A stretch of 64,000 nucleotides of DNA from NCBI GenBank assembly GCA_010015655.1, contig ML976717.1, forward strand, positions 120,963 to 184,962, given 5' to 3'. Below, in pieces: positions 1 to 64,000 of this stretch (position 1 is the stretch's first letter; every line of letters starts with the position of its first letter). Under the pieces are notes generated by a model that did no database searches, was not told where the DNA came from, and worked only from the letters and a program-made list of their open reading frames with translations. Position numbers and translations under genes: made by a program. The DNA comes from Bimuria novae-zelandiae CBS 107.79 (taxonomy: Eukaryota > Ascomycota > Dothideomycetes > Pleosporales > Didymosphaeriaceae).

Positions 1-297
1 AAAAGCTTCTGCTGTCAAACAGAAGCCTGCGCGTCGTGCTGTGGGTGCGCGTAGTCACCCAAAGCCTGCGACGCCTCCTCTACCACGCCCAACTATCACG
101 ACACGTAGCGGCCGCACCGCCACTAAATATCAGTAACTTTGTATAGGAAACTTTGTCGCATAGGTCTATAGATTAACCTATCAAAAAATCTCACGATATT
201 AACTATTGTGTGTGGCTCTATAGCCTTACTTTTGTGGTGGCCGTACAGGCTCGGAGCGTGCATTGGTTGACTCCGTGCATTGGGTGCACGGACACGG
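1..297 (+). mobile_element. 3' end of a Fot1/pogo-like DNA transposon, cut by the window edge
   Basis: The last 160 bases parallel the 3' end of the complete Fot1-like element that follows (485-2596). Both have a short run near 'tctcRcRatatt', the phrase 'gtggctctatagcctta', and a terminal repeat ending in cacggacacg followed by TA (298-299 here). A transposase tail ends at 136. The terminal repeat holds two diverged copies of a GTGCATxxxxTGACTCC-type motif, as in its neighbour. The 5' part lies outside the window. Less decayed than the neighbouring copy. Confidence 0.65.
2..136 (+). pseudogene. C-terminal tail of a Fot1/pogo-type transposase
   Basis: An open frame of 44 codons enters from the window edge and stops at TAA 134-136. 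It is basic and proline-rich and ends in TTRSGRTATKYQ. This resembles the TTRRGRN-VKL-SRY end of the transposase remnant at 574-2441 and sits in the same place relative to the element terminus. Only the tail is visible, so the state of the full gene cannot be judged; it may be an intact 3' end. No RIP stops occur in this short stretch. Confidence 0.5.
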
Positions 298-484
298 TAC
301 AAGCGAGCGGGCCACCCCACCAACTTTATACACCTCTACAGGCGTACCTCTCAACCACGTTAAGAGATAATATAGAGATATTTAGAAAATAGATTAAGTA
401 GTATCTAAAGTATCTTTTTTACACGTACGTGAGTTGTGCCTAGTCTCTCTGCACCTCTTGCAGCGCGCAAGAGCCTGGTGACTA

Positions 485-2596
485 ACGTGTCCATGCGCGT
501 GATGCACGGATTCGCGTGATGCACGCTCGGCCCGAAAACATGTCAAACTTCCACACCACACAACTCCACCAATATGGCTCCGATTGACGATGCGCTTGCA
601 GAGATAGACTCGCTAGATCCTAGCGATAAACTCTATTATATAAAAATAGCTAATGAGCATGGCGTTAAGCGCTTAACTCTATCGCAGCGGCACCGCGTAG
701 TTATATAGTTACACGTATTAAAAATTACTAACTAATAAAAGCTTACTCTATAATAAGAGGTAGAGCTTATTAAATATATAAAGGGACTTACAGCGCGTTA
801 CTTACTACTTATAAAAATAATAATATAAAATTTCGTGTTAATAATAGCTAAACAACTAGTAAGCGAGAGCTAGGTTACTTACTTTATTAATTAATATAGT
901 ATTTATTTAATCTCTTAATAGGTAGTTAGTATAGATATTAATTACTATAACGCTAACTTAAGTAATAAATATAGCCTATATTTTAACGTCCTACGTAATA
1001 AAATTAAGGAATATAATATTAAGCCTTATTATATATATAATATAGATAAAAAGGACTACTTAATTAGTATTATTAGTAAATTAAAATAGGTGTTTAGCAA
1101 ATAAATATAAGAGAAAAAGGAGATTAGAGCATCTTTTTAAAATAAGTTTTATAAATAGATTACTATTCTAGCATGTATATGTGTAGATAGAGTAGGCTTA
1201 TTACTAAGTCTTATCTATTAGGCAACTAATAAGGCTATATAATTAAGCTAAGTTAAAAATATTAAAATAAAAAAGTATAGCGTGTATATTACCTTATTAC
1301 TATTAAGCTAAATAAATAAAAATATTAGTCTTACCTATCTTAAGCAGGTGTTTAATCGCTATATAAAAGTAAAAGTTTAATAATTTTACTAACTACTTAT
1401 TCTCAATAGCTATAGATCTTACGTTACTATAGATTTTATTAATTATTATAATAAAAATAAGATCCTCCTAACTATACTTCTCCCTTATTTAACGTATACG
1501 CTCTAGCTACTTAATATAGTACTTTTTAAGCCTTTTTTATTAGCGTACTTAGTAAAGCTTATAACTTACCTTTAAAAAAGCTAAGACCTAATTTTAATTA
1601 AAAAAGGTAACTTTCCCCCCTTTTTTTAAAGGCGTAAATAAGCTCTTTTAAAGAAGAAATAATACTTAAGTCTTTTAAAATAATTAGAATATTACTATTT
1701 AATCTAGAGGTTATACTTAAAAGATTTACTAATACTACTCTAGATAAGTAGGTATCGCGAGCGAGCTCTACGTTAGTACTTAGCAGATCTAACTAGTGTA
1801 AACTAAAATACTTTATATAATTTATAATAAAGGACTAGAGTAGTAAGGACGCATAAAAGCTTAATTACTTACTTTATTATATTTTTATTTAAAATAAGCT
1901 CCTTTATTATAAAATTAACGGGCTAAAAGAGGCGCTATTAGTTAAGAAGAAGTATAAAAAAAAGGATAAGTTTTTTAACCTTTAGTAATATTAAGAATAC
2001 TACAAAGGGGTAGTTTTTTAATTACTAAGGAAGGTTAGGGAGGCGCGTGTACATTAGTCTATAAAGAAGTAAGAGGAGAGGGAGTAGAGACTTTAAAAAG
2101 CTAAAATAGCTAAGTTAAGGAAGGCAGCTAAGCCGTGCAAGGAAAAAATTGCAGAGGAGAAGCGTGTGGTGCGGGAGGCAGCCAAGGTAGCGAGGGAGAA
2201 GGAGAGGGCTGAGAAGGCAGCAGAGCGCGCCCGCGAAAGGAAGGCTTGTGACGCCGCAAAAGCTCTACAATCTGCCCAAAAGGGTAAGAGAAAGGCATCG
2301 TAGCCATCCACACAGAGCAACAAGCGTTAGAAACGTGTGGTTGACGCTGTAGTTACTGCAGACGCCTCAGGTGCCGCATTAGTAGCTCTAACTAAGACTA
2401 CGCGGCGCGGCCGCAACGTTAAGCTTCTAAGTAGATATTAGTAGCGCAAGTTAATCGCAAGCATTAATAGAGCACGCCACTAAAAAATCTCGCAATATTC
2501 GCTACTATACGTGGCTCTATAGCCTTATTTCTCGTAGAGCTATTATGGTGTTGTGCGTGCATCACGCGAATCCGTACATCACGCGCACGGACACGT
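485..2596 (+). mobile_element. Fot1/pogo-like Tc1-mariner superfamily transposon, RIP-decayed
   Basis: A 2.1 kb element flanked by TA on both sides (483-484 and 2597-2598), the target duplication of this superfamily. Terminal inverted repeats of about 42 bp start ACGTGTCC at each end (485-526 and the reverse complement of 2555-2596). Each TIR contains two copies of a CGTGATGCACG-like motif separated by a few bases, a likely transposase-binding arrangement. Length, TA target and encoded protein all agree with Fot1-type elements. Confidence 0.85.
574..2441 (+). pseudogene. Fot1/pogo-type DDE transposase, destroyed by stops
   Basis: The frame starts MAPIDDALAEIDSL, followed by an HTH region with GVKRLTLSQRHR, typical of the psq/CENP-B-like DNA-binding domain of Fot1 transposases. 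The DDE-1 core is recognisable across many stops: IYNIDKK (about 1040), ILACICVD (about 1165), LTYLKQVFNRY (about 1335), LILNSYRSYVTIDFINYYN (about 1400) and VLFKP near 1520. A Lys/Glu/Ala-rich coiled tail follows (2100-2310) and the gene ends GRNVKLLSRY before TAG at 2439-2441. Stops are almost all TAA/TAG at expected Gln or Trp positions, the expected trace of RIP. It cannot make a transposase. Confidence 0.85.
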
Positions 2597-2779
2597 TAAT
2601 TGCTCTCCACTTTATTGTCGTTTCGTAAATTCCCGCTCACCATGTGACCTGCCCCACATGTTAGTAATCGATTCTCGTACGTCATTTGAAACACGGATTT
2701 ACTAGCTAAATATTAACCTTTTAATACATTTAAAGAATCTATAAATACTTTATAGGGTTACTAAATAAAGCAAGGTTAC

Positions 2780-3760
2780 TACTAAGAGTATTATAAGCTA
2801 TAATTAATTATCTTAAAAATAATATTAGCGTTATAAAAATAAAAATAAAAATACTAAAGTAGCTTACTTAATAATTAAGAGGATTTAACTTAGCTTAGAG
2901 TACTAAAGGTAGCCTTACCTGCCAGCCTGCGTACGGCGGGGACGGACGCCGTTGCTACTATAGTACTATCGCGAGAAGCTTAAAGAGTTGCTGTAGGGCT
3001 GGCTAAATACTTATTTACCTATTTAGATAAAATACAGGGTTTCTTATATAATAATTATAACGTAAAAGCTTTATAAATAACTATTTAGGAGACCCTCGCT
3101 AGTATAAAATAAAGTTAAAAAGTAGTAACTAAAGTAGTAGCTAAGCGTAACGCAGTCCTTTATTAAGCGTTTTAAGCTTACTGCTAGCTAGTATATAAGG
3201 TAAAGTAAGTAATAGTACTTAATAAGAGCGCTTATAATAAGCGTATAAGTAATTATAAGTATATCTAATTAAAGGTAAATATATTAGTTTAAGTATTATA
3301 CTTAATATAAAAGTTAAAGAGGTAGAGCTTGCTACTAGCTATAGACATTAATAAGTATTTTAATTACCTTATCTATTAGGGAGTAATTACAACAGAGCTA
3401 ATAGACGAGTTTATAGCTAGTAAATTGCTACTATATTACATGCTGTACTTAGGGCTACGCTTAGTAATTATAATAAATAACGCTTTTATTTATTAATTAG
3501 CTAGAATTTAATAGCTTTATTTAGACGCTAGTGTAGTACTTAAGTACCTATTATTATACTTACCTAATATAAATCTAATTAAGTAGAGCTTTAAGGTATT
3601 AAAGTTATAAATAAAATAAACCTTTAGCAGGCGCCTATCTTTTAAAATTTCTTATATTTTTTAAAGTTAGGCGTGTAGAAGGTTTGCTATAATAATATAT
3701 AAGCAAGAAAGTACTTTAGCTACTTAGGCTAGTAGGTATAAGGTGTATAAGAGATAAAGA
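2780..3760 (+). pseudogene. DDE_3 (Tc1/IS630-like) transposase of copy A
   Basis: Between roughly 3340 and 3640 the frame reads DINKYFNYLIYWGVITTELIDEF, then LGLRLVIINNAFIY, then LKYLLLYLPNINLIK-SFKVLK. This is the DDE_3 pattern of fungal Tc1/mariner-type transposases (the D-N-A-x-I and YLPPYSPDxNPIE-like blocks). A final acidic residue of the triad is altered here (NLIK). Many TAA/TAG codons interrupt it. The same frame occurs at 33160-34160 (-) and, in a diverged form, at 27950-28880 (+). The boundaries are approximate because the ends are decayed. Confidence 0.7.
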
Positions 3761-4141
3761 GCTTAAGCAATTAACGTGTTATTATTAAGTATTATAATAG
3801 TAGCCTATACGGACTTAGTATTTACTAGCGTTAAATTATTTATATTATAGTTCTATATAATTCTATTAATAAGTTAATTTAATATATGTATACTTTAGTA
3901 ATAGCTTCCTTAAAATTAACTTTTACAGGCTAGAATTAGCAAAATAAAGAACGTAAATTTCTTAATAAAAGTACTTATAACGTGTCCTATATCTAGGAGT
4001 AATTAATAATATAACTAAAGCGTAAAATATAAGTAACTATAAAATTAATGTTAGTAATCTAGCCTTAAGCTTTAGTAACTTCTTATATTTACTATATAAA
4101 CAAGCTCTCCTTGCCTTCGTCCTCGTCCTCTCGCTCCTCTC

Positions 4142-4213
4142 GCTCCTTACGCTCCTTACGCTCCTTACGCTCCTTACGCTCCTTACGCTCCTTACGCTCC
4201 TTACGCTCCTTAC
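4142..4213 (-). repeat. 9-bp coding minisatellite, 8 perfect copies
   Basis: The unit GCTCCTTAC is repeated exactly eight times with a period of 9, flanked by variant units. Read on the - strand in the ORF2 frame it gives repeated Lys-Glu-Arg, a charged coiled-coil-like stretch. The corresponding place in copy C (about 32800-32850) has only a few irregular units, so this array expanded in copy A. It has no spacers and is not a CRISPR array. Confidence 0.85.
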
Positions 4214-4788
4214 GCTCTTTCTCCTTCTTTATATTCTTTAAGTACTAAGCTTTTTACTTTAAAATTAGTCTTTTAAATCTACGCTGCTAGCGGATAGTAT
4301 ATACTTAAAATTTAAATAGTAAAAGTAGTAGTAGCTTTTATACTTTTTATTATAAGATATATAGCATGCTAGCCTCTAAAAAATTTATAAGTATATTAAA
4401 GTTAATTTTATTATCTTTAACTATAGTAAAGACTTTTCTTATATCTTTATAATCTTTATGTAGACCCTTGTAAAGCTACTACTATAGGAAAAGTAGTATT
4501 ATATAATAAAGCTCTTTTATATTAATGTAAGTTAATAGATCCTGTATTAAAACTAATAAATTATTTAGTAAGTAATTAGGCTCTTGCTGCTAGGCAGGTA
4601 ATTATTAAAATAGTTAATTTTATACTAATTAACTTACTATAGATATAATTAGTAATTTATATTTTTTATTATAGGCTTATTATTAGAGTTACTTCTCCTT
4701 TGCCGTCGCCTAGCCTGCTCACGAGACCTCGCTATTATTAACCAAACGTTGTCTAACGGCGCTGTAACTATACACCTTTGCAGCGACA

Positions 4789-5076
4789 TGTTAAGATCCG
4801 ATCTTACAGACACTTAGCTAGGCTCCAGGGCGCCTATGGTCTACAGGCGACCAATAAAGGCGCAGTACCAAGAGGTCACGTGACTACTCAACGTGCTCGA
4901 CTCGAGCAAGTCGAGCAAACGCAGGAGCCAAGACATCTACTCGTTATACTCGCTTCGAGCATGTCAAGCAGGAGAAGTATATATAGGAACGCAAGAAGGA
5001 GTCTCTTCTACTTATATTTAACCTATTTATTAATCTATCGTTTAGATCTAAGTAAGCAACCTTGTTAATTTAATTA
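4789..5076 (+). repeat. 5' LTR of the gypsy element, 3'-truncated
   Basis: Nearly identical to 7958-8245 of the 3' LTR, including a TATATAGGAACGCAAGAA segment that may hold the TATA region. It lacks the last ~140 bp present in the 3' LTR; the deletion continues into pol. Confidence 0.88.
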
Positions 5077-5079
5077 TTC

Positions 5080-7200
5080 TCCAAGCAAGAAAAGGATTAT
5101 GTACAACACGTATAAATAGTACTATAAGCGCTAAATAGCGCTAACTTATAATTAAAACTTAAGAAATGCAAATTCCATGTTACGGAACTAGAGTTTCTAG
5201 GACATATTATTAATACTAAAGGTATCTAAGTAAGCCCTTCGAAGATTAAGGAAGTAAAGAAGTAAAAATTACTTACTAACTTTAAGGAAATATAAGCTTT
5301 TCTTAAATTTACAGGATTTAACAGATAATTTATCACAGACTACTCTAGGATTACACTACCACTCACGAACCTTACAAAGAAAGACAAACCTTTTAATTAG
5401 ACAAAAGAATGCGAACAAGCATTCTAAATACTATAAGAAGCATGCATTACGCCATTAGTCCTTATATACTTCTAGGATAATAAACTATTACGTATCGAAA
5501 CAAACGTAAGTGATTTAGCGATTAGAGCATGTGCGAAGTAAGAAAAGAATGGCAAATAGCACCTAGTTGTATACTACGCACACAAATTCACACTAGAAGA
5601 ATTATAATACAAAGTACACAACAAAGAACTACTCGCGATTGTAAAAGCTATTAAACACTAGAGGATCTATGCACATAGTTGCTTAGAACTTATAATCTTT
5701 ACAGACTATAAGAACCTCACACGATTTATAACCACGAAAGAACTAACCCAACGACAAGCAAGATGGTCAGAAACGCTAAGATAATACAAATTCAAAATTG
5801 TGTACACCCCAGGTAAAGAAAATAGACAAGCAGATGCTCTCAGCAGAATAAATAATAATAGAGAAAAGGTTAAAACCTACTCCGCAATATTAAAATAAAA
5901 TCCTAATGGCTCTTTAGAACCTACGGTAGAACTCAATTAACTCCTTATACTCACACGAAAAGTACCTAAGGAACAATAAACAGAGGTTATACGATAATAC
6001 TACGACGACCCTGTATATAGACACCCCGGAATCAGAAAGATAATAGAACTAATCTAGAGGAACTACAGCTTCAAAGGAATTAAAGAAGCCGTAGCAACCT
6101 ATATACGCAAATGTGCAGAATGCCAACGCAATAAACACGTAACACATCTTAAGTACGGAGAAATGTAAGCCATCTAGATACCTATAGCACTATAGGAAGA
6201 CATCGCTATAGACTTTATTATAGGACTACTAAAATTAAGAGATCCTGCAACCGGAATCACTTATAACGTAATACTAAATATTATCTATTAATTTACTAAA
6301 TACGTGGAATTACTACCATGCTAGAAGACAACTACGGCTAAGGAACTCGCATTCCTTATCCTAGACTAACTCATACGGCACTATAGTATTCTAAAAACAA
6401 TTATTAGCGATAGAGACAAACTCTTCACCTCAAACTACTAAACAACCCTAATAGCACTTATTAGAATAAAACGGAAGCTATCGACAGCATACTATCCACA
6501 AACCGACGGATAGACAGAACGTACAAATTAAACTATTAAAACGTACCTACGCATCTACTGCAACAACTAGAAGAATAACTAGATTTCCTTATTACCTATA
6601 GCATAACTAGCACATAACAATAAGATATTAGTAGCAACAGGATTTACACTATTTTATACAAACTATAGAAGATATTTATATCTCTTTAACTAAACACTTC
6701 CTACAATAATTAAGACAGAAGAGGCAATAAACATAGCAGAAAATATAAAGAAAACACACGCGCAACTCCGAGAGAATCTTAAGAAAGCTTAATAGTAAAG
6801 TATTTCCTACATGAACTAAAAAAGAAAAACGGCACCTTAGCTAAAGAAGGGGGATAAAGCATATCTACTTACAAAAAACCTTCGAACCCAGAAGAAAAAG
6901 CACAAGAAACTAGACCATGTTAAGGTTAGGCCATTTTTTATTATCGAACAAGTATCACTAGTTAACTACTAATTGGAATTACCGCCAGACGCAAAGATAC
7001 ACCTAGTATTCTATATAGACTAACTTGAACCCGCAGACCCTGAAACACTAGTTAAAACAACCTTCTATTATTAGCTAGAAGAAGAAAACGAATTTAAAGT
7101 TAAAATACTCCTAAGATATAAGGAAGTAGGACGAGAAGACTTCTAAGATAATAAGTTCCTATAAGAATAGTTAGTTAAGTAGAAAGGCTACCTACACTTA
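5080..7200 (+). pseudogene. gypsy pol remnant: RT (C-terminal part), RNase H, integrase, chromodomain
   Basis: In order: RT thumb (KKCKFHVTELEFLGHIIN, about 5160-5215; FLKFTGFNR; ITDYSRI), the RNase H region (VVYYAHKFTLEEL; IVKAIKH; ELIIFTDYKNLTRF; YTPGKENRQADALSRI, up to 5850), the integrase zinc finger (HPGI...CAECQRNKH, about 6020-6135), the integrase core (DFIIGLLKL; IISDRDKLFTS; LSTAYYPQTDG, up to about 6510), then FKVKILLRYKEV and LVK-KGYLHLENT near 7090-7210, which resembles a chromodomain. Order and content are those of chromoviruses. Stops replace Gln and Trp throughout. Confidence 0.88.
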
Positions 7201-7957
7201 GAAAATACATAGAAACCTAAGTCTAAACTCTGTAAGAATTGCTAGCAACTCCTAAAAAGGGCGCGAAGCAAGATCTATAATTACTACTATTATATAGGAG
7301 TAACAAGAGAAAGCTTTAAAGGGAATAAGACTTACGCTATAATAATACTAAAGGAGAATACTACGCGATAGATAAGGAGGGAGTATTAGTAAAGTTGTCT
7401 AATATTTCTATCGTAGACCACATGAGAGGAGAGAGCCTAATCCCGAATGTAGTTACAGGATAATTGCTAAGGTTAGCGTTAACCTCGAGTTCTCTAGTAG
7501 CCTTTATCTCTGACGCTAAATATTGCGCTTTTCGCTTAGCACGCTCTTTAGCTTGCTTTAATATTTTCTTATTTCGTAGAAGCCGTGTTAAAACTTCTAC
7601 TAGTAACTTTTTATTTTTATTTACCTTCTTTTAATACTCCTTACGAGTTTTATCTAAGGACGTCTACGATAAGTTAATACAAGACTTTTAGGAGCGCACG
7701 CACTCGGCACACTTTAAATAGGCGTTAGGATTAAAAGAAGATATAATAATATAATTAGTGCTAGATAAGAGATAATAATTATAAGAGATAGGATAAAGGA
7801 CACTATTACAATAAATTTTAAAGCTAAGGCGGATAGCGTGGGCCTTAGAGGAAAATATTATAGCAAGAACTAAATAAGTACGGGGTTACTAGACTTTAAC
7901 TAATTAATAGGACAGGTCAGGTGATCCGAGGACGAATTAGTTAGAGGAGGGGGATAA

Positions 7958-8385
7958 TATTAAGATCTAATCTTATAGACACTTAGCTAGGCTCCAGGGC
8001 GCCTATGGTCTACAAGCGACCAATAAAGGCGCAGTACTAAGAGGTCACGTAACTGCTCAACGTGCTCAACTCGAGCAAGTCGAGCAAACGCAAGAGCCAA
8101 GATATCTGCTCGTTATACTCGCTTCGAGCATATCGAGCAGGAGAAGTATATATAGGAACGCAAGAAAGAGTCTCTTCTACTTATGTTTAACCTATTTATT
8201 AATCTATCGTTTAGATCTGAGTAAGCAACCTTGTTAATTTAATTATACTATACACACCTTTAATACTAACGCCCCTAGTAACACGCGTAAGCTATTACTA
8301 CCACCCTCTCCTATCCTACTAGTATTCCTGCCCAAGAACCAACCTTAGCCCCTTAGGGATTAGCTATCTCTTTGGGATCTTAACA
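7958..8385 (+). repeat. 3' LTR of the gypsy element, complete (428 bp)
   Basis: Starts TATTAAGATC (the expected TG mutated to TA) and ends GATCTTAACA. It is preceded by a purine-rich tract and followed by the target duplication CGACA. Differences from the 5' LTR are mostly C/T and G/A. Confidence 0.88.
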
Positions 8386-9729
8386 CGACACCTCGCGGGC
8401 CTATATGGCGACTATATTGTCCTCGACGGGCATATGATCGGAGAATCGCACTACCAACAATTTAGTACGCTAAAAGTAGCACACATGGGCGTAGTTCGAG
8501 TATATAGTGTCCTGGCACCTCCACGCGTCCCGTATTTAGATAGCTAGCCTATTACCTATCTAGTTAATCGCTATAACGTCTAGTAGCTTAGTAAGTTAGT
8601 AATTAGTAGTAGTAAGTTATACTTAAAAGTCTTATAGGCTACCTACGCGTAACTAATTTAAAATAAGTACTTAAAATAACTTTAGTAGTAGTACTAAGTT
8701 AAAATTTATATACGTAGTAGCCCCTAGGGGCGCTAATTATAGTAACTTTTTTAAATTAGTTTTTATATTAATAAAACGTAAGTAACTTTCCTTGCGTTTA
8801 AAAGCATTTACTATATAATATTTTACTAAAGTTTGACTTAAATATATAATAATAATAATACTCTTAATAAAGACTTTTTCTTAGGTACTTATTTTTATAA
8901 TAATACTCTTAGCCTATCTTTATACCTTACCTGCTATTAAGCTACTAAGTAGTTACTTATAGTTACTATCCTTTACGCTATTAACTATTTTATTATTATA
9001 GTACGCTCTATAGTAATACTTTACATAAGTTTTATTAATTATCTTAATAAGCTCCTTATCTAATTATTATATAAAAAAACTTAGTAAGACTAATAATAGG
9101 CTATCCTTTAGGTATATTTCTTACTTTTTAATATTTTTATTTTTAAGTTACTCTACCTTAGCTATCTTAGTAGTAATTATATAATTAGCTTTATTTACTA
9201 TCTTTTGTAAAGGTGCCCTAGCCTTTACTTTTTTAAAAGTTTTTTATAAGGTAACTTTATTATACGCGACTTTTTAGCTACTTATATTACTTAAGGTAAA
9301 TTCTTACCCCCTTTAAATACTTAAGTACTTTTACGTTTACGACTTTTAGCTAGTATTATAATAACCCTTAAAAATAATAGCAGAATATTATCTAAGGGAT
9401 AAATTTATATACGGCATCTAATTATATAGAAAAATAGGTGGGGTCAAATAACGCGCAGGAAGCGATTACCTAACAAGCGCCCAGGTCACATGGTGAGCGG
9501 GAATTTACGAAACCACCGATAACGCTGTTCACGCTCTATCTGCTAGTTAGCCCCCTTTAAAGCGAGTATATCCCCAACCGTGCCATCAAGCACGAGTTAC
9601 ATTGCGTCCTCCAAGGTGTCTACAAAAGTACGGCCCTAGCGTACTGGCTAGACCGTAATCCGGGCATTGCCCGTGACATTGAGAAAGGATGGGTGCAGGG
9701 GGGGCCGAGTCCTCTCTGCGAGAAAAATA

Positions 9730-10305
9730 ATGAATAATGTCATTCATCACATTCTGAACGCCGAAACACCAGTGCCCGATAACGAGCTGCCTTATTGGAT
9801 ATGGTATCCCACTATACCGGACGGCTGGACCTTATTCAAGCTCGCTGAGGCGCGCCCGGCCATGCGCGAACAATGTGCGCGTGCGTGCATCGCCGGTAGC
9901 AAGCAACACACGTATATGTTGATCATGGATATGGTTGACGAACATGGAAAAAGCACGTTCCCTTCTCGTGCACTTTGGCATGAAGCTCAGAAATGCGCTG
10001 ATAGCAAATTCTTTGAAGCTGATATCATCAAATGTAGGAAAGAACAGGGAATGAGCACTTCTCCGCCAGAATGTGCTTTGGAACCCTTGTGGTATTCCAA
10101 CATTCCCTGGCGTGAGGTAGATATCAGCCTGGCTCACTGTCCCGACGCATTGAAAGACTCTTCTGAAGATATCATTTTTGAAAATTGGTATAAGCTATTG
10201 TGGCCTACGTACAGCAAGATTGGGGTTAGCCTGGGTCCGCTGCATCTGTATCTGAGCAGTACACCGGAAACGAAGGCGCACGAAGAGCAAAAGGGGGGGG
10301 GCTGA
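9730..10305 (+). CDS. Unrecognised protein, about 191 aa
   Basis: The frame is open from 9667 to TGA 10303-10305. I prefer the ATG at 9730 (MNNVIHHILNAETPVPDN) because the preceding in-frame residues look like non-coding sequence. The product is soluble, without signal peptide or membrane segment, and rich in Trp (WIWYPTIPDGWTLFKLAEA). It is GC-balanced and free of RIP stops although it begins only about 200 bp from a decayed transposon. Just upstream, another frame (9553-9733) reads EYIPNRAIKHELHCVLQGV and could be an earlier exon or a fragment of the same gene. I do not recognise a family; expression is unproven. Confidence 0.5.
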   Translation: MNNVIHHILNAETPVPDNELPYWIWYPTIPDGWTLFKLAEARPAMREQCARACIAGSKQHTYMLIMDMVDEHGKSTFPSRALWHEAQKCADSKFFEADIIKCRKEQGMSTSPPECALEPLWYSNIPWREVDISLAHCPDALKDSSEDIIFENWYKLLWPTYSKIGVSLGPLHLYLSSTPETKAHEEQKGGG

Positions 10306-11147
10306 TGTTTCTATCGGATCAAGATGACCGTCATTATTTTGAGGATTCAAGTTGGGAGACGGGCTGGAGCATAGGTGGCCAGTAGCTCTCACATTCCAGC
10401 CTGGCGTTTATGGTTAGAAACGGCTTTTTATCACCCCGCTCAATCGTACGATCTCCCCATGTCTGAAAACTGAGCACCATTAAACCCATTTTGGCGGTAA
10501 CTATGCTAGGATCACCATGCCCATTTGAGGACCCCTAGTATCCTTCTTGATACAACAGTCTGGACTGAATTGATATGCAGGGTACTCTACTTATTCGTTA
10601 GCGTTGCCGCCCGAAGCCGCTGCTGCCCGCATCTATTCTACCGCGTAGATCTCCGGTTCTTGGTCCCTGTGCTTTGCAAACCTAGCGCTGGAGGCGTCTA
10701 TTTTGTTTGCACGCACATTGCGATCTTCTTTTCAAGCTCAGAGGTACCGTAGCGATACGTTTGAAGACGAGAAAAAAAGCCTGTAAACGCGAGAATTAGT
10801 TTTATTAGTTCATTGATTGATATGTCTGGAACATGGGCCAGAGCCAGCCAAATGCCCTCAATCGACTGCCTATGCCACCTTGGCACATGATACCAATCTG
10901 TCGCAACAACCAAGACGGACAAGTCTAGCGACTGCCGAGGCAGCGCTAAGCGATATTCCCTTTCACGGGACAAATACAGGCGTCCTAGCATACTCCATCG
11001 GGCAATCATGCCTCGATCTTCGCCTTGAGCGATCCTTCGTTAGAGCGAACTTTGAGGGCACATGTACGCTCAACTCTGCCCATCTCAGAGTGATACAACG
11101 CTGTTCCTTCGGTCAATCCTTCAACATACATTCTTTTTGTGAACAAC
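10306..11147. other. No supported gene; upstream region of the chitinase gene
   Basis: Normal base composition. Short frames exist on both strands (for example 10698-11009, -), but none has a recognisable domain or splice structure. The region probably holds the chitinase promoter and spacer. Confidence 0.4.
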
Positions 11148-12815
11148 ATGCGAGCTGCTTCCGGTTCAGCTGCTTTAGCAGCGTTCTTCTCTTGCATCTG
11201 GTCTACGATAGAAAATTTGTTTCAAAGCAAGAGGGTGTGGCTTCTGGAGCGACGTTACACGAAGTTCTGCTTGAGAACTGCCCTGTGGCTTGCAAGTTCG
11301 CCGGGTTTGATACAGAGGCGTGGACTACCTACCATAGTTTCACTGAACTCGCCCTATGCAAAGACACCGTCCTGTTTACGTTCCGCATTCTCTCTTCAGC
11401 ATCCAATCCGCGCATAAAGGCATGCCTTACCACATCCAAAAGACCGCACATGCAGGCTGGTGCTTTCTATAGTCTTCAAAAGAACAACATCACGGATTCC
11501 CCATATCCACTTATGATCACTGAGATGGTGACACCTAAGCACATCATCACGTCAAAATATGGCTCATGTGGTGCGTCAGTTCGAACATCCAACGTGGAAA
11601 TTCGCTCAAGCTGGTCTGGTCGAGGTGACCGTACAACCGAGACGAGGAAGTGCGCCCTGTCGAATCTCCCAATATAGTTCCGCAAGAGCGCCGGCTGTGG
11701 TTCTTCCCTGATGTTCGCCCGCTCCTCGGTAAGCACCGTGTCGGGAGCCTTCGCCGGCAGTGACCTTGCCAAGTCCTCTGTCGCCGACCGCATAGAGGCT
11801 CAGACCGAGACTGTTCTGAATCACAATCCAGCTCGGTATGCTATGCAGTCTTGTCGTTCTACTGAGCAGAATAAGAGCACAGCAACAAGCGATACCCGGC
11901 TAGGAATTTTTGCGGACCTAACCGGCAACATCTCATCGGTTCAGACCTTGTTACGCACCTATATACAAGGCATGGGATCCTGCGTTGATCTGCACGACAT
12001 GAATGAAGGGAGCTTTGCGGCGTCCAGTCGAGTGACGGTCTTGGCGTCGCCTTATGACTACAACGATACACATTCGGAGCCGTCATTGGAACGCCGGGCA
12101 TTGTGTCGCGACGTTGAAGTGATTTTTGGAGATGGTTGCCCGTCCTTGGCCACTAGATGCGGCATCTCAGGTGCCAACTTCGAAAAGTTCAACAGCAAGA
12201 CTACCAATCTATGTTCTACGCTGAAGCCGAAGCAATGGGTTTGTTGTAGCGCTGGCGATCTGCCAGACCATTCGCCCCAACCGAGCGCAGATGGGACTTG
12301 GTTCACGTACACAGTCCAGCCAACTGACTGTTGCTGGGCTATTGCAGACAGTGTCGGCATTACTGTTGCCAATATCGAAGAGTGCAACAAGCAGTCGTGA
12401 GACTTCGCTAGCTGTGCTCCAAACATGCTAAAGAAGGGTCAGAAAATCTGCCTCAGCAAGGGAAATCCGCCCATGCCAGCTCACGACCCAGGGGCCGTCT
12501 GTGGACCGGCTGTAGTTGGGACGAAACGACCATCTAGTTGGAACGACATCGCGAAGTTGAATCCATGTCCGTTGAATGCCTGCTGTGACATTCGGGGACA
12601 ATGTGGCACGACCGATGAGTTCTGCACCGATAATACTGTCGATGGTCACGTTGGCACGGCCCAACCTGACGCCAATGGTTGCATCTCAAATTGTGGTACT
12701 AAGATCGTTAACAACACGATTAAATCAACCGAATTTGCACGCATTGGCTACTTCGAAGGCTGGAACAAAGATCGCGACTGCTTGCACATGGATGCAACTC
12801 AATTGGACTCGTCGT
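11148..12815 (+). pseudogene. Chitinase fragment 1: signal peptide, N-terminal domain, two LysM, CBM18
   Basis: A candidate start MRAASGSAALAAFFSCIWS (11148) looks like a signal peptide, in a frame one step away from the main frame, so a frameshift or small intron lies near 11200-11240. The main frame continues with CPVACKFAG...ALCKDTVLFTF (about 11280-11385), SSVSTVSGAFAGSDLAKSS, and GIFADLTGNISSVQ (about 11905). Then come LysM-like modules (CRDVEVIFGDGCPSLATRCG at about 12106, and YTVQPTDCCWAIADSVGITV at about 12308) and a chitin-binding type-1 Cys cluster (CPLNACCDIRGQCG, about 12567). Stops interrupt it at 11675-11677 (TAG) and 12398-12400 (TGA where Trp is usual). It ends at GCLHMD-type sequence just before the inversion breakpoint, then reads TAA. 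Confidence 0.85.
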
Positions 12816-14413
12816 AATCGTTGGGAAACGCAGTTGCAGACAGAGTTGTCAACAAACAAAACAAACAATATTTGAAGCTGAGTTTTGCTTTGTTTGACGA
12901 TTTTATGGTGTTGTAGTTTGTTTGTTTGATTTTGATAGACTGTAGGGGTGCTTTTGTTTAAATTATTTGTTTAAATTTTAAGAAGCTAAAGACTGTAAAA
13001 GGTAATTTATATAGCAATTACTATAGCGACTCCTTCCACTCCTCTATCCTAAAGCTTTTAATAAGCATTTCTTTACAGTACTTTACTGCTGCTATCGCGC
13101 TTAGAGGCTTAAAACCTGCCCTTATCCATCGCTGCGTACATATAAGAGCAGCTAGTAACTGTGAGCTTATTTTCCGCCTCTGTGGGTCCATTATATTACT
13201 AGTACCTAAGAAGACTCTTTTACAGTCGCTACTAGAGGCAGGAATTAAGAGTAAGTTAATTGCAAGCTATGAAAAATGTAGGTACTTTAGCTTTAACCTA
13301 AGCTAGTACTATATAGCTATAACGCCTATTTTGTGTTGTTAAGCTATCTATAGTGGCTCTTCTAGCCACTAATTATACTTGTCCTTTACTACCTCGGTGC
13401 ACTCGCGATTGCCAGCGTTAAGTATAAAGTTAATAGCGTTGTTAAAGCTACTTATTAAGGGCTTTAGTAGTGTAACTAGTGTTGTAGTTACAGCGTTAGC
13501 AGGCTTATAGGCTGTCTATAGTTGTAGAAACTACGCGTGGCAGTGGTTGTAGACCTTAGGTTTGTGCTACTATAAACGCTTATAGTATATCTTATAGCGT
13601 GGGTAGAGTGCTGTGGCAGTGTAGTATCGGTGATTCTGGAAATACCTGCTCGACCCACTTAAGGCGTATTTCTCATCAGACTGCGCGTATTTTCTGTTCT
13701 GGTCTCCTTTTTTTCGCTTTTCTCTCCACCACACAAGGAACTTTGGATAATAATATACTAAAAGTAGATAAAGGGCTTCTATAGAGTTATAAGTACCCCC
13801 CTTAAATTTTTTAGAAGATTTAAGTTTTTTGCGTTCAAGAAAATACAAGAAAAGGAAGGATTGACGATGACTGGCTGGCTCTGTGGGTCGAGCAGGTATT
13901 TCCGAAACGATAATAAACGGGTGCTTTAAGTAGCTTTTTAAAGTATTTAATTACTTTCTTCTTTGTGGCGCGTAGGTTAATTAGTAGGTGGTCTTTAGGC
14001 GCCTTAGTTAGGGTAAAGTTAACGCCTTTATAAGACTTAAGGCGGGCATCTAGCTTAGTAATTATAAACTCTAATACAGGAATTACCTTGTATAGCGCGC
14101 TATAACAATCGCTTTTACCGTAGCCTTAGAGGCGATTAGTTGCAAACTTAAGCGGCTATAGTATAGTAATATAGTTATTAATAACCGCCTAATCTATAGC
14201 TATAAGCCTTGTTAACCTTATCTATCGCGGTGCTAATAAAAGCTTATTACTGCAAGTTCGCGCAGTAGAGTTAGCTACTTTAGTCTCTATTATATAGTAA
14301 TTAGCATACGAGGTAATAGCTTATTAAAGCTTAACCCCACGCTTAAGTGCACTATAATAGCTATTCTAGCGTATAACTACAGGCTTAACTAGCTCGCGTA
14401 TGCTAATAGAGAT

Positions 14414-15247
14414 CAGCGCTGCCAACGAATCGAACAGGATCCGAACAAGGTGCTTGTTCGTTCGTTCGGCCCACATACAAATGTACGTACGTTCGAGACG
14501 ACTCGAACAGGAGCGTCTTCGAACAGTACAACGAACGTTCGGCCGAACGTTCGTATATATACAACTTTCCTAATTAGGAAGGAGGTTGGTGTTGTGGTCG
14601 AGAAACTGGCTGCCGTCCACCAGCTAGATGTTTTGGCCGGCATCCTTCTTGACGACGTGGTTGAGGAGACGTTTGCCTTGCCAGAGGCGGGTCCATACAA
14701 TAGGAAAACGAGCTCCGGACGCTTTCAGCTCGCCGGGAAACTCATGCGTAGGAGCGACGGACTCCACTTCAGATGGCGAGTCATCCAAGCTCTCGAAGCT
14801 CTCCGCCATCGCCATGACAGCTGCCGTACGCGACCCGGCATGGTGATAGCTGTCAAATGCCAGCCGGGTTGACTGGGTCGACTGGGTCGACTGGGACGAG
14901 TGCGAGCGGGTAACAAATTGATCCATAACAAGATACGCTCACGGCTGACGATGGGAAACAGTGGGAGGCACGTCGACGAGAAAACTCAGAGTTTTCTTCT
15001 CCTACAAGAACGTTGCACAAGGCCAGCAGAACAAGGTAATACTCCACCAATTAGGACAGAATCCCCATACTAAATCGATCAAAAGTAGTCCCGAACAACC
15101 GAACAACCGAACGTTTGGCTCTAATAATGCGTTCGTTCGAAGCTCTGTTCGACCCACCATGCCTGTTCGTTCGTTCGATCCAAAACACCAGAAAACGCCG
15201 TTCGGATCGATTGTTCGGATCGAACGTTCTGTTCGTTGGCAGCGCTG
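14414..15247 (-). mobile_element. Nested non-autonomous hAT, 834 bp, not RIP-decayed
   Basis: Perfect 8 bp target duplication ATAGAGAT (14406-14413 and 15248-15255). The terminal inverted repeat is CAGCGCTGCCAACGAA-like at the left and CAGCGCTGCCAACGAACAG at the right (reverse complement). The GC-rich composition contrasts sharply with the AT-rich host element, and CpG and CpA sites survive. Both subterminal regions are packed with GTTCG/CGAAC units. It keeps a 5' transposase fragment (14624-14926, -) and is an internal-deletion derivative. Confidence 0.92.
14624..14926 (-). pseudogene. N-terminal 100 aa of a hAT transposase kept in the deletion derivative
   Basis: Open frame MDQFVTRSHSSQSTQSTQST... 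through ESFESLDDSPSEVES, PTHEFPGELK and FPIVWTRLWQGKRLLNH. It stops at TAG after GQNI. The stop is followed in frame by LVDGSQFLDHNTN, so one substitution ends the frame. It has no catalytic core; the short QST repeat is encoded by a small tandem repeat (gtcgactgg). It could at most make a truncated protein lacking DDE residues. The assignment as a transposase N-terminus rests on position in a hAT and on the general look of the sequence. Confidence 0.5.
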
Positions 15248-17144
15248 ATAGAGATAGCGCTTTAAAGTATCTCCTTTACAGCCTACTACTAACAGCTTAC
15301 AAAGAGGCTATACTAATTTAGCGTGTTAATATAGTTTATTACATTAAAAAAGACGCCTAATAGTCTATCCTTTTACTACTCCTTTATATAAAACTCTTTT
15401 TTTTTTATATTCTTAGGCTCGTTCTCGTACGCGTCGGCGTCGCGACTAAATATAATTATTTAGCTAATAAAATTAAGTATATGGCAAGCGCAGCGGAGGC
15501 GTTGTTTAATACTATTAAAATTATATATTATAGCGAGGTTATTAATAGTAGTGTTGTTATTAGTGGCGTTATTAAGTATAAAGTACCTAAGTTTATTGCG
15601 ATTAATGCCAAAGTATTCCAGGATAGCAGTAATAGCGTTAGCGATAGCCTCGCCAGAGTGAGCACCTATAACTTGTAGCAGCGCTATAGGCAGGTTAACT
15701 ATCGCGCCTTTATAGTTAACGTAGTGCGCAACTATAGTAAAGAAGCCATGTTTACTACCTTTAGTAGTCTACCTATTAAAGCTTATATACACCTTACTCT
15801 CTGCCTTCGCTAACGCGCGCACCACCTGCGGCTTTATATAGTTATAGAGCTTTATTACAAAGCTCGCTACGCTATTATAAGAGCTCTATAGTACTGCCTC
15901 TGCCTTAGGGTTAGCAAATCTTATTATTTTATAGAAAGCTAGTGTTTTAAACTCGCGGAGAGCTCTATTATTATTAACTAGCTAAAGTATAGCTACCTGT
16001 TAAAAGCCGTGTATATTAAAGTTACCTAGTTTATTAAAGGTCTCTGTAGTAATTTTAAGGCCGCCCTTAGTAGCGAATTATAGTAATATTTAACTAGGTT
16101 TGCGGGTAGGCTTGCGGGCAATAGGGCCGTCTTTGTAGACTTAATAGCTAAATTTATCTTAGGCGAGATGTTATATAGCAGCGCTAGTTAACTTTATTAT
16201 TTAGTATATAGCCCTAGGGAGATTGCGCGTGTAGCAGTACCTACACACAAAGTAAAGCTACTCTGGCTTATATGTGTTCTTCTTCCACACGCGATAGCCA
16301 TGCTTATAGACCTAGCTAGTATTGCTTTTTAGCGTAGTAAGTGGCTTTGCTATACTATTTAATCTGTTAAAGTTATAGCTATTATAGTTACTAGCCTAGC
16401 CCTCCTTAGGAGTAGGAGCCACCTCTATTATTATCTCTATTACTATGTTAGAGCTAGCTATTGGCTGCGTTATAAATGCCTTAGGCCTGTTAAGCATTAA
16501 TTGCGACTCCTAGGCAACGTTATTGCTATTTTATAAGGCTTTGGGAATGGCTAGCTGCATGTTCTGGCGTGGAGATGCTCGCTAGGGTGAAGTATCTAGC
16601 AGCGGCTTTGGCTGGGTTGGTGGCGTGTTTGGTGGCTCTATAAGCAGCTCTACAGGCTATGTAGATAAAGGCTTAGGCGTACTATTACGCTTAGTTAGCT
16701 AACTATTAATGCTTTAGCGCACTTTCTATAAGGGCTTAGGCGCACGATAGGGATATTTAAGTGTAGGTTTAACTACCTTAGCAGACTTATAGCTTTATTT
16801 TAGAGGTATAATAGGCGTAAACGTGTGTGTGTAAAGGCGCGAAAAAGTAAGCTATATAGGCAGGCTAAAGTAAGGAATATAGGTAAGTTAAGCGTTAACG
16901 CGCTGTGTACGCGGGAAGTACGCAATTATTTAGCTAATATTACGTTATATAGTAGGGCTAGGCTATAACGGGTCTAACAGCTATTTTTAAATAAACTTAA
17001 AATATTTAAATAGAGAAGCTTATTATTTTAAATTTATTTATTAATCTAGCGCACAGAAGATTTGTTTGTTTAAATTTGAAAAATTAAACAAAATCAAATC
17101 AAAATTTTGAAGCACATTTGTTTGTTGACAACCCTGGTTGCAGA

Positions 17145-18192
17145 GAACTGGTGGCGGAGACCTTCGATGTTAGGGAGCGCATCTTCCATGACCTTCTTGG
17201 GGTCCGTAATCGTGATCTTGTCAGCTTTGCGAGGGAAGTTCTTGTGCATGTGAGTGACCGGGGTGCACGGTACCGCCATTATGTTCATTGAATCGGTACT
17301 GTTGTCCTGTGTGCTGTTATGGGCTGGAAGAGCTTCGCATCGGGTCCGTTACTACCGCCGCCTATGCCTACCTCACACCTATCGTAAGGGTCGTAATCCT
17401 CCCACTTAATCCAGTCGGGTTGGATGCCGAGCTCAGAGACTAGAGCCTTCTCGAACTCCGCTTTGTCATCCAGCTTGTACTCGATAGTAAAGCTGATGTC
17501 CGGATCGTAGAAGCCCCCGGTGCCACCCATAACGTTGCTGGGGACTGGACATGCGCCATCGTAGCGGGCCGAGCCATCTCCTTTCCGATAATACTTGCAG
17601 CTGAAATACTTGTTACCGAATACCTTCTTCGTCGCCTCGTCTTTGTCGAAGTTGTCCATCTAGTTATCAAGCTGCGGGTTGACCAGATCGTTGATGTAGT
17701 CCGAGTAATAGCCGAACTTGCCATCATAGTCTTCCTTGACCTCATCATACTTCTTGAGAGTGTTGTTGAGCAGTTGATCCAGAACGGTGATTATGTACTG
17801 CGTTAAGCAATAAGATGGTATATTATCTTTGTCATCTACCAGGTCATCCAGATCGTCATATGTGGAGAGTGTTGAGGGAGGCGCTCCCCGGCATACGGAA
17901 GGAGCACGCTAGCCATATATAGGCGACATCCCGCCTACATAATAGTACAACTCTTACACTCAACTTCATGTTGACGATACTTTTCAACAGAGAGGCAGTC
18001 TCCTAGCGTCCCATCGATGATTTCTCCTTCGAAATCATCGCCTTCGACAGGACCCCGGTATTCTTGTAGGTCGACTGCCCAGTCGGTTATACCGCCAAAG
18101 TTCAAAGTACGGTATTTCGCTTTGCGATTGTTCTTTGTTGTGCTACTCATATAGGCTACCTAGTTGCCGTACCACGTCATCATGTCGGAGTC
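17145..18192 (-). pseudogene. Chitinase fragment 3: end of the inverted GH18 core
   Basis: On the - strand, directly after the copia target site, the frame reads MMTWYGN, a TAG stop (18160-18162, where Trp is expected), VAYMSSTTKN and LNFGGITDWAVDLQ, the last strand of the GH18 barrel with the W-x-x-D-L pattern. Further on are GGTGGFYDPDISFTIEY and DWIKWEDYDP (about 17380-17520), and KKVMEDALPNIEGLRHQFSA (about 17150-17215), which ends at the hAT insertion. Several frame changes occur between 17660 and 17935; some may be introns. The 25 bases 12816-12840 beyond the hAT belong to the same strand and reach the inversion breakpoint. Confidence 0.8.
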
Positions 18193-18395
18193 TGTCGCGG
18201 TGAGCAGAGCGCTGAGCGGACAGTACGCAGTGGAAAAGATTGCAGGATTGAACTGAGGTTGTTCTATCTAGAAGCTACAGAAGGTATAGGTGCGCAGGCA
18301 CAAACAACGCTAGTCCTAGACAGAAAGAAGGTAAGTCGCAACCATGTCAAGGTAGGAGCAACTATCTTGTAGAGTAAGAGCCATAAACCATGACA
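18193..18395 (-). repeat. LTR of the copia element (3' LTR in element orientation)
   Basis: 203 bp, nearly identical to 23456-23658. It is followed by CACACCCCAGCTAGC and preceded by target duplication GAGTC. Confidence 0.92.
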
Positions 18396-18499
18396 CACAC
18401 CCCAGCTAGCGTGGACGCCCAGGCAGGGAGTTAATAACAGCTAATTAGTATTAGTGTATATAGATACTATCAAGATTATTGCTATTAGTTTAACGCAGG

Positions 18500-21400
18500 C
18501 CCTTTAGATACTTAGTAATATTAATAAGGCTAATTTAGCAAATAAAGTCTACAAACTTCTGCTTAAGTAGAATCTTTGTAAGCTTATCAGCAGGCATATA
18601 GTCGGTGGGGACCTATTTAACGTTAATACGAGAGGCTTCGACTTCCTGTTAAATCTAGAGCTAGTAGATATTAACATGTTTAATTTTTATATAAAGCTTG
18701 TCTTGCTGTTTAGTAACAATACCAACGGTCTGTTAATTATTACACTAGATAGTAGGTATACAGTTAAGAGTAAAGTTAATACTAGAGAAGAATTGCATCT
18801 ATTCTTCTATCTACAAGCTAGTAAGTAATAGAGCTAGTAATTTAGATTCTATAGTTAATTTCGTAACTATGCGTTATACTATTGACTTCTAGTTAATTAT
18901 TAGTCTACCAAACTTAAAAGCATAGCCTTAAGAGCTTCGGCGAGTCTTAGGCTCGTTAGCGTATAAGGCGTTAGAGGATCTAAAGAAGAGAGGATCGCGA
19001 TATATTAGATTATTAGATAGATACTCAGCCATATCCTGCGCGCCAGTAAAGGCTTCAAGTACGAGAGCCTTCGTGCTGAGTAGGTAGCGCCAGGTCTTCC
19101 AGATTTTCGAGATGTGTGACTGTCCTAGGTTAGTAAGGTGACAAGCAAAGACGACGTGCGTTTAGGCGACGTCAGGTCTACCCCAGACAGCAATATATAC
19201 GAGAGAGCTAACTAGTTACTAATAGAGCTTTATTTACGATAAATTAGGCTCCTTAGTAGACTATAGCAGCTAGTTCTCCGCTAGTAGAATATTTAGAGCC
19301 TTACCTATAGCTTTAATACTAAATTAAGCGTATACCTTATTAATAAACGCGTCTTAGACTAGCCACGTCTTGTGCAGGGCTTAATCGCGTATAATATAGA
19401 TTCTAAGAAACTAGGTAAGGTCTCCTATAGCTTTAATATTGTATAAGACCACCAGATCCTTCTTAAAAGACCTATAGTAATAGGCATTAGACTAATAATA
19501 TGCCATAATAATGTCGTTAATATAGACAAATAGGATAAGCTAGCGGCTCGTGTATAAGCAAGGAAAGCCTTTAACTAGCTTTAGACCTAGCTTAACAAGT
19601 TATTAACGTAGTTTGTTATACTATAGGATTAGTAACTCCTTTAGGCCGTACAGGGCGCGGAGTACCAGCATGATCTCGCCTACAGTATGGCGGAACGCCT
19701 TAGGTGTTTCAGCGTATAGTTTTTAATTAATCTTAGCGTTTAGGAAGGCAGTAGGGACATCGTACTACTTTAGCTCTAGACTAAAGTAATTAGCAATTGT
19801 AATAAGAGCGCGAAAGTTACGAATTATAAGTATAGTAGCGTATATATTATTAAGTAGAGCTTAAAGATCTCCTTAAATAACAAGTTAAGTTTTAAACTGT
19901 AAGAGGTATCCTTCTTCGTCGATCTTATATGCGAATATCTATATTAACGGTAGCACCTTAGCGTCTACAGTGGCCTTTATTTTTATAGTCTTCTTAAAGA
20001 CTCCTTTAGCGCGTAGAGCTTGCCACTTAACCTCTATAGCGCGTTAAAATTAATTACTAAATATATGTATTTTAAGCTACTTTATTGCCTTTAGTAAAGG
20101 TGGCAGTTGTAATTAATAGATTCTTAGTATCTTATCTATAGTAGGTATAGAGCAAATCTCGGTCGAAAATACATAGAGATAGTTAATAAAAGGTATAGCT
20201 CCTAGCGCTATTACGTATATATAAATTACAAAGTTATTTAGATCTTCCTACTTTTAATTGCGTTTACTAGTAATAATTAAGCTTATGTTAGTTAGGTCTA
20301 GGTTAACGTTTCGTGGAGCTCTCTCGCCGCGTTGGCGATAGCCCTCAGGTACTTTATTACTCTTAGGAGTGTAATTGCTTATGGCAGTAGACATTATAGG
20401 TCTTAGAGTAGGCAGCTATTGCTGTTACTATGTCGATTCGAATACGTCGTCTATCTATTTACCCCCCACCTGGGAGCCTGCAGCTCTCGAAGCTGAGGTC
20501 GTAGGTATCTCTACTAGGTGGCGACGTTAACAAGTAGTTAATAGATCTTTAATACTAATATTATTATGTTAATATTCTTCTAAATATTTAAGTAGTTTAA
20601 TTACCTCTTTAAGCACTAACCCTAATACATACCTATTTATTCTATTAAAGAAAAGTGTAGGTTCGAATACAACGTCGCGGGTGACAATAATAGTGTCTTT
20701 TATAGGTAGCTAGATACAGAAGATATTAGTGCCTTAGTAGCTAATAAGGTGGCTAATTAGAGTACGCGATTTAAGCTTATTAGTAGCTTTTAGATTATAG
20801 TTATAGACGTAGGCGCGACAGCCAATAGGCCTTATATAAGTAACGAGTGGCTTTTGTCCCTATACTACCTTGTATGGTGTCTTCTAGCCTAGTGCTTCGG
20901 TAGGCGTGCGATTAAGGATGTATGCGGCGGTGCGATATAGCTTATGTAATAGACTCTTTGGCAGATTGGCGTGTATGCGTATAGCGCGAGCTCGCTACGT
21001 TAGTACTCCGCCAGCGCGTTTAATAAGTCTATTTAGTTCTTTTATGCTAGGTGGTGCTGGCTTATATAGCATGCCTAGTTCTTCTATTATATTAATAAGA
21101 TTATTTCTAAATTCTTTCTTGTTATTGTATTAAATAGTAACTACGTTAGCGTTATACACGCGCTGGATCTTGCAGATTAAAGATATAAACTAACGTGTAA
21201 GAGTTGACTTATCCTTTCGCTTAACTGTGGCGATTTCATGCCACTTTAAGTACTCGTCTATAGAGTGTAGGGCGTACTTGCTGCTATTAATACATTCCTC
21301 TCCTATAGGGACAATATAAATAATATCTATTATAATTTAATAGAATAATTATTATGCATGGCTCTTAGCCAGGCGTCTTAAGATAATATAAGTTATTTAA

Positions 21401-23300
21401 GCTTTAATATATATTTAATAGAGATAGTCTATATGTTCTCCTGTTAGTTAAACGCCAGTGACATTTGCCTCTAGTTATTTAACTACCTTATAGCCTAAGT
21501 AGCCCTAGATCTAATGTGTAACATGTTAGTTAATAACGTTAGTTAGCTTTAGTGCGTACGACGGGCGATATAATACTCTAAATATACTTAGTGTTAAGTA
21601 GAGTAATAATAGAGGCGGTCGATGTGATGGCTCTGCGTTAATAAGCTAGTGACCTCTATTATACTTAAGTTATGCGATAACGTAGGACGGCTAATGTATA
21701 TATAGGACATCTTAGCTAGAGTCGAAGTAGATAGACTCTATACGACAGCGAGCGAGTCCTAATACGCTTATAAGAAAGCCTTCGACGTACGCGACGTGCG
21801 TCAGCTCTAGCGTTTATAGTCTATGTAGTATACAAGCGACGAGTTTTATCGTGCCTTAAGCCGTGATAAGGATGTGGCTGTTACTAGTATGGAGGTAGCG
21901 ACGCTTTGGATTGTCGTTTATCCTCTTCTAGCCGTGCCATGACTCTGTATTGATAACGTGGGTGTTTGACCCTGGACCAACAATCCATCGATTGAGAAGC
22001 TCAGTCTTGTCAGTGTCATCTCCAACCATCACTGTAAGCTCTCCCTCAGGCTCAGTATTGGTATCCAGCGTAATCATGTTTGAAACGTCATTTGATCGAG
22101 ATTCGAGTGATTCGAGTTCGAGAGAATCGACTTGATCGATACTAATATGTGATAGGCCAGCAACTGCCACAAAGGTGTTACTATCTTCAGCAGGAGGATT
22201 ACTATCATTAATTCGTAGTGATCTAGTATTCTGTGGTTGTTAGGCTGCCTATTTAGTTAGAGTAGTCTTAATATGCTTATTAATCTTAAAGTCTTTTTAT
22301 ACTTCTTTAACCTTCTACATAGCCTTAGTAGTAGGCTAATAGTCCTTCGGACGTCGTAGGTGTCGTGTGTTAAGGATAAAGTAGTTAGTATACTAGTACT
22401 TCTTCTCGTAGACATAGTTCTTAGATGGCTTGTCTCGGTCGCAACTGCTACCTCGGCCGTTATTATGTTTAGAATCAACTTGTTTGGCGATGCCCAGCTC
22501 AGCAGCGGATACTGCCAGGCCTATTAAGTATGGTTTTGTACGGCGTAGATAGGTGGTCATCTCGGCGACGTAAGTCTCTAGAGATAAGATCTTAGTAGTA
22601 GTGCCTCGCGCTTTATGCTTAAAGATCTCGCGCAGGCAGAACATAGCGTACTCTTAATTAAGTGCCTTATAGGTAATAAGGAAGTCCTCCTATAGTTAAT
22701 TACTATTAGTCTTAGGCAGGCTAACAGCCTTGCCCTAAGCTATAATATATACCTAGTTTAATAACTATTACTTAATCTTCTTTGTAGCTCGTGGCATAGT
22801 CTTAAGGGCATTATATTTATTAGCTAGCTCACGATAGCGTGTCGCGTCTATAGGATAAAAGAACTTCTTAAGGGTAACTAATTAGTTATACAGGGTATTA
22901 TAATCCTTAATTAGGTGTATATAGCGTGTAGTAATTATCTTACTAATATTTATATTTAGGTTAGCTAGTGCCTTTATTTAAGTGCGGTACTTAGTGCGAT
23001 GGCGTTCTTATTAATTATATTTTTATTAATAGGATTCTTAATTATTAGTAGATAGGTGAGAGAGCCTAGTAGCTTTAAGTTTATAATTAGTAAGTTAAGG
23101 CTTATAAGGCTCTTATAGCTTAGGGAGATTCTCCTTTACTACGTTAGGGTTAATATACTGCTAAAGACCGTGGCGGTTAGCAACGTCTCGGCGAATAAAT
23201 AACTAGGTAAACTAGTTATCTAGTGTGTTTAGGACGATAGTAACTCGCGTTATAGCGGGGTCGGACTTAGTAGCTATTGCAGAGGCTATAGTTGACTATA
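18500..23300 (-). pseudogene. copia gag-pol remnant
   Basis: Read on the - strand. A gag-like stretch at 22393-22644 (MFCLREIFKHKARGTTTKIL). A protease-like block at 21928-22170 with NRWIVGPGSNTHVINTE, where the usual DSGASxH motif is altered to GPGSNTH. A reverse transcriptase active-site region LFVYINDIIMA (about 19500-19535), where the canonical YVDD is YIND. The order gag, protease, then RT toward lower coordinates gives the orientation. Many TAG/TAA stops. Integrase and RNase H should lie at about 20300-21900 and 18500-19100 but I did not resolve individual motifs there. Confidence 0.75.
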
Positions 23301-23455
23301 TTAATAAATCTAGGCAGAGATCCTAGTATGTGCGTTATAAGAACGCGGTAATAGGTGCGTTGTAAAGAACGCGGTATAGTAACGTGCAACTCGTGTGTTA
23401 AGTGACGTTATAGCAGTAGGTGAGAACAATCCAAGGTGCAAGCCAGGCTTATAAC

Positions 23456-23658
23456 TGTCGCGGTGAGCAGAGCGCTGAGCGGATAGTACGCAGTGGAAAA
23501 GATTGCAGGATTGAACTAAGGTTGTTCTATCTAGAAGCTACAGAAGGTATAGGTGCGCAGGCATAAACAACGCTAGTCCTAGACAGAAAGAAGGTAAGTC
23601 GCAACCATGTCAAGGTAGGAGCAACTATCTTGTAGAGTAAGAGCCATAAACCGTGACA
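23456..23658 (-). repeat. LTR of the copia element (5' LTR in element orientation)
   Basis: 203 bp. Compared with the other LTR it shows CAGTACGC to TAGTACGC, AACTGAGG to AACTAAGG and GGCACAAAC to GGCATAAAC; the first and third are CpA to TpA changes and the second is TpG to TpA. Confidence 0.92.
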
Positions 23659-24712
23659 GAGTCACTGTCTTTTTCATACCACGATGTGACCACCTCGTCT
23701 CCATCGAAGCTCTAAGCGTCCAGGAGCATGTTCAACTCGGCATCAGCAATATATCCTGACGTAGCTGTGCAATCACCAGGGTCCGCGTCACTTTGAATGT
23801 TGCTGCCGGTGAACTTGCAATTGACGCCAGTGCAGGAGCGATCTGCCACCTTGAAACTACGGCCATAGCTCGACACGCCTATCATGATTTTGCTGGCCTG
23901 TACTCCAGCTTTAGTGACCATACTCAATGCCGTCATCGTCTCAGTGAGATTGACGTGACTACGCAGGCAATTGCCGGTAGGGCAACCAGGATTAGCATCT
24001 TTTGTCACGGTTTGGAGTCTCCCTTTCCCCACTTGCAGTGGCGCCTCACCTGTGTTGAGATGCGACTACCCATCCTACACTAGCGCTGTTTACAGCCACT
24101 CATGTATACCTACTGTTCGTAGCTTCACCCAATACAACAACAAGTACAATTCTCAATTTCTTCCTTATGCGTATGGATCACTAGCTCTCACATCTTTGCT
24201 ACCATAGTCCCACTGGCCGTGGAGGTCGTAAGTTATGTGGATGAAGTAATCCACCGTGGCAGACATCTTGTCCACAGGAAAATTGCGAAGGTACCAATAA
24301 CTGGCCGGTAACGCAATCGAAAGAGTATTGCTTGCAGGAAGTTTCGCTTTAACCGACTGCAAAAAACGAAGATAGTAGACACCATCTTCTGGGCTGCCAA
24401 GGACTGAGCCGCTGATGTCAGTCGCCCCAGGGTATTCCCAGTCAAAGTCGAGGTCATCCAATTTGTTATCCTTGAGAAATTGGACGACGTTGCTGGCGAA
24501 AAGCTCTCGATTTGCCGGTGAAACAGCCTGCCGAAATATGGGCGAGTGTCGTGATTGGTGCTGAAGGACCAACCACCGAAATTCAAAATCTTTTTGACCC
24601 CCGATGTAGTTTTCATGAACTTCACAAACTGTTCGTTGACTTTTGGCGCCATTGCCACTTTGAAGTCGGAATAAATGTTGGCAAAAGCGAAATGTATGTG
24701 CGAATAGCGGGA
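23659..24712 (-). pseudogene. Chitinase fragment 2: inverted first part of the GH18 core, with the catalytic motif
   Basis: On the - strand from the inversion breakpoint: YSHIHFAFANI (strand 1), KKILNFGGWSFST (the SxGG-like block), then the GH18 signature DDLDFDWEYPG (24428-24458) containing the D-x-x-D-x-D-x-E catalytic residues, DYFIHITYDLHGQWDYGSK, NCLRSHVNLTETMTALSMV and IMIGVSSYGRSF. A 1 bp frameshift lies near 24545. A probable intron of about 125 bp separates DYGSK from the next exon near 24180-24060. A TAG at 23710-23712 replaces an expected Trp. The fragment ends at the copia target site. Confidence 0.85.
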
Positions 24713-25165
24713 CGCCGCCATTGCGCTCGTGACTCCCATTCAGATGCTCGCCCAACTGTCCACCGCACTGATGAGGTCAAGGAGATTGGCGAAGAGATCG
24801 CTGCCGAGAAGAAGAAAGAGACGATTTTACTCATCGTCAGCCTGGTATTGATGATCGTGCCTTTCGTCGCAGTAGTAGGCTTTGAGATCGCAGGTTTCAC
24901 TGCGCTGGCACGCTTTCATTTCATCGTCGGCGAGGTCGCTAATGGCGCGAATGCGGTTGCGGAGGTCATTGACAACCCAGAAAGTGCTCCTTTTGCGGCG
25001 ATGGGTATCCTTGCAGGAGCGGCTGCAGGAAAGGCTGGAAGGCTTGAGGACACGATGACGGATGCGGCGAAGGCGAGAAGGAAGTTGGGAGACGCAAGCG
25101 TCCTGGGAAAGAAATTCAAGGAAATCGACGATAAGGTCCAGTCAGTGATGTCAAAGTGTGACTAG
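24713..25165 (+). pseudogene. Chitinase fragment 4: C-terminal helical/membrane region
   Basis: Back on the + strand. The first codons read ALVTPIQMLAQ in one frame, then the frame shifts by an indel near 24755 into EVKEIGEEIAAEKKKE, a hydrophobic pair of segments (ILLIVSLVLMIVPFVAVVGF; ALARFHFIVGEVANGANAV), NPESAPFAAMGILAGAAAGK and an Arg/Lys-rich end, with TAG at 25163-25165. This helix-rich tail is characteristic of the C-terminus of this chitinase subgroup, so it belongs to the same gene as the N-terminal fragment on the same strand. Confidence 0.8.
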
Positions 25166-25810
25166 TCAAGTGGATGCGGTCAGAACCCGGGCGGATGCCG
25201 CCACCCACTTCTTAAAGATCGCGACGTTCTTGTACAATATTACGGTCTCACATTATGCGCCTAATATAATTTTACCATACTCGCAATCTTCACTTTGAAC
25301 TCTTCGTGGTCAGCTATGTTGCTCCTGGGGAACCTACGGTCGGGTTTCCTGGGTCTGTATAGAGAATGCACGATTGAAATTCGGGTATTCGAGGCTTCCA
25401 TTGCCGACCAAATATCGCACATGTTTAATCTGTTCACATCTCTTAGCTGGTAGACATACGCGAAGGACCACGCTTCGGAACTTCGGCCGCTCTGAATACT
25501 GGCACTTGCGATGCTACGGAATCTGTGAGCTTAAAGACTACATTGCGACGCCTTTATCGAGTGTCCCCAAAAATCTCCACAGTCATCTGACTGCGGTTTC
25601 TACAGAATTCCTAGAAGATGGGGCACAAATGCTTGAAAATCGTGGTGAGGTTCTGTTTGCTCCGCCACTGTGTTCCGTACTATCTCATCTGCCCGCATCT
25701 TTGTTTGAATTACAAACGACAACTGATCACTCGTATATATTCTCGCGGATGCATTGTTATAGTTGTTCAGAGCAAAGACTTCATCGCAAGGGATCAAATT
25801 CCAAAGCATT
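25166..25810. other. Spacer after the chitinase locus; no supported gene
   Basis: Balanced composition. An open frame at 25374-25826 (+, 150 aa) and one on the other strand (25600-25809) have no recognisable domain. One could be a relic gene, but I cannot choose between them. Confidence 0.35.
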
Positions 25811-26347
25811 ATGGTTGACGAAATAGAGGCAGAACCCGCCAGAACTGCGAGCTCGTTAAAAGACAGTACCTACTCTGATAGTACTATCCGTCCCGAAGCA
25901 CAAGCACCGTCTCAAGAATCCCGTGGTTCTAGACCTGGTCCGGAATTCTATGTCCCTAAGATAGTGTTCAGTCGGCCATCACGGAGAGAGATTCTACGAC
26001 GATGATATACTTCCTAGCGGTGACAATGGATCACCGTCGAAGGATTCAAGTTACCCCATCCTTTCCCCAACGGTGGAAAGTAGGGAAACTCATGCAGGCA
26101 AAGAAGCTTCCACGAAAGCCTCGCCTTTTTTTTTTTTTTTTTACCACAGCAAATGCAGGACGCTATCAGTAAGGTCGTCAGCGCCGCCGTTGCGGAGAAA
26201 ATGAAGACCATTCGAGAAGAGATTAGCTCTATAGTGCGAAATAATTGGGAAGACTTGTTCCACAATGAGAATCAGAGGGCTACCCGTCTTCGACACATTT
26301 TTGAAGTCGCTATAGATAAGCAATTCCTGTTTTACGAGGACCGTTGA
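25811..26347 (+). CDS. Possible two-exon gene for a small coiled-coil protein, uncertain
   Basis: A first open stretch from ATG 25811 reads MVDEIEAEPARTASSLKD... to PSRREILRR (stop 26003-26005). A second, 26153-26347, reads MQDAISKVVSAAVAEKMKTI with a Lys/Glu-rich amphipathic pattern up to FLFYEDR and TGA; the frame then continues as IEREREQAPQTP. Between them lies a run of 17 T (26126-26142) ending TTACCACAG, which looks like a polypyrimidine tract and 3' splice site just before the second stretch. No clear 5' splice site was found. It may be a real small gene or a decayed one. Confidence 0.3.
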
Positions 26348-26652
26348 ATAGAAAGAGAGAGGGAACAAGCTCCACAGACTCCAAGCAATACAGAGGCCTC
26401 CGGCGGTACGACACTTGCACCTAGAGAAGGAGAGCCATCGGGGTCTTTCAGAAAGGCAATAGTGTGTTATCGGCATATTCGAAGATATTCAAGTTGCTCT
26501 AACACTCGTTGTAGGCCCACACAAAATCGGTCTTGACGCTCTTTGGTGGGAAAAATGATTCGTGAGCAACATTATTATTTACATTATGTAGATTGTTGAA
26601 CTCTTGAAATGGGTTTTCACATGGCCTTAATAAGACTAAGCCCGTGGTAATC
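26348..26652. other. Spacer; possible continuation of the upstream frame
   Basis: The frame after the TGA at 26345-26347 stays open to about 26533 (EREQAPQTPSNTEASGG), suggesting a broken gene. From 26540 on I see nothing apart from the likely 3' UTR of the minus-strand gene that ends at 26653. Confidence 0.3.
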
Positions 26653-27468
26653 TCATTTTGACGCGTCGATGATTCCTACTGGCGCCCCAATCCATTGGCT
26701 GTCTCGTGTTTCTAGATCAGCAGCGATAAAGTCCGCGCACTGTTCAAGTGTGGTGTCGTAGCGATTGGCGTTCATTGCAGCGACAATTGGCTTGCCAACC
26801 AGGGGTATGTGCTTTAGCCAGGAGTCTTGCCATAACGGTGGAGTCCCCGCACCTGCAGTCAGTCTTGCGTGCGAGCTCTTTGTAGGAACGCTAAAGTCCG
26901 AAGATTCGGGGGTCATCGTGCTTGGACAGATCATAGACCAGTCAACCGTGTTCGGTGAAAGTGATCGGAGTAGTTGAATGTTTTGGCGATGAGCGAGGAA
27001 TATCGGGACGCTGTTGTGTCTTAGCTTTGTCGGTTCTTAAAGCTCGTGTGAATCTACTTACTAGTCCGATATCATCGACATGGCTCCTGGAAACTGCAAC
27101 ACTCCCAACCCACCCAGGAACCAAACCCTCAGAGGCGACTTTTGCTCTGCTCCTGCTTCTTGTACACCTTCCAAGACGGCGCGGAATATCTCCGGGAGGG
27201 TGCTCTTGCCCCATGGAGCCACCGCTGCGACTCCAGCAGAGTTGACCACGGCTTCGCATTGGAAATCCAGTATGGCTCTCTTGATAGCAGCCGAGTCCGT
27301 GGCATCCCCTTCTACAACCGAGAGCTGGCGGTAAACGGGCTCTGGAAGGAGCAACTCTAGCTTTTTGGCGGACCGAACGTAGGCTACCACATTGTGGCCG
27401 TGTGTGAGGAGCGCCGGAACAAGCCTTAAACCCACATTTCCGGTTGCTCCAACTATAAGGACCTTCAT
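26653..27468 (-). CDS. NmrA-like / atypical SDR NAD(P)-binding protein, 254 aa
   Basis: Two exons on the - strand, 27062-27468 and 26653-27010, joined across a 51 bp intron with donor GTAAGT and acceptor CAACAG; the join keeps the frame and removes the stop that follows MSMISD. The N-terminus MKVLIVGATGNVGLRLVPAL is a Rossmann fold with the GxxGxxG dinucleotide-binding loop, followed by VVAYVRSAKKL and VVEGDATD. This is the layout of NmrA-like/extended SDR proteins, which act as oxidoreductases or redox-sensing regulators in the cytosol. The substrate is unknown. The gene is intact, with no RIP damage, although a transposon block starts about 200 bp upstream of its start. Confidence 0.82.
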
Positions 27469-27949
27469 GATCGTGGTCAGTATTGCGATGTTCAGTAAAG
27501 TGAATTGAAGTTTTATTTTGCGAATGACTAGTACGAGGGATAGTTCAAATGTGAAGCGATGTTATAGGAGCTTTCTCTAGGTTCTAATACGTGTGCATAT
27601 ACGTGTGGTGTAGTCGGTTCGGTGTATCTTTCAGAAGTATACCCAAAATCGGGAGGTTAATCAGCCCGCATTTATCGGTGCTTTGCAAAAGACCGTCCCG
27701 ACCCACTCTGGGCGCTTGTTAGGTAATCGCTTCCCCACTTTCATTGTCGCTCATACAAAATTATATAAGAGACGATGTAATTAAGGAAATTACACTAACT
27801 TTTCTTATTATTAGAGTTCTGTACGGTATACTAATTAATCCTAAGAGGCCTATAAGCTATAAACTATAGGCGTTAATAGTGCAGGCAATTATTAAGCGCA
27901 TAAAGGTAGGGTAAAAAAACCACGAGATTTACAGATCTCTCGGAGTTAA

Positions 27950-28880
27950 CACTAAAACTATGTAGAAATACTAACTTAATCTAGAAGCGTTTAGTTAGCC
28001 ATACCCTCTGCGATATGTTAAAATTAGTTAGCCACCATCGCTGCGTTAATGCTATAAAGACGCCCTGTTGGAGTTCCTACGGGGCAAACCTACGGCATAT
28101 CTCGATGAGATGCAGGCCTTCTTGTGCGACGACTTCGACTTACAGGTATCGGCAGCCACTATTACGAGATTTCTCGCTAGCATAAGGTAGAGTCAAAAAG
28201 CTGCGTTAAAAGCTGCTAGGGAGCGCTATAAAGGCCTTCGTCGGGTGTTTCGTGCACGCTACTAATAAATATATAAACTAGAGCAGGTTATTTGCCTCGA
28301 CAAGAGCGCCTGTAATAAGAGAACCAGCGATAGAAAGTATACCTAGTCACCTATAAACACGCCGACAGACGTATAATACTTAGCGCGACGCACGGAGAGG
28401 TGGAGCTTGCTCCTTATTATAGATATAGACAGTTACGTTAATCATGTCCTATACTAAGGAGCAATTACCGCAGATTTAATAAAAGAGTTTCTAGCGAATA
28501 AAGTACTCCCTTATTATAATTCTTAGCTAGGTAAATAATTAGTAATAGTCCTTAATAATGCCTCTATCTATAGGTTAGAAAAGATTATCTTATTATGCGC
28601 GGAGGCAGGCGTTGTACTTAAATATTTATTACTATACTTACTAGATTTTAACCTAATTAAGCAGACCTTTAAGGCGTTAAAAAACTAGATAAAAAAGCAC
28701 TACGAACGCGCTTATACGTACGAGGATTTTACTTACTTCTTAGAGGAGGTAGTATAGAACGTATGCTATAATTAGGCGGAATCCGCGCAAGGATTCTTTA
28801 AGTTCTATAGGTAGGTACTATAGGTGCTAGATAAGGCACAACACTAAAGGATTAGTATCTATAATAATATCGCGAAGGTC
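27950..28880 (+). pseudogene. DDE_3 (Tc1/IS630-like) transposase of copy B
   Basis: Recognisable blocks: LEFLRGKPTAYLDEMQAFLC and SAATITRFLASIR (HTH region, 28065-28195), LLLIIDIDSYVNHVLY-GAITADLIKEFL (about 28410-28495), LVIVLNNASIYRLEKI (about 28540-28590), CAEAGVVLKYLLLYLLDFNLIKQTFKALKN-IKKHY (about 28598-28700). This is the fungal Tc1/mariner DDE_3 pattern. Stops are TAG/TAA at Gln/Trp positions. It is less decayed than the gene of copy A. Confidence 0.82.
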
Positions 28881-29099
28881 GCTAAAAGTCGCCCGCTATT
28901 ATCTAAAACTTTAGCTTTAATAGCTAGAGAAGGTGTAACTAATATTACTAAATTAATTAATATTATCTATTTTGCGATATCTATTATGGGTGAAGAGTTA
29001 TAAAGGGAAAGATGTTATTAGCGTAGACAAAGTATAGTATTTTTAGTAGGTCTTAGCGCCTCTATAAGTAACTTTATTACTAAACAGGCGCGCGTACGC

Positions 29100-30916
29100 G
29101 TAGACTTAGTTAAATTTTAATTAGAAAATAGCCTGTGCGTAGTGTATAGAACCTCTCCACTAACGTCGCCAGCTCTTTACACTAAATTGTCTCTTTCCCT
29201 ACGCAACCTCTCACGCTATTTACGCTCTTAATCCTCTCTATATATATCTGCGGCACCCTCCTTATCGCTTTTTATAAGTCTATTATACCCAGATCGCCAC
29301 CGAATCGCCATCCTGCGGAGGCGGAGGAGTAACGGCACTAGTAATATAAAATGCTACTCCTATATAGCGTACGGCATCCCCGCGTTAGACAGATCTATTA
29401 GCATATTAAGGTTAATTTGCCCCTGTTAAACAACGTTATTAAATACCTAATTAACTTTAGGTAGCTCTCTAGCTAGTGCTTAATTTCTTTACTAGTTAAA
29501 GAAGTGCCGAGTTTAATAGGTAAGCTCTATTATGTTTTTATAAGTTAAGTCTTGCTATACTAACGTTAAAGAGCTTCTTAAGGTTATAGACAGCGTCTTA
29601 ACCTATCGCTACTAGCTAATAATTTAACTCTATGTTAACTAGCTTATAGAGAGAGAGCTGGCGGCGATAACCTTTATAAAGTTGTCTATATTAAGCTCGG
29701 ATCTAGCACCTTTTTTGGCTAATTTCTGCGACGCCTTCTCCTTTGCAGACCTCTCTCTAGCCAGCGAGAGACTTAGGCGTATATTATCATGTGGCTTATT
29801 AACTATACACCTGCCCTTTGTTATATCGCGCGCCTATGCCGCCACTATAGTACTACTTGCTAGGTAATAGTTCTTAAAATAATTAGGTTACCTAGGCGTA
29901 CGTTTAACCTAGCACACGTATAGATAGTTACTATAGTAGGTATCCTAGCATTACTATTAATTACGTATAGCAACTATAGGGCCTTCGCCGACGGTAGTAT
30001 ATGCGAGAACTTCTAGCAGGTTATATAATTAGCGCTAAGTTATAGTAAGTTACGGCGGAGAGCTCTAAGAGCTTTACGAGCTAAATATCTCCTTATTACG
30101 TGTCTAATTATTTTAGCTAGTTTCTAGCTCTAATAGCGTTAAATTAAAGTTAACGTAAGTTATTTTAGTAATAGACTCTTCCTTTAACTTATACGCGCGC
30201 TTGACGACCTGTATAAAGGTAACGCTATTACCACGTTTAAGAGACTACGCAAGTCTTTATCGCTTAGGTATCTATAGTATATATATAACCACGGTTAAGT
30301 TTTTTACTATAGTTTTAATAGGGGGAGTTAACTCTAAGAGGTCTTATATAATATTGTCTACCTACTGCCAGAGCTCTACGCAGAAGTACGTACGTATCCT
30401 TATTTTAGTATTAAAATTAGTCTTAACTTCCTTCTTGCGTAGGAACGCGCGCTAGCGGCAGGTAACGTATAGCTTAACTTTATATAATTTTAATAATTTG
30501 TTAAATACCCCCTTATTACACGTTTAGCTATTATTATTAATCTCTAGTAGTAGCGTTAGCGCGTTAACTTCGCCAAAAATTAAAGCCTGCTTGTCGTCGT
30601 TAAATACCCCCTTATTACGCGAATGCTCTTTCTTTAGCGACGTAGGCCTCTAAACTAACTAAGGTTCTTCGTCCTTAGGGTAATCGTTAACGTATATATA
30701 AAAGTCGTTATTGTTAACGCCCTCTAGCAGAGGTTGTTCCTCCTCTATAGGTCCTTCCTCCTCTATGCCGGCAAATCGTACGACGGCCAGGGGTGCCCTC
30801 GTTAATAGGGCTTTTTTTAGCGCCCTACGCTTCCTCAGAGGGTTGCGGCCAGCGTCAAACACCTGTTTTGCCTTCCTTTTGCGGGTACTCGGCATGATAC
30901 ATTCACTACACGGCAA
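29100..30916 (-). pseudogene. Second, convergent reading frame (ORF2) of copy B
   Basis: Starts at 30916 (MPCSECIMPSTRKRKAKQVF), with an 85-codon undamaged stretch down to 30659 that is basic first and acidic after (FAGIEEEGPIEEEQPLLEG), then continues with stops. A basic, coiled segment lies at about 29840-29680 (ARDITKGRCIVNKP; LAKKGARSELNID). The start Ser-Thr/Arg-Lys-Arg-Lys...QVF resembles that of the copy C frame (CKRKST-VFKGGKN), so the two families probably share this gene. No known domain is visible; function unknown. Confidence 0.5.
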
Positions 30917-31263
30917 CTAACTGCCTTTATACACCTTGTAGAAAGTTAATTTTCCTGTATTACATCGTCTCTCATATAATTTTAGGTGTAGGGCGATGAA
31001 AGCGGGGAAGCGATTACCTAAAAAGCGTGCAGCCACTCAGAAACTCGCCCCAAGTGGGTCGGGACGGTCTTTTGCAAAGCGTTATAAGCGAGTGCGCTAT
31101 CGGTGGTTTCGTAAAATCCCGCTACACATGTGATCTGGGCGCTTGTTAGGTAATCGCTTCCTGCGCGTCATTTAACCCCACCTATTTTTCCGTACAATTA
31201 GATGCCATACATAAATTTATTCCCTTAAACGATACCCTGCTATTATCCTTAAGGGTTATTATA

Positions 31264-32740
31264 ATGCTGGCCAAAAGTTGTAAACGTAAGAGTACTTAGG
31301 TATTTAAGGGGGGTAAGAATCTACCCTAGGCGACGCGGGCAGCTAAAAAGTCGCGTATAATAAAGTTACCTTATAAAAAAACTCTTAAAAAAGCAAAGGC
31401 TAGGGCACTTTTATAAAAGATAGTAAATAAAGCTAATTATGTAACTATTACTAAGGTAGCTAAGGCAGAGCAACTTAAGGATAAAGACGTTAAGAAGTAA
31501 AAGATATACCTAGAGGATAGCCTATTATTAGCCTAGCTAGGTCCTTTTATATAATAATTAGATAAGGAGCTTACTAAGGTAATTAATAAAACTTATATAA
31601 GGTGTCGCTATAGAGCGTACTATAATAATAAGATAGTTAACAGCGTAGAGGATAGTAATTATAAGTAACTATTTAGTAGTCTAACGGCGGGCGAGGTTTA
31701 GAGATAGGCTAACAGCGTCGTTGTAGAGATAAGCACCTAGGAGAAAGTCTTTATTAAATACCTTACTATTATTATATATTTAAGTCGAACTTTAGTAAAG
31801 GATTATATAGTAAACGCTTTTAAACGCGGGGAGAGTTACCTACGTTTTACTAACGTAAAAACTAGCGTAGAAGAGTTGCTATAATTAGCGCCCCTAGGGG
31901 CCACTACGTGCATGGATTTTGACTTAGTGCTATTGCCAGAGTTACCTTAGGTGCCTGCTTTAAGTTAGTCACGCGTAGGTGGCCCACAAGGCTCTTAGGT
32001 ACGACTTACTACTACTAATCGCTAATTTGCTAAGCTGCCAGACGTCATGGCGATTAACTAGATAGGCAATAGGCTAGCCATCCAAATACGGGACGCGTGG
32101 AGGTGCCAGGACACCATGTGCTCAAACTACGCCCATGTGTGCTACTTTTAGCGTACTAAATCGTTGCTGTTGCGATTCTCCGATCATATGCCCGTCGAGG
32201 GCAATATAGTCGCCATATGGGCCCGCGAGGTGTCGCTGCAAAGGTGTACAGTTGTAGAGCCGTCAGACAACGTTTAGTTAATAATAGCGAGATCTCGTGG
32301 GCAGGCTAGGCGACGGCGGAGGAGGAGCGACTCTAACGGCGAGCCTATAATAAAAGATATGCTCAAATTACTAATCGCGTCTATAATAAGTTAATTAGCA
32401 TAAAGTTAGTTATCTTAAAGATCGCCTGCCTAGCAGCGAGAACCTAATTACCTACTAAATAACCTGCTAGTTTTAACGTATAATCTATTAACTTATAGTA
32501 ACGTAGAGGAGCTCTACTATATAACACTACTTTTCCTGTAGTAGTGGCTTAACAAAGGTCCACATAAAGATCGTAAAGATGTAAGAAAGGTTTTTACTAT
32601 AGTTAAGGATAATAGAATTAATATTAATATGCTTATAGATCCCTTAGAGGCTAGCATGCCGTATACCTTATAGTAAGAGGTGTAAGAGCTATCGCCGCCT
32701 TTACTACTTAAACTTTAAGTATATGCCGTCCGATAGTAGC
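31264..32740 (+). pseudogene. Second reading frame (ORF2) of copy C
   Basis: From ATG 31264: MLAKSCKRKST, TAG, VFKGGKN, then a Lys-rich coiled region (AKKSRIIKLPYKKTLKKAKA), and near 31905-32230 APLGATTCMDFDLVLLPELP, LAIQIRDAWRCQDTMCSNYA, LLLRFSDHMPVEGNIVAIWA. The Cys/His content and the HMPVEG block are conserved with copy A (8391-8560). The 3' part is Glu/Lys-rich. The frame converges on the transposase gene from the other end. I do not recognise a protein family. Stops are of the RIP type. Confidence 0.5.
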
Positions 32741-33159
32741 GTGGATTTAAAGGACTAACTCTAAAGCAAAAAGCTTAGTGCCTAAAGAATATAAAAAAGG
32801 AGAAAGAGCGTATAGAGCAAGAGGAGCAAGAGGAGGACGAGGATAAGAAGAGCTTGTTTATATAGTAAATATAAGAAGTTACTAAAGCTTTTAGCTAGGT
32901 TACTAACGTTAATTTTACAGTTACTTATACTTTACGCTCTAGTTATATTATTAATCGCTTTTAGACAGGGCGCGTTATAAGTACTTTTATTAGAGGATTT
33001 GCGTTCTTTATTTTGCTAATTTTAAGGAATTTGCTGCCTAAATATACGTATATTATATTAACTTATTAACAGAATTATGTAGAACTACGACGTAAGCAAA
33101 TTAACGCTAGTAAATAATAAGTCCGCACGGGCTACTATTATTAGGCTTAGTAATATTTA

Positions 33160-34160
33160 CACTTAATAATAACGCGTTAATTAATTAAGTCCTCTATCTC
33201 TTATACACCTTACACCTACTAGCCTAAGTAGCTGAAGTACTTTCTCGCCCGCTCGTCGTTATAGCAACCCTCCTGTATACCTAGCTCCAAGAAATACGAG
33301 AAATCCTGAAAGATAGGCGCTTTCTAGAAGTTCTTTTTCATCCATGACTTTAACGCTTTGAAGCTCTGCTCAATCGGATTCATATTAGGTAAGTACGGCG
33401 GCAGGTACTCGAGTACTACCCTAGCGTCTATATAGAGTTATTAAATTTTGGCTAATTAATAAATAGATGCGTTATCTATTATAATTACTAAGCGTGGCCC
33501 TAGGTACGGCGTGCAATATAGTAGTACTTTACTAGTAAGAAACTCCTCTATTAACTCTGCCATAATTGCTCCCTAATAGATAAGATAATTAAGATACCTA
33601 TTAACGTCTATAGCTAGTAATAAACTCTACCTCTCTAACCTTTGCGCTAAGTACAATACCTAAACTAGTGTGTTTACCTCTAACTAGGTATATTTTTAAT
33701 TGCCTGTACGCTTGTTGCAAGCGCTCTTATTAACTACTATTACTATTTTCGCCTTATACGCTAGCTGGTAGCGAGCTCTAAACGCTTAACGGAGGACTAC
33801 GTTACGCTTAGCTACTACTTTAGTTACTGCTTTTTAACTCTACCTTATGCTGGCAAGAGTCTCCTATATAGTTGTTTATAAGGCTTTTACGTTGTATTCG
33901 TTATATAAGAAACGCTACATCTTATCTAGGTAAGTATTTAGCTAGCCTAGTAGTAACTCTTTAAGCTTCTTGTGATAGTACTATAATAATAATAGCAGCC
34001 TATCTTGCTATACGTAGCTTGGCGGGTAAGGTTGCCCTTAGTACTCTAGACTAAGTTAAATCCTCTTAATTATTATCCCAGCTACTTTTATATCTTTTTA
34101 GATTTAGGTGTCGCTGACGTTGTTGTTTAATTAATTAATTACGGCCTGTAACACTATTAG
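33160..34160 (-). pseudogene. DDE_3 transposase of copy C
   Basis: On the - strand, about 33500-33310, the frame reads GPRLVIIDNASIY, VVLEYLPPYLPNMNPIEQSF and KALKSWMKKNF, the D-N-A-S-I block and the YLPPYxPxxNPIE block with the final acidic catalytic residue intact. FQDFSYFLELGIQEGCYND follows. Stops elsewhere make it non-functional, but the active-site blocks are the best preserved of the three copies. Confidence 0.82.
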
Positions 34161-34327
34161 CGGTAACCTAGCTTTACTATAAGTCTCTATTAAGGACTTT
34201 TAGATTCTTATAATATATTAAAAAGTTAATATTTAGCTAGTAAATCCGTGTTTTAAATAACGCGCGGGAATTGATTACTAATGCGCGGGGCAGGTCACAT
34301 GTGTAGCGGGATTTTACGAAACGACAA

Positions 34328-34780
34328 TAGTGAAGAACATGTTGAAAGCGGGATTGAGGTCAGCTCCGTCCCCGAAGCGCTAAGCCGATACAAGGAGTAA
34401 GACTAAGAAATGGAATAAGGCACTTTGTCAGCGCTGAAGTCTTCTCGTCCAATTGTGTCCGCTGCATCGGACTCGGCGTAATACCCAACAATCTGGCATG
34501 CATCATCTGCATTGCGTAAGCCTCTCGCTGTTCGGGCCTTAAAGCAAGACTGTGGTGCAACTACTGCGGGGCACTGTTCTTCCGCTCTGATCAGGTCACG
34601 GCTGACACGATGAGACGGATTACACCGCAATGAGAGGAAGTCTCCATATCTATGTAAGCATGCGAAAGTAGCCTCTTCAACAGACCCTTAATAGCAAGAA
34701 CAGCTCTGGGCTTTTTCACGATACAATCCAACTAGAAAGATGTCTTCTCAGTGGGCAGACAAGGCACTTTCGTTAAGTTC
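34328..34780. other. Spacer between copy C and the solo LTR
   Basis: Normal composition, no RIP. Short frames on the - strand (34360-34630) have no recognisable domain. I see nothing else. Confidence 0.4.
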
Positions 34781-34924
34781 TGTGACGTCGAAAAAAGAGT
34801 GTTGAGGCAATCGTTGTTTTGATTGAGAAGCTACTCTATGGAGCTATATACTGTGGATCACGTGAGTCACGTGCACAGGCCGCACGTACGCGGGTGGCCC
34901 AAGCTTCTATACTGAACCGTCACA
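34781..34924. repeat. Solo LTR (144 bp), copy 1
   Basis: TGTGACGTCGAAAAAAG...GAACCGTCACA with a perfect 5 bp duplication AGTTC on both sides (34776-34780, 34925-34929). It is closely similar to 37168-37302. It ends about 107 bp before the hemerythrin-like start codon. It contains CACGTGAGTCACGTG, with two E-box-like CACGTG palindromes. Confidence 0.85.
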
Positions 34925-35031
34925 AGTTCAACTCTTCCGTTCTCGAAATATGTAAGGGTATTTATTCAGCTCTATAAACTGTTTTTAATGTCACACAGTC
35001 CTTCCATGCAGCGTAATATGTTGCGAATTAA

Positions 35032-35744
35032 ATGGCACTCGCTCACAACGGAATCATTCATGGATGGAACAGTATTTCTTTCCAGACAGCAAACATACCC
35101 CGCGAGAAACTGGATACCATCCGAGATTTCCTTATATACTGCCAATGCTGGTGCGAATCCATGCACCATCATCACGACGCAGAAGAGGAGATATTCTTTC
35201 CCAGTATCGAGAGGATCACAGGGGTTGCAGGCATCATGGAACGCAACATCGAGCAGCACCGAGCATTTACACCGGGGTTCGAAGCATTTGATAGCTATTC
35301 CCAAACTTGTGCCCCCAAGGACTACGACGGGCAAAAGTTCAGAGGCCTCATTGAAGCATTTGCCGAGCCGCTGCATCAACATCTGAAGGATGAGATCGAG
35401 ACGTTACGGGCACTTGACAGGTACAACAGTGAGGAGATACGGCGAGCATACAAGCGTTTTGAGAAATCATTGATGGACACCGATAATGTGAGATGAACTT
35501 CAGTCGCTAGGTTCGATTCACTAACACTTCGTAGTATCGGATCGCCCCACTCGTTTTTGGAACAGCTGATAGAAATTTTGAAGGCGACATACACGACTTT
35601 CCTTATGTTCCGTTTTTTGTGCCATATGTTATTAATTACGTGTTTGGAAGACGATATCGAGGGGCTTGGCGGTTCAACCCATGTACCGCATGGAGAGATC
35701 GACGAGATTTGACCTTCGCAGGCACGGTAAGCTCTGCAATGTAA
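35032..35744 (+). CDS. Hemerythrin (HHE cation-binding) domain protein, 221 aa
   Basis: Two exons, 35032-35487 and 35535-35744, with a 47 bp intron (GTGAGA...CGTAG). Without the splice the frame would end a few codons later. The first exon starts MALAHNGIIHGWNSI and carries the metal-ligand pattern of the HHE four-helix bundle: His in AHNGIIHG, HHHHDAEEEIFFPSIE, NIEQHRAF and LHQHLKDEIETL. The second exon (NFEGDIHDF, VPFFVPYVINYVFGRRYRGAWRFNP) is the usual C-terminal tail of fungal hemerythrin-like proteins. An in-frame TAA directly precedes the ATG. Role in oxygen/iron or stress sensing is inferred from the fold only. A solo LTR lies in its promoter. Confidence 0.88.
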
Positions 35745-35986
35745 GCTTTTTGGTCCGGTTGCAAAAGCAGATCTCAGCAGGCGAAATACTGCATTTGTTG
35801 CCTTCATCATACGTTACGATGAAAGTAGGGAACTCCAAGTGGGATAAATTATTCAAGGTTTTGCATTGAAGGCACCATTTAATTCATCCTAGTAATAATA
35901 CAAAATTCCCGTAACAAGCAAGGCGACTTCCACATACTGACCACCTCACTCAGTAGCGGTACCTTCTCTGATAATCTTCGTCATCT

Positions 35987-36536
35987 TTAATCATATATTA
36001 TAATCCTGCAAACAAGCTCATAGTCATCGCCACGATACCGACGAGAACCTGAGTCTCTCCTTCTCGCTTCTGATCTTTGGGAGGCGGCGATCTCCCTTGA
36101 AAGCGCTACTATGTTCTGACCAATATCTTGTGGAAGCGCCTCATTATAATTAAGCTGGGCTATATAGATAAAGGCAGTTCTCAAGGGTAGCAAGTGAGCA
36201 GTATCGTGATTGATTAATCTACCGATGGTGGTGTTTATCTACACGGTGGAGCGAGCGGACGCTAACCCTCTACAGGGAAGGCGCGGAGACTCTGAGAACA
36301 GGACGTAGTAAAGGTACGGGCTGACAGCAGTCATGAGTGTATTGATGCCAAAGGTAGAGTGGAGGTATTTGGCTCTCCTTACTTGACCAGCGCGAGTGGA
36401 ACCATCCGCTCACCATTCCCCACAGTCCCTGGAAGGGTGCAGAAAGGCGGATATTGTACCGTGAGAGAATGTCCCAGAGTAATCTCAAGATGGCGATGGC
36501 GGCGCCAATAGTGGCTGGAATGCTGAAAGGTTCCAT
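35987..36536 (-). CDS. Small unknown protein with an N-terminal hydrophobic segment, about 156 aa
   Basis: First exon 36536 down to about 36318 (MEPFSIPATIGAAIAILRLLWDILSRYN, one possible membrane or signal-anchor segment). Second exon 36238-35987 (INTTIGRLINHDTAHLLPLR, AFIYIAQLNYNEALPQDIGQN, ending in an Arg/Ser-rich tail GDDYELVCRIIIYD). The acceptor CGTGTAG is clear. The donor is inferred (GTACCT at 36317; GTGAGC near 36420 is the alternative), so the exon 1 end is uncertain. I do not recognise a family. Confidence 0.5.
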
Positions 36537-37167
36537 GGTTTTGGAGGTGAGCTGTAATTTGGTAGTTCTGCTGATATTCTTTTGTTCAAACTAATGATTG
36601 GGCTGGTCTTCCTTTAGTATGTGTGAGAGCTGTTCCGCGGTAGACGCTATATCTTCAGCGCGATGCTAGTTTGTAGGTTCTGGGCTGTGGCTAGCACCGT
36701 CTTTGGCGTCTATTGCTTGTGGGGTGTGCGTCACTCTATCATCTGGCCAAGCGACGGCATAGAACCGTGTGCAGCTTCTGTCGTTGAAAAGGTATTGGAT
36801 GAAACCCTCCAATCCGCACCGAACATCACCGAGGAACCGTACCGAACACGAGCATGAGCCAATATACACCGCCCACAAGATGGGGTACCAGAGAATGCTC
36901 ACCTTATTCTTTAAGGAATAATATTGCTGCAAGGTATAGCTATTGACATCTACCTGGTCTAGCGAAATACCCGCTACGGTAACCTCCTACACAGGGTCAG
37001 GGTTTTCTTTATTCGTCACCAACGATCTGATCAGATCTGGGTCACCCAGATTACATAGACAGCACATGTACGACAGCACAGGTGTCATAGCTACGTTCAA
37101 TCGTTCACTTCGACGTCGGTCTCTTTTCACCTGCGAACCTAGTACTTAAGCATGACACCTTATACAT
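36537..37167. other. Spacer; no supported gene
   Basis: Open frames on both strands (36663-36857, +; 36666-36932, -) are short and without domains. The rest appears non-coding. Confidence 0.4.
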
Positions 37168-37302
37168 TGTAAAGTCGAAAAAAGAGTGTTGAGGCAATCG
37201 TTGTCGATTGAGTAACTACTCTATGGAGCTATACACTGCGTGGATCATGCGCACGGGCCGCACGTATGCGGGTGGCCCAAGCTTCCATACGGAACCGTCA
37301 CA
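37168..37302. repeat. Solo LTR (135 bp), copy 2
   Basis: TGTAAAGTCGAAAAAAGAG...GGAACCGTCACA with a perfect 5 bp duplication TACAT (37163-37167, 37303-37307). About 85% similar to 34781-34924. It lies about 250 bp before the alpha/beta-hydrolase start codon. Confidence 0.85.
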
Positions 37303-37548
37303 TACATCAACCAAAACACTTTAATAATCCGATATGTTTCTCTAGCATATCATTCTACCCTGCTTATTTGTCTTTGGCCAAGGGCATATTTGTCATTGAA
37401 GTACCTTCTGCAGTTAGCGCCACTCCTCGGATTCCGACCGCAGATTTCCCTCCAGCACCCACCTAAACCATCATCATGAACTTCAACCTCATAAGCTTCA
37501 AATCGCTCTTCACACCATCAAATTTCGTTTATTTCCGTACTCGTTACT

Positions 37549-38928
37549 ATGGCAGAATTCCCGCCTCCCAGTACACTAACATGGCTCAACATCGCAGCCA
37601 GAGTCCGTCAGTATCTCCAACTTGCCCCAGCTCCCGATGAGAATTCGAAATCCGCCCTTACACCTCTAACCACCCAACCTACAGTCTACGCCATCACAAT
37701 CCGCCTACTCACCCTCCCAATCCGCCTACTCAACTGGCGCGGCGCCCCCACCATCATTGAAGACCTCTTCTTCACCGCAGTCCGAACACTCCTCTCGCAT
37801 TCCAATCTCGCAGTCTTCAGAGCGATATTCAAGCCCACCGCCTCAGCGTACCAAGAATTCTGCACGAAAACAGGACAGAAGGCGCGGAGCTTAACAGTAC
37901 AAGGCGCACAAGCGCATTGGATAGGCGACGAGAACGCCGATGTAGTTGTGCTGTATTTGCATGGTAGGTTTCCCCGTGAGCAAGAGATGCCCAGCCCACA
38001 GAAGGTGCACGTGAGAATTGGAGTACCTAGGTACATATACAACGGGCAAAAGGGAACAGCTAACAAGGCGATAGGTGGCGGGTACGTCTGTCCGGCATCC
38101 CCCGACCACTTCACCTACCTTTCCAACCTCGAGAAAGCCATAAACACCCACAGAATTGACGGCGGCGCCGGTCGTACTCTATCAATCTCCTTCCTCGTCC
38201 TAGAATACAGTCTCGCACCAGCCCAAGCCGTCTTCCCGGCCCCACTCCGCGAAGCAGCGCTCACGCTATCTCACCTCCTAACTTCCTCCTATCGTCTTCC
38301 TTCGCAAATCATGCTTGCGGGCGACTCCGCGGGCGGGGCGCTTGTAATTGCGCTGCTCTCTCACATTGTGCATTCGAAAGCAGGGATACCGAAAGTGGAG
38401 CTTATGGAGCCGCTGCGAGGTGCAGTGGTATTGAGTCCGTGGGTGAGCTTCGACACAACGTTTGATAGTTATACGCGGAACGCAGAGTCCGACACGCTCA
38501 CTGCGTCCGTTATGCGGATGTGGGCTGCAATGTATCTAGGCGAGATAATCGCCTCCAACGAAAGAGCTGTCACATGGCCAGTTCAAAGCAACGACGTATA
38601 CGCCGAGGCTTTGCTCGCTCAGCCGGCGTGGTGGAGCGGTGTCGATAACGTGGTTGACAGCATGCTAGTATGGTTTGGAAGAAACGAGGTTTTGCGCGAT
38701 CCGATCGTCGAGTTTGTCTCGAAGATGAAGGAGGGATGGAAGGCTGGGGGTGGGCTAGATGAAGGGGTTTTGGTGGTTGAGGGAAGAGATGAGCCGCATA
38801 TTGGGCCGATACTCAGTGTCAGTATGGGGAAATCGAAGACGAGTTCGCAGGTTGCGGTGGAAATGTGGTTCTTGGATCAGCTCGGCGCTGGGAAGGCGTC
38901 TTCGTTAATGCGACCACTCGCGCCCTGA
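37549..38928 (+). CDS. Alpha/beta-hydrolase fold-3 esterase/lipase, about 422 aa
   Basis: Exons 37549-37963 and 38075-38928. The 111 bp intron (GTAGGT...GATAG) is a multiple of three and open, so an unspliced reading also exists. Splicing restores the HGGGYV oxyanion-hole motif (LYLHG|GGYV), so I trust the intron. The catalytic serine lies in LAGDSAGGAL (about 38320), and the acid/His are probably in DPIVEF and DEPHIGPI near the C-terminus. This is the HSL/fold-3 family of carboxylesterases; the substrate is unknown. No signal peptide is evident. The gene is intact. Its promoter carries solo LTR copy 2. TGA at 38926-38928. Confidence 0.85.
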   Translation: MAEFPPPSTLTWLNIAARVRQYLQLAPAPDENSKSALTPLTTQPTVYAITIRLLTLPIRLLNWRGAPTIIEDLFFTAVRTLLSHSNLAVFRAIFKPTASAYQEFCTKTGQKARSLTVQGAQAHWIGDENADVVVLYLHGRFPREQEMPSPQKVHVRIGVPRYIYNGQKGTANKAIGGGYVCPASPDHFTYLSNLEKAINTHRIDGGAGRTLSISFLVLEYSLAPAQAVFPAPLREAALTLSHLLTSSYRLPSQIMLAGDSAGGALVIALLSHIVHSKAGIPKVELMEPLRGAVVLSPWVSFDTTFDSYTRNAESDTLTASVMRMWAAMYLGEIIASNERAVTWPVQSNDVYAEALLAQPAWWSGVDNVVDSMLVWFGRNEVLRDPIVEFVSKMKEGWKAGGGLDEGVLVVEGRDEPHIGPILSVSMGKSKTSSQVAVEMWFLDQLGAGKASSLMRPLAP

Positions 38929-39106
38929 AAGAGGTGAAACTAATAGATAGCGGTTCTTTCCGAATGTCTATGGCCTTAGAACTCTTATTAGAAATCTTCC
39001 AAGGATGAAAATTGGAAGACGATAGAGGAACTTTTCCAGAAGTAGATTTATAAGTTTCGCGGTATTCAAGATTGACCAGGAACAAAAACTGACCCTGTGA
39101 CGTAAA

Positions 39107-40716
39107 CTATCCAAGGCGGATTTGCCGTCTCTTCTTAGGTGCATTTTCGAACCACCCGCGAACCTTGTTCCGGATAATCGGCTTCCTATCCGTCGGGTTT
39201 CCATGCATGGCCTCCAAGGGCCTTGCATTCAATTGCGTGACAGCTCTTTGAGACCAGTAGTCGTCGTAAATGTGGAAGCAACCCACTCGTTCGCACCATT
39301 CCCCCTTGTCTTCAACCAGGAGAACGTGAGCCGCACCATATTCGTAACTTTCATGGTCTTCGTGGTGCTCTGTGAACAATATCCCAATGCAGAATCTGCT
39401 CATAGGGAGCAAGGTGGGATCCGGACTAACGATGAGAGATGTATTTTCGCATGGCAGATTTGAGATGAGTTTTGCGTGATCATCTTGCCCCCAGCAACAG
39501 TGCGTGTCTGCTTGTTGTCATACAAAGGAAAGCGTGCATAGTAACCTCCAGAGACCCGAAGCTTCTTATTAGTGTACTTGGAGCCTTTAAAGTCGTACGG
39601 TACGATCTCAGTCCAGTGTCCAAGCATCGATGTGAATGAATTTAGCGTGGTCGCCAACCGAGTTAGCGAAAGCTGGAAAGCATGGGCGTTCAGGAATCCT
39701 ATGCAAGCGACCATTTGTATCCTCGATGGAAACTCCAATGCCATAGAACTGTTCGTTAAAAAGCCACTCTGGACGGTAGAATTCGGGGTGAATCTTCCCG
39801 TCTTCCCACCCAGCCCATGACCAACTGGGAAATTCAATCCGTCTTCTTCCTGGTTCAGAATGATGCCAAAAGAGGCCGCGGAGGAATGATTGCTCCAATG
39901 CATTCGGTGCACTGTTCAGCTCTGTTTTCGGAACCGAACAAAGTACAGGAACGCCGCAGATGTGATATACTTTCGATGGCGATGCCACAAACGTCTTGAA
40001 AATATCACGCATAGCATTGATGGCATCGGAGGGATAAGATAGATCTCTTTCGTAGTACTCGGACACGTAACGCATAACATCGTAGGATACGCTACCAGGC
40101 GACTTATTCGTGAACGACCCCGGCGGCACATGGGCTCTGAATCTTGAACGATCCCTGGTATGCATGGCGTCGAGTGGCAGATCCAAGGCCTCGAGGCAGT
40201 TCATGGAATCGCATTCCCAGAGGACTTGTTCAGTCGTAAAGATCAACCGCCTGTGCGACAATATTCCTTCTTGGTATGTCCACCCGCGCGTCGCCCAGGT
40301 AGTATGAGTAAGTGACCAATTAGGGTGAGGCAATGTCTGAGCGAAGATATGGGAATCGACGCGTAAGACTTGTTGCTTCGTTCTTGTTGTACCGTTGATG
40401 CTAGGTAAGTTAGAGGCTGGGTCTTTACCTGCAGCCGCGATTATTGTTAGCGCAACAGAGGAATAGATCAATTCCATTTGAGCTATCTGGGTGTGTTGAT
40501 CGTCCTTGTCATCCTGGTCAATGCAGTACCTATCCACCCAGAGGTAGCGGAACGAGAGTTCCCTCGCGATTTCCATGCTGTCACGGATGGTTTTGGGGAA
40601 TATCCATGGGCCATTACCGCCTGCTTTGTGATACATGGTGGTGAGACCCCAGACGTAGCTCAGTGCTACATACGCGCATGATGGAGGAGCGTCAACTACG
40701 TGCCCAGTCTCACAAT
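39107..40716 (-). pseudogene. HET-domain gene, 3' part (HET domain and C-terminus)
   Basis: The - strand continues the gene that starts at 44446. The HET domain is complete: DAPPSCAYVALSYVWG (motif 1), IRDSMEIARELSFRYLWVDRYCIDQDD (motif 2), IYSSVALTIIAAAG, and TWATRGWTYQEGILSHRRLIF (motif 3). C-terminal parts follow: PSWSWAGWEDG, then a +1 frameshift at about 39611-39615 into EIVPYDFKGSKYTNKKL, a second shift near 39485 into AKLISNLPCENTSLIV, and an end KKRRQIRLG at 39107. HET proteins trigger heterokaryon incompatibility cell death. The hAT insertion plus two frameshifts make this a pseudogene, unless the shifts are sequencing errors. Confidence 0.85.
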
Positions 40717-43700
40717 CAGACATGCCAACAATCAAGCCAAACAAGCCGTGGCCTTCGGCTTGGCTTAAGGCTTGTTTTGGAGTCATGAGGCTTGGCTTGT
40801 TAGGCCTAACAAGCTTTTTTTTAATAGCTTAGATTAGAGCTTGATAAACGGCTTAATTATACTATATAAGTTAGACTACCCTATATAGTAATTACTTACT
40901 GCCTAAATCCTCGCTGCACATGCTATATAGCAAGTCTATCTTTATAGTACTTATTACTACCTCCTTAAGCTAGTTATTGCTGCCTAAACCTGCTTTCTAC
41001 TAACGTCGTATACATTATATAGCTACTAATAAATAAGGTCCTATAGAGCGTTGCTAAGGCTTAAGAAAATTGCTAAGCTTACTAAACATGCGCTTACACT
41101 TATAGCTTAATACTAGAATAGAGAGTACGTTAAGTATAAGCTTACTAAGGGCAGGGTATTAATCGCGCAACGTTACCTAGTATTTTATAAGGTTATTTAT
41201 ATACTTAGTACCTTTCTTAGCGCGTGGCTTACTTCTCCGCTATTACTTAAACTTATCTAGCTTAATATTAATATTGCTAGTTGTATTAGGATTAATAAGG
41301 CTCTTAATCGCGTTATCTATGTCGTTGGGGAGCACCGCGGGGCGCCGACGTACAGGCGATAAGGTGTTATACTCCGCCTAAAGCGCGCGAAACGCGCGGT
41401 TATTCTCCTTAAGCCACCTAGGTTTGTCGCTCCAGGCGACGTCGTAGTATGTTTTATAGTAGGGATAAAAGATTGTAGCAGCGTAGTAGGCTAGAGAGTG
41501 GTTAAGCTTAGCGTAGTAAGCGTTAGCTTTCGCCTAGGCTACGCGTAGATTAGTAGTAAAGTAGTCTTTAGGCGCTTTGTCGTGCGCGTTATAGTTAATA
41601 GCCTTATAGGCTTTAACGCGCTACTTGTAGTATATTAAGATATACTTAAAGACTAGAATAATTTTAGTAATTACGCTAAAATGTCCGCCTTAGCCGCGTC
41701 CCTCTAGGCGCTTTATTGCCGCTTTTAGTGGCCTTAGAGCGTCCATGTACTTAGTAACAACCGCCTAGTTATGTGCTAAGAGCCCGTTAGATCGCATCCA
41801 CGGCTGCGCCTCTAGTAGCTTATTACCCTAAGTTATGGCGTACGTGTCCTTATTATAGATACGTTTTATATAATAATTAGCGTACGTAGTAATAGCAGGC
41901 TATAGCTTAATAGCGCGCTTAAAGTAAGAGTAGTAAGAATTCTAGCGCGTAATAATAGGCTTAACAGGCTTAAGTATCTTATAGTCTTTAGCTATCGCGC
42001 TAGCAGGTAGGTCGCGGTGTAAGAGACGCTAAAAGTTAGTAAAAAGCGTATACTATTGCGGCGTTTTAATATAGTTAATAATGTCTAATAGGACGCCTAG
42101 CGGGCTATTGCGCCTCTACTTAGTTATAAACTTGCTCTCTTTAGTAAGCTTACTAGCGTTGTTATTAAAAGCATTAGCTTCTTTACCCTAAAGTAGAGTC
42201 TAGCTAATAAGGTTAAAAGTATAAGGGCTATAGCAAAAGTAGTAATAAGACGCGTTAAAACCTATTTTTTACGCTAACTTATAAATAGTAGTGTTATTAT
42301 TACTTGCGTTATTAAGTACGAAGTAACTAACATTAAGCGGGTTAATACTAAACTACTATATTATTTAGCTAATAATCTTTACTATCCTTTCGCCACTATA
42401 AGCGCCTGCTAGTAGTAGCAGCGCTATAAGTAAATCCTAAAGCTCGCTACGCTTACTAATAAAGTAGGTAATAATACCTAGAAATTTACGCTTGCCGCCC
42501 TTTATTATTTAGCTATTAAAGCTAAGGTAGATCTTGCTTAGCGCCTAGGATAGCTCTAAGACTACCTAAGGCTTTAGGTAGTTATAAAGTTATAAAATAA
42601 AGCCTAAGACGCTTGTGCAAGAGGACTATAACGTAGCCTTAGCTTCTAGATTAGTAGTTATAATTAGCTATTAAAATACTAGTAACTTAAACTCTTTTAA
42701 TAGGTAATTATTCTTAATAAGCTAACTAACGGCAGCAAGCCTAAAGTGCTAAGTATTAAAGCTACTAAGCTTATTAGTAATATCTTAAGAGACGCTAATC
42801 TTATCGCCTATAAGGACTTAGTATAGGTGGCTTATCTCGCGCTTCTCTGCTTCTTTTCCTAGTAGTAGATAGCCATAACCGCGCTTTTTCTAGCTTAGGT
42901 AGCAGGCTATTATTAATATTAATAGCGTTATCTTATATATGCCTGCGCCTCCAGCGTCTATAATTTTATACTAGTAGTAGTATTAATAGATAAAGAAGAG
43001 CTAATTTGGCTCCTTAAGTAGCGTAATATAGTACCTATAAAGGTATACCTAGCTCCTCTTTGCGCGCTGTGTCGCTAACAGCTTTATATATTTTAGTATA
43101 CGCTTAAAATTAAGCCTATTAAAGTTATCCTTTAGGTGCGCGTCTAGGCTTTTATTACTATCCTTATTAGCACCCTTAGCGGGCTCTTTAACGTCTATTA
43201 TAGCTATTATTATAGCGTCGCTGCCCTTAGTGGGCGGGATAATGCTATTCTTACTCTACGACTCGCGGAATCGTAACTTAAAGGTAGCTTATAGTAATAG
43301 GCGCTGCGACAGCGTTAATTACGTATTATTTAGCTTAATTAGCTAGGTAGACGTGTCTTAGGTAGCTATTTTAGCGCGTTTATATAACTTAGGGATTATA
43401 GCGCTATTACGCGCGCGTTTTAACTACTTTAGTGGCATAATAAATAAGCTTAGTGTAGCTAAAGAGATAAAGTAATAGCTAAAAACGCGTGCCGCTAAAG
43501 GTGGCTAGCCACTTACTAGTACTAGTAAGTAACTTAGCTATTAATAAGCTAACTACTATACTAGTATAACACTAGAAAAGTGTCGCGAGATTATCTATAT
43601 AGCAGCCTTAAAAAAGTTACTAAACTTAGCCTAAAACTACTCTGCTGCCTACTTTTTATTAAGCCTAATAAGCTAAACAATTAAGCCTTCCCTCCTTAGC

Positions 43701-43807
43701 TTGGCTTGTTAGCAAATTACTACACGTTAGCTTAGATTGATAGAACCAAGCCAAGCTCAAGCCAAACAATCAAGCGCTTGTTAGCGGCTTGATTGTTGGC
43801 AGGTCTG
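40717..43807 (-). mobile_element. hAT transposon B inside the HET gene
   Basis: Perfect 8 bp duplication CTCACAAT (40709-40716 and 43808-43815). Terminal inverted repeats CAGAC(A/C)TGCCAACAATCAAG. 3091 bp. Transposase on the - strand. RIP-decayed. The TIR and length differ from hAT A, so it is another subfamily. Subterminal regions are rich in GGCTTG/CAAGCC repeats. Confidence 0.93.
41300..43400 (-). pseudogene. hAT transposase of element B, decayed
   Basis: On the - strand: LLLLAGAYSGERIVKII and VSYFVLNNASNNNTTIYKLA (about 42440-42270), the hAT block before the cysteine motif. Near 41460-41340 is FYPYYKTYYDVAWSDKPRWLKE followed by ALxAEYN, the C-terminal hAT dimerisation region. Stops are of the RIP type. 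The ends of the gene are approximate. Confidence 0.78.
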
Positions 43808-44446
43808 CTCACAATCGATCACTCTCAACGACGGGATCGCTGATGTTGTAGCGCTAGAGCAAGTTACCGTGTGATACGAGCTGCAATAGTTCAACCAGTA
43901 TCGAGCAAGGTTGGTGTCAAAACAGGTTGGTTGGATTAGTCTCGTAGAAACTGGACTGGAATTTTCTGCAACGCCCTTTATGGATATGTAACCGGTCTCT
44001 TTAAGGGACTGAGTGTAGCTACCATGGCGCTCGACAACACCGAGCAGGGCGATGTCGGAGACAGGAAGAGGACCTTTGTTGCTGAATAATCTGAACGCCT
44101 TGTTGGAAGCAAATGATACCATTTCAAGGAGCTGGCCGCTGTTTTCGGTGGTACGTGGACTTGAGTAGTACCACAGCTGACATAGCGGGCAGTGAGAGTT
44201 TTTCAGAGCATCTCTGGCACCAAGGGTTAGCCAGTGTATTCCTAGGCTATTAGTAACTTTGCACATCCTGATGGCGTGAAAATCGATTGATCCACATCGT
44301 ACGCAAAGGTCCCTCCGTCGATCCGGTAGAGACTGCAGGTGCTGCCTAATTGAAAGCGCTGCTGATGCTGCACGTTCGCCATCCTTGACCAAGGGTTCCA
44401 CATGATCGAGCTTGCGTTTCCGAGGGTTTGCCGCGGTGATCTCCAT
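43808..44446 (-). pseudogene. HET-domain gene, 5' part
   Basis: ATG at 44446: MEITAANPRKRKLDHVEPLV, a basic N-terminus, then a Cys/His region (LCVRCGSIDFHAI; CPLCQLWYYSS) and SPVSTRLIQPTCFDTNLARYW, the usual lead-in to a HET domain. The frame passes RVIDCE exactly where the hAT B target site lies, and the HET domain resumes in frame at 40708. Removing the element and one duplication gives an uninterrupted join, so the gene was whole before insertion. It shares a 585 bp divergent promoter with the gene at 45032. Confidence 0.85.
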
Positions 44447-45031
44447 TGACGTGTGTCACTTAGCCATATCGCTCAGGATCTTGTTCTGTTGTTGTATCAT
44501 TCGCATGCGGTGCGGTGTTGAAGGAGGGGTCGATTTGACGTGTCTAGCCTATTCATTAGCTGCGTCTGGGCGAGGTGGGGGCGGATTTGCAATCGGCCGT
44601 TCCGACCATCTCGCATAACACGAACACGGTCGGATTGGCAACAATAGCTCATCATAGTGAAGAGTGTTGCAAGACATTTGGTGAGGGATTATTTTTCCAG
44701 TCAGTAAAAAGCTTGGCAGTCACGGGTAGGAGGGAAGGAACGTTCGTTTTGATACTTCGAGGCAGGTGCATCCAGGTCGTTCGAGCAAGTGGCTCAATGC
44801 CAGGTCTCCTAGAGATAGGTAGACTTTGTTTTGTTGGAGGATGTCGTTGCCGTTATGGTTGGTCGTGGATGTTGGAAGCAATCGGAGCGGCGCGCAATGA
44901 AACACCGACACACCGGGGGCTAGCGCGTCGCGGTACCATTCACTGACTTGGTCATAGCTCCCTCCCCGCTTCTTATCGAGCAATCACTCACTTCTCTTCC
45001 CTTCCATCGTTCATCACGCACGCCAACCAGT
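44447..45031. promoter_or_regulatory. Divergent intergenic region between the HET gene and the gene at 45032
   Basis: No coding content is seen. The two genes point away from each other, so promoters of both must lie here. No specific site could be assigned. Confidence 0.4.
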
Positions 45032-46546
45032 ATGGCTTCGGACAACGACGACTCACGCCGAAACCGGGACCGTCTCGACGAAAACAACCCGTTCATCGCC
45101 TTTCGCCGCTTCGCCGATTCTCAAGTTTCGAGCCTCCTGAACACCGTCTTCACGCTGCCCACGACGATTGCCAACTACCGAAACGTCCACGTTGCGCGCG
45201 AACAATGTCTCTTCGGTCGCGCAGATAAGGACAAATGCAACGAGCTTCATGACCTGGAGGAGAAGGCTCGCAAACTGCTTGCAGAATGCCGCGAAATGTA
45301 TCGGGCGGGGAATTTGGAAGGAGCATTGGCCAAGGGCGAAGAAATGATACACCTAAACTATGCCGCCGATATGGTTCGAAAGCAGATCCTAGATAATGGC
45401 AGGGGTGGCTCTTTCCATTCCGTGGAAGGCAGCTTCCCTGCCGCCCAAGAGGGCAGCAACCATGATCTGGTAGAGAAAGTGGCGAACCAAAAGGGACAGC
45501 AGTGGGGCTGGTCATGGGACTGGGGCTTTCCGAGGCCTTTCGATGCCGAGGAGGATGCGTCAAGCAGGCACGATCGATACCCCCGATGGTGCCACCAGCG
45601 CGAAGAGTCAGCGTTTCCAGGCACACAAGCAGAGAAGCGCAGAGACGCCTCAGAGGAAGTGCCGTGGCCTCGCGAATGGCCTATCGAAGACAAGCGATGG
45701 CCCTCGCGCCAGCCTTCGATGCAACAATTTACTGAACAGATCCATGCCATGTTTCAAGACATCATACGTAGGGAAGAAGCTATGACTGATCACCAAGATG
45801 TGGTTCCAATAGCCGCTAGAGGGCGAGGAGGGGTGGTTGTAAAAACGGTCCCCCTGCCAAGTCGTGAAGACGCATCTACTATTACTGAGATGGCACGCGC
45901 CGCCGGTGTACCTAGAGATGCCTATGAAGACCTGCTCCGAACTGAGCAAGGACTGCCCTTGATTCCCACAGAGCGGCTGGGGCAGTCGGACCACTTGTCA
46001 CCCGACGACTGGGTGCGTCGCTTTTCGGACTCGCGAGACCGTTATTTTACGGGTCCATCCCTCCAGAGTGAATACCCAAAACGAATTTCGTGGGAGGGCG
46101 AGGAGACTGCGGAGGAGCCGAGCTACGAGTATAGCCATGATCACGAAGATCAGCATGACGAGCCTCCGAGTCCTAGGGCTAAGCAGGGTGCATGGTCTAA
46201 GGACATGCCGGAAACCGAGATGGAAGCTTATGAACGCTTGTTGAGTCCCGCAACCGGTCCTGGGGCTTCAAACCAGACAGAAGAACGCCATTCGGTGCTT
46301 TCGACACTAACTACAACTGAGCGTACTGTTGCACCAGATGGGACAGTGACCACCAAGGTTGTATTGAAAAAAAGGTTTTCCGACGGGCGTGAAGAAAGTT
46401 CCGAAACGGTTCACACACAGCGAGGACAAGAGGACGAGCCTCAAGTGACCAACCGCTGGCCACAGAAACAAGAAGCTGACGTCCAGCACAAGGTACAGGA
46501 TAAGCCGAACAACAACAAAAAGACTGGCTGGTTCTGGTCGAGCTGA
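45032..46546 (+). CDS. Conserved-looking fungal protein of unknown function, 504 aa
   Basis: Single exon. I chose ATG 45032 (MASDNDDSRRNRDR) because the preceding in-frame codons look like 5' leader. The N-terminal ~100 residues are the most ordered: NNPFIAFRRFADSQVSSLLN, TVFTLPTTIANYRNVHVARE, then a Glu/Lys-rich helix. The rest is mostly disordered and charged (WPREWPIEDKRWPSRQP; EDQHDEPPSPRAK). Near the C-terminus is a repeat-like VLSTLTTTERTVAPDGTVTTK, and the protein ends KKTGWFWSS. No membrane segment. The LLNTVFTLPTTIANY segment recalls uncharacterised ascomycete proteins, but I cannot name a function. Confidence 0.8.
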   Translation: MASDNDDSRRNRDRLDENNPFIAFRRFADSQVSSLLNTVFTLPTTIANYRNVHVAREQCLFGRADKDKCNELHDLEEKARKLLAECREMYRAGNLEGALAKGEEMIHLNYAADMVRKQILDNGRGGSFHSVEGSFPAAQEGSNHDLVEKVANQKGQQWGWSWDWGFPRPFDAEEDASSRHDRYPRWCHQREESAFPGTQAEKRRDASEEVPWPREWPIEDKRWPSRQPSMQQFTEQIHAMFQDIIRREEAMTDHQDVVPIAARGRGGVVVKTVPLPSREDASTITEMARAAGVPRDAYEDLLRTEQGLPLIPTERLGQSDHLSPDDWVRRFSDSRDRYFTGPSLQSEYPKRISWEGEETAEEPSYEYSHDHEDQHDEPPSPRAKQGAWSKDMPETEMEAYERLLSPATGPGASNQTEERHSVLSTLTTTERTVAPDGTVTTKVVLKKRFSDGREESSETVHTQRGQEDEPQVTNRWPQKQEADVQHKVQDKPNNNKKTGWFWSS

Positions 46547-47319
46547 ATGTCATGACTATGTACGAAATGTATTTGCGTATCTAAGTGTATAACGGGCCTT
46601 CTTTGGATCACTGGTAGGTAGGGTAAAGCGCATGGCAAGGGATATCAACTCTAGTGTTTTGGGATTAGGACCGGCGCACTCCTCTCAATCGAATTCAATC
46701 GACTGTATTAATATGTGAATCTTACGGTCCGTTCCCGAATCTGTTGGTCACTTGTGTCTCGTTGGAAGCAGACCTGGGCAGCGACCCATACCTCTGTTAT
46801 GGACGCACGGCCGTCGTCCGACACCATGACCACTTCTCACAGGCTAACGTGATGATGAACTGCCGCATATGGTGGCCCCTTTCTCAATTATATCGATGCG
46901 GGGAACGCACGTGCGTTCAGCTTGCGTTGCTCCAGCATCTCCAGGGCTGGACTTTATCCTTCTAACCGGGGCACGCAGATTAATTCACAGTAACTCGAAA
47001 GCAGGACCTACCCCGAAACATCATCATTTCCAAAATAACGCCCGGCTCGCAAACGATCTACCGTGTACGACAGCACCTTTTATCAATCAATATACTGAGT
47101 GTCGAATGAAACGCCGGCCCGCATCGATGGGAGTGAGGCCGCCCATGTTCCAAAGGCGCAGTCACCATCTATACAACATCACCGCTAATTAGTTGTATAC
47201 GCGAATTCAAATATGGCTCGCCACTGGTGTGGGCTCCCTGAGACGACAGGCCTACATAAACGCTCACTGCCCGCGCATGCCAAGTCGAGATCCCATTTCA
47301 CGCCCACATCACCACCATC
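46547..47319. other. Intergenic, no supported gene
   Basis: Normal composition, stop-rich in all frames apart from short runs. It should hold the 3' UTR of the upstream gene and the promoter of the secreted protein at 47320. Confidence 0.45.
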
Positions 47320-48023
47320 ATGCTCACTACCTCCTTCGTCGCGTTCGTGCTTTCCGCCGCGGGCATAGCCCAGGCTGCCGTACCGGCTGGCTACAACAAG
47401 GTCTACCTCACGTCGCTGGTCGATACTACGTTTGTCGTGCAGGCCAAGGGAACGACGAACGGGAGCACAGTTGTTGTGTACGCTAAGCCGATATGCTATC
47501 ATTGATAACGGAAGTGAAGGAAGGCTCACTAACGTGACGGCAACAGCAACAAGGTCAACAACAAAGCGGACCAGCACTGGCTCCTCACGTCGAACTCGTC
47601 GAAGATCTACCTTGCTAATGTCGATCCGCCGACGCTGTGCTTAGATGCTGGACCGAAGAGTAAATCACCCCTCGCTCTTTCCTCCTCCGTCTCCGTCTCT
47701 TTCACCCCTTTATCTCACCATTTGCACTCCCCTCCCCGCAAACCCTCACTGACACCTCCACCCATTCAGCAGCATGGAAAGACATGGCCAACGTCTACGT
47801 AAACACCTGCTCGGACACCGCGCCCGGCCAGAACTGGACCGTCATGGCCGACGGCCGCATTGGCGTCACGGGCAGTAGTCCCGCCGAGTGTCTCGATCTG
47901 CAGTACATGCGCGCGACGCCGAATAACCCCGTGGGTTTGTACCAGTGCGCAGGCCTGAACAATTCGGGCGCCAAGGATAAGGGGATTAATTGGCCCCAGA
48001 AGAATGTTACTACCACGCCGTAA
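47320..48023 (+). CDS. Small secreted ricin-B-lectin-like protein, 174 aa
   Basis: Three exons: 47320-47477, 47547-47659, 47770-48023. Introns are 69 bp (GTACGC...CAACAG) and 110 bp (GTAAAT...TTCAG), and both joins keep the frame. The signal peptide is MLTTSFVAFVLSAAGIAQAA. The mature part has three QxW-like lectin motifs (DQHWLL, GQNWTV, INWPQK), Cys pairs (LCLDAG; VNTCSD; LYQCAG) and PAECLDLQYM, the layout of a single beta-trefoil (ricin-type) domain. It probably binds extracellular carbohydrate; a role in host or microbe interaction is speculative. The gene is isolated, without co-directional partners. Confidence 0.75.
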
Positions 48024-48474
48024 GGTGGTGAGGAAGGAGCAGGGTGAGGAAGGAGCAGGGTGAAGAGGGAGAGGGGGCTGCATATAGAGAATGAAAAAGT
48101 TTTGGCAGTGTGATGGGTTAGAGTGAGTCGCGATGCTTTTGGGAAGATTATATGTGTGGAATACATGATCAAGTTCACCCAATAACACACACCACGCACG
48201 AGTCTTTGATCTACGTCTCACGTCTTGGAGCACTCCACAACCAAAAAGATGTTCCCACAAAGCTCTTACAAGCATGCACCTACAATCAAACCTACAACGC
48301 TGTGCATACAGCACATGCGTCTAAGGCCAACCCATACTACTAAAAGTCCAAAATCAATCTTTCCATTCTCCAAACACTTCCTCTACCACACTACCACGAT
48401 AACCCCATCTCTCGCCCATACATAGAACCCTAATACCTCATACCTCACTCCAGACTCAGACCTGACAACCCGTT
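48024..48474. other. Intergenic between convergent genes
   Basis: It holds the 3' ends of the ricin-like gene (+) and of the minus-strand gene ending at 48475. A short direct duplication 'gtgaggaaggagcaggg' occurs at 48028-48061. Nothing else seen. Confidence 0.45.
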
Positions 48475-49460
48475 TCACACCTCAACGCCCTCCATCCCTT
48501 CTCCCCAGCCACCCTCAGCTTCCCCACCATCATCCTCCTGCCCAACCCAAAACACTAAACTCGGCCACCGATAAAGATCCCCCGCATTCTTCGCATAAAA
48601 CAAGCTCACTTTCCTCACCTCCTTTGCTCCCAGCTGCGCTTTATGCTGCGCGAGCAAATACGCCACGCCCGCTCCATTTGGCGTTCCCAACAGCGCCACG
48701 CCCTCCTCGTACCCCTTCCCTATCTCCGCATGAAGCGGGAACGTCAGGCCCGGCCACGCTGGGAGAAGCTCGATATTGCGGGCGGATAGGATGGACGCGA
48801 TGACGGCGAGGGTGGTGGGGTTTTGGATGGAGTAGCGGATTATAAAGCGGAGGTCTGGCGGCGCTGATACACAAGTATCCGACCGAGCAGAGGGAGAGGG
48901 AGATTGGGAAGGTGTGAGGAGTTGTAGCCAGGCGATGTCAGACCAGCGGTGTAGCGGCGGGTATACATCCACCGGCAGGTCTGCCACCATCCCTACGTGT
49001 GGCGCACTCATATTCGAGCACGCAATCAACACACCCTCTTCGCGGTTCACGAGATGGGAGAAGTACGCGTTTGTGCTCTGGTTCCTCATCAGCACAGTTC
49101 TCACCCTTTCCGCATCCGTCTCGGGTATTGACGTACAGGATACCATACGCCGTCTACAATCACACTCTCACTATGCACATGATACACCTGTCTATTATTC
49201 CCTCCGTCTACTTCAAGCCTGTCATCGACGCCCAGACCTCGCAGACACGTGCGCAGCGGCGCAAGTGTGAACGGCTCGGGCGAGGATTCCTCCATGTAGC
49301 CGTGTGTGGCTAGGTCGGCGTACGAGGTGAATTCGCTTTGCTGGGTGGCAGCGGGAGGGTCCGTTTCGAGTGGGGTGTCTGCGCGGGCTGCACGGGTGGT
49401 GAGGAGGGCGAGGAGGCGGGTGCCTTTTGCGAGGGCGTCGGTGAATTCGAGGGCGGACAT
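48475..49460 (-). CDS. Fungal protein of unknown function, about 296 aa
   Basis: Two exons proposed: 49249-49460 and 48475-49153, with a 95 bp intron (GTGTCT...TTGTAG) that joins the frames (PLRT|RRMVSCTSIPETDAER). Conserved-looking stretches: NREEGVLIACSNMSAPHVG, LHRWSDIAWLQLLT, LRFIIRYSIQNPTTLAVIAS, WPGLTFPLHAE, and ALLGTPNGAGVAYLLAQHKA, the last typical of a family of uncharacterised ascomycete proteins. No signal peptide or membrane segment. The donor is not a consensus site, so the first exon boundary could differ. Confidence 0.65.
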
Positions 49461-49764
49461 TGGGGAGATGTGGAAGATGGAGTGGGGTTAAGGCTGGAGA
49501 GCGTGTGGGGGGTGGTCGTGTGTTGTTTGGTCGGGGTGAGGGTTTGGGCGTGTTTGCTGTTGAAGAGAGTAAGGTGTTGGGCGTGGTGAGTGAAGGTAAA
49601 ACTTGGTGAATGTTTGAAGCGGCGCGAGACACCTTTGATAAAGACTGTGCTCACGAGTATCATCAAGTTAGTATGGAGGTGATGGAAAAACTTGTTTGGT
49701 ATGCTTCATTCGAACCCGCCGTGCCCTCGATACACCCGACTTCACTCATCGAGACATGCTCTTG
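49461..49764. other. Intergenic between two minus-strand genes
   Basis: Promoter of the gene starting at 49460 and 3' region of the WDR89 gene. No coding content supported. Confidence 0.4.
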
Positions 49765-51121
49765 TCAATATGGCGCAAATCTTGCCTTCTTGTTCTCCTC
49801 GTCACCCTTCCGCTTGTCTCGCTTCTTGTATTTCCGCTTCTTTTTCCTGTCTTTGGCATCTAACCTGGGCTCAGTCGCGTCCTCGTCAACGTCCATGCCC
49901 TCGCTACTTGGCATCTTCCACGCGCGGACGAAGCCGTCTTCACCACAAGTGTAGGTCGTTTGGGTCTTTATTGCTCAGCGATCAGGCTAAACACCAGCGG
50001 CAAATTAGTTGGCACTTACATGAACATCAGTGAACAGATCGCGCACAATCTCCTCGCCGTGGGCACCTTGCAGCCGGATCGGTTGCTGCGGGTTGCATAC
50101 ATAGTCCAGAGGACCACCTTGAGCATTCTTGTGCACAGGGTACAGCGTGAGTTCACCAGAGCTGCGAACATCAGCTTTCAGTATGGTTAAGTGTCGCGCA
50201 ATGGCAGAATTAACCTACCTGTGCTTGCCGGTCGCAATATAAGCTTTGTCACCCGCCCAGTGCATTTTCGCGAGGTACTCGCACCCAAGCTGCTCCCTCG
50301 TGTCGCCATAGGCTTTCGGGGTGGGCTCCTCTTTCTCCTCCTCTTGGCTTTGCAGCGCGTAGAAGCTCAGCGTTTCGTCGGTACCTATGGCGTAGATGTC
50401 CGTCCTTGGGTACATGAAACCTGCACGTGCGATAGCAGAGCGATGGTTGATAACCTGATATAGCGCGTCATCCTCATCCGCTTGACTGATGTCGAAGATA
50501 TTGACCAGGCCATCCGTACTCGCCGATAGAAGCAAATTTGGAAGGTTCGGATGATTTTGCAAGTCGGTCACCGTGTCCGTATGCGAATCCACATATTGGC
50601 GGACAGGCTGCTGCGGATTGCGTTGGTCCCAGATGTAGACTGGAGAGCCGCGCGGGCCGTCATCAGGATTCTCGATACCGGCAGCGATGAAGTTCTTCTC
50701 GGAGTTGCAGATGAGCGATGATATAAGTTTCTGAGCTGTACGAAGATTAGCAGCCACCTGCCACGTGTGCGCGAGGCCGCTCACGGCTATGGAGCTCTGC
50801 GACTGCCTTCCCTGGACTTCTCTTGTCCCAGAATCTGATCAATCCATCTCTTCCTGCGGTGGCTACTAAATTGCTTGGTTGGTCGTTGCCGCGCTCCAAG
50901 CATGTGACTTTCTCATTTGCATTCTTCACGATGCCGTTTGGCAGGACATTAAGCGAGGAGGGGTCAAAGAAGCGGAGAGAATCGTCGGACGCAATTACGG
51001 CAAGTTGGTCGGTACCGCTGTATGTGAGAGGGTCCTGCCGCGGCGCGGTAGAGATGACCTTGTAGATGTACGAGTTTGGCGGCAACCCCAAGTTGCTTTC
51101 ACGGAGCTGCGGGACGCTCAT
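49765..51121 (-). CDS. WD repeat protein 89 (WDR89) homologue, 398 aa
   Basis: Four exons on the - strand: 50785-51121, 50219-50735, 50020-50161, 49765-49965. Introns: 49 bp (GTGAGC...GCTAAT...TACAG), 57 bp (GTAGGT...TCGCAG), 54 bp (GTAAGT...TAAAG); all joins keep the frame. WD repeats are visible as QLAVIASDDSLRFFD, LVATAGRDGLIRFWDKR, SPVYIWDQRNP, LLLSASTDGLVNIFDI and TYTCGEDGFVRAWK, ending in a Lys/Arg-rich tail (KDRKKKRKYKKRDKRKG) before FAPY. A beta-propeller scaffold; the basic tail suggests the nucleus or nucleolus, and the molecular role is not established. It is divergent from SDH3 across about 800 bp. Confidence 0.85.
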
Positions 51122-51918
51122 TGTGTTTGTCTTTGATTTGATGTTATCGCAATATCAAGTTGCTGCGGGCGGTGATCATCTTTCGGGGCCAGCAACAGAG
51201 GTTTGAGGCAAATGTGTTCTGCGGTGGTGCGCCAATAAAAAATTTGAGCGGGCAGAAGTCATCATGACTTTGCACATCACAAAAGAACCATCTCGTTACG
51301 ATTGCAAAACTCGTTCCACATGGTTTTCATTATATTGCGAACGTAGACATCTAGCCACAATACTCCGCCGTGACAAGGAAAGAGCAGCCCTCGAGTTGTC
51401 GGAAATCATCGGCAAGCATGGGCGTCCTAAACCCTCTTGTAATGTATTGCCTGGTGAAGAGGACATGGGAGACGTCATAGATCAGAGTGCGTTGGAATCA
51501 GTCCAGGTTCAGAGAAATACAGATCATATGCGAGTTGGATTCGCAGAAAGATGTAGCCCTGGATATGAAACTCATCAGGTCATATGTCAGGCCAAATGAG
51601 CGATTAACTACGGGCGTTCTTCGCGGATCCCTCATGTCCCGGTACCACTGACATAACGCCAGCAGAAAGGCCGTCACTCCGCGATCTCATACCCGGAGGT
51701 CGAGGCGGCGATATCGAGGTTCCTGGAGAAGAGAAGGGCAGAGCTGCACGCGCGAGGAATTTTCGGGTGCCATTCGAGCGTTGACTAAGCCGAGCGCTGT
51801 GATTGGCTGCTTCGGTAACGGCTCGGAACCTGTGGGCACGATTGTGAGCGCAGAGCAACGACATCACCACCACCACCGACTCTCCCCTCCACAGCAATTG
51901 GCAGCCGTTGCCCGCATC
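51122..51918. promoter_or_regulatory. Divergent promoter region between WDR89 and SDH3
   Basis: No supported gene. A 111-codon frame at 51264-51599 (+) has no domain and no splice context; I treat it as chance. The CT-rich stretch and CACCACCACC run (about 51868-51880) close to the SDH3 start are typical of fungal 5' leaders. Confidence 0.45.
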
Positions 51919-52534
51919 ATGGCTTCCCAGCGAGTGTTCCAAATTGGTCTGCGACGGGCGGCCGCCCCCAGCTTCGGATTCCAGCCCGCCGGGCGCATTG
52001 TGCAGCGGAGGTACGTAGCTCGTGACACCATCACCAGCTGCTCACCCCATCAACACGCAAGACGGCAACACGTGAAGCTGACACGGTAGCAGACTCGCAA
52101 ACTCCCAAGCTACCGGAAAGGTCAGCCATGAAGAGATCCTCGCGAAGCAGCGCATCAACCGCCCCGTCTCCCCGCATCTTGCCATCTACCGACCGCAGAT
52201 CACCTGGTACGCGTCCGGCCTCAACCGCCTCACCGCCGTCATCCTGGGCGGTGGTCTGTACATCTTCGGCTTCGCATACCTCGCAGCTCCCACACTCGGC
52301 TGGCACCTCGAGAGCCAGTCCATAGTCGCGGCGGTCGCGGCATGGCCGCTTTGGGCCAAGGCATCGGCCAAGTTTGCCGTTGCCATGCCCTTCTTCTTCC
52401 ACGGTGTGAGCGGCTTGAGACATTTGGCTTGGGATTTTGGACTTGGGTTCAAGAACACCACAGTCGCGCGGACTGGTTGGACCGCCGTGGGCGCCACCAT
52501 TGCCCTCTCGGCCTACTATGCTTTCCTTCACTAG
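51919..52534 (+). CDS. SDH3: Succinate dehydrogenase cytochrome b560 subunit (complex II), 177 aa
   Basis: Exons 51919-52010 and 52093-52534, with an 82 bp intron (GTACGT...GTAGCAG). The N-terminus (MASQRVFQIGLRRAAAPSFG) is a basic, Arg-rich mitochondrial presequence. The mature part has the SdhC signature RPVSPHLAIYRPQITWYASG (the Ser and Arg of the ubiquinone site lie here), three hydrophobic segments (LTAVILGGGLYIFGFAYLAA; AKFAVAMPFFFHGVSG; TAVGATIALSAYYAF) and the haem-ligand region FFFHGVSGLRHLAWD. It anchors the succinate dehydrogenase dimer in the inner membrane and binds haem b and ubiquinone. The length is usual for the family. The site is a target of SDHI fungicides. Confidence 0.92.
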
Positions 52535-53242
52535 AAGAAGTGAACGAACAAAAGGTGTGGTATGGGTCGAGCGAGTGCGGGGAACGAATACCATCAGTGA
52601 GGTCCAGGCTGAGTTGGGCGAAGGCGGGGGCGGATGAAAGGCGAGGGAGCACAAGTGTACATTGTCTGTTTGAATCACGCATGCTAGACGCAATTGATCT
52701 ATTATCTGCAATTCTCTGGGACGTGTGTAGCAAAGACCAAATTTGTTGTTTGAAAGGTGACCATGCTAGTCGCTGTCAATTGATCCAGATGGTTTGATTT
52801 TCAACGGCTGTGCATCAGCTTGAGACCTTTCTTTGTGTCGTTAACTACCATGATTTCGTGAGGTCTGCACTATCGATGCATCTTTGAGGTCACAAATATG
52901 CGGTCTAAATTATGGATGTCATGCTAAATAAAGTAAGTGGGAAAGACATGTTGACATGTGGGGAAAGCTATAAGTCTACTTAGGGTGGAGAGTGGCATGG
53001 CAGGATTGGGGTGGGAAATATCGTGTGTTAGAGTGTGGGTGGGAAATGGTGTGTGGTTAGGAGGTATGTGGAAAATGCCATATGGTTAGGAGGGATGTGG
53101 GAGATAGCTTGTGTATTGTTACGAACGCCCTACCACGTGAGCGCGCGTACACATCCAACCGGAGAATTTACGTGCTGGCGAGGCTGACTACAACATAACC
53201 TCCAACGTTGCTCCGGAACAGCTCCGGCTGGCTGTCGCGACA
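52535..53242. other. Intergenic between SDH3 and the Rad9/Crb2-like gene
   Basis: Contains the SDH3 3' UTR and, at 53011-53125, a short tandem repeat listed separately. The last ~130 bp should hold the promoter/leader of the gene at 53243. No coding content supported. Confidence 0.45.
53011..53125. repeat. Imperfect tandem repeat, unit about 29 bp, nearly 4 copies
   Basis: Units begin GTGGGAAAT/GTGGGAAAT/GTGGAAAAT/GTGGGAGAT at 53011, 53039, 53068 and 53097, each followed by a TGTGTTAGA/GTGGTTAGGAG-like half. Confidence 0.7.
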
Positions 53243-56200
53243 ATGGCTGAGTCGCAGGAGAGCGCAAGGCTCCAGGATAATTTTTACGATGTGAGTTGTC
53301 TTGCCGTCGCATAGCTGCAGTGCGGCAGCACCCTGGTCGCTCTTTCCACAGATCATGAGTCGTGCATCTGAGTGGCGCTGACGCCATTAGGACCCGTCAC
53401 AACTCTCTCAACTACTGCGCCAGCGCGCAGGCGTCCATTCTGTCTTTCACTTTAGCAACTCGACTGCCTCTCATTCTATCAATCCGACGCACACACTCAC
53501 TACCGAAGGGCTGCCTAGCCCGCAGCCCGCCGCCCCCGCTCCTTCACTTTCACCCACGCGCGCAGCTTCCCGACGCGTCCGCTTTGACTCGCGACATGCG
53601 ACCCCGAGTCTTTCCAAACACAACTCCGCGCCGGCTAGCACGGGGGAATTATTAACGGAGAAGGAGAACACGCGTAGAATGTACCAGACCTTTAACGGCA
53701 CCATGGACGCTCCCGGCGATACGCAGCTCGATCCCGAGATCTTCAAGGAACTTACCAGCGGTCTTTTTGGGAGTAACAGCATGATCGGAGTCCCCCAAGA
53801 GCCTCCCGTGCCGGCGGCTGAAGACGGGAGTTCGGAGTCGGCGAGAGACTTCGTGGTCGTATCAAGCCAAGAGCAGCGCAGCGGTGGCATCACCAGCCCT
53901 GTGACGATCAACAACGACCCGGAGACGCAATATCGAGCTCAGTACGCAGAGACGAGCCCCCTCAAGCTGCTGCAGACCCCGGCGGCATACAATGGCAGGA
54001 AGCGGGACAGCCAGGGCCAGGAGCTGAGCTCGGTGGCCAAGGAAACACCAGGCACAGATCTGTCGGCGTCTGCTTTCTTTGGCTTTGGCGATACGGCTGC
54101 TAGCTATGGCATGTCTCTCACACAGGCTTTCAATGCTACGCAGGCAAAGACGTCGCCAGCTGTCGGCCACGCCATCGAGGATGTGGTCTTCCAACGTCCT
54201 TCTCCAAACTTCGCGCGTCCGCGCCATTCTAGCCCGGATGCTACCATGTCAAGTCCGATCAAGACGTATACCAATCGAAGGCAGCCGGTGGACGAGGCCG
54301 TTCTGAGGTCCTCGAGTGAGCCGCGGGTCGAGTATGAATCTATGAAGCACTCGCAAGAACGACGCAGCCGGGAACGCGAAAGCGAAGAGATTGGTGTCAT
54401 TGAGAGACAGGACAGCTGGGAGGAACCTACTGGGCTTGAGAAGCAGTTCGCCCGACAAAAAGCAAAAGATCGATTCGAGCGAGAGGCGGCCAGATCGCTT
54501 GCAGCCGTGTCTGCTCCAACACCCTCAGCACGTCGGACCCGCAAGGGTGGCTTGAGTCCTAAGCGCGCGACTACCATGTCTCCGGTCAAGGTTAAAAGAA
54601 CAGAGCGTACCTCTTATCACGGTCCCTACGATGGTGCGGGTGCGGATCACCGAGACGAAGTTTCTCAACCTCCGCGAAACCCTGATTACGATGACGAATC
54701 ACCCGACGAACTTGCGTCGCATGAAGACCTTTTCAACCGCTCTCCTGCACTGACCACTACCGTGAGAGATCCTGGCCTGCGTCAACGCATACAAGTACCC
54801 TACACCTCTTCACACCCACCACCTGCTCTTTCAGGGCACACTTCGCGCAGCCACTCTCAACCCGAAGTCTCATCGTCTCAGGTGCCACCTGAGTCACAAG
54901 TCCGAGCATCGGCGTCTCAACCTGTACCTAGAAGGCTCTCCAGACTCAGGAGCAGCAAAGAAACAGAAGTAGTCATGAACTCGCAACCGGAACCTTCACA
55001 ATCTGCTCCACTGCGTTTCCCTTCTTCACCTTCGACGAACCAGTATTCCATCAATCAGACCACGATGCTTCCTCGATTCGATGCGATCAGCTCGCCCATG
55101 TCTTCGATGGTACCTATGCCACCCAAATCTAGCTCGCCAGAATTTGGAATGCCGGTGGACCGAGAAGATTTTGATGAAGAGGCAGAAGAACGTGTTCCTA
55201 GTAGTCCGCCTCTCATTGCACCTGAAGATGATATCATCTATGATGAACATTCAGACGATGAGCTAGGAGACTTCGAGGGTCGCGGACATGAAGAAGATGT
55301 CATCATGGGAGATGGTGAGGACCGTGACGGTTTCCCCCCGGCACAAGATGACGATGTGGTACAACCACAGTCTGGAGATGAGGGAGAAGATGAGGGCAAA
55401 TCCGACGAGGTTCCCGAGACGATGGAGCATGAGCATAACGATTTGATCCGCTCTACTCACCCAGGAGACAAACATTACGAAAGCACGATCACATCCAAGA
55501 GCCCAACTCAGGCAGATCGACAACCCACACTGCCCGAGGACGATACGCTCGAAGAGACGCAGCTTTCGTTCTCCCCTAACGCCGGCAATGCCGTACAGCC
55601 CGATATCTCCACAGAAGTTAACGCAGTCGTGAAGTCGGAGACTGTAGCTCATGACGGGCGTGACCAGCATTTTGAAGCTGCAAAGGAGCCTCAGTCGACG
55701 TCCCAAGATGTGAATGTGACTGACAACACTCGAAACGAAAGCGTGTCTACTCCTGTTCCTGCACCCACCAAGCGAACTTCGTTATTAGATATCGCAAACT
55801 TACCAGACACGCAGCGCTCGGTGAATCTTGACGAACTCGATATCCCGCAACTTAGTGTTGACGAAGACTCCGATGACCCGCTGAACGCGATCATGGCACA
55901 GAATGCGCCTTCCCATCCGCGGAAGAAACGTAGGACCACTTATAGCACGAAGAAAGCGATACGGGACCAGGTCAAAGATACGGATCCCTTATCGGATGCC
56001 TTGTCCAGCTCACCGCAGCCTGACGTATCGTACACACCTGGTTGGTCTCCACCCACGACCCAAGATCGAGGAGCGCGAGGAGCACAAGCAGCTGCCCGGG
56101 CTTTGAACGAAGCTCGCGTTACGCAATCAGCGACGTTGAAGTCCAAGTCACCCTTTAAGCTAGCCCAACCTCAGACTCCTCGATCGGGTGCGTTGAAACC

Positions 56201-57899
56201 TGTCAACAAGGCATTGCTCTCCAAATCGCCGGGCAAAACATCCTCGAAGGGCAGTCGCCAGGACCGAGATGAGGAGCCCACGACACCTTCTCGATCTACC
56301 GGCATAGATCATGCCGACATAGAGATGCATGACGCAGGTCGTCTTGATACCGAGAATGAGCCCGTGCAAGATGCAGAGATCAATGATGTTGAGCAAGACA
56401 TCACTCCTGCAACTGATGAGTTCGTGGACAATCCATCTGGAGAGCGCCCTCTGCCCAACCGCGTCTTCGCTTATTGGCCAGGGAAAGGTTACTACCCTGC
56501 AACATGCATCGGTCGCGTAGACACGCATCGTCTGCGTGTCCGCTACGACGATGGTCAGGTGAACACGCTTGAGGCTACACAAGTGCGTGCGCTTGATCTC
56601 CGCGCTAGAGATCAGGTCAAGATTGACATTACTGGGATGAAGAAGTTCACATATATTGTGATAGGCTTCAAAGACAAAGTCAATCTCGAAGACCCGGCAC
56701 TCGAATATCCAGTCACTAACCGCCACGGTTACGCGACTATTGTTTTGGAACAGAAGGTACGGGACAGCCTGCCTGCAGGGGCCTCCACGCAGCCGAAGGA
56801 GCACGTTGATGTTCCGGTAGATAACATCTACCTCACTACTCAACTGTGGGGTCGCATAAAAGATCGTACATTCCAGTACAAGCCAGGCGCCACCCCGGAT
56901 TCGCGAGTTGCAACACCCAAGACAGTGGAATCTGCCATCCCAGTCGCGACCACGCTCCGTAAGAGCACTACCCGGCCTTCTCTGCTTCGTGATTCAACCG
57001 TCCGCGCATCTTCGATTGCTTCTTCGACACGTTCAAGTGGCAACGTCTTCTCCAACATGGCATTTGCCATCACTTCAACAAGCGAGGCGATCAACAGGGA
57101 TGGTTTAAGCAAACTCATAACATCCAATGGAGGATTACTTGTAGACGATGGCTTCCACGAGCTGTTTGACACCGACTCCTATGACGCGCCTGCGTCCTCT
57201 GCCAGCTCGGCCAAAGCTCCGCCATCTTCGATGCATGGTTTGCAGCTCAAGCGAGAGAACGAGGATCTGCATTTCGTAGCGCTCATCAGCGAGTCATTCT
57301 CTCGCAAGCCTAAGTTTATCCAGGCACTTGCGCTAAACATTCCATGCCTGCATCTACGCTGGGTTCACGACTCTATAGCAGCCGGACATGCCCTTCCGTT
57401 CCCGAAATATCTCCTCCCGGCTGGGGTGTCAACATTCCTGGATCCTGCGGGTGTCGTACGTTCACGCGATATGCCAATCTATGACCCTACCGCCGACGAT
57501 GTCACCTTTGCGCAGATGGTTAAGGACCGCAAATTGTTCTTCCGTGGCCAATCCATCCTCATAGTCACTGAACAGCAGGAACAAGAACCATACATCTTCC
57601 TCACGCATGCGATGGGTGCCGCGGAAGTGGGTCAGTGCACCGATCTCGACGAGGCGAAGGACTCCGTTGAGTCTGGGGCGTGGGATTGGGTTTACATGGA
57701 TCTCAAAAAGCAGGATCTTTCTTCAGCAGCGGTGACCTTTTTGGGTAAGGGCAAGTCGAAGAAGCGCAAGCGGAACAGCGACGTCGTCAAGTCGGAAGCA
57801 CTTGTTCGCCATGGCACTGTGGGCAACAAGACGGTTAGGGTGGCGTGTTCAGAGTTTGTCATCCAGAGCGTCATTCTCGGCGCCCTCATCGAAGAGTAG
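53243..57899 (+). CDS. Rad9/Crb2/53BP1-type DNA damage checkpoint adaptor, 1518 aa
   Basis: A 16-codon first exon, 53243-53290 (MAESQESARLQDNFYD), a 100 bp intron (GTGAGT...CATTAG) and one long exon, 53391-57899. The long frame upstream of the first internal Met (53679) is open and protein-like back to the acceptor (DPSQLSQLLRQRAGVHS), so the start is earlier than the longest ATG frame suggests. The N-terminal two thirds are disordered, rich in Ser-Gln/Thr-Gln and Ser-Pro, the usual kinase targets. A Tudor-like domain follows (about residues 1030-1100; PNRVFAYWPGKGYYPATCIG), then two BRCT repeats (about 1235-1518; SLIT-like SKLITSNGGLLVDDGF; LHLRWVHDSIAAGH). This is the Crb2/53BP1 layout: binding methylated histone and phospho-H2A at breaks and recruiting the effector kinase in the nucleus. 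Confidence 0.88.
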
Positions 57900-59734
57900 G
57901 AATCGAAGAACAAGGCTGTGAACGAGCGGTGGATGGTTTCTTCGAAAGGCGTTGAGAGAATGCGATAGGCCTTGCTTTATGGATGTTGGCGGGGGAATGC
58001 ATATTTGGTACGGCGTATATGTGGCTTTCCGGCGTTTTACTATGGCGTTCACGGAGAAGGGACATCGTTACGCCACAGATACCATTGGGGAAAGGCGCAA
58101 GGGAATATATGTGTATTGTCATTTTGCAGGGCTAGGGCGTATCAGGGGCCTATGCGGCACAATATGTAGTGTACAGTGCCAGAATCGATGTCATACGATA
58201 AGAGCTTAGTGGACTCTGAACGATGTTTGCTGCTCTGATCCTCGTTCAGAGTGACTGCTTGCAACCATGCCGTCATGGCTAGTTCCTCTGGACGACGTTT
58301 ATGTTCGGCCTGTTGATGGAGTTTGATAGCCTGCTTGTAATGTGAAAGGGCCTGTAGTGTCCTACGTGGTGTCACTGCCAGCCATCGGATAAATAGTCTA
58401 TATCCCAATATTTGCTCTCACGGCTTTCGATCCCACGCATCTGAGCAGCTCAATATACGTACGCCGTCGACTTCACACTGCCCACGCTCTCAAATCTCTC
58501 GTCGCGGGAAGTTTCCGAGCCGCAACCGTGTCGTGATTCAAAGTCACAGCACCTCGCCGCTTAGACATGCTTACCTACATCCACACCTCCGACGTCAGCA
58601 GCTACAGTGCCTAAAAACCCTAGCGCACCACCACTGCTCATCTCTCCGTAATTCCCGTGTACACCTAAACGCGGACCCCTGTAACGACCACGCATGATGC
58701 CATAATCATAATCCCAAAAACCGGAGATACATCCAGTAGAGAACACGTACTCTGCTCTCCACACGACAGCTTGTCAACACGTCAAAGTTTCAGAGAGAAA
58801 TCACAGATGCAGATCTCGTCTTCCCACCCGCGTCTAAAATTACCGTGTACATGAGGAAGGATGGGTTTGCGGACAAGGGTCTTCCGCTCGGGAGAAGCTT
58901 TTGCCACGTTGAGGCTAGGTGCGACGAAGGCTGCCAGTGCCGGCTTGGTCCCGTCGCAAATTCGCATTGAATCAACAACGTCCTCGATCGCATGATCGCA
59001 ATGGAGAGGGGATGGTTAGAGAGAGGGATGGGGAGAGGCTTGGCGGGTTCCGCTTCACATGGCAGACGAAACTGGGTAAGTGTGGTGAGTGTAATTTTAG
59101 AGGAGCTGAGTGTGGCGTTCGGGAATGTAAGGGGGCGAATCGGGGTCTGGAATAGGCGGGATTGGCTAGCTAGCTAAGCCGTGAGGCTGAGATTTTTATT
59201 TCATCTTGTTTCCAGACGTCGATGGGGAGGCAATCTGGTATGTCAGGGTTGAGATGGGGGGTGAAAGTCGCAGTGCACGAGTGCGGTTGTCGTGGAAAGG
59301 GTTGATAAAAGGTGGCCCGAGGGAACGGTCGCGCCGAGGGCAAACAGATAGAGAAACACGGCGCAGCGTGGATTGGATTAGACAGACTGGACCCTGGGCC
59401 TGGCTGACGATCGCTTCTGCGTACCTCCGGACGGGCACCTGGCTATGCGCGAAAGAGGCTTGTCCCCTGGCAGATTATACCTGCCGCAATCATCCCTAGC
59501 CAGGCCCCTCCCACTGCTCATTTAGCCCTCCCGTTCCACCTTTTTGTTTCCCATACCGACTGCGTGCGGTACGGTCGTTACTCCAACACCCGCACTGTAT
59601 TATTAATATTTTGTCACTCCTTTGTCGTTCTGTTGGCGCGAGTAGTGATTTTCGATACGCTACCGCCGCCTCTGACGTCGCAGCATTCAACGAAGCCACG
59701 GGCGGTCACAACATCTCATCCACATCCAGACAGA
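57900..59734. other. Long intergenic region, no supported gene
   Basis: 1.8 kb of normal composition. A minus-strand frame at 58142-58408 (88 aa, LSHYKQAIKLHQQAEHKRRP) could be a small gene or a 3' exon, but has no splice or domain support. The part before 59735 should hold the promoter of the GT25 gene; CT-rich leader near 59510-59540. Confidence 0.4.
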
Positions 59735-61070
59735 ATGGCATCCACCATGTTCCTGACGCCGCGCGCGCTGGGCGCCTACGCCATTGTTGTTCTGCTCTTC
59801 CTCACGATCCGCCAGCTCGGCACGACACACACTTCGTACAGCACTTCGGGATGGACGTCGGGCAAGCTGTCATCGCTGCGAGGAGGCGCGTCCAGCGTCC
59901 GACCCGCCAACGCGACGCTCGACTTCCAGGAAATCATCTACATCTCGATGCCGTACCGCACGGACCGACAGGACGCGATGGCACTGATTGCCGCGCAGAC
60001 GGGCATCAAGCTCAACAAAATGATTGCGGGCGTGCCGTCGGCCGACGTGCACGAGAAGGCGCGCCCCATCAACAAGTCCAAAGAGGACCCGAGTAAGCCG
60101 TGGGTCGGCGTGTGGAGGGCGCACGCGGATGCGTGGCGGTACATCATCGACAACAACATCCAGAGCGCGCTGATCCTCGAGGACGACGTCGACTGGGACG
60201 TCAACGTGAAGGAGGTGTTTGGCCTGTGGAACTGGCAGATGAAGAACAACAACTCGCTCGCCGAGAACAACGGGCGCGGCCCGAACGGCGAGGAGTGCGA
60301 GTACGGTGCGTGTTGTCCTTTTTGCGTCGTCGTCGTTGTACTGGCACCTGTGCGGCCACGTTGACTGTTGATCCGCAGCAGGAGCACAATGCGGGACACA
60401 GTCACAGTTTGCGCGACAGCGGGGTAGCTGGTATCTGTTAAGATGAACGAACGCTAATAACCCATAGGCTGCAACTGGGACCACCTCTCCATGGGCCAGT
60501 GCATGTATAAGCCGCACCCAACTGACCGCTCCCACTTCACCTACCACGACCCCAACTCTCCCGCCATCGGCTCGCACACCATCAACTTCAAAAAGGAAAT
60601 GAAGGAACAATGGCACTACAAGGACGAGGACGCCGGCGTGCGCCTCATCACGCCCACCTACTCGCCGCTGTGCACCATGGGGTATGTCTCCCTGCCCTCA
60701 ACCCTCTCCCATGGTATACTAACAGCCCACGAGCTACGCAATGACCCAACGTGGCGCGCGCCGAGCCCTCTACCAAATTGGCGGCTTCCAGGCCATGGAC
60801 GTCCCCATCGACCTCGAGTTCATCGACCACATGAACCACGGCCGCATGGTCTCGTACACCATCTCCCCGCCGACGCTCGTCAAGTGGAAAGTGTTTGGTC
60901 CCGGCGACACCGACAACGACTACGGGCATGAGTTCAAGGCCAAGGAGGACGTCGACGCGACGCAGGGCGGCGGCCAGAGCAAGGGGCTGCTGAACAGTGC
61001 GCGCGAGGGGCTCAAGGTGCTAGACGGCCAGTTCCACAAGTGGAAGGAGGCGCCCAAGAAGCAGGGGTAA
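59735..61070 (+). CDS. Glycosyltransferase family 25 (LPS-type) protein, 373 aa
   Basis: Three exons, 59735-60305, 60468-60681, 60734-61070. Introns are 162 bp (GTGCGT...CCATAG) and 52 bp (GTATGT...ACTAACAGCCCACGAG); joins keep the frame, and the second uses the AG after CACG, not the nearer CAG. The N-terminal segment GAYAIVVLLFLTIRQL is a signal anchor, so a type II Golgi/ER protein is likely. GT25 features: YISMPYRTDRQDAMALIAAQ, VWRAHADAWRYIIDNN, SALILEDDVDWD (acidic catalytic/metal motif), and YSPLCTMGYAMTQRGARRAL after splicing, then DVPIDLEFIDHMN. It probably transfers a hexose (galactose/glucose type) to a protein or lipid; the acceptor is unknown. Confidence 0.85.
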
Positions 61071-61767
61071 TAGAGAGATTGCTTTGCTTGTGTTTCCGGT
61101 GTTGGTGTTGGTATTGGATGATAGAGAAGGAGAGTAGGAAGGATTGAATTTCAACGCCGTGCTTCTCGGAGATAGATACCATTCATTCCCTTCCCGGTCG
61201 GTCCGCAACGTAACGTCAACCTTCCGGTTTTGTATATTTATCGTCGATGACGACGTGCGAGACTGGGACAGGTGGCGCATTTCATGGCTGGGCGGGCAGC
61301 GACGGCGTTTTGAATAGGTGTCTAGTTCTTATATAAATATTGCATTGCTACCCGTACACTTTACCAGTCTTCTCGTGCTACTGCGGTATCCTCGGAGATC
61401 GATCGTGAGGGAAGGTATGATAGGAGCTGGATAACACGGTCGATCAAGTTTGTTGCGCTCCCCCACACCGCTCTTAAGCGTATTGCGAGGCTCACAACTC
61501 ACCGTGTAGAAAATCACAGAAGGCTCTCTGTCTTAGCGCTTAGGCCTGCTCCGTTCCCCGGGTCCTGGGAACGGAGAAGGAAACACTTTTTATTAGTAAA
61601 ATAGCGATTATAGCTAACTAGTATAGTAGTAATGCTGGGCAGAATTAATGGGAGAAAATAGCTTCCGTGCCAACAAACTTCCATCGTCGGCGAACCATGC
61701 ACTCACAGCTTGCCAGAGGTTTCTTTCACTCCTCTTGACAACGCAAGGCATGCGCAAGATGCGATTT

Positions 61768-61806
<39 letters not shown>

Positions 61807-62662
61807 TTAATTCCCGTCCGGTCCACCCATTACAACAGAAAACACATAGTAAATCCATTCAACTACATACACACGCACGCACACACCACGACCGTCGTCG
61901 CACCCCATACCGTCCTTCCCCACCATTCAGACAGGAGCAGCAAAGCAAAAGGTTCCGAAGACACACATACACCACCCTTTTTCCGCCGACGCCATCCCTT
62001 GCCCCCGCCACGGCACACCAGTGCCCAACCTCGCTATGCCGCTTGGATACATTTTCAGGGAAGAAAGAAAAACCAAAGGAAAAAAAGCAATATGTTGAAT
62101 GTGTGCAGTGCAGTCAGAAGCGAACGAAAGATCAGTGAGGCAATTTAGGTTATTCCGACTTATTGTCGTCGATGTGGATAGGGTCAAATGAGAGGAAGGA
62201 GTGTTGTGCTTCAAGAGAGTCGAGGAGAGACGCAAAGAGAATACAATAAAGCAAATGATTGAAAGAGAAAAGAAATTTTGGAGTGCTGATAAAACTTCCT
62301 CCCTGGCAGAATCCAAACGCAGTCCAGCAAACCATATCAAGCCTGTGTGAGCCGCCCCGTATCCGTTACTTTTACCCATGATGTCCGCCAGGCTGTTGTG
62401 ACATTTAGATGATTCCCCTGAACACCATTCCACGCTCAAGCCCGTCCAGAAGGTATCAAACACCGTCGCCGAAAAGATCTCCAGTCTATGTTCACCCGCC
62501 ATACCATAACATGCCTGCAAATGCCGCAAATCTTAAACCATTCTGTGAAAAAGTGCCCATGCAGTGAGATCTTGCCTGCGCCTTCCTAGCCGAGAAATCC
62601 GTCCCATGCCAAAATGCTCGAGCAAGATCCAAGCCTCGATGCCGATGTATGTACGAAAAAGT
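61071..62662. other. Intergenic between convergent genes, with a TC microsatellite
   Basis: 1.6 kb, no supported gene. It contains the 3' UTRs of the GT25 gene and of the minus-strand gene at 62663. AT-rich patch 61580-61630 (ttattagtaaaatagcgattatagctaactagta) looks like a small RIP-type relic. Confidence 0.45.
61771..61800. repeat. (TC)15 microsatellite
   Basis: Fifteen perfect TC units preceded by CAG and followed by ACACAATT. Confidence 0.95.
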
Positions 62663-64000
62663 TTATGCTGGGGATTTGTTCGAGGCGTTGGACGCGTTGC
62701 GGCGGTCATCGTTCACGGACAAACCACCAAATCCCGTCGAGAGGAAGGAGAAGGGATCGTTGCGTCCATCACCGCCGTTCACAGCTCCTTGGTTCGGGTA
62801 TGGGTCGGCAGAACTGAATGCGGCCTCAGCAGAGCGGCTGTCGAATGGAGTAGAATGCATTCCATTAGGAGCGTATTGCGCTCCCATGGGCGGGTACGCA
62901 CTAGCAGCACCCATCCCGGAGGGAAGAGCATAGGAGCTCGGAGGCCCGCCGTACTGCTGTGCAGGGTATCCTCCAGCAGCGAAGGGAGCCGCGCCGAATT
63001 GGCCAGCACCTGGGGTACCGCCCATGGAAGGCGGACCCATGCCGAAGCTAGAAGGCGTGTCCATCGGAGAAGGGAAGGCAGAGTCGGCGACCACAGCAGC
63101 ACCAGCACGGCTAGCACCGCAGCGGAGACACTGCACGTTCTTGGCGAAGTTGTGGTAGCCACAGCCGTTCTCACCGCACTTCCAGTCGCCAGCACGGAAC
63201 GGCACGACGCCATTTCCGCCACGGCCCATGTGGCCCTGTCCGCCGCCCATGCCGTGACCGTGGCCGTGACCCATGTGATGTTGAGGTGGGCCCATCATGG
63301 AGGGTGGGCCGTATCCGTAGCCACCGTAAGCCATTGGGTCGGCTCCGGGTGGGCCTTGTTGCATGGCCGGGAAGGAGCAGCGGAAACATGCTGTGCGACG
63401 TTGAAAGTTGGAGAAGCCGCAGGAGGGGCAGTTCCAGTCTCCTGGACGAGGGCGGTTCTTGCTGGGCGGGAACGGGCTCAAAATGTCGGCAGCGCGGTCG
63501 AGGACGCGGGGGGAGGATGGCGAGACTTCGATAGCCTTTTCGTTGAGGGCACGTCCGTTCATGCACAGACTCTCGGCGGCCTGGGACGTATTAGCAGCAA
63601 GCAACGGTTCGATGATCGCATCGTCTTACCTCTTCATGGGAGGAAAAGATGGCAAAGCCCGAGCCGGTCGGCTTGTGCTGGTCGGGTGTGCGCAGTGTCC
63701 AGAAGGCAATCGGACGACCGCCGAACTGGGTGAACCAACTTTCGAGCTCAGACTGGGTCGTATCATGGGGCAGCCCGCTCATATGCAGAATCTTACTCCG
63801 CTCAGAGAGGAATGCCCTCACGTCGGCGCGTGCGTCCATTGGTTTGGTGAGAACGTCAGGGTGATCTTGCGGGGGTTGAGACTTGCGGATGAGGCCGCGA
63901 AGTACACGAGCAAGTGTGACCGCCTCTTCCATGGCCCGCCTTGGCGAGGCAGGTGCGAGGGCCTGCAGGTGAAAGGGCAGGTTGTGTTTGATCGGGGCTG
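62663..64000 (-). CDS. Nrp1/ARP-like RNA-binding protein (RRM plus two RanBP2 zinc fingers), 3' part
   Basis: Minus strand. Exon 63630 to beyond the window edge, a 49 bp intron (GTAAGA...GCTAAT...TCCCAG, 63581-63629), last exon 62663-63580. The frame is open to position 64000, so the N-terminus is missing; the Met at 63932 is internal (preceded by FHLQALAPASPRRA). An RRM spans the intron (ILHMSGLPHDTTQSELESWF; GSGFAIFSSHEE|AAESLCMNG). Two RanBP2-type fingers follow: GDWNCPSCGFSNFQRRTACF-RC and GDWKCGENGCGYHNFAKNVQ-CLRC, with a Gly/Met/His-rich linker between. The C-terminus is low-complexity Gly/Ala/Pro/Tyr and ends NASNASNKSPA. Domain order matches yeast Nrp1 and fungal asparagine-rich proteins, linked to RNA granules. 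Confidence 0.88.

Follow-up and report, generated by a model that had tools for sequence, protein, structure and literature searches.

Inversions within chromosomes are invoked for the mesosynteny of the Dothideomycetes and regarded as the driver of their rearranged gene order, and their mechanism is called unknown in the passages that treat them (Hane 2011, PMC3219968; Ohm 2012, PMC3516569). Ohm et al. 2012 (PMC3516569), in the part concerned with breakpoints, report that simple repeats are over-represented near them. In the human/chimpanzee comparison, pure microinversions are described as 17-33 nt long with short inverted repeats of 3-75 nt at their edges, and the account of an exonic case states that it leaves the coding sequence untouched (PMC8755829). 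Among fungal chitinases, group C is described, in the passages devoted to it, by CBM18 and by resemblance to the alpha/beta subunits of zymocin, and these same passages make no mention of LysM (PMC8715425). Our literature search found no publication that joins mesosynteny with microhomology and, judged by title, no relevant work on microinversion in fungi. Intragenic inversions were, among the papers listed, mostly those of human disease genes, with no fungal case by title, and the combination of an inversion within coding sequence, a pseudogene, a fungus and a breakpoint matched one paper, on Cryptococcus (PMC3990503).

We analysed a window of 64,000 nucleotides, the whole stretch of DNA considered here, from contig ML976717.1 of Bimuria novae-zelandiae CBS 107.79. 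The initial annotation had proposed that it holds one chitinase gene whose middle is flipped between forward-strand flanks. A tblastn search of the window with P0001, a full-length homologue of 1316 aa from Paraphaeosphaeria minitans, bore this out. Residues 28-552 matched the + strand at 11231-12808 (piece A), residues 551-1143 matched the - strand in several pieces from 24721 down to 17148 (piece B), and residues 1164-1315 matched the + strand again at 24711-25162 (piece C; see the table). Piece A opens with a start codon and a signal-like N-terminus, the start at 11148 being placed by eye. N-terminal to GH18 it carries the Pfam domains LysM (30.8 bits) and Chitin_bind_1 (CBM18, 29.2 bits), while GH18 itself (PF00704, 70.9 bits) was found at 24168-24776 on the - strand, with additional GH18 pieces by tblastn. 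A full-length relative from P. minitans is 74% identical across 99% of a 230-residue query from piece A. By its GH18, CBM18 and LysM domains the locus is assigned as a putative killer-toxin-like (group C) chitinase gene; the same combination is found in most relatives among the matches listed.

Table. Features of the chitinase locus, with positions counted from the first base of the window
Feature	Position	Strand	Evidence or detail
Piece A, N-terminal chitinase part: LysM, CBM18, first GH18 residues	11148..12813	+	tblastn P0001/P0002, Pfam
Left breakpoint, A / end of B	12810..12813		four-base overlap CGTC
Piece B, whole, including insertions	12814-24710	-	
Piece B, terminal 19 bp, assignment less certain	12814..12832	-	in frame with C
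hAT 8-bp target-site duplication GTTGCAGA	left copy 12833..12840, right copy 17137..17144		perfect
hAT transposon	12841..17136		20-bp terminal repeats CAGRGTTGTCAACAAACAAA
Piece B, C-terminal portion, homologue residues ~839-1143, split by 120-bp element	17145..18187	-	tblastn
120-bp TG..CA element	17870..17989	-	duplication CTCTC at 17865-17869 / 17990-17994
LTR retrotransposon, RVT_2	18193..23658	-	LTRs 18193-18395 / 23456-23658
Piece B, mid-GH18, homologue residues ~726-841	23664..24002	-	tblastn
190-bp TG..CA element	24003..24192	-	5-bp duplication AAAGA at 23998-24002 / 24193-24197
Piece B, N-terminal GH18 portion, homologue residues ~553-730, contains DLDFDWE	24193..24710	-	tblastn, Pfam
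Right breakpoint, start of B / C	24711..24714		four-base overlap GACG
Piece C, C-terminal helical part including stop codon	24711..25165	+	tblastn

Colinear homologues had been predicted elsewhere, and we found them. We compared the best 120 of 632 homologues (E 0.01, overlaps of up to 51 residues allowed): A and B were both matched in 119 of the 120, A preceding B in 119/119, and C was matched in 49, following B in every one (49/49). At this threshold 70 of the compared homologues gave no match to C and 1 gave none to A. A natural split arrangement, seen in 0/119 of these homologues, was rejected. In the B. novae-zelandiae genome itself, the search with P0001 returned six further loci of this family that consist of several pieces (C5, C27, C35, C40, C60, C136), all with their pieces in order on one strand; C40 has one extra opposite-strand piece 5 kb off, which we take to be another gene. 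Among these multi-piece loci the window locus alone switches strand inside the gene. Since the homologues are ordered A-B-C and the six loci of the same genome are colinear, it is B that is inverted in this locus.

Because homologous proteins show the former partner of each edge, both breakpoints are known almost to the base. At the first join A ends in MDATQLDSS and B opens with SRYSHIHFAF, the counterpart in P0002 being MDLDTYSHIHFAF; at the second, B ends in FPNDYD and C opens with DAAIALVTPIQML, the counterpart being DDADAAIALSTPVQML. This piecewise reading against P0002 confirmed that both edges are in frame with their flanks, and the codons at both edges equal those of the homologues in number, with no gain or loss, the left edge being read on 19 bp. 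The right edge placed earlier at 24712/24713 lies inside the ambiguous stretch; the left one, at 12815/12816, was 2-6 bp off. Of the two edges of B the left has the less secure assignment, since it is visible only through the 19 bp between the breakpoint and the hAT duplication. Translated from the - strand together with that duplication, 12814-12832 reads SATAFPNDY and keeps the frame of C; the 19 bp are too short to prove their origin as the end of B. Near this edge, further inside B, P0002 has 10 extra codons. The shortfall may reflect a 30-bp in-frame deletion, a natural length difference, or 19-bp filler.

The breakpoints had also been thought to isolate one domain, a view rejected on the Pfam domain boundaries of P0001 and P0002. 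In P0001 GH18 spans residues 531-880 and the breakpoints fall at ~553 and ~1163: the first ~22 residues of GH18 (presumably the first barrel strand) stay in A, and ~280 residues past GH18 are inverted as well. By coordinate arithmetic the inverted stretch without its insertions amounts to 1806 bp, not the ~2.1 kb given before.

The two breakpoints have four bases in common (CGTC/GACG). Four or more were shared by 1.7% of 200,000 random breakpoint pairs drawn from the gene's own pieces; a 16-base score of wider homology gave P 0.09 (0.19 with one flank a base shorter). All joins between A, B and C are gap-free and fall outside repeats, in coding sequence of which the genome has no close second copy; hAT ends aside, DNA searches of the genome with the end of B and with C recovered nothing but these sequences themselves. 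As first reported, both breakpoints lack a transposon end or long inverted repeat (20 bp or more). The target-site duplications lie off the breakpoints, and none of the 9 inverted pairs of at least 20 bp in 8000-28000 joins both (pair I2 being formed by the two ends of the hAT). Exact inverted matches between the sequences flanking the two junctions reach 6 bases at most, below what is usual for such stretches. A perfect 27-bp inverted repeat (9458-9484 / 27708-27734) was rejected as the cause because it lies ~3 kb outside both breakpoints and occurs at 181 genome places (up to 3 mismatches). No simple repeats of the di-/trinucleotide type were found within 500 bp of the breakpoints. Tandem rows in that range consist of about two copies of 9-13-base units, two of them inside the hAT and a third (score 38) at 25012-25037; a further row, 17134-17160, spans the other hAT end.

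The inverted segment holds four insertions rather than two transposons, each with a clean, intact target-site duplication and none at a breakpoint. The hAT carries two extra stretches (~13627-13910 and 14421-15243) missing from the other copies fetched. The LTR retrotransposon, presumably of the copia type given its RVT_2 domain, is flanked by the 5-bp duplication GAGTC (18188-18192 and 23659-23663). The 120-bp and 190-bp elements each have 39 further scored places in the genome, those of the latter at 99-100% identity; an intron considered at ~24006-24173 was rejected in favour of this 190-bp repeat with its duplication. If insertions fell uniformly over A, B and C, all four would lie inside B by chance in ~4% of cases, a post hoc calculation. 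An Rfam scan of the window returned nothing at gathering scores. Decay is seen in all three pieces: A is broken by two internal stops and, early on, by one change of frame, and further frame changes lie near 24527-24545 in the N-terminal GH18 portion of B and near 24757 in C. The colinear open reading frame expected of a group C chitinase gene is absent here; besides its strand switches, the gene has five stops, four insertions and no fewer than four frame changes in total, and these three kinds of lesion mark it as a pseudogene.

Taken together, these observations on the assembled sequence make it probable that a single, clean inversion turned round an inner stretch of ~1.8 kb in what is now a dead killer-toxin-like chitinase gene. 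The inversion would be a one-off event through end joining or a template switch at a site of very short homology, and would either have destroyed the gene or struck an already dead one. The shared bases hint at such a repair route, weakly, since homology past the four is not clearly above chance. Every insertion lies wholly inside B and may predate or postdate the inversion. We take the split arrangement to be without function; it has the look of a fossil of the small inversions invoked for the reshuffling of such genomes, and not of a working genetic device.

The hAT might instead be responsible for the inversion, either through aberrant transposition or through a break left by its movement. 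Its target-site duplication begins 19 bp from the left breakpoint, 10 codons appear to be missing at the same spot, and one of the seven other copies fetched is without matching flanks, as if rearranged. However, an insertion end that near is expected by chance in ~8%, and both hAT ends and the perfect 8-bp duplication are present, all within B. In alternative transposition, breakpoints fall at element ends; here neither breakpoint is at a transposon end and the duplication is intact. We regard a hAT origin as improbable. It is very improbable, in our judgement, that the assembly placed the middle stretch in the wrong orientation. The repeats in B (the hAT, the LTR element and members of two short families) are such as might disrupt an assembly, but the joins, free of gaps, avoid these repeats and lie in coding sequence that has no near duplicate, the edges fit homologues at the level of codons, and the inverted match between the junctions' flanks is shorter than usual.

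The genome has no fewer than six further loci of this family, which could have supplied partners for recombination between oppositely oriented copies, or pieces for a fusion of two genes. Yet identity to P0001 is 45-53% for the best-scoring pieces at those loci, whereas it is 60-80% for seven of the eight pieces here (50% for the eighth); moreover, there is no close second copy at the DNA level, and the edges match without overlap or loss, which leaves this origin scarcely credible. Clean, in-frame breakpoints would also suit a programmed or selected invertible segment serving as an on/off switch for the chitinase. We give that idea practically no weight: no inverted repeat of at least 20 bp joins the edges, exact ones near them reach at most 6 bases, the gene carries stops, frame changes and four insertions, and A and B are colinear in 119/119 homologues (120 of 632 compared).

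The single inversion that we favour settles nothing as one case; its value lies in showing, at base resolution, an example of the kind of inversion that is invoked for mesosynteny. It also offers a usable method, the search for strand switches within the homology to one protein. We consider it rather unlikely that small precise inversions at few-base homology are frequent in the Dothideomycetes down to sub-gene size, with dead genes preserving their breakpoints at base level. If this were true, a census of such pseudogenes would bring to light the repair route that underlies mesosynteny. Apart from these points, the locus adds just another broken chitinase gene to a region rich in transposons.

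With the group C chitinases the Bimuria gene has GH18 and CBM18 in common, and with most of the relatives listed LysM as well; it differs in being a pseudogene with an inverted middle and four insertions. Like the inversions of mesosynteny, as the relevant passages describe them, that of B lies within a chromosome and in the same fungal class; those are large, whereas B is far smaller and has both breakpoints in one gene (PMC3219968, PMC3516569). Near the breakpoints characterised by Ohm et al. simple repeats are reported as over-represented, while B is without a di-/trinucleotide-type repeat within 500 bp (PMC3516569). The microinversions, in the sections that present them, share with B a clean structure and short inverted homology, a candidate one of 4 nt in B, but they span 17-33 nt (PMC8755829), against ~1.8 kb within a gene for B.

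We aligned the killer-toxin-like (group C) chitinase pseudogene piecewise with P0001, a full-length homologue (1316 residues) from Paraphaeosphaeria minitans. P0001 residues 28–552 match the plus strand at 11231–12808, residues 551–1143 match the minus strand (24721 to 17148), and residues 1164–1315 match the plus strand again at 24711–25162; a second homologue, P0002, gave the same strand pattern. Thus, as the initial annotation proposed, the middle of the gene is inverted, between pieces A (11148–12813, plus) and C (24711–25165, plus), with piece B (12814–24710) on the minus strand. A 230-residue query from A is 74% identical to P0001 over 99% of its length, and according to Pfam A contains LysM and CBM18 domains and B a GH18 domain. 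The sequence as assembled carries a real inversion, clean and derived, of an ordinary kind.

Homologues are colinear without the inversion, as had been predicted. Among 120 homologues listed of 632 found (tblastn, E 0.01), 119 matched both A and B, with A first in 119/119; in ten of these the A and B matches overlapped by over 10 residues, with a maximum of 51. C was also matched in 49 of the 120, after B in 49/49 and separated from it by 19–282 residues; at this threshold a C match was absent in 70 and an A match in one. We also searched the genome's own 77.4-Mb, 191-contig assembly. Six other loci of the family with at least two pieces (C5, C27, C35, C40, C60, and C136) carry them in order on one strand; one more weak piece, about 5 kb off C40 on the opposite strand, was taken as another gene. 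The window locus is the only multi-piece locus of the family in this genome with a strand switch within the gene. These sequence comparisons indicate that the A, inverted B, C arrangement is derived, not natural.

To locate the junctions, A, B, and C were each translated alone. The last residues of A are MDATQLDSS and the first of B are SRYSHIHFAF (P0002 counterpart, MDLDTYSHIHFAF); the residue count equals that of P0002, with one serine common to both readings. At the other junction B, read via the stretch left of the hAT element, ends SATAFPNDYD and C begins DAAIALVTPIQML (P0002 counterpart, DDADAAIALSTPVQML). P0002 has ten extra residues between FSAT and its C-piece counterpart, exactly at the hAT position: either 30 bp were lost, or the length difference is natural, or the 19 bp at 12814–12832 are misassigned. 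GH18 occupies residues 531–880 of P0001 and the inverted piece about residues 553–1163. The breakpoints therefore do not isolate one domain, contrary to the initial annotation, because the first 22 or so GH18 residues remain in A and about 280 residues beyond the domain were inverted along with it.

Four insertions lie within B, rather than the two transposons first reported, each flanked by a clean target-site duplication.

Insertions in B and another gene of the window
Feature	Position	Details
hAT	12841–17136	8-bp duplication GTTGCAGA
120-bp TG..CA element	17870–17989	5-bp duplication CTCTC
LTR element	18193–23658	duplication GAGTC; RVT_2 at E 1e-14
190-bp TG..CA element	24003–24192	5-bp duplication AAAGA
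BRCT/Rad9-type protein, 1502 residues	53391–57896	100% identical full-length to Bimuria novae-zelandiae CBS 107.79 protein P0121

That all four fall in B and none in A or C has a probability of about 4% if insertion is uniform. Without them and one duplication each, the inverted span shrinks from 11,901 to 1806 bp. Seven other fetched hAT copies measure 3162–3165 bp, six with perfect 8-bp duplications, and lack two extra stretches of the window copy. The sole fetched copy without matching 8-bp flanks is L039 (G000:C10:671008–674172); its flanks are possibly a rearrangement scar. The LTR element, which we take to be of copia type from its RVT_2 match, has LTRs differing at 4 of 204 compared positions, by transitions only. 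The 190-bp element was scored at 39 other places in the genome (99–100% identity; 114 candidates, 40 scored), no two of the 40 less than 70 kb apart. At all eight places inspected, the window copy included, the 5-bp duplications were perfect and a second copy was absent within 1.5 kb; the element is either a tiny independent mobile unit or a set of very young solo LTRs. The 120-bp element was scored at 39 other places (84–99% identity, many partial; 104 candidates).

The chitinase gene is dead. It carries five stops, of which two are in A and three in B, and its frame changes at least four times; one of these changes, placed by eye, separates the start at 11148 from the frame that is read from 11219 onward. 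At three of the stops P0002 has tryptophan, a pattern that repeat-induced point mutation would presumably give. TpA/ApT is 1.7–1.8 in the hAT and LTR elements (RIP-like) versus 0.3–0.9 in the gene pieces. G+C around the locus is a mosaic, near 50% in gene remnants and 38–40% in repeats, and exceeds 50% throughout the window from about 44 kb on. A HET-domain (heterokaryon incompatibility) reading frame lies at 39608–40825, downstream of the repeat-rich region, and the next-best matches of the BRCT/Rad9-type protein are near 60% identity (57–63%). A 27-bp motif at 9458–9484, 27708–27734, and 31135–31161, with 181 genome places at up to 3 mismatches, lies near the end of an element terminating ..ACCGATA and is common to two end types.

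The inversion most likely arose by two breaks followed by rejoining in reverse, or by template switching, either of which would have occurred at very short homology. The breakpoints share CGTC (12810–12813)/GACG (24711–24714), and the match extends no further in either direction; at least four shared bases occurred in 1.7% of 200,000 breakpoint pairs picked at random within the gene's own pieces. Imperfect homology over 16 outer bases was not clearly above chance (P 0.09, or 0.19 with one flank a base shorter), and the junction flanks have no exact inverted match longer than 6 bases, against an average longest match of 7.1 in 100 random stretches. With these values, homology-guided joining is suggested only, and the 6-base match also speaks against an origin by inverted-repeat recombination.

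Aberrant transposition of the hAT element fits poorly as well: the hAT duplication is clean, and no insertion end lies at either breakpoint, as first annotated. The hAT duplication comes closest, at 19 bp; an end this near has a chance of roughly 8%. The own-genome search found no other close DNA-level copy of the B end or of C, which argues against mixing of two gene copies. Mis-assembly, with B wrongly oriented in the contig, is possible, but it would need to imitate a codon-precise inversion in sequence lacking a close second copy.

Group C chitinases are hypothesised, in a passage of PMC8715425, to act between fungi. For primates, PMC8755829 describes, in part, pure microinversions of 17–33 nt with inverted repeats of 3–75 nt. 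Mesosynteny in Dothideomycetes is thought to come from inversions, by a mechanism called not known in a passage of Hane et al. (2011, PMC3219968) and, as to its exact nature, unknown in one of Ohm et al. (2012, PMC3516569), where simple repeats are described as over-represented within 500 bp of breakpoints. Here, in contrast, a tandem-repeat scan of that distance gave nothing beyond rows of about two copies, of which two lie within the hAT element and one at 25012–25037; another straddles the other hAT end. Beside these systems, the main use of the chitinase inversion is as an example with base-level breakpoints.
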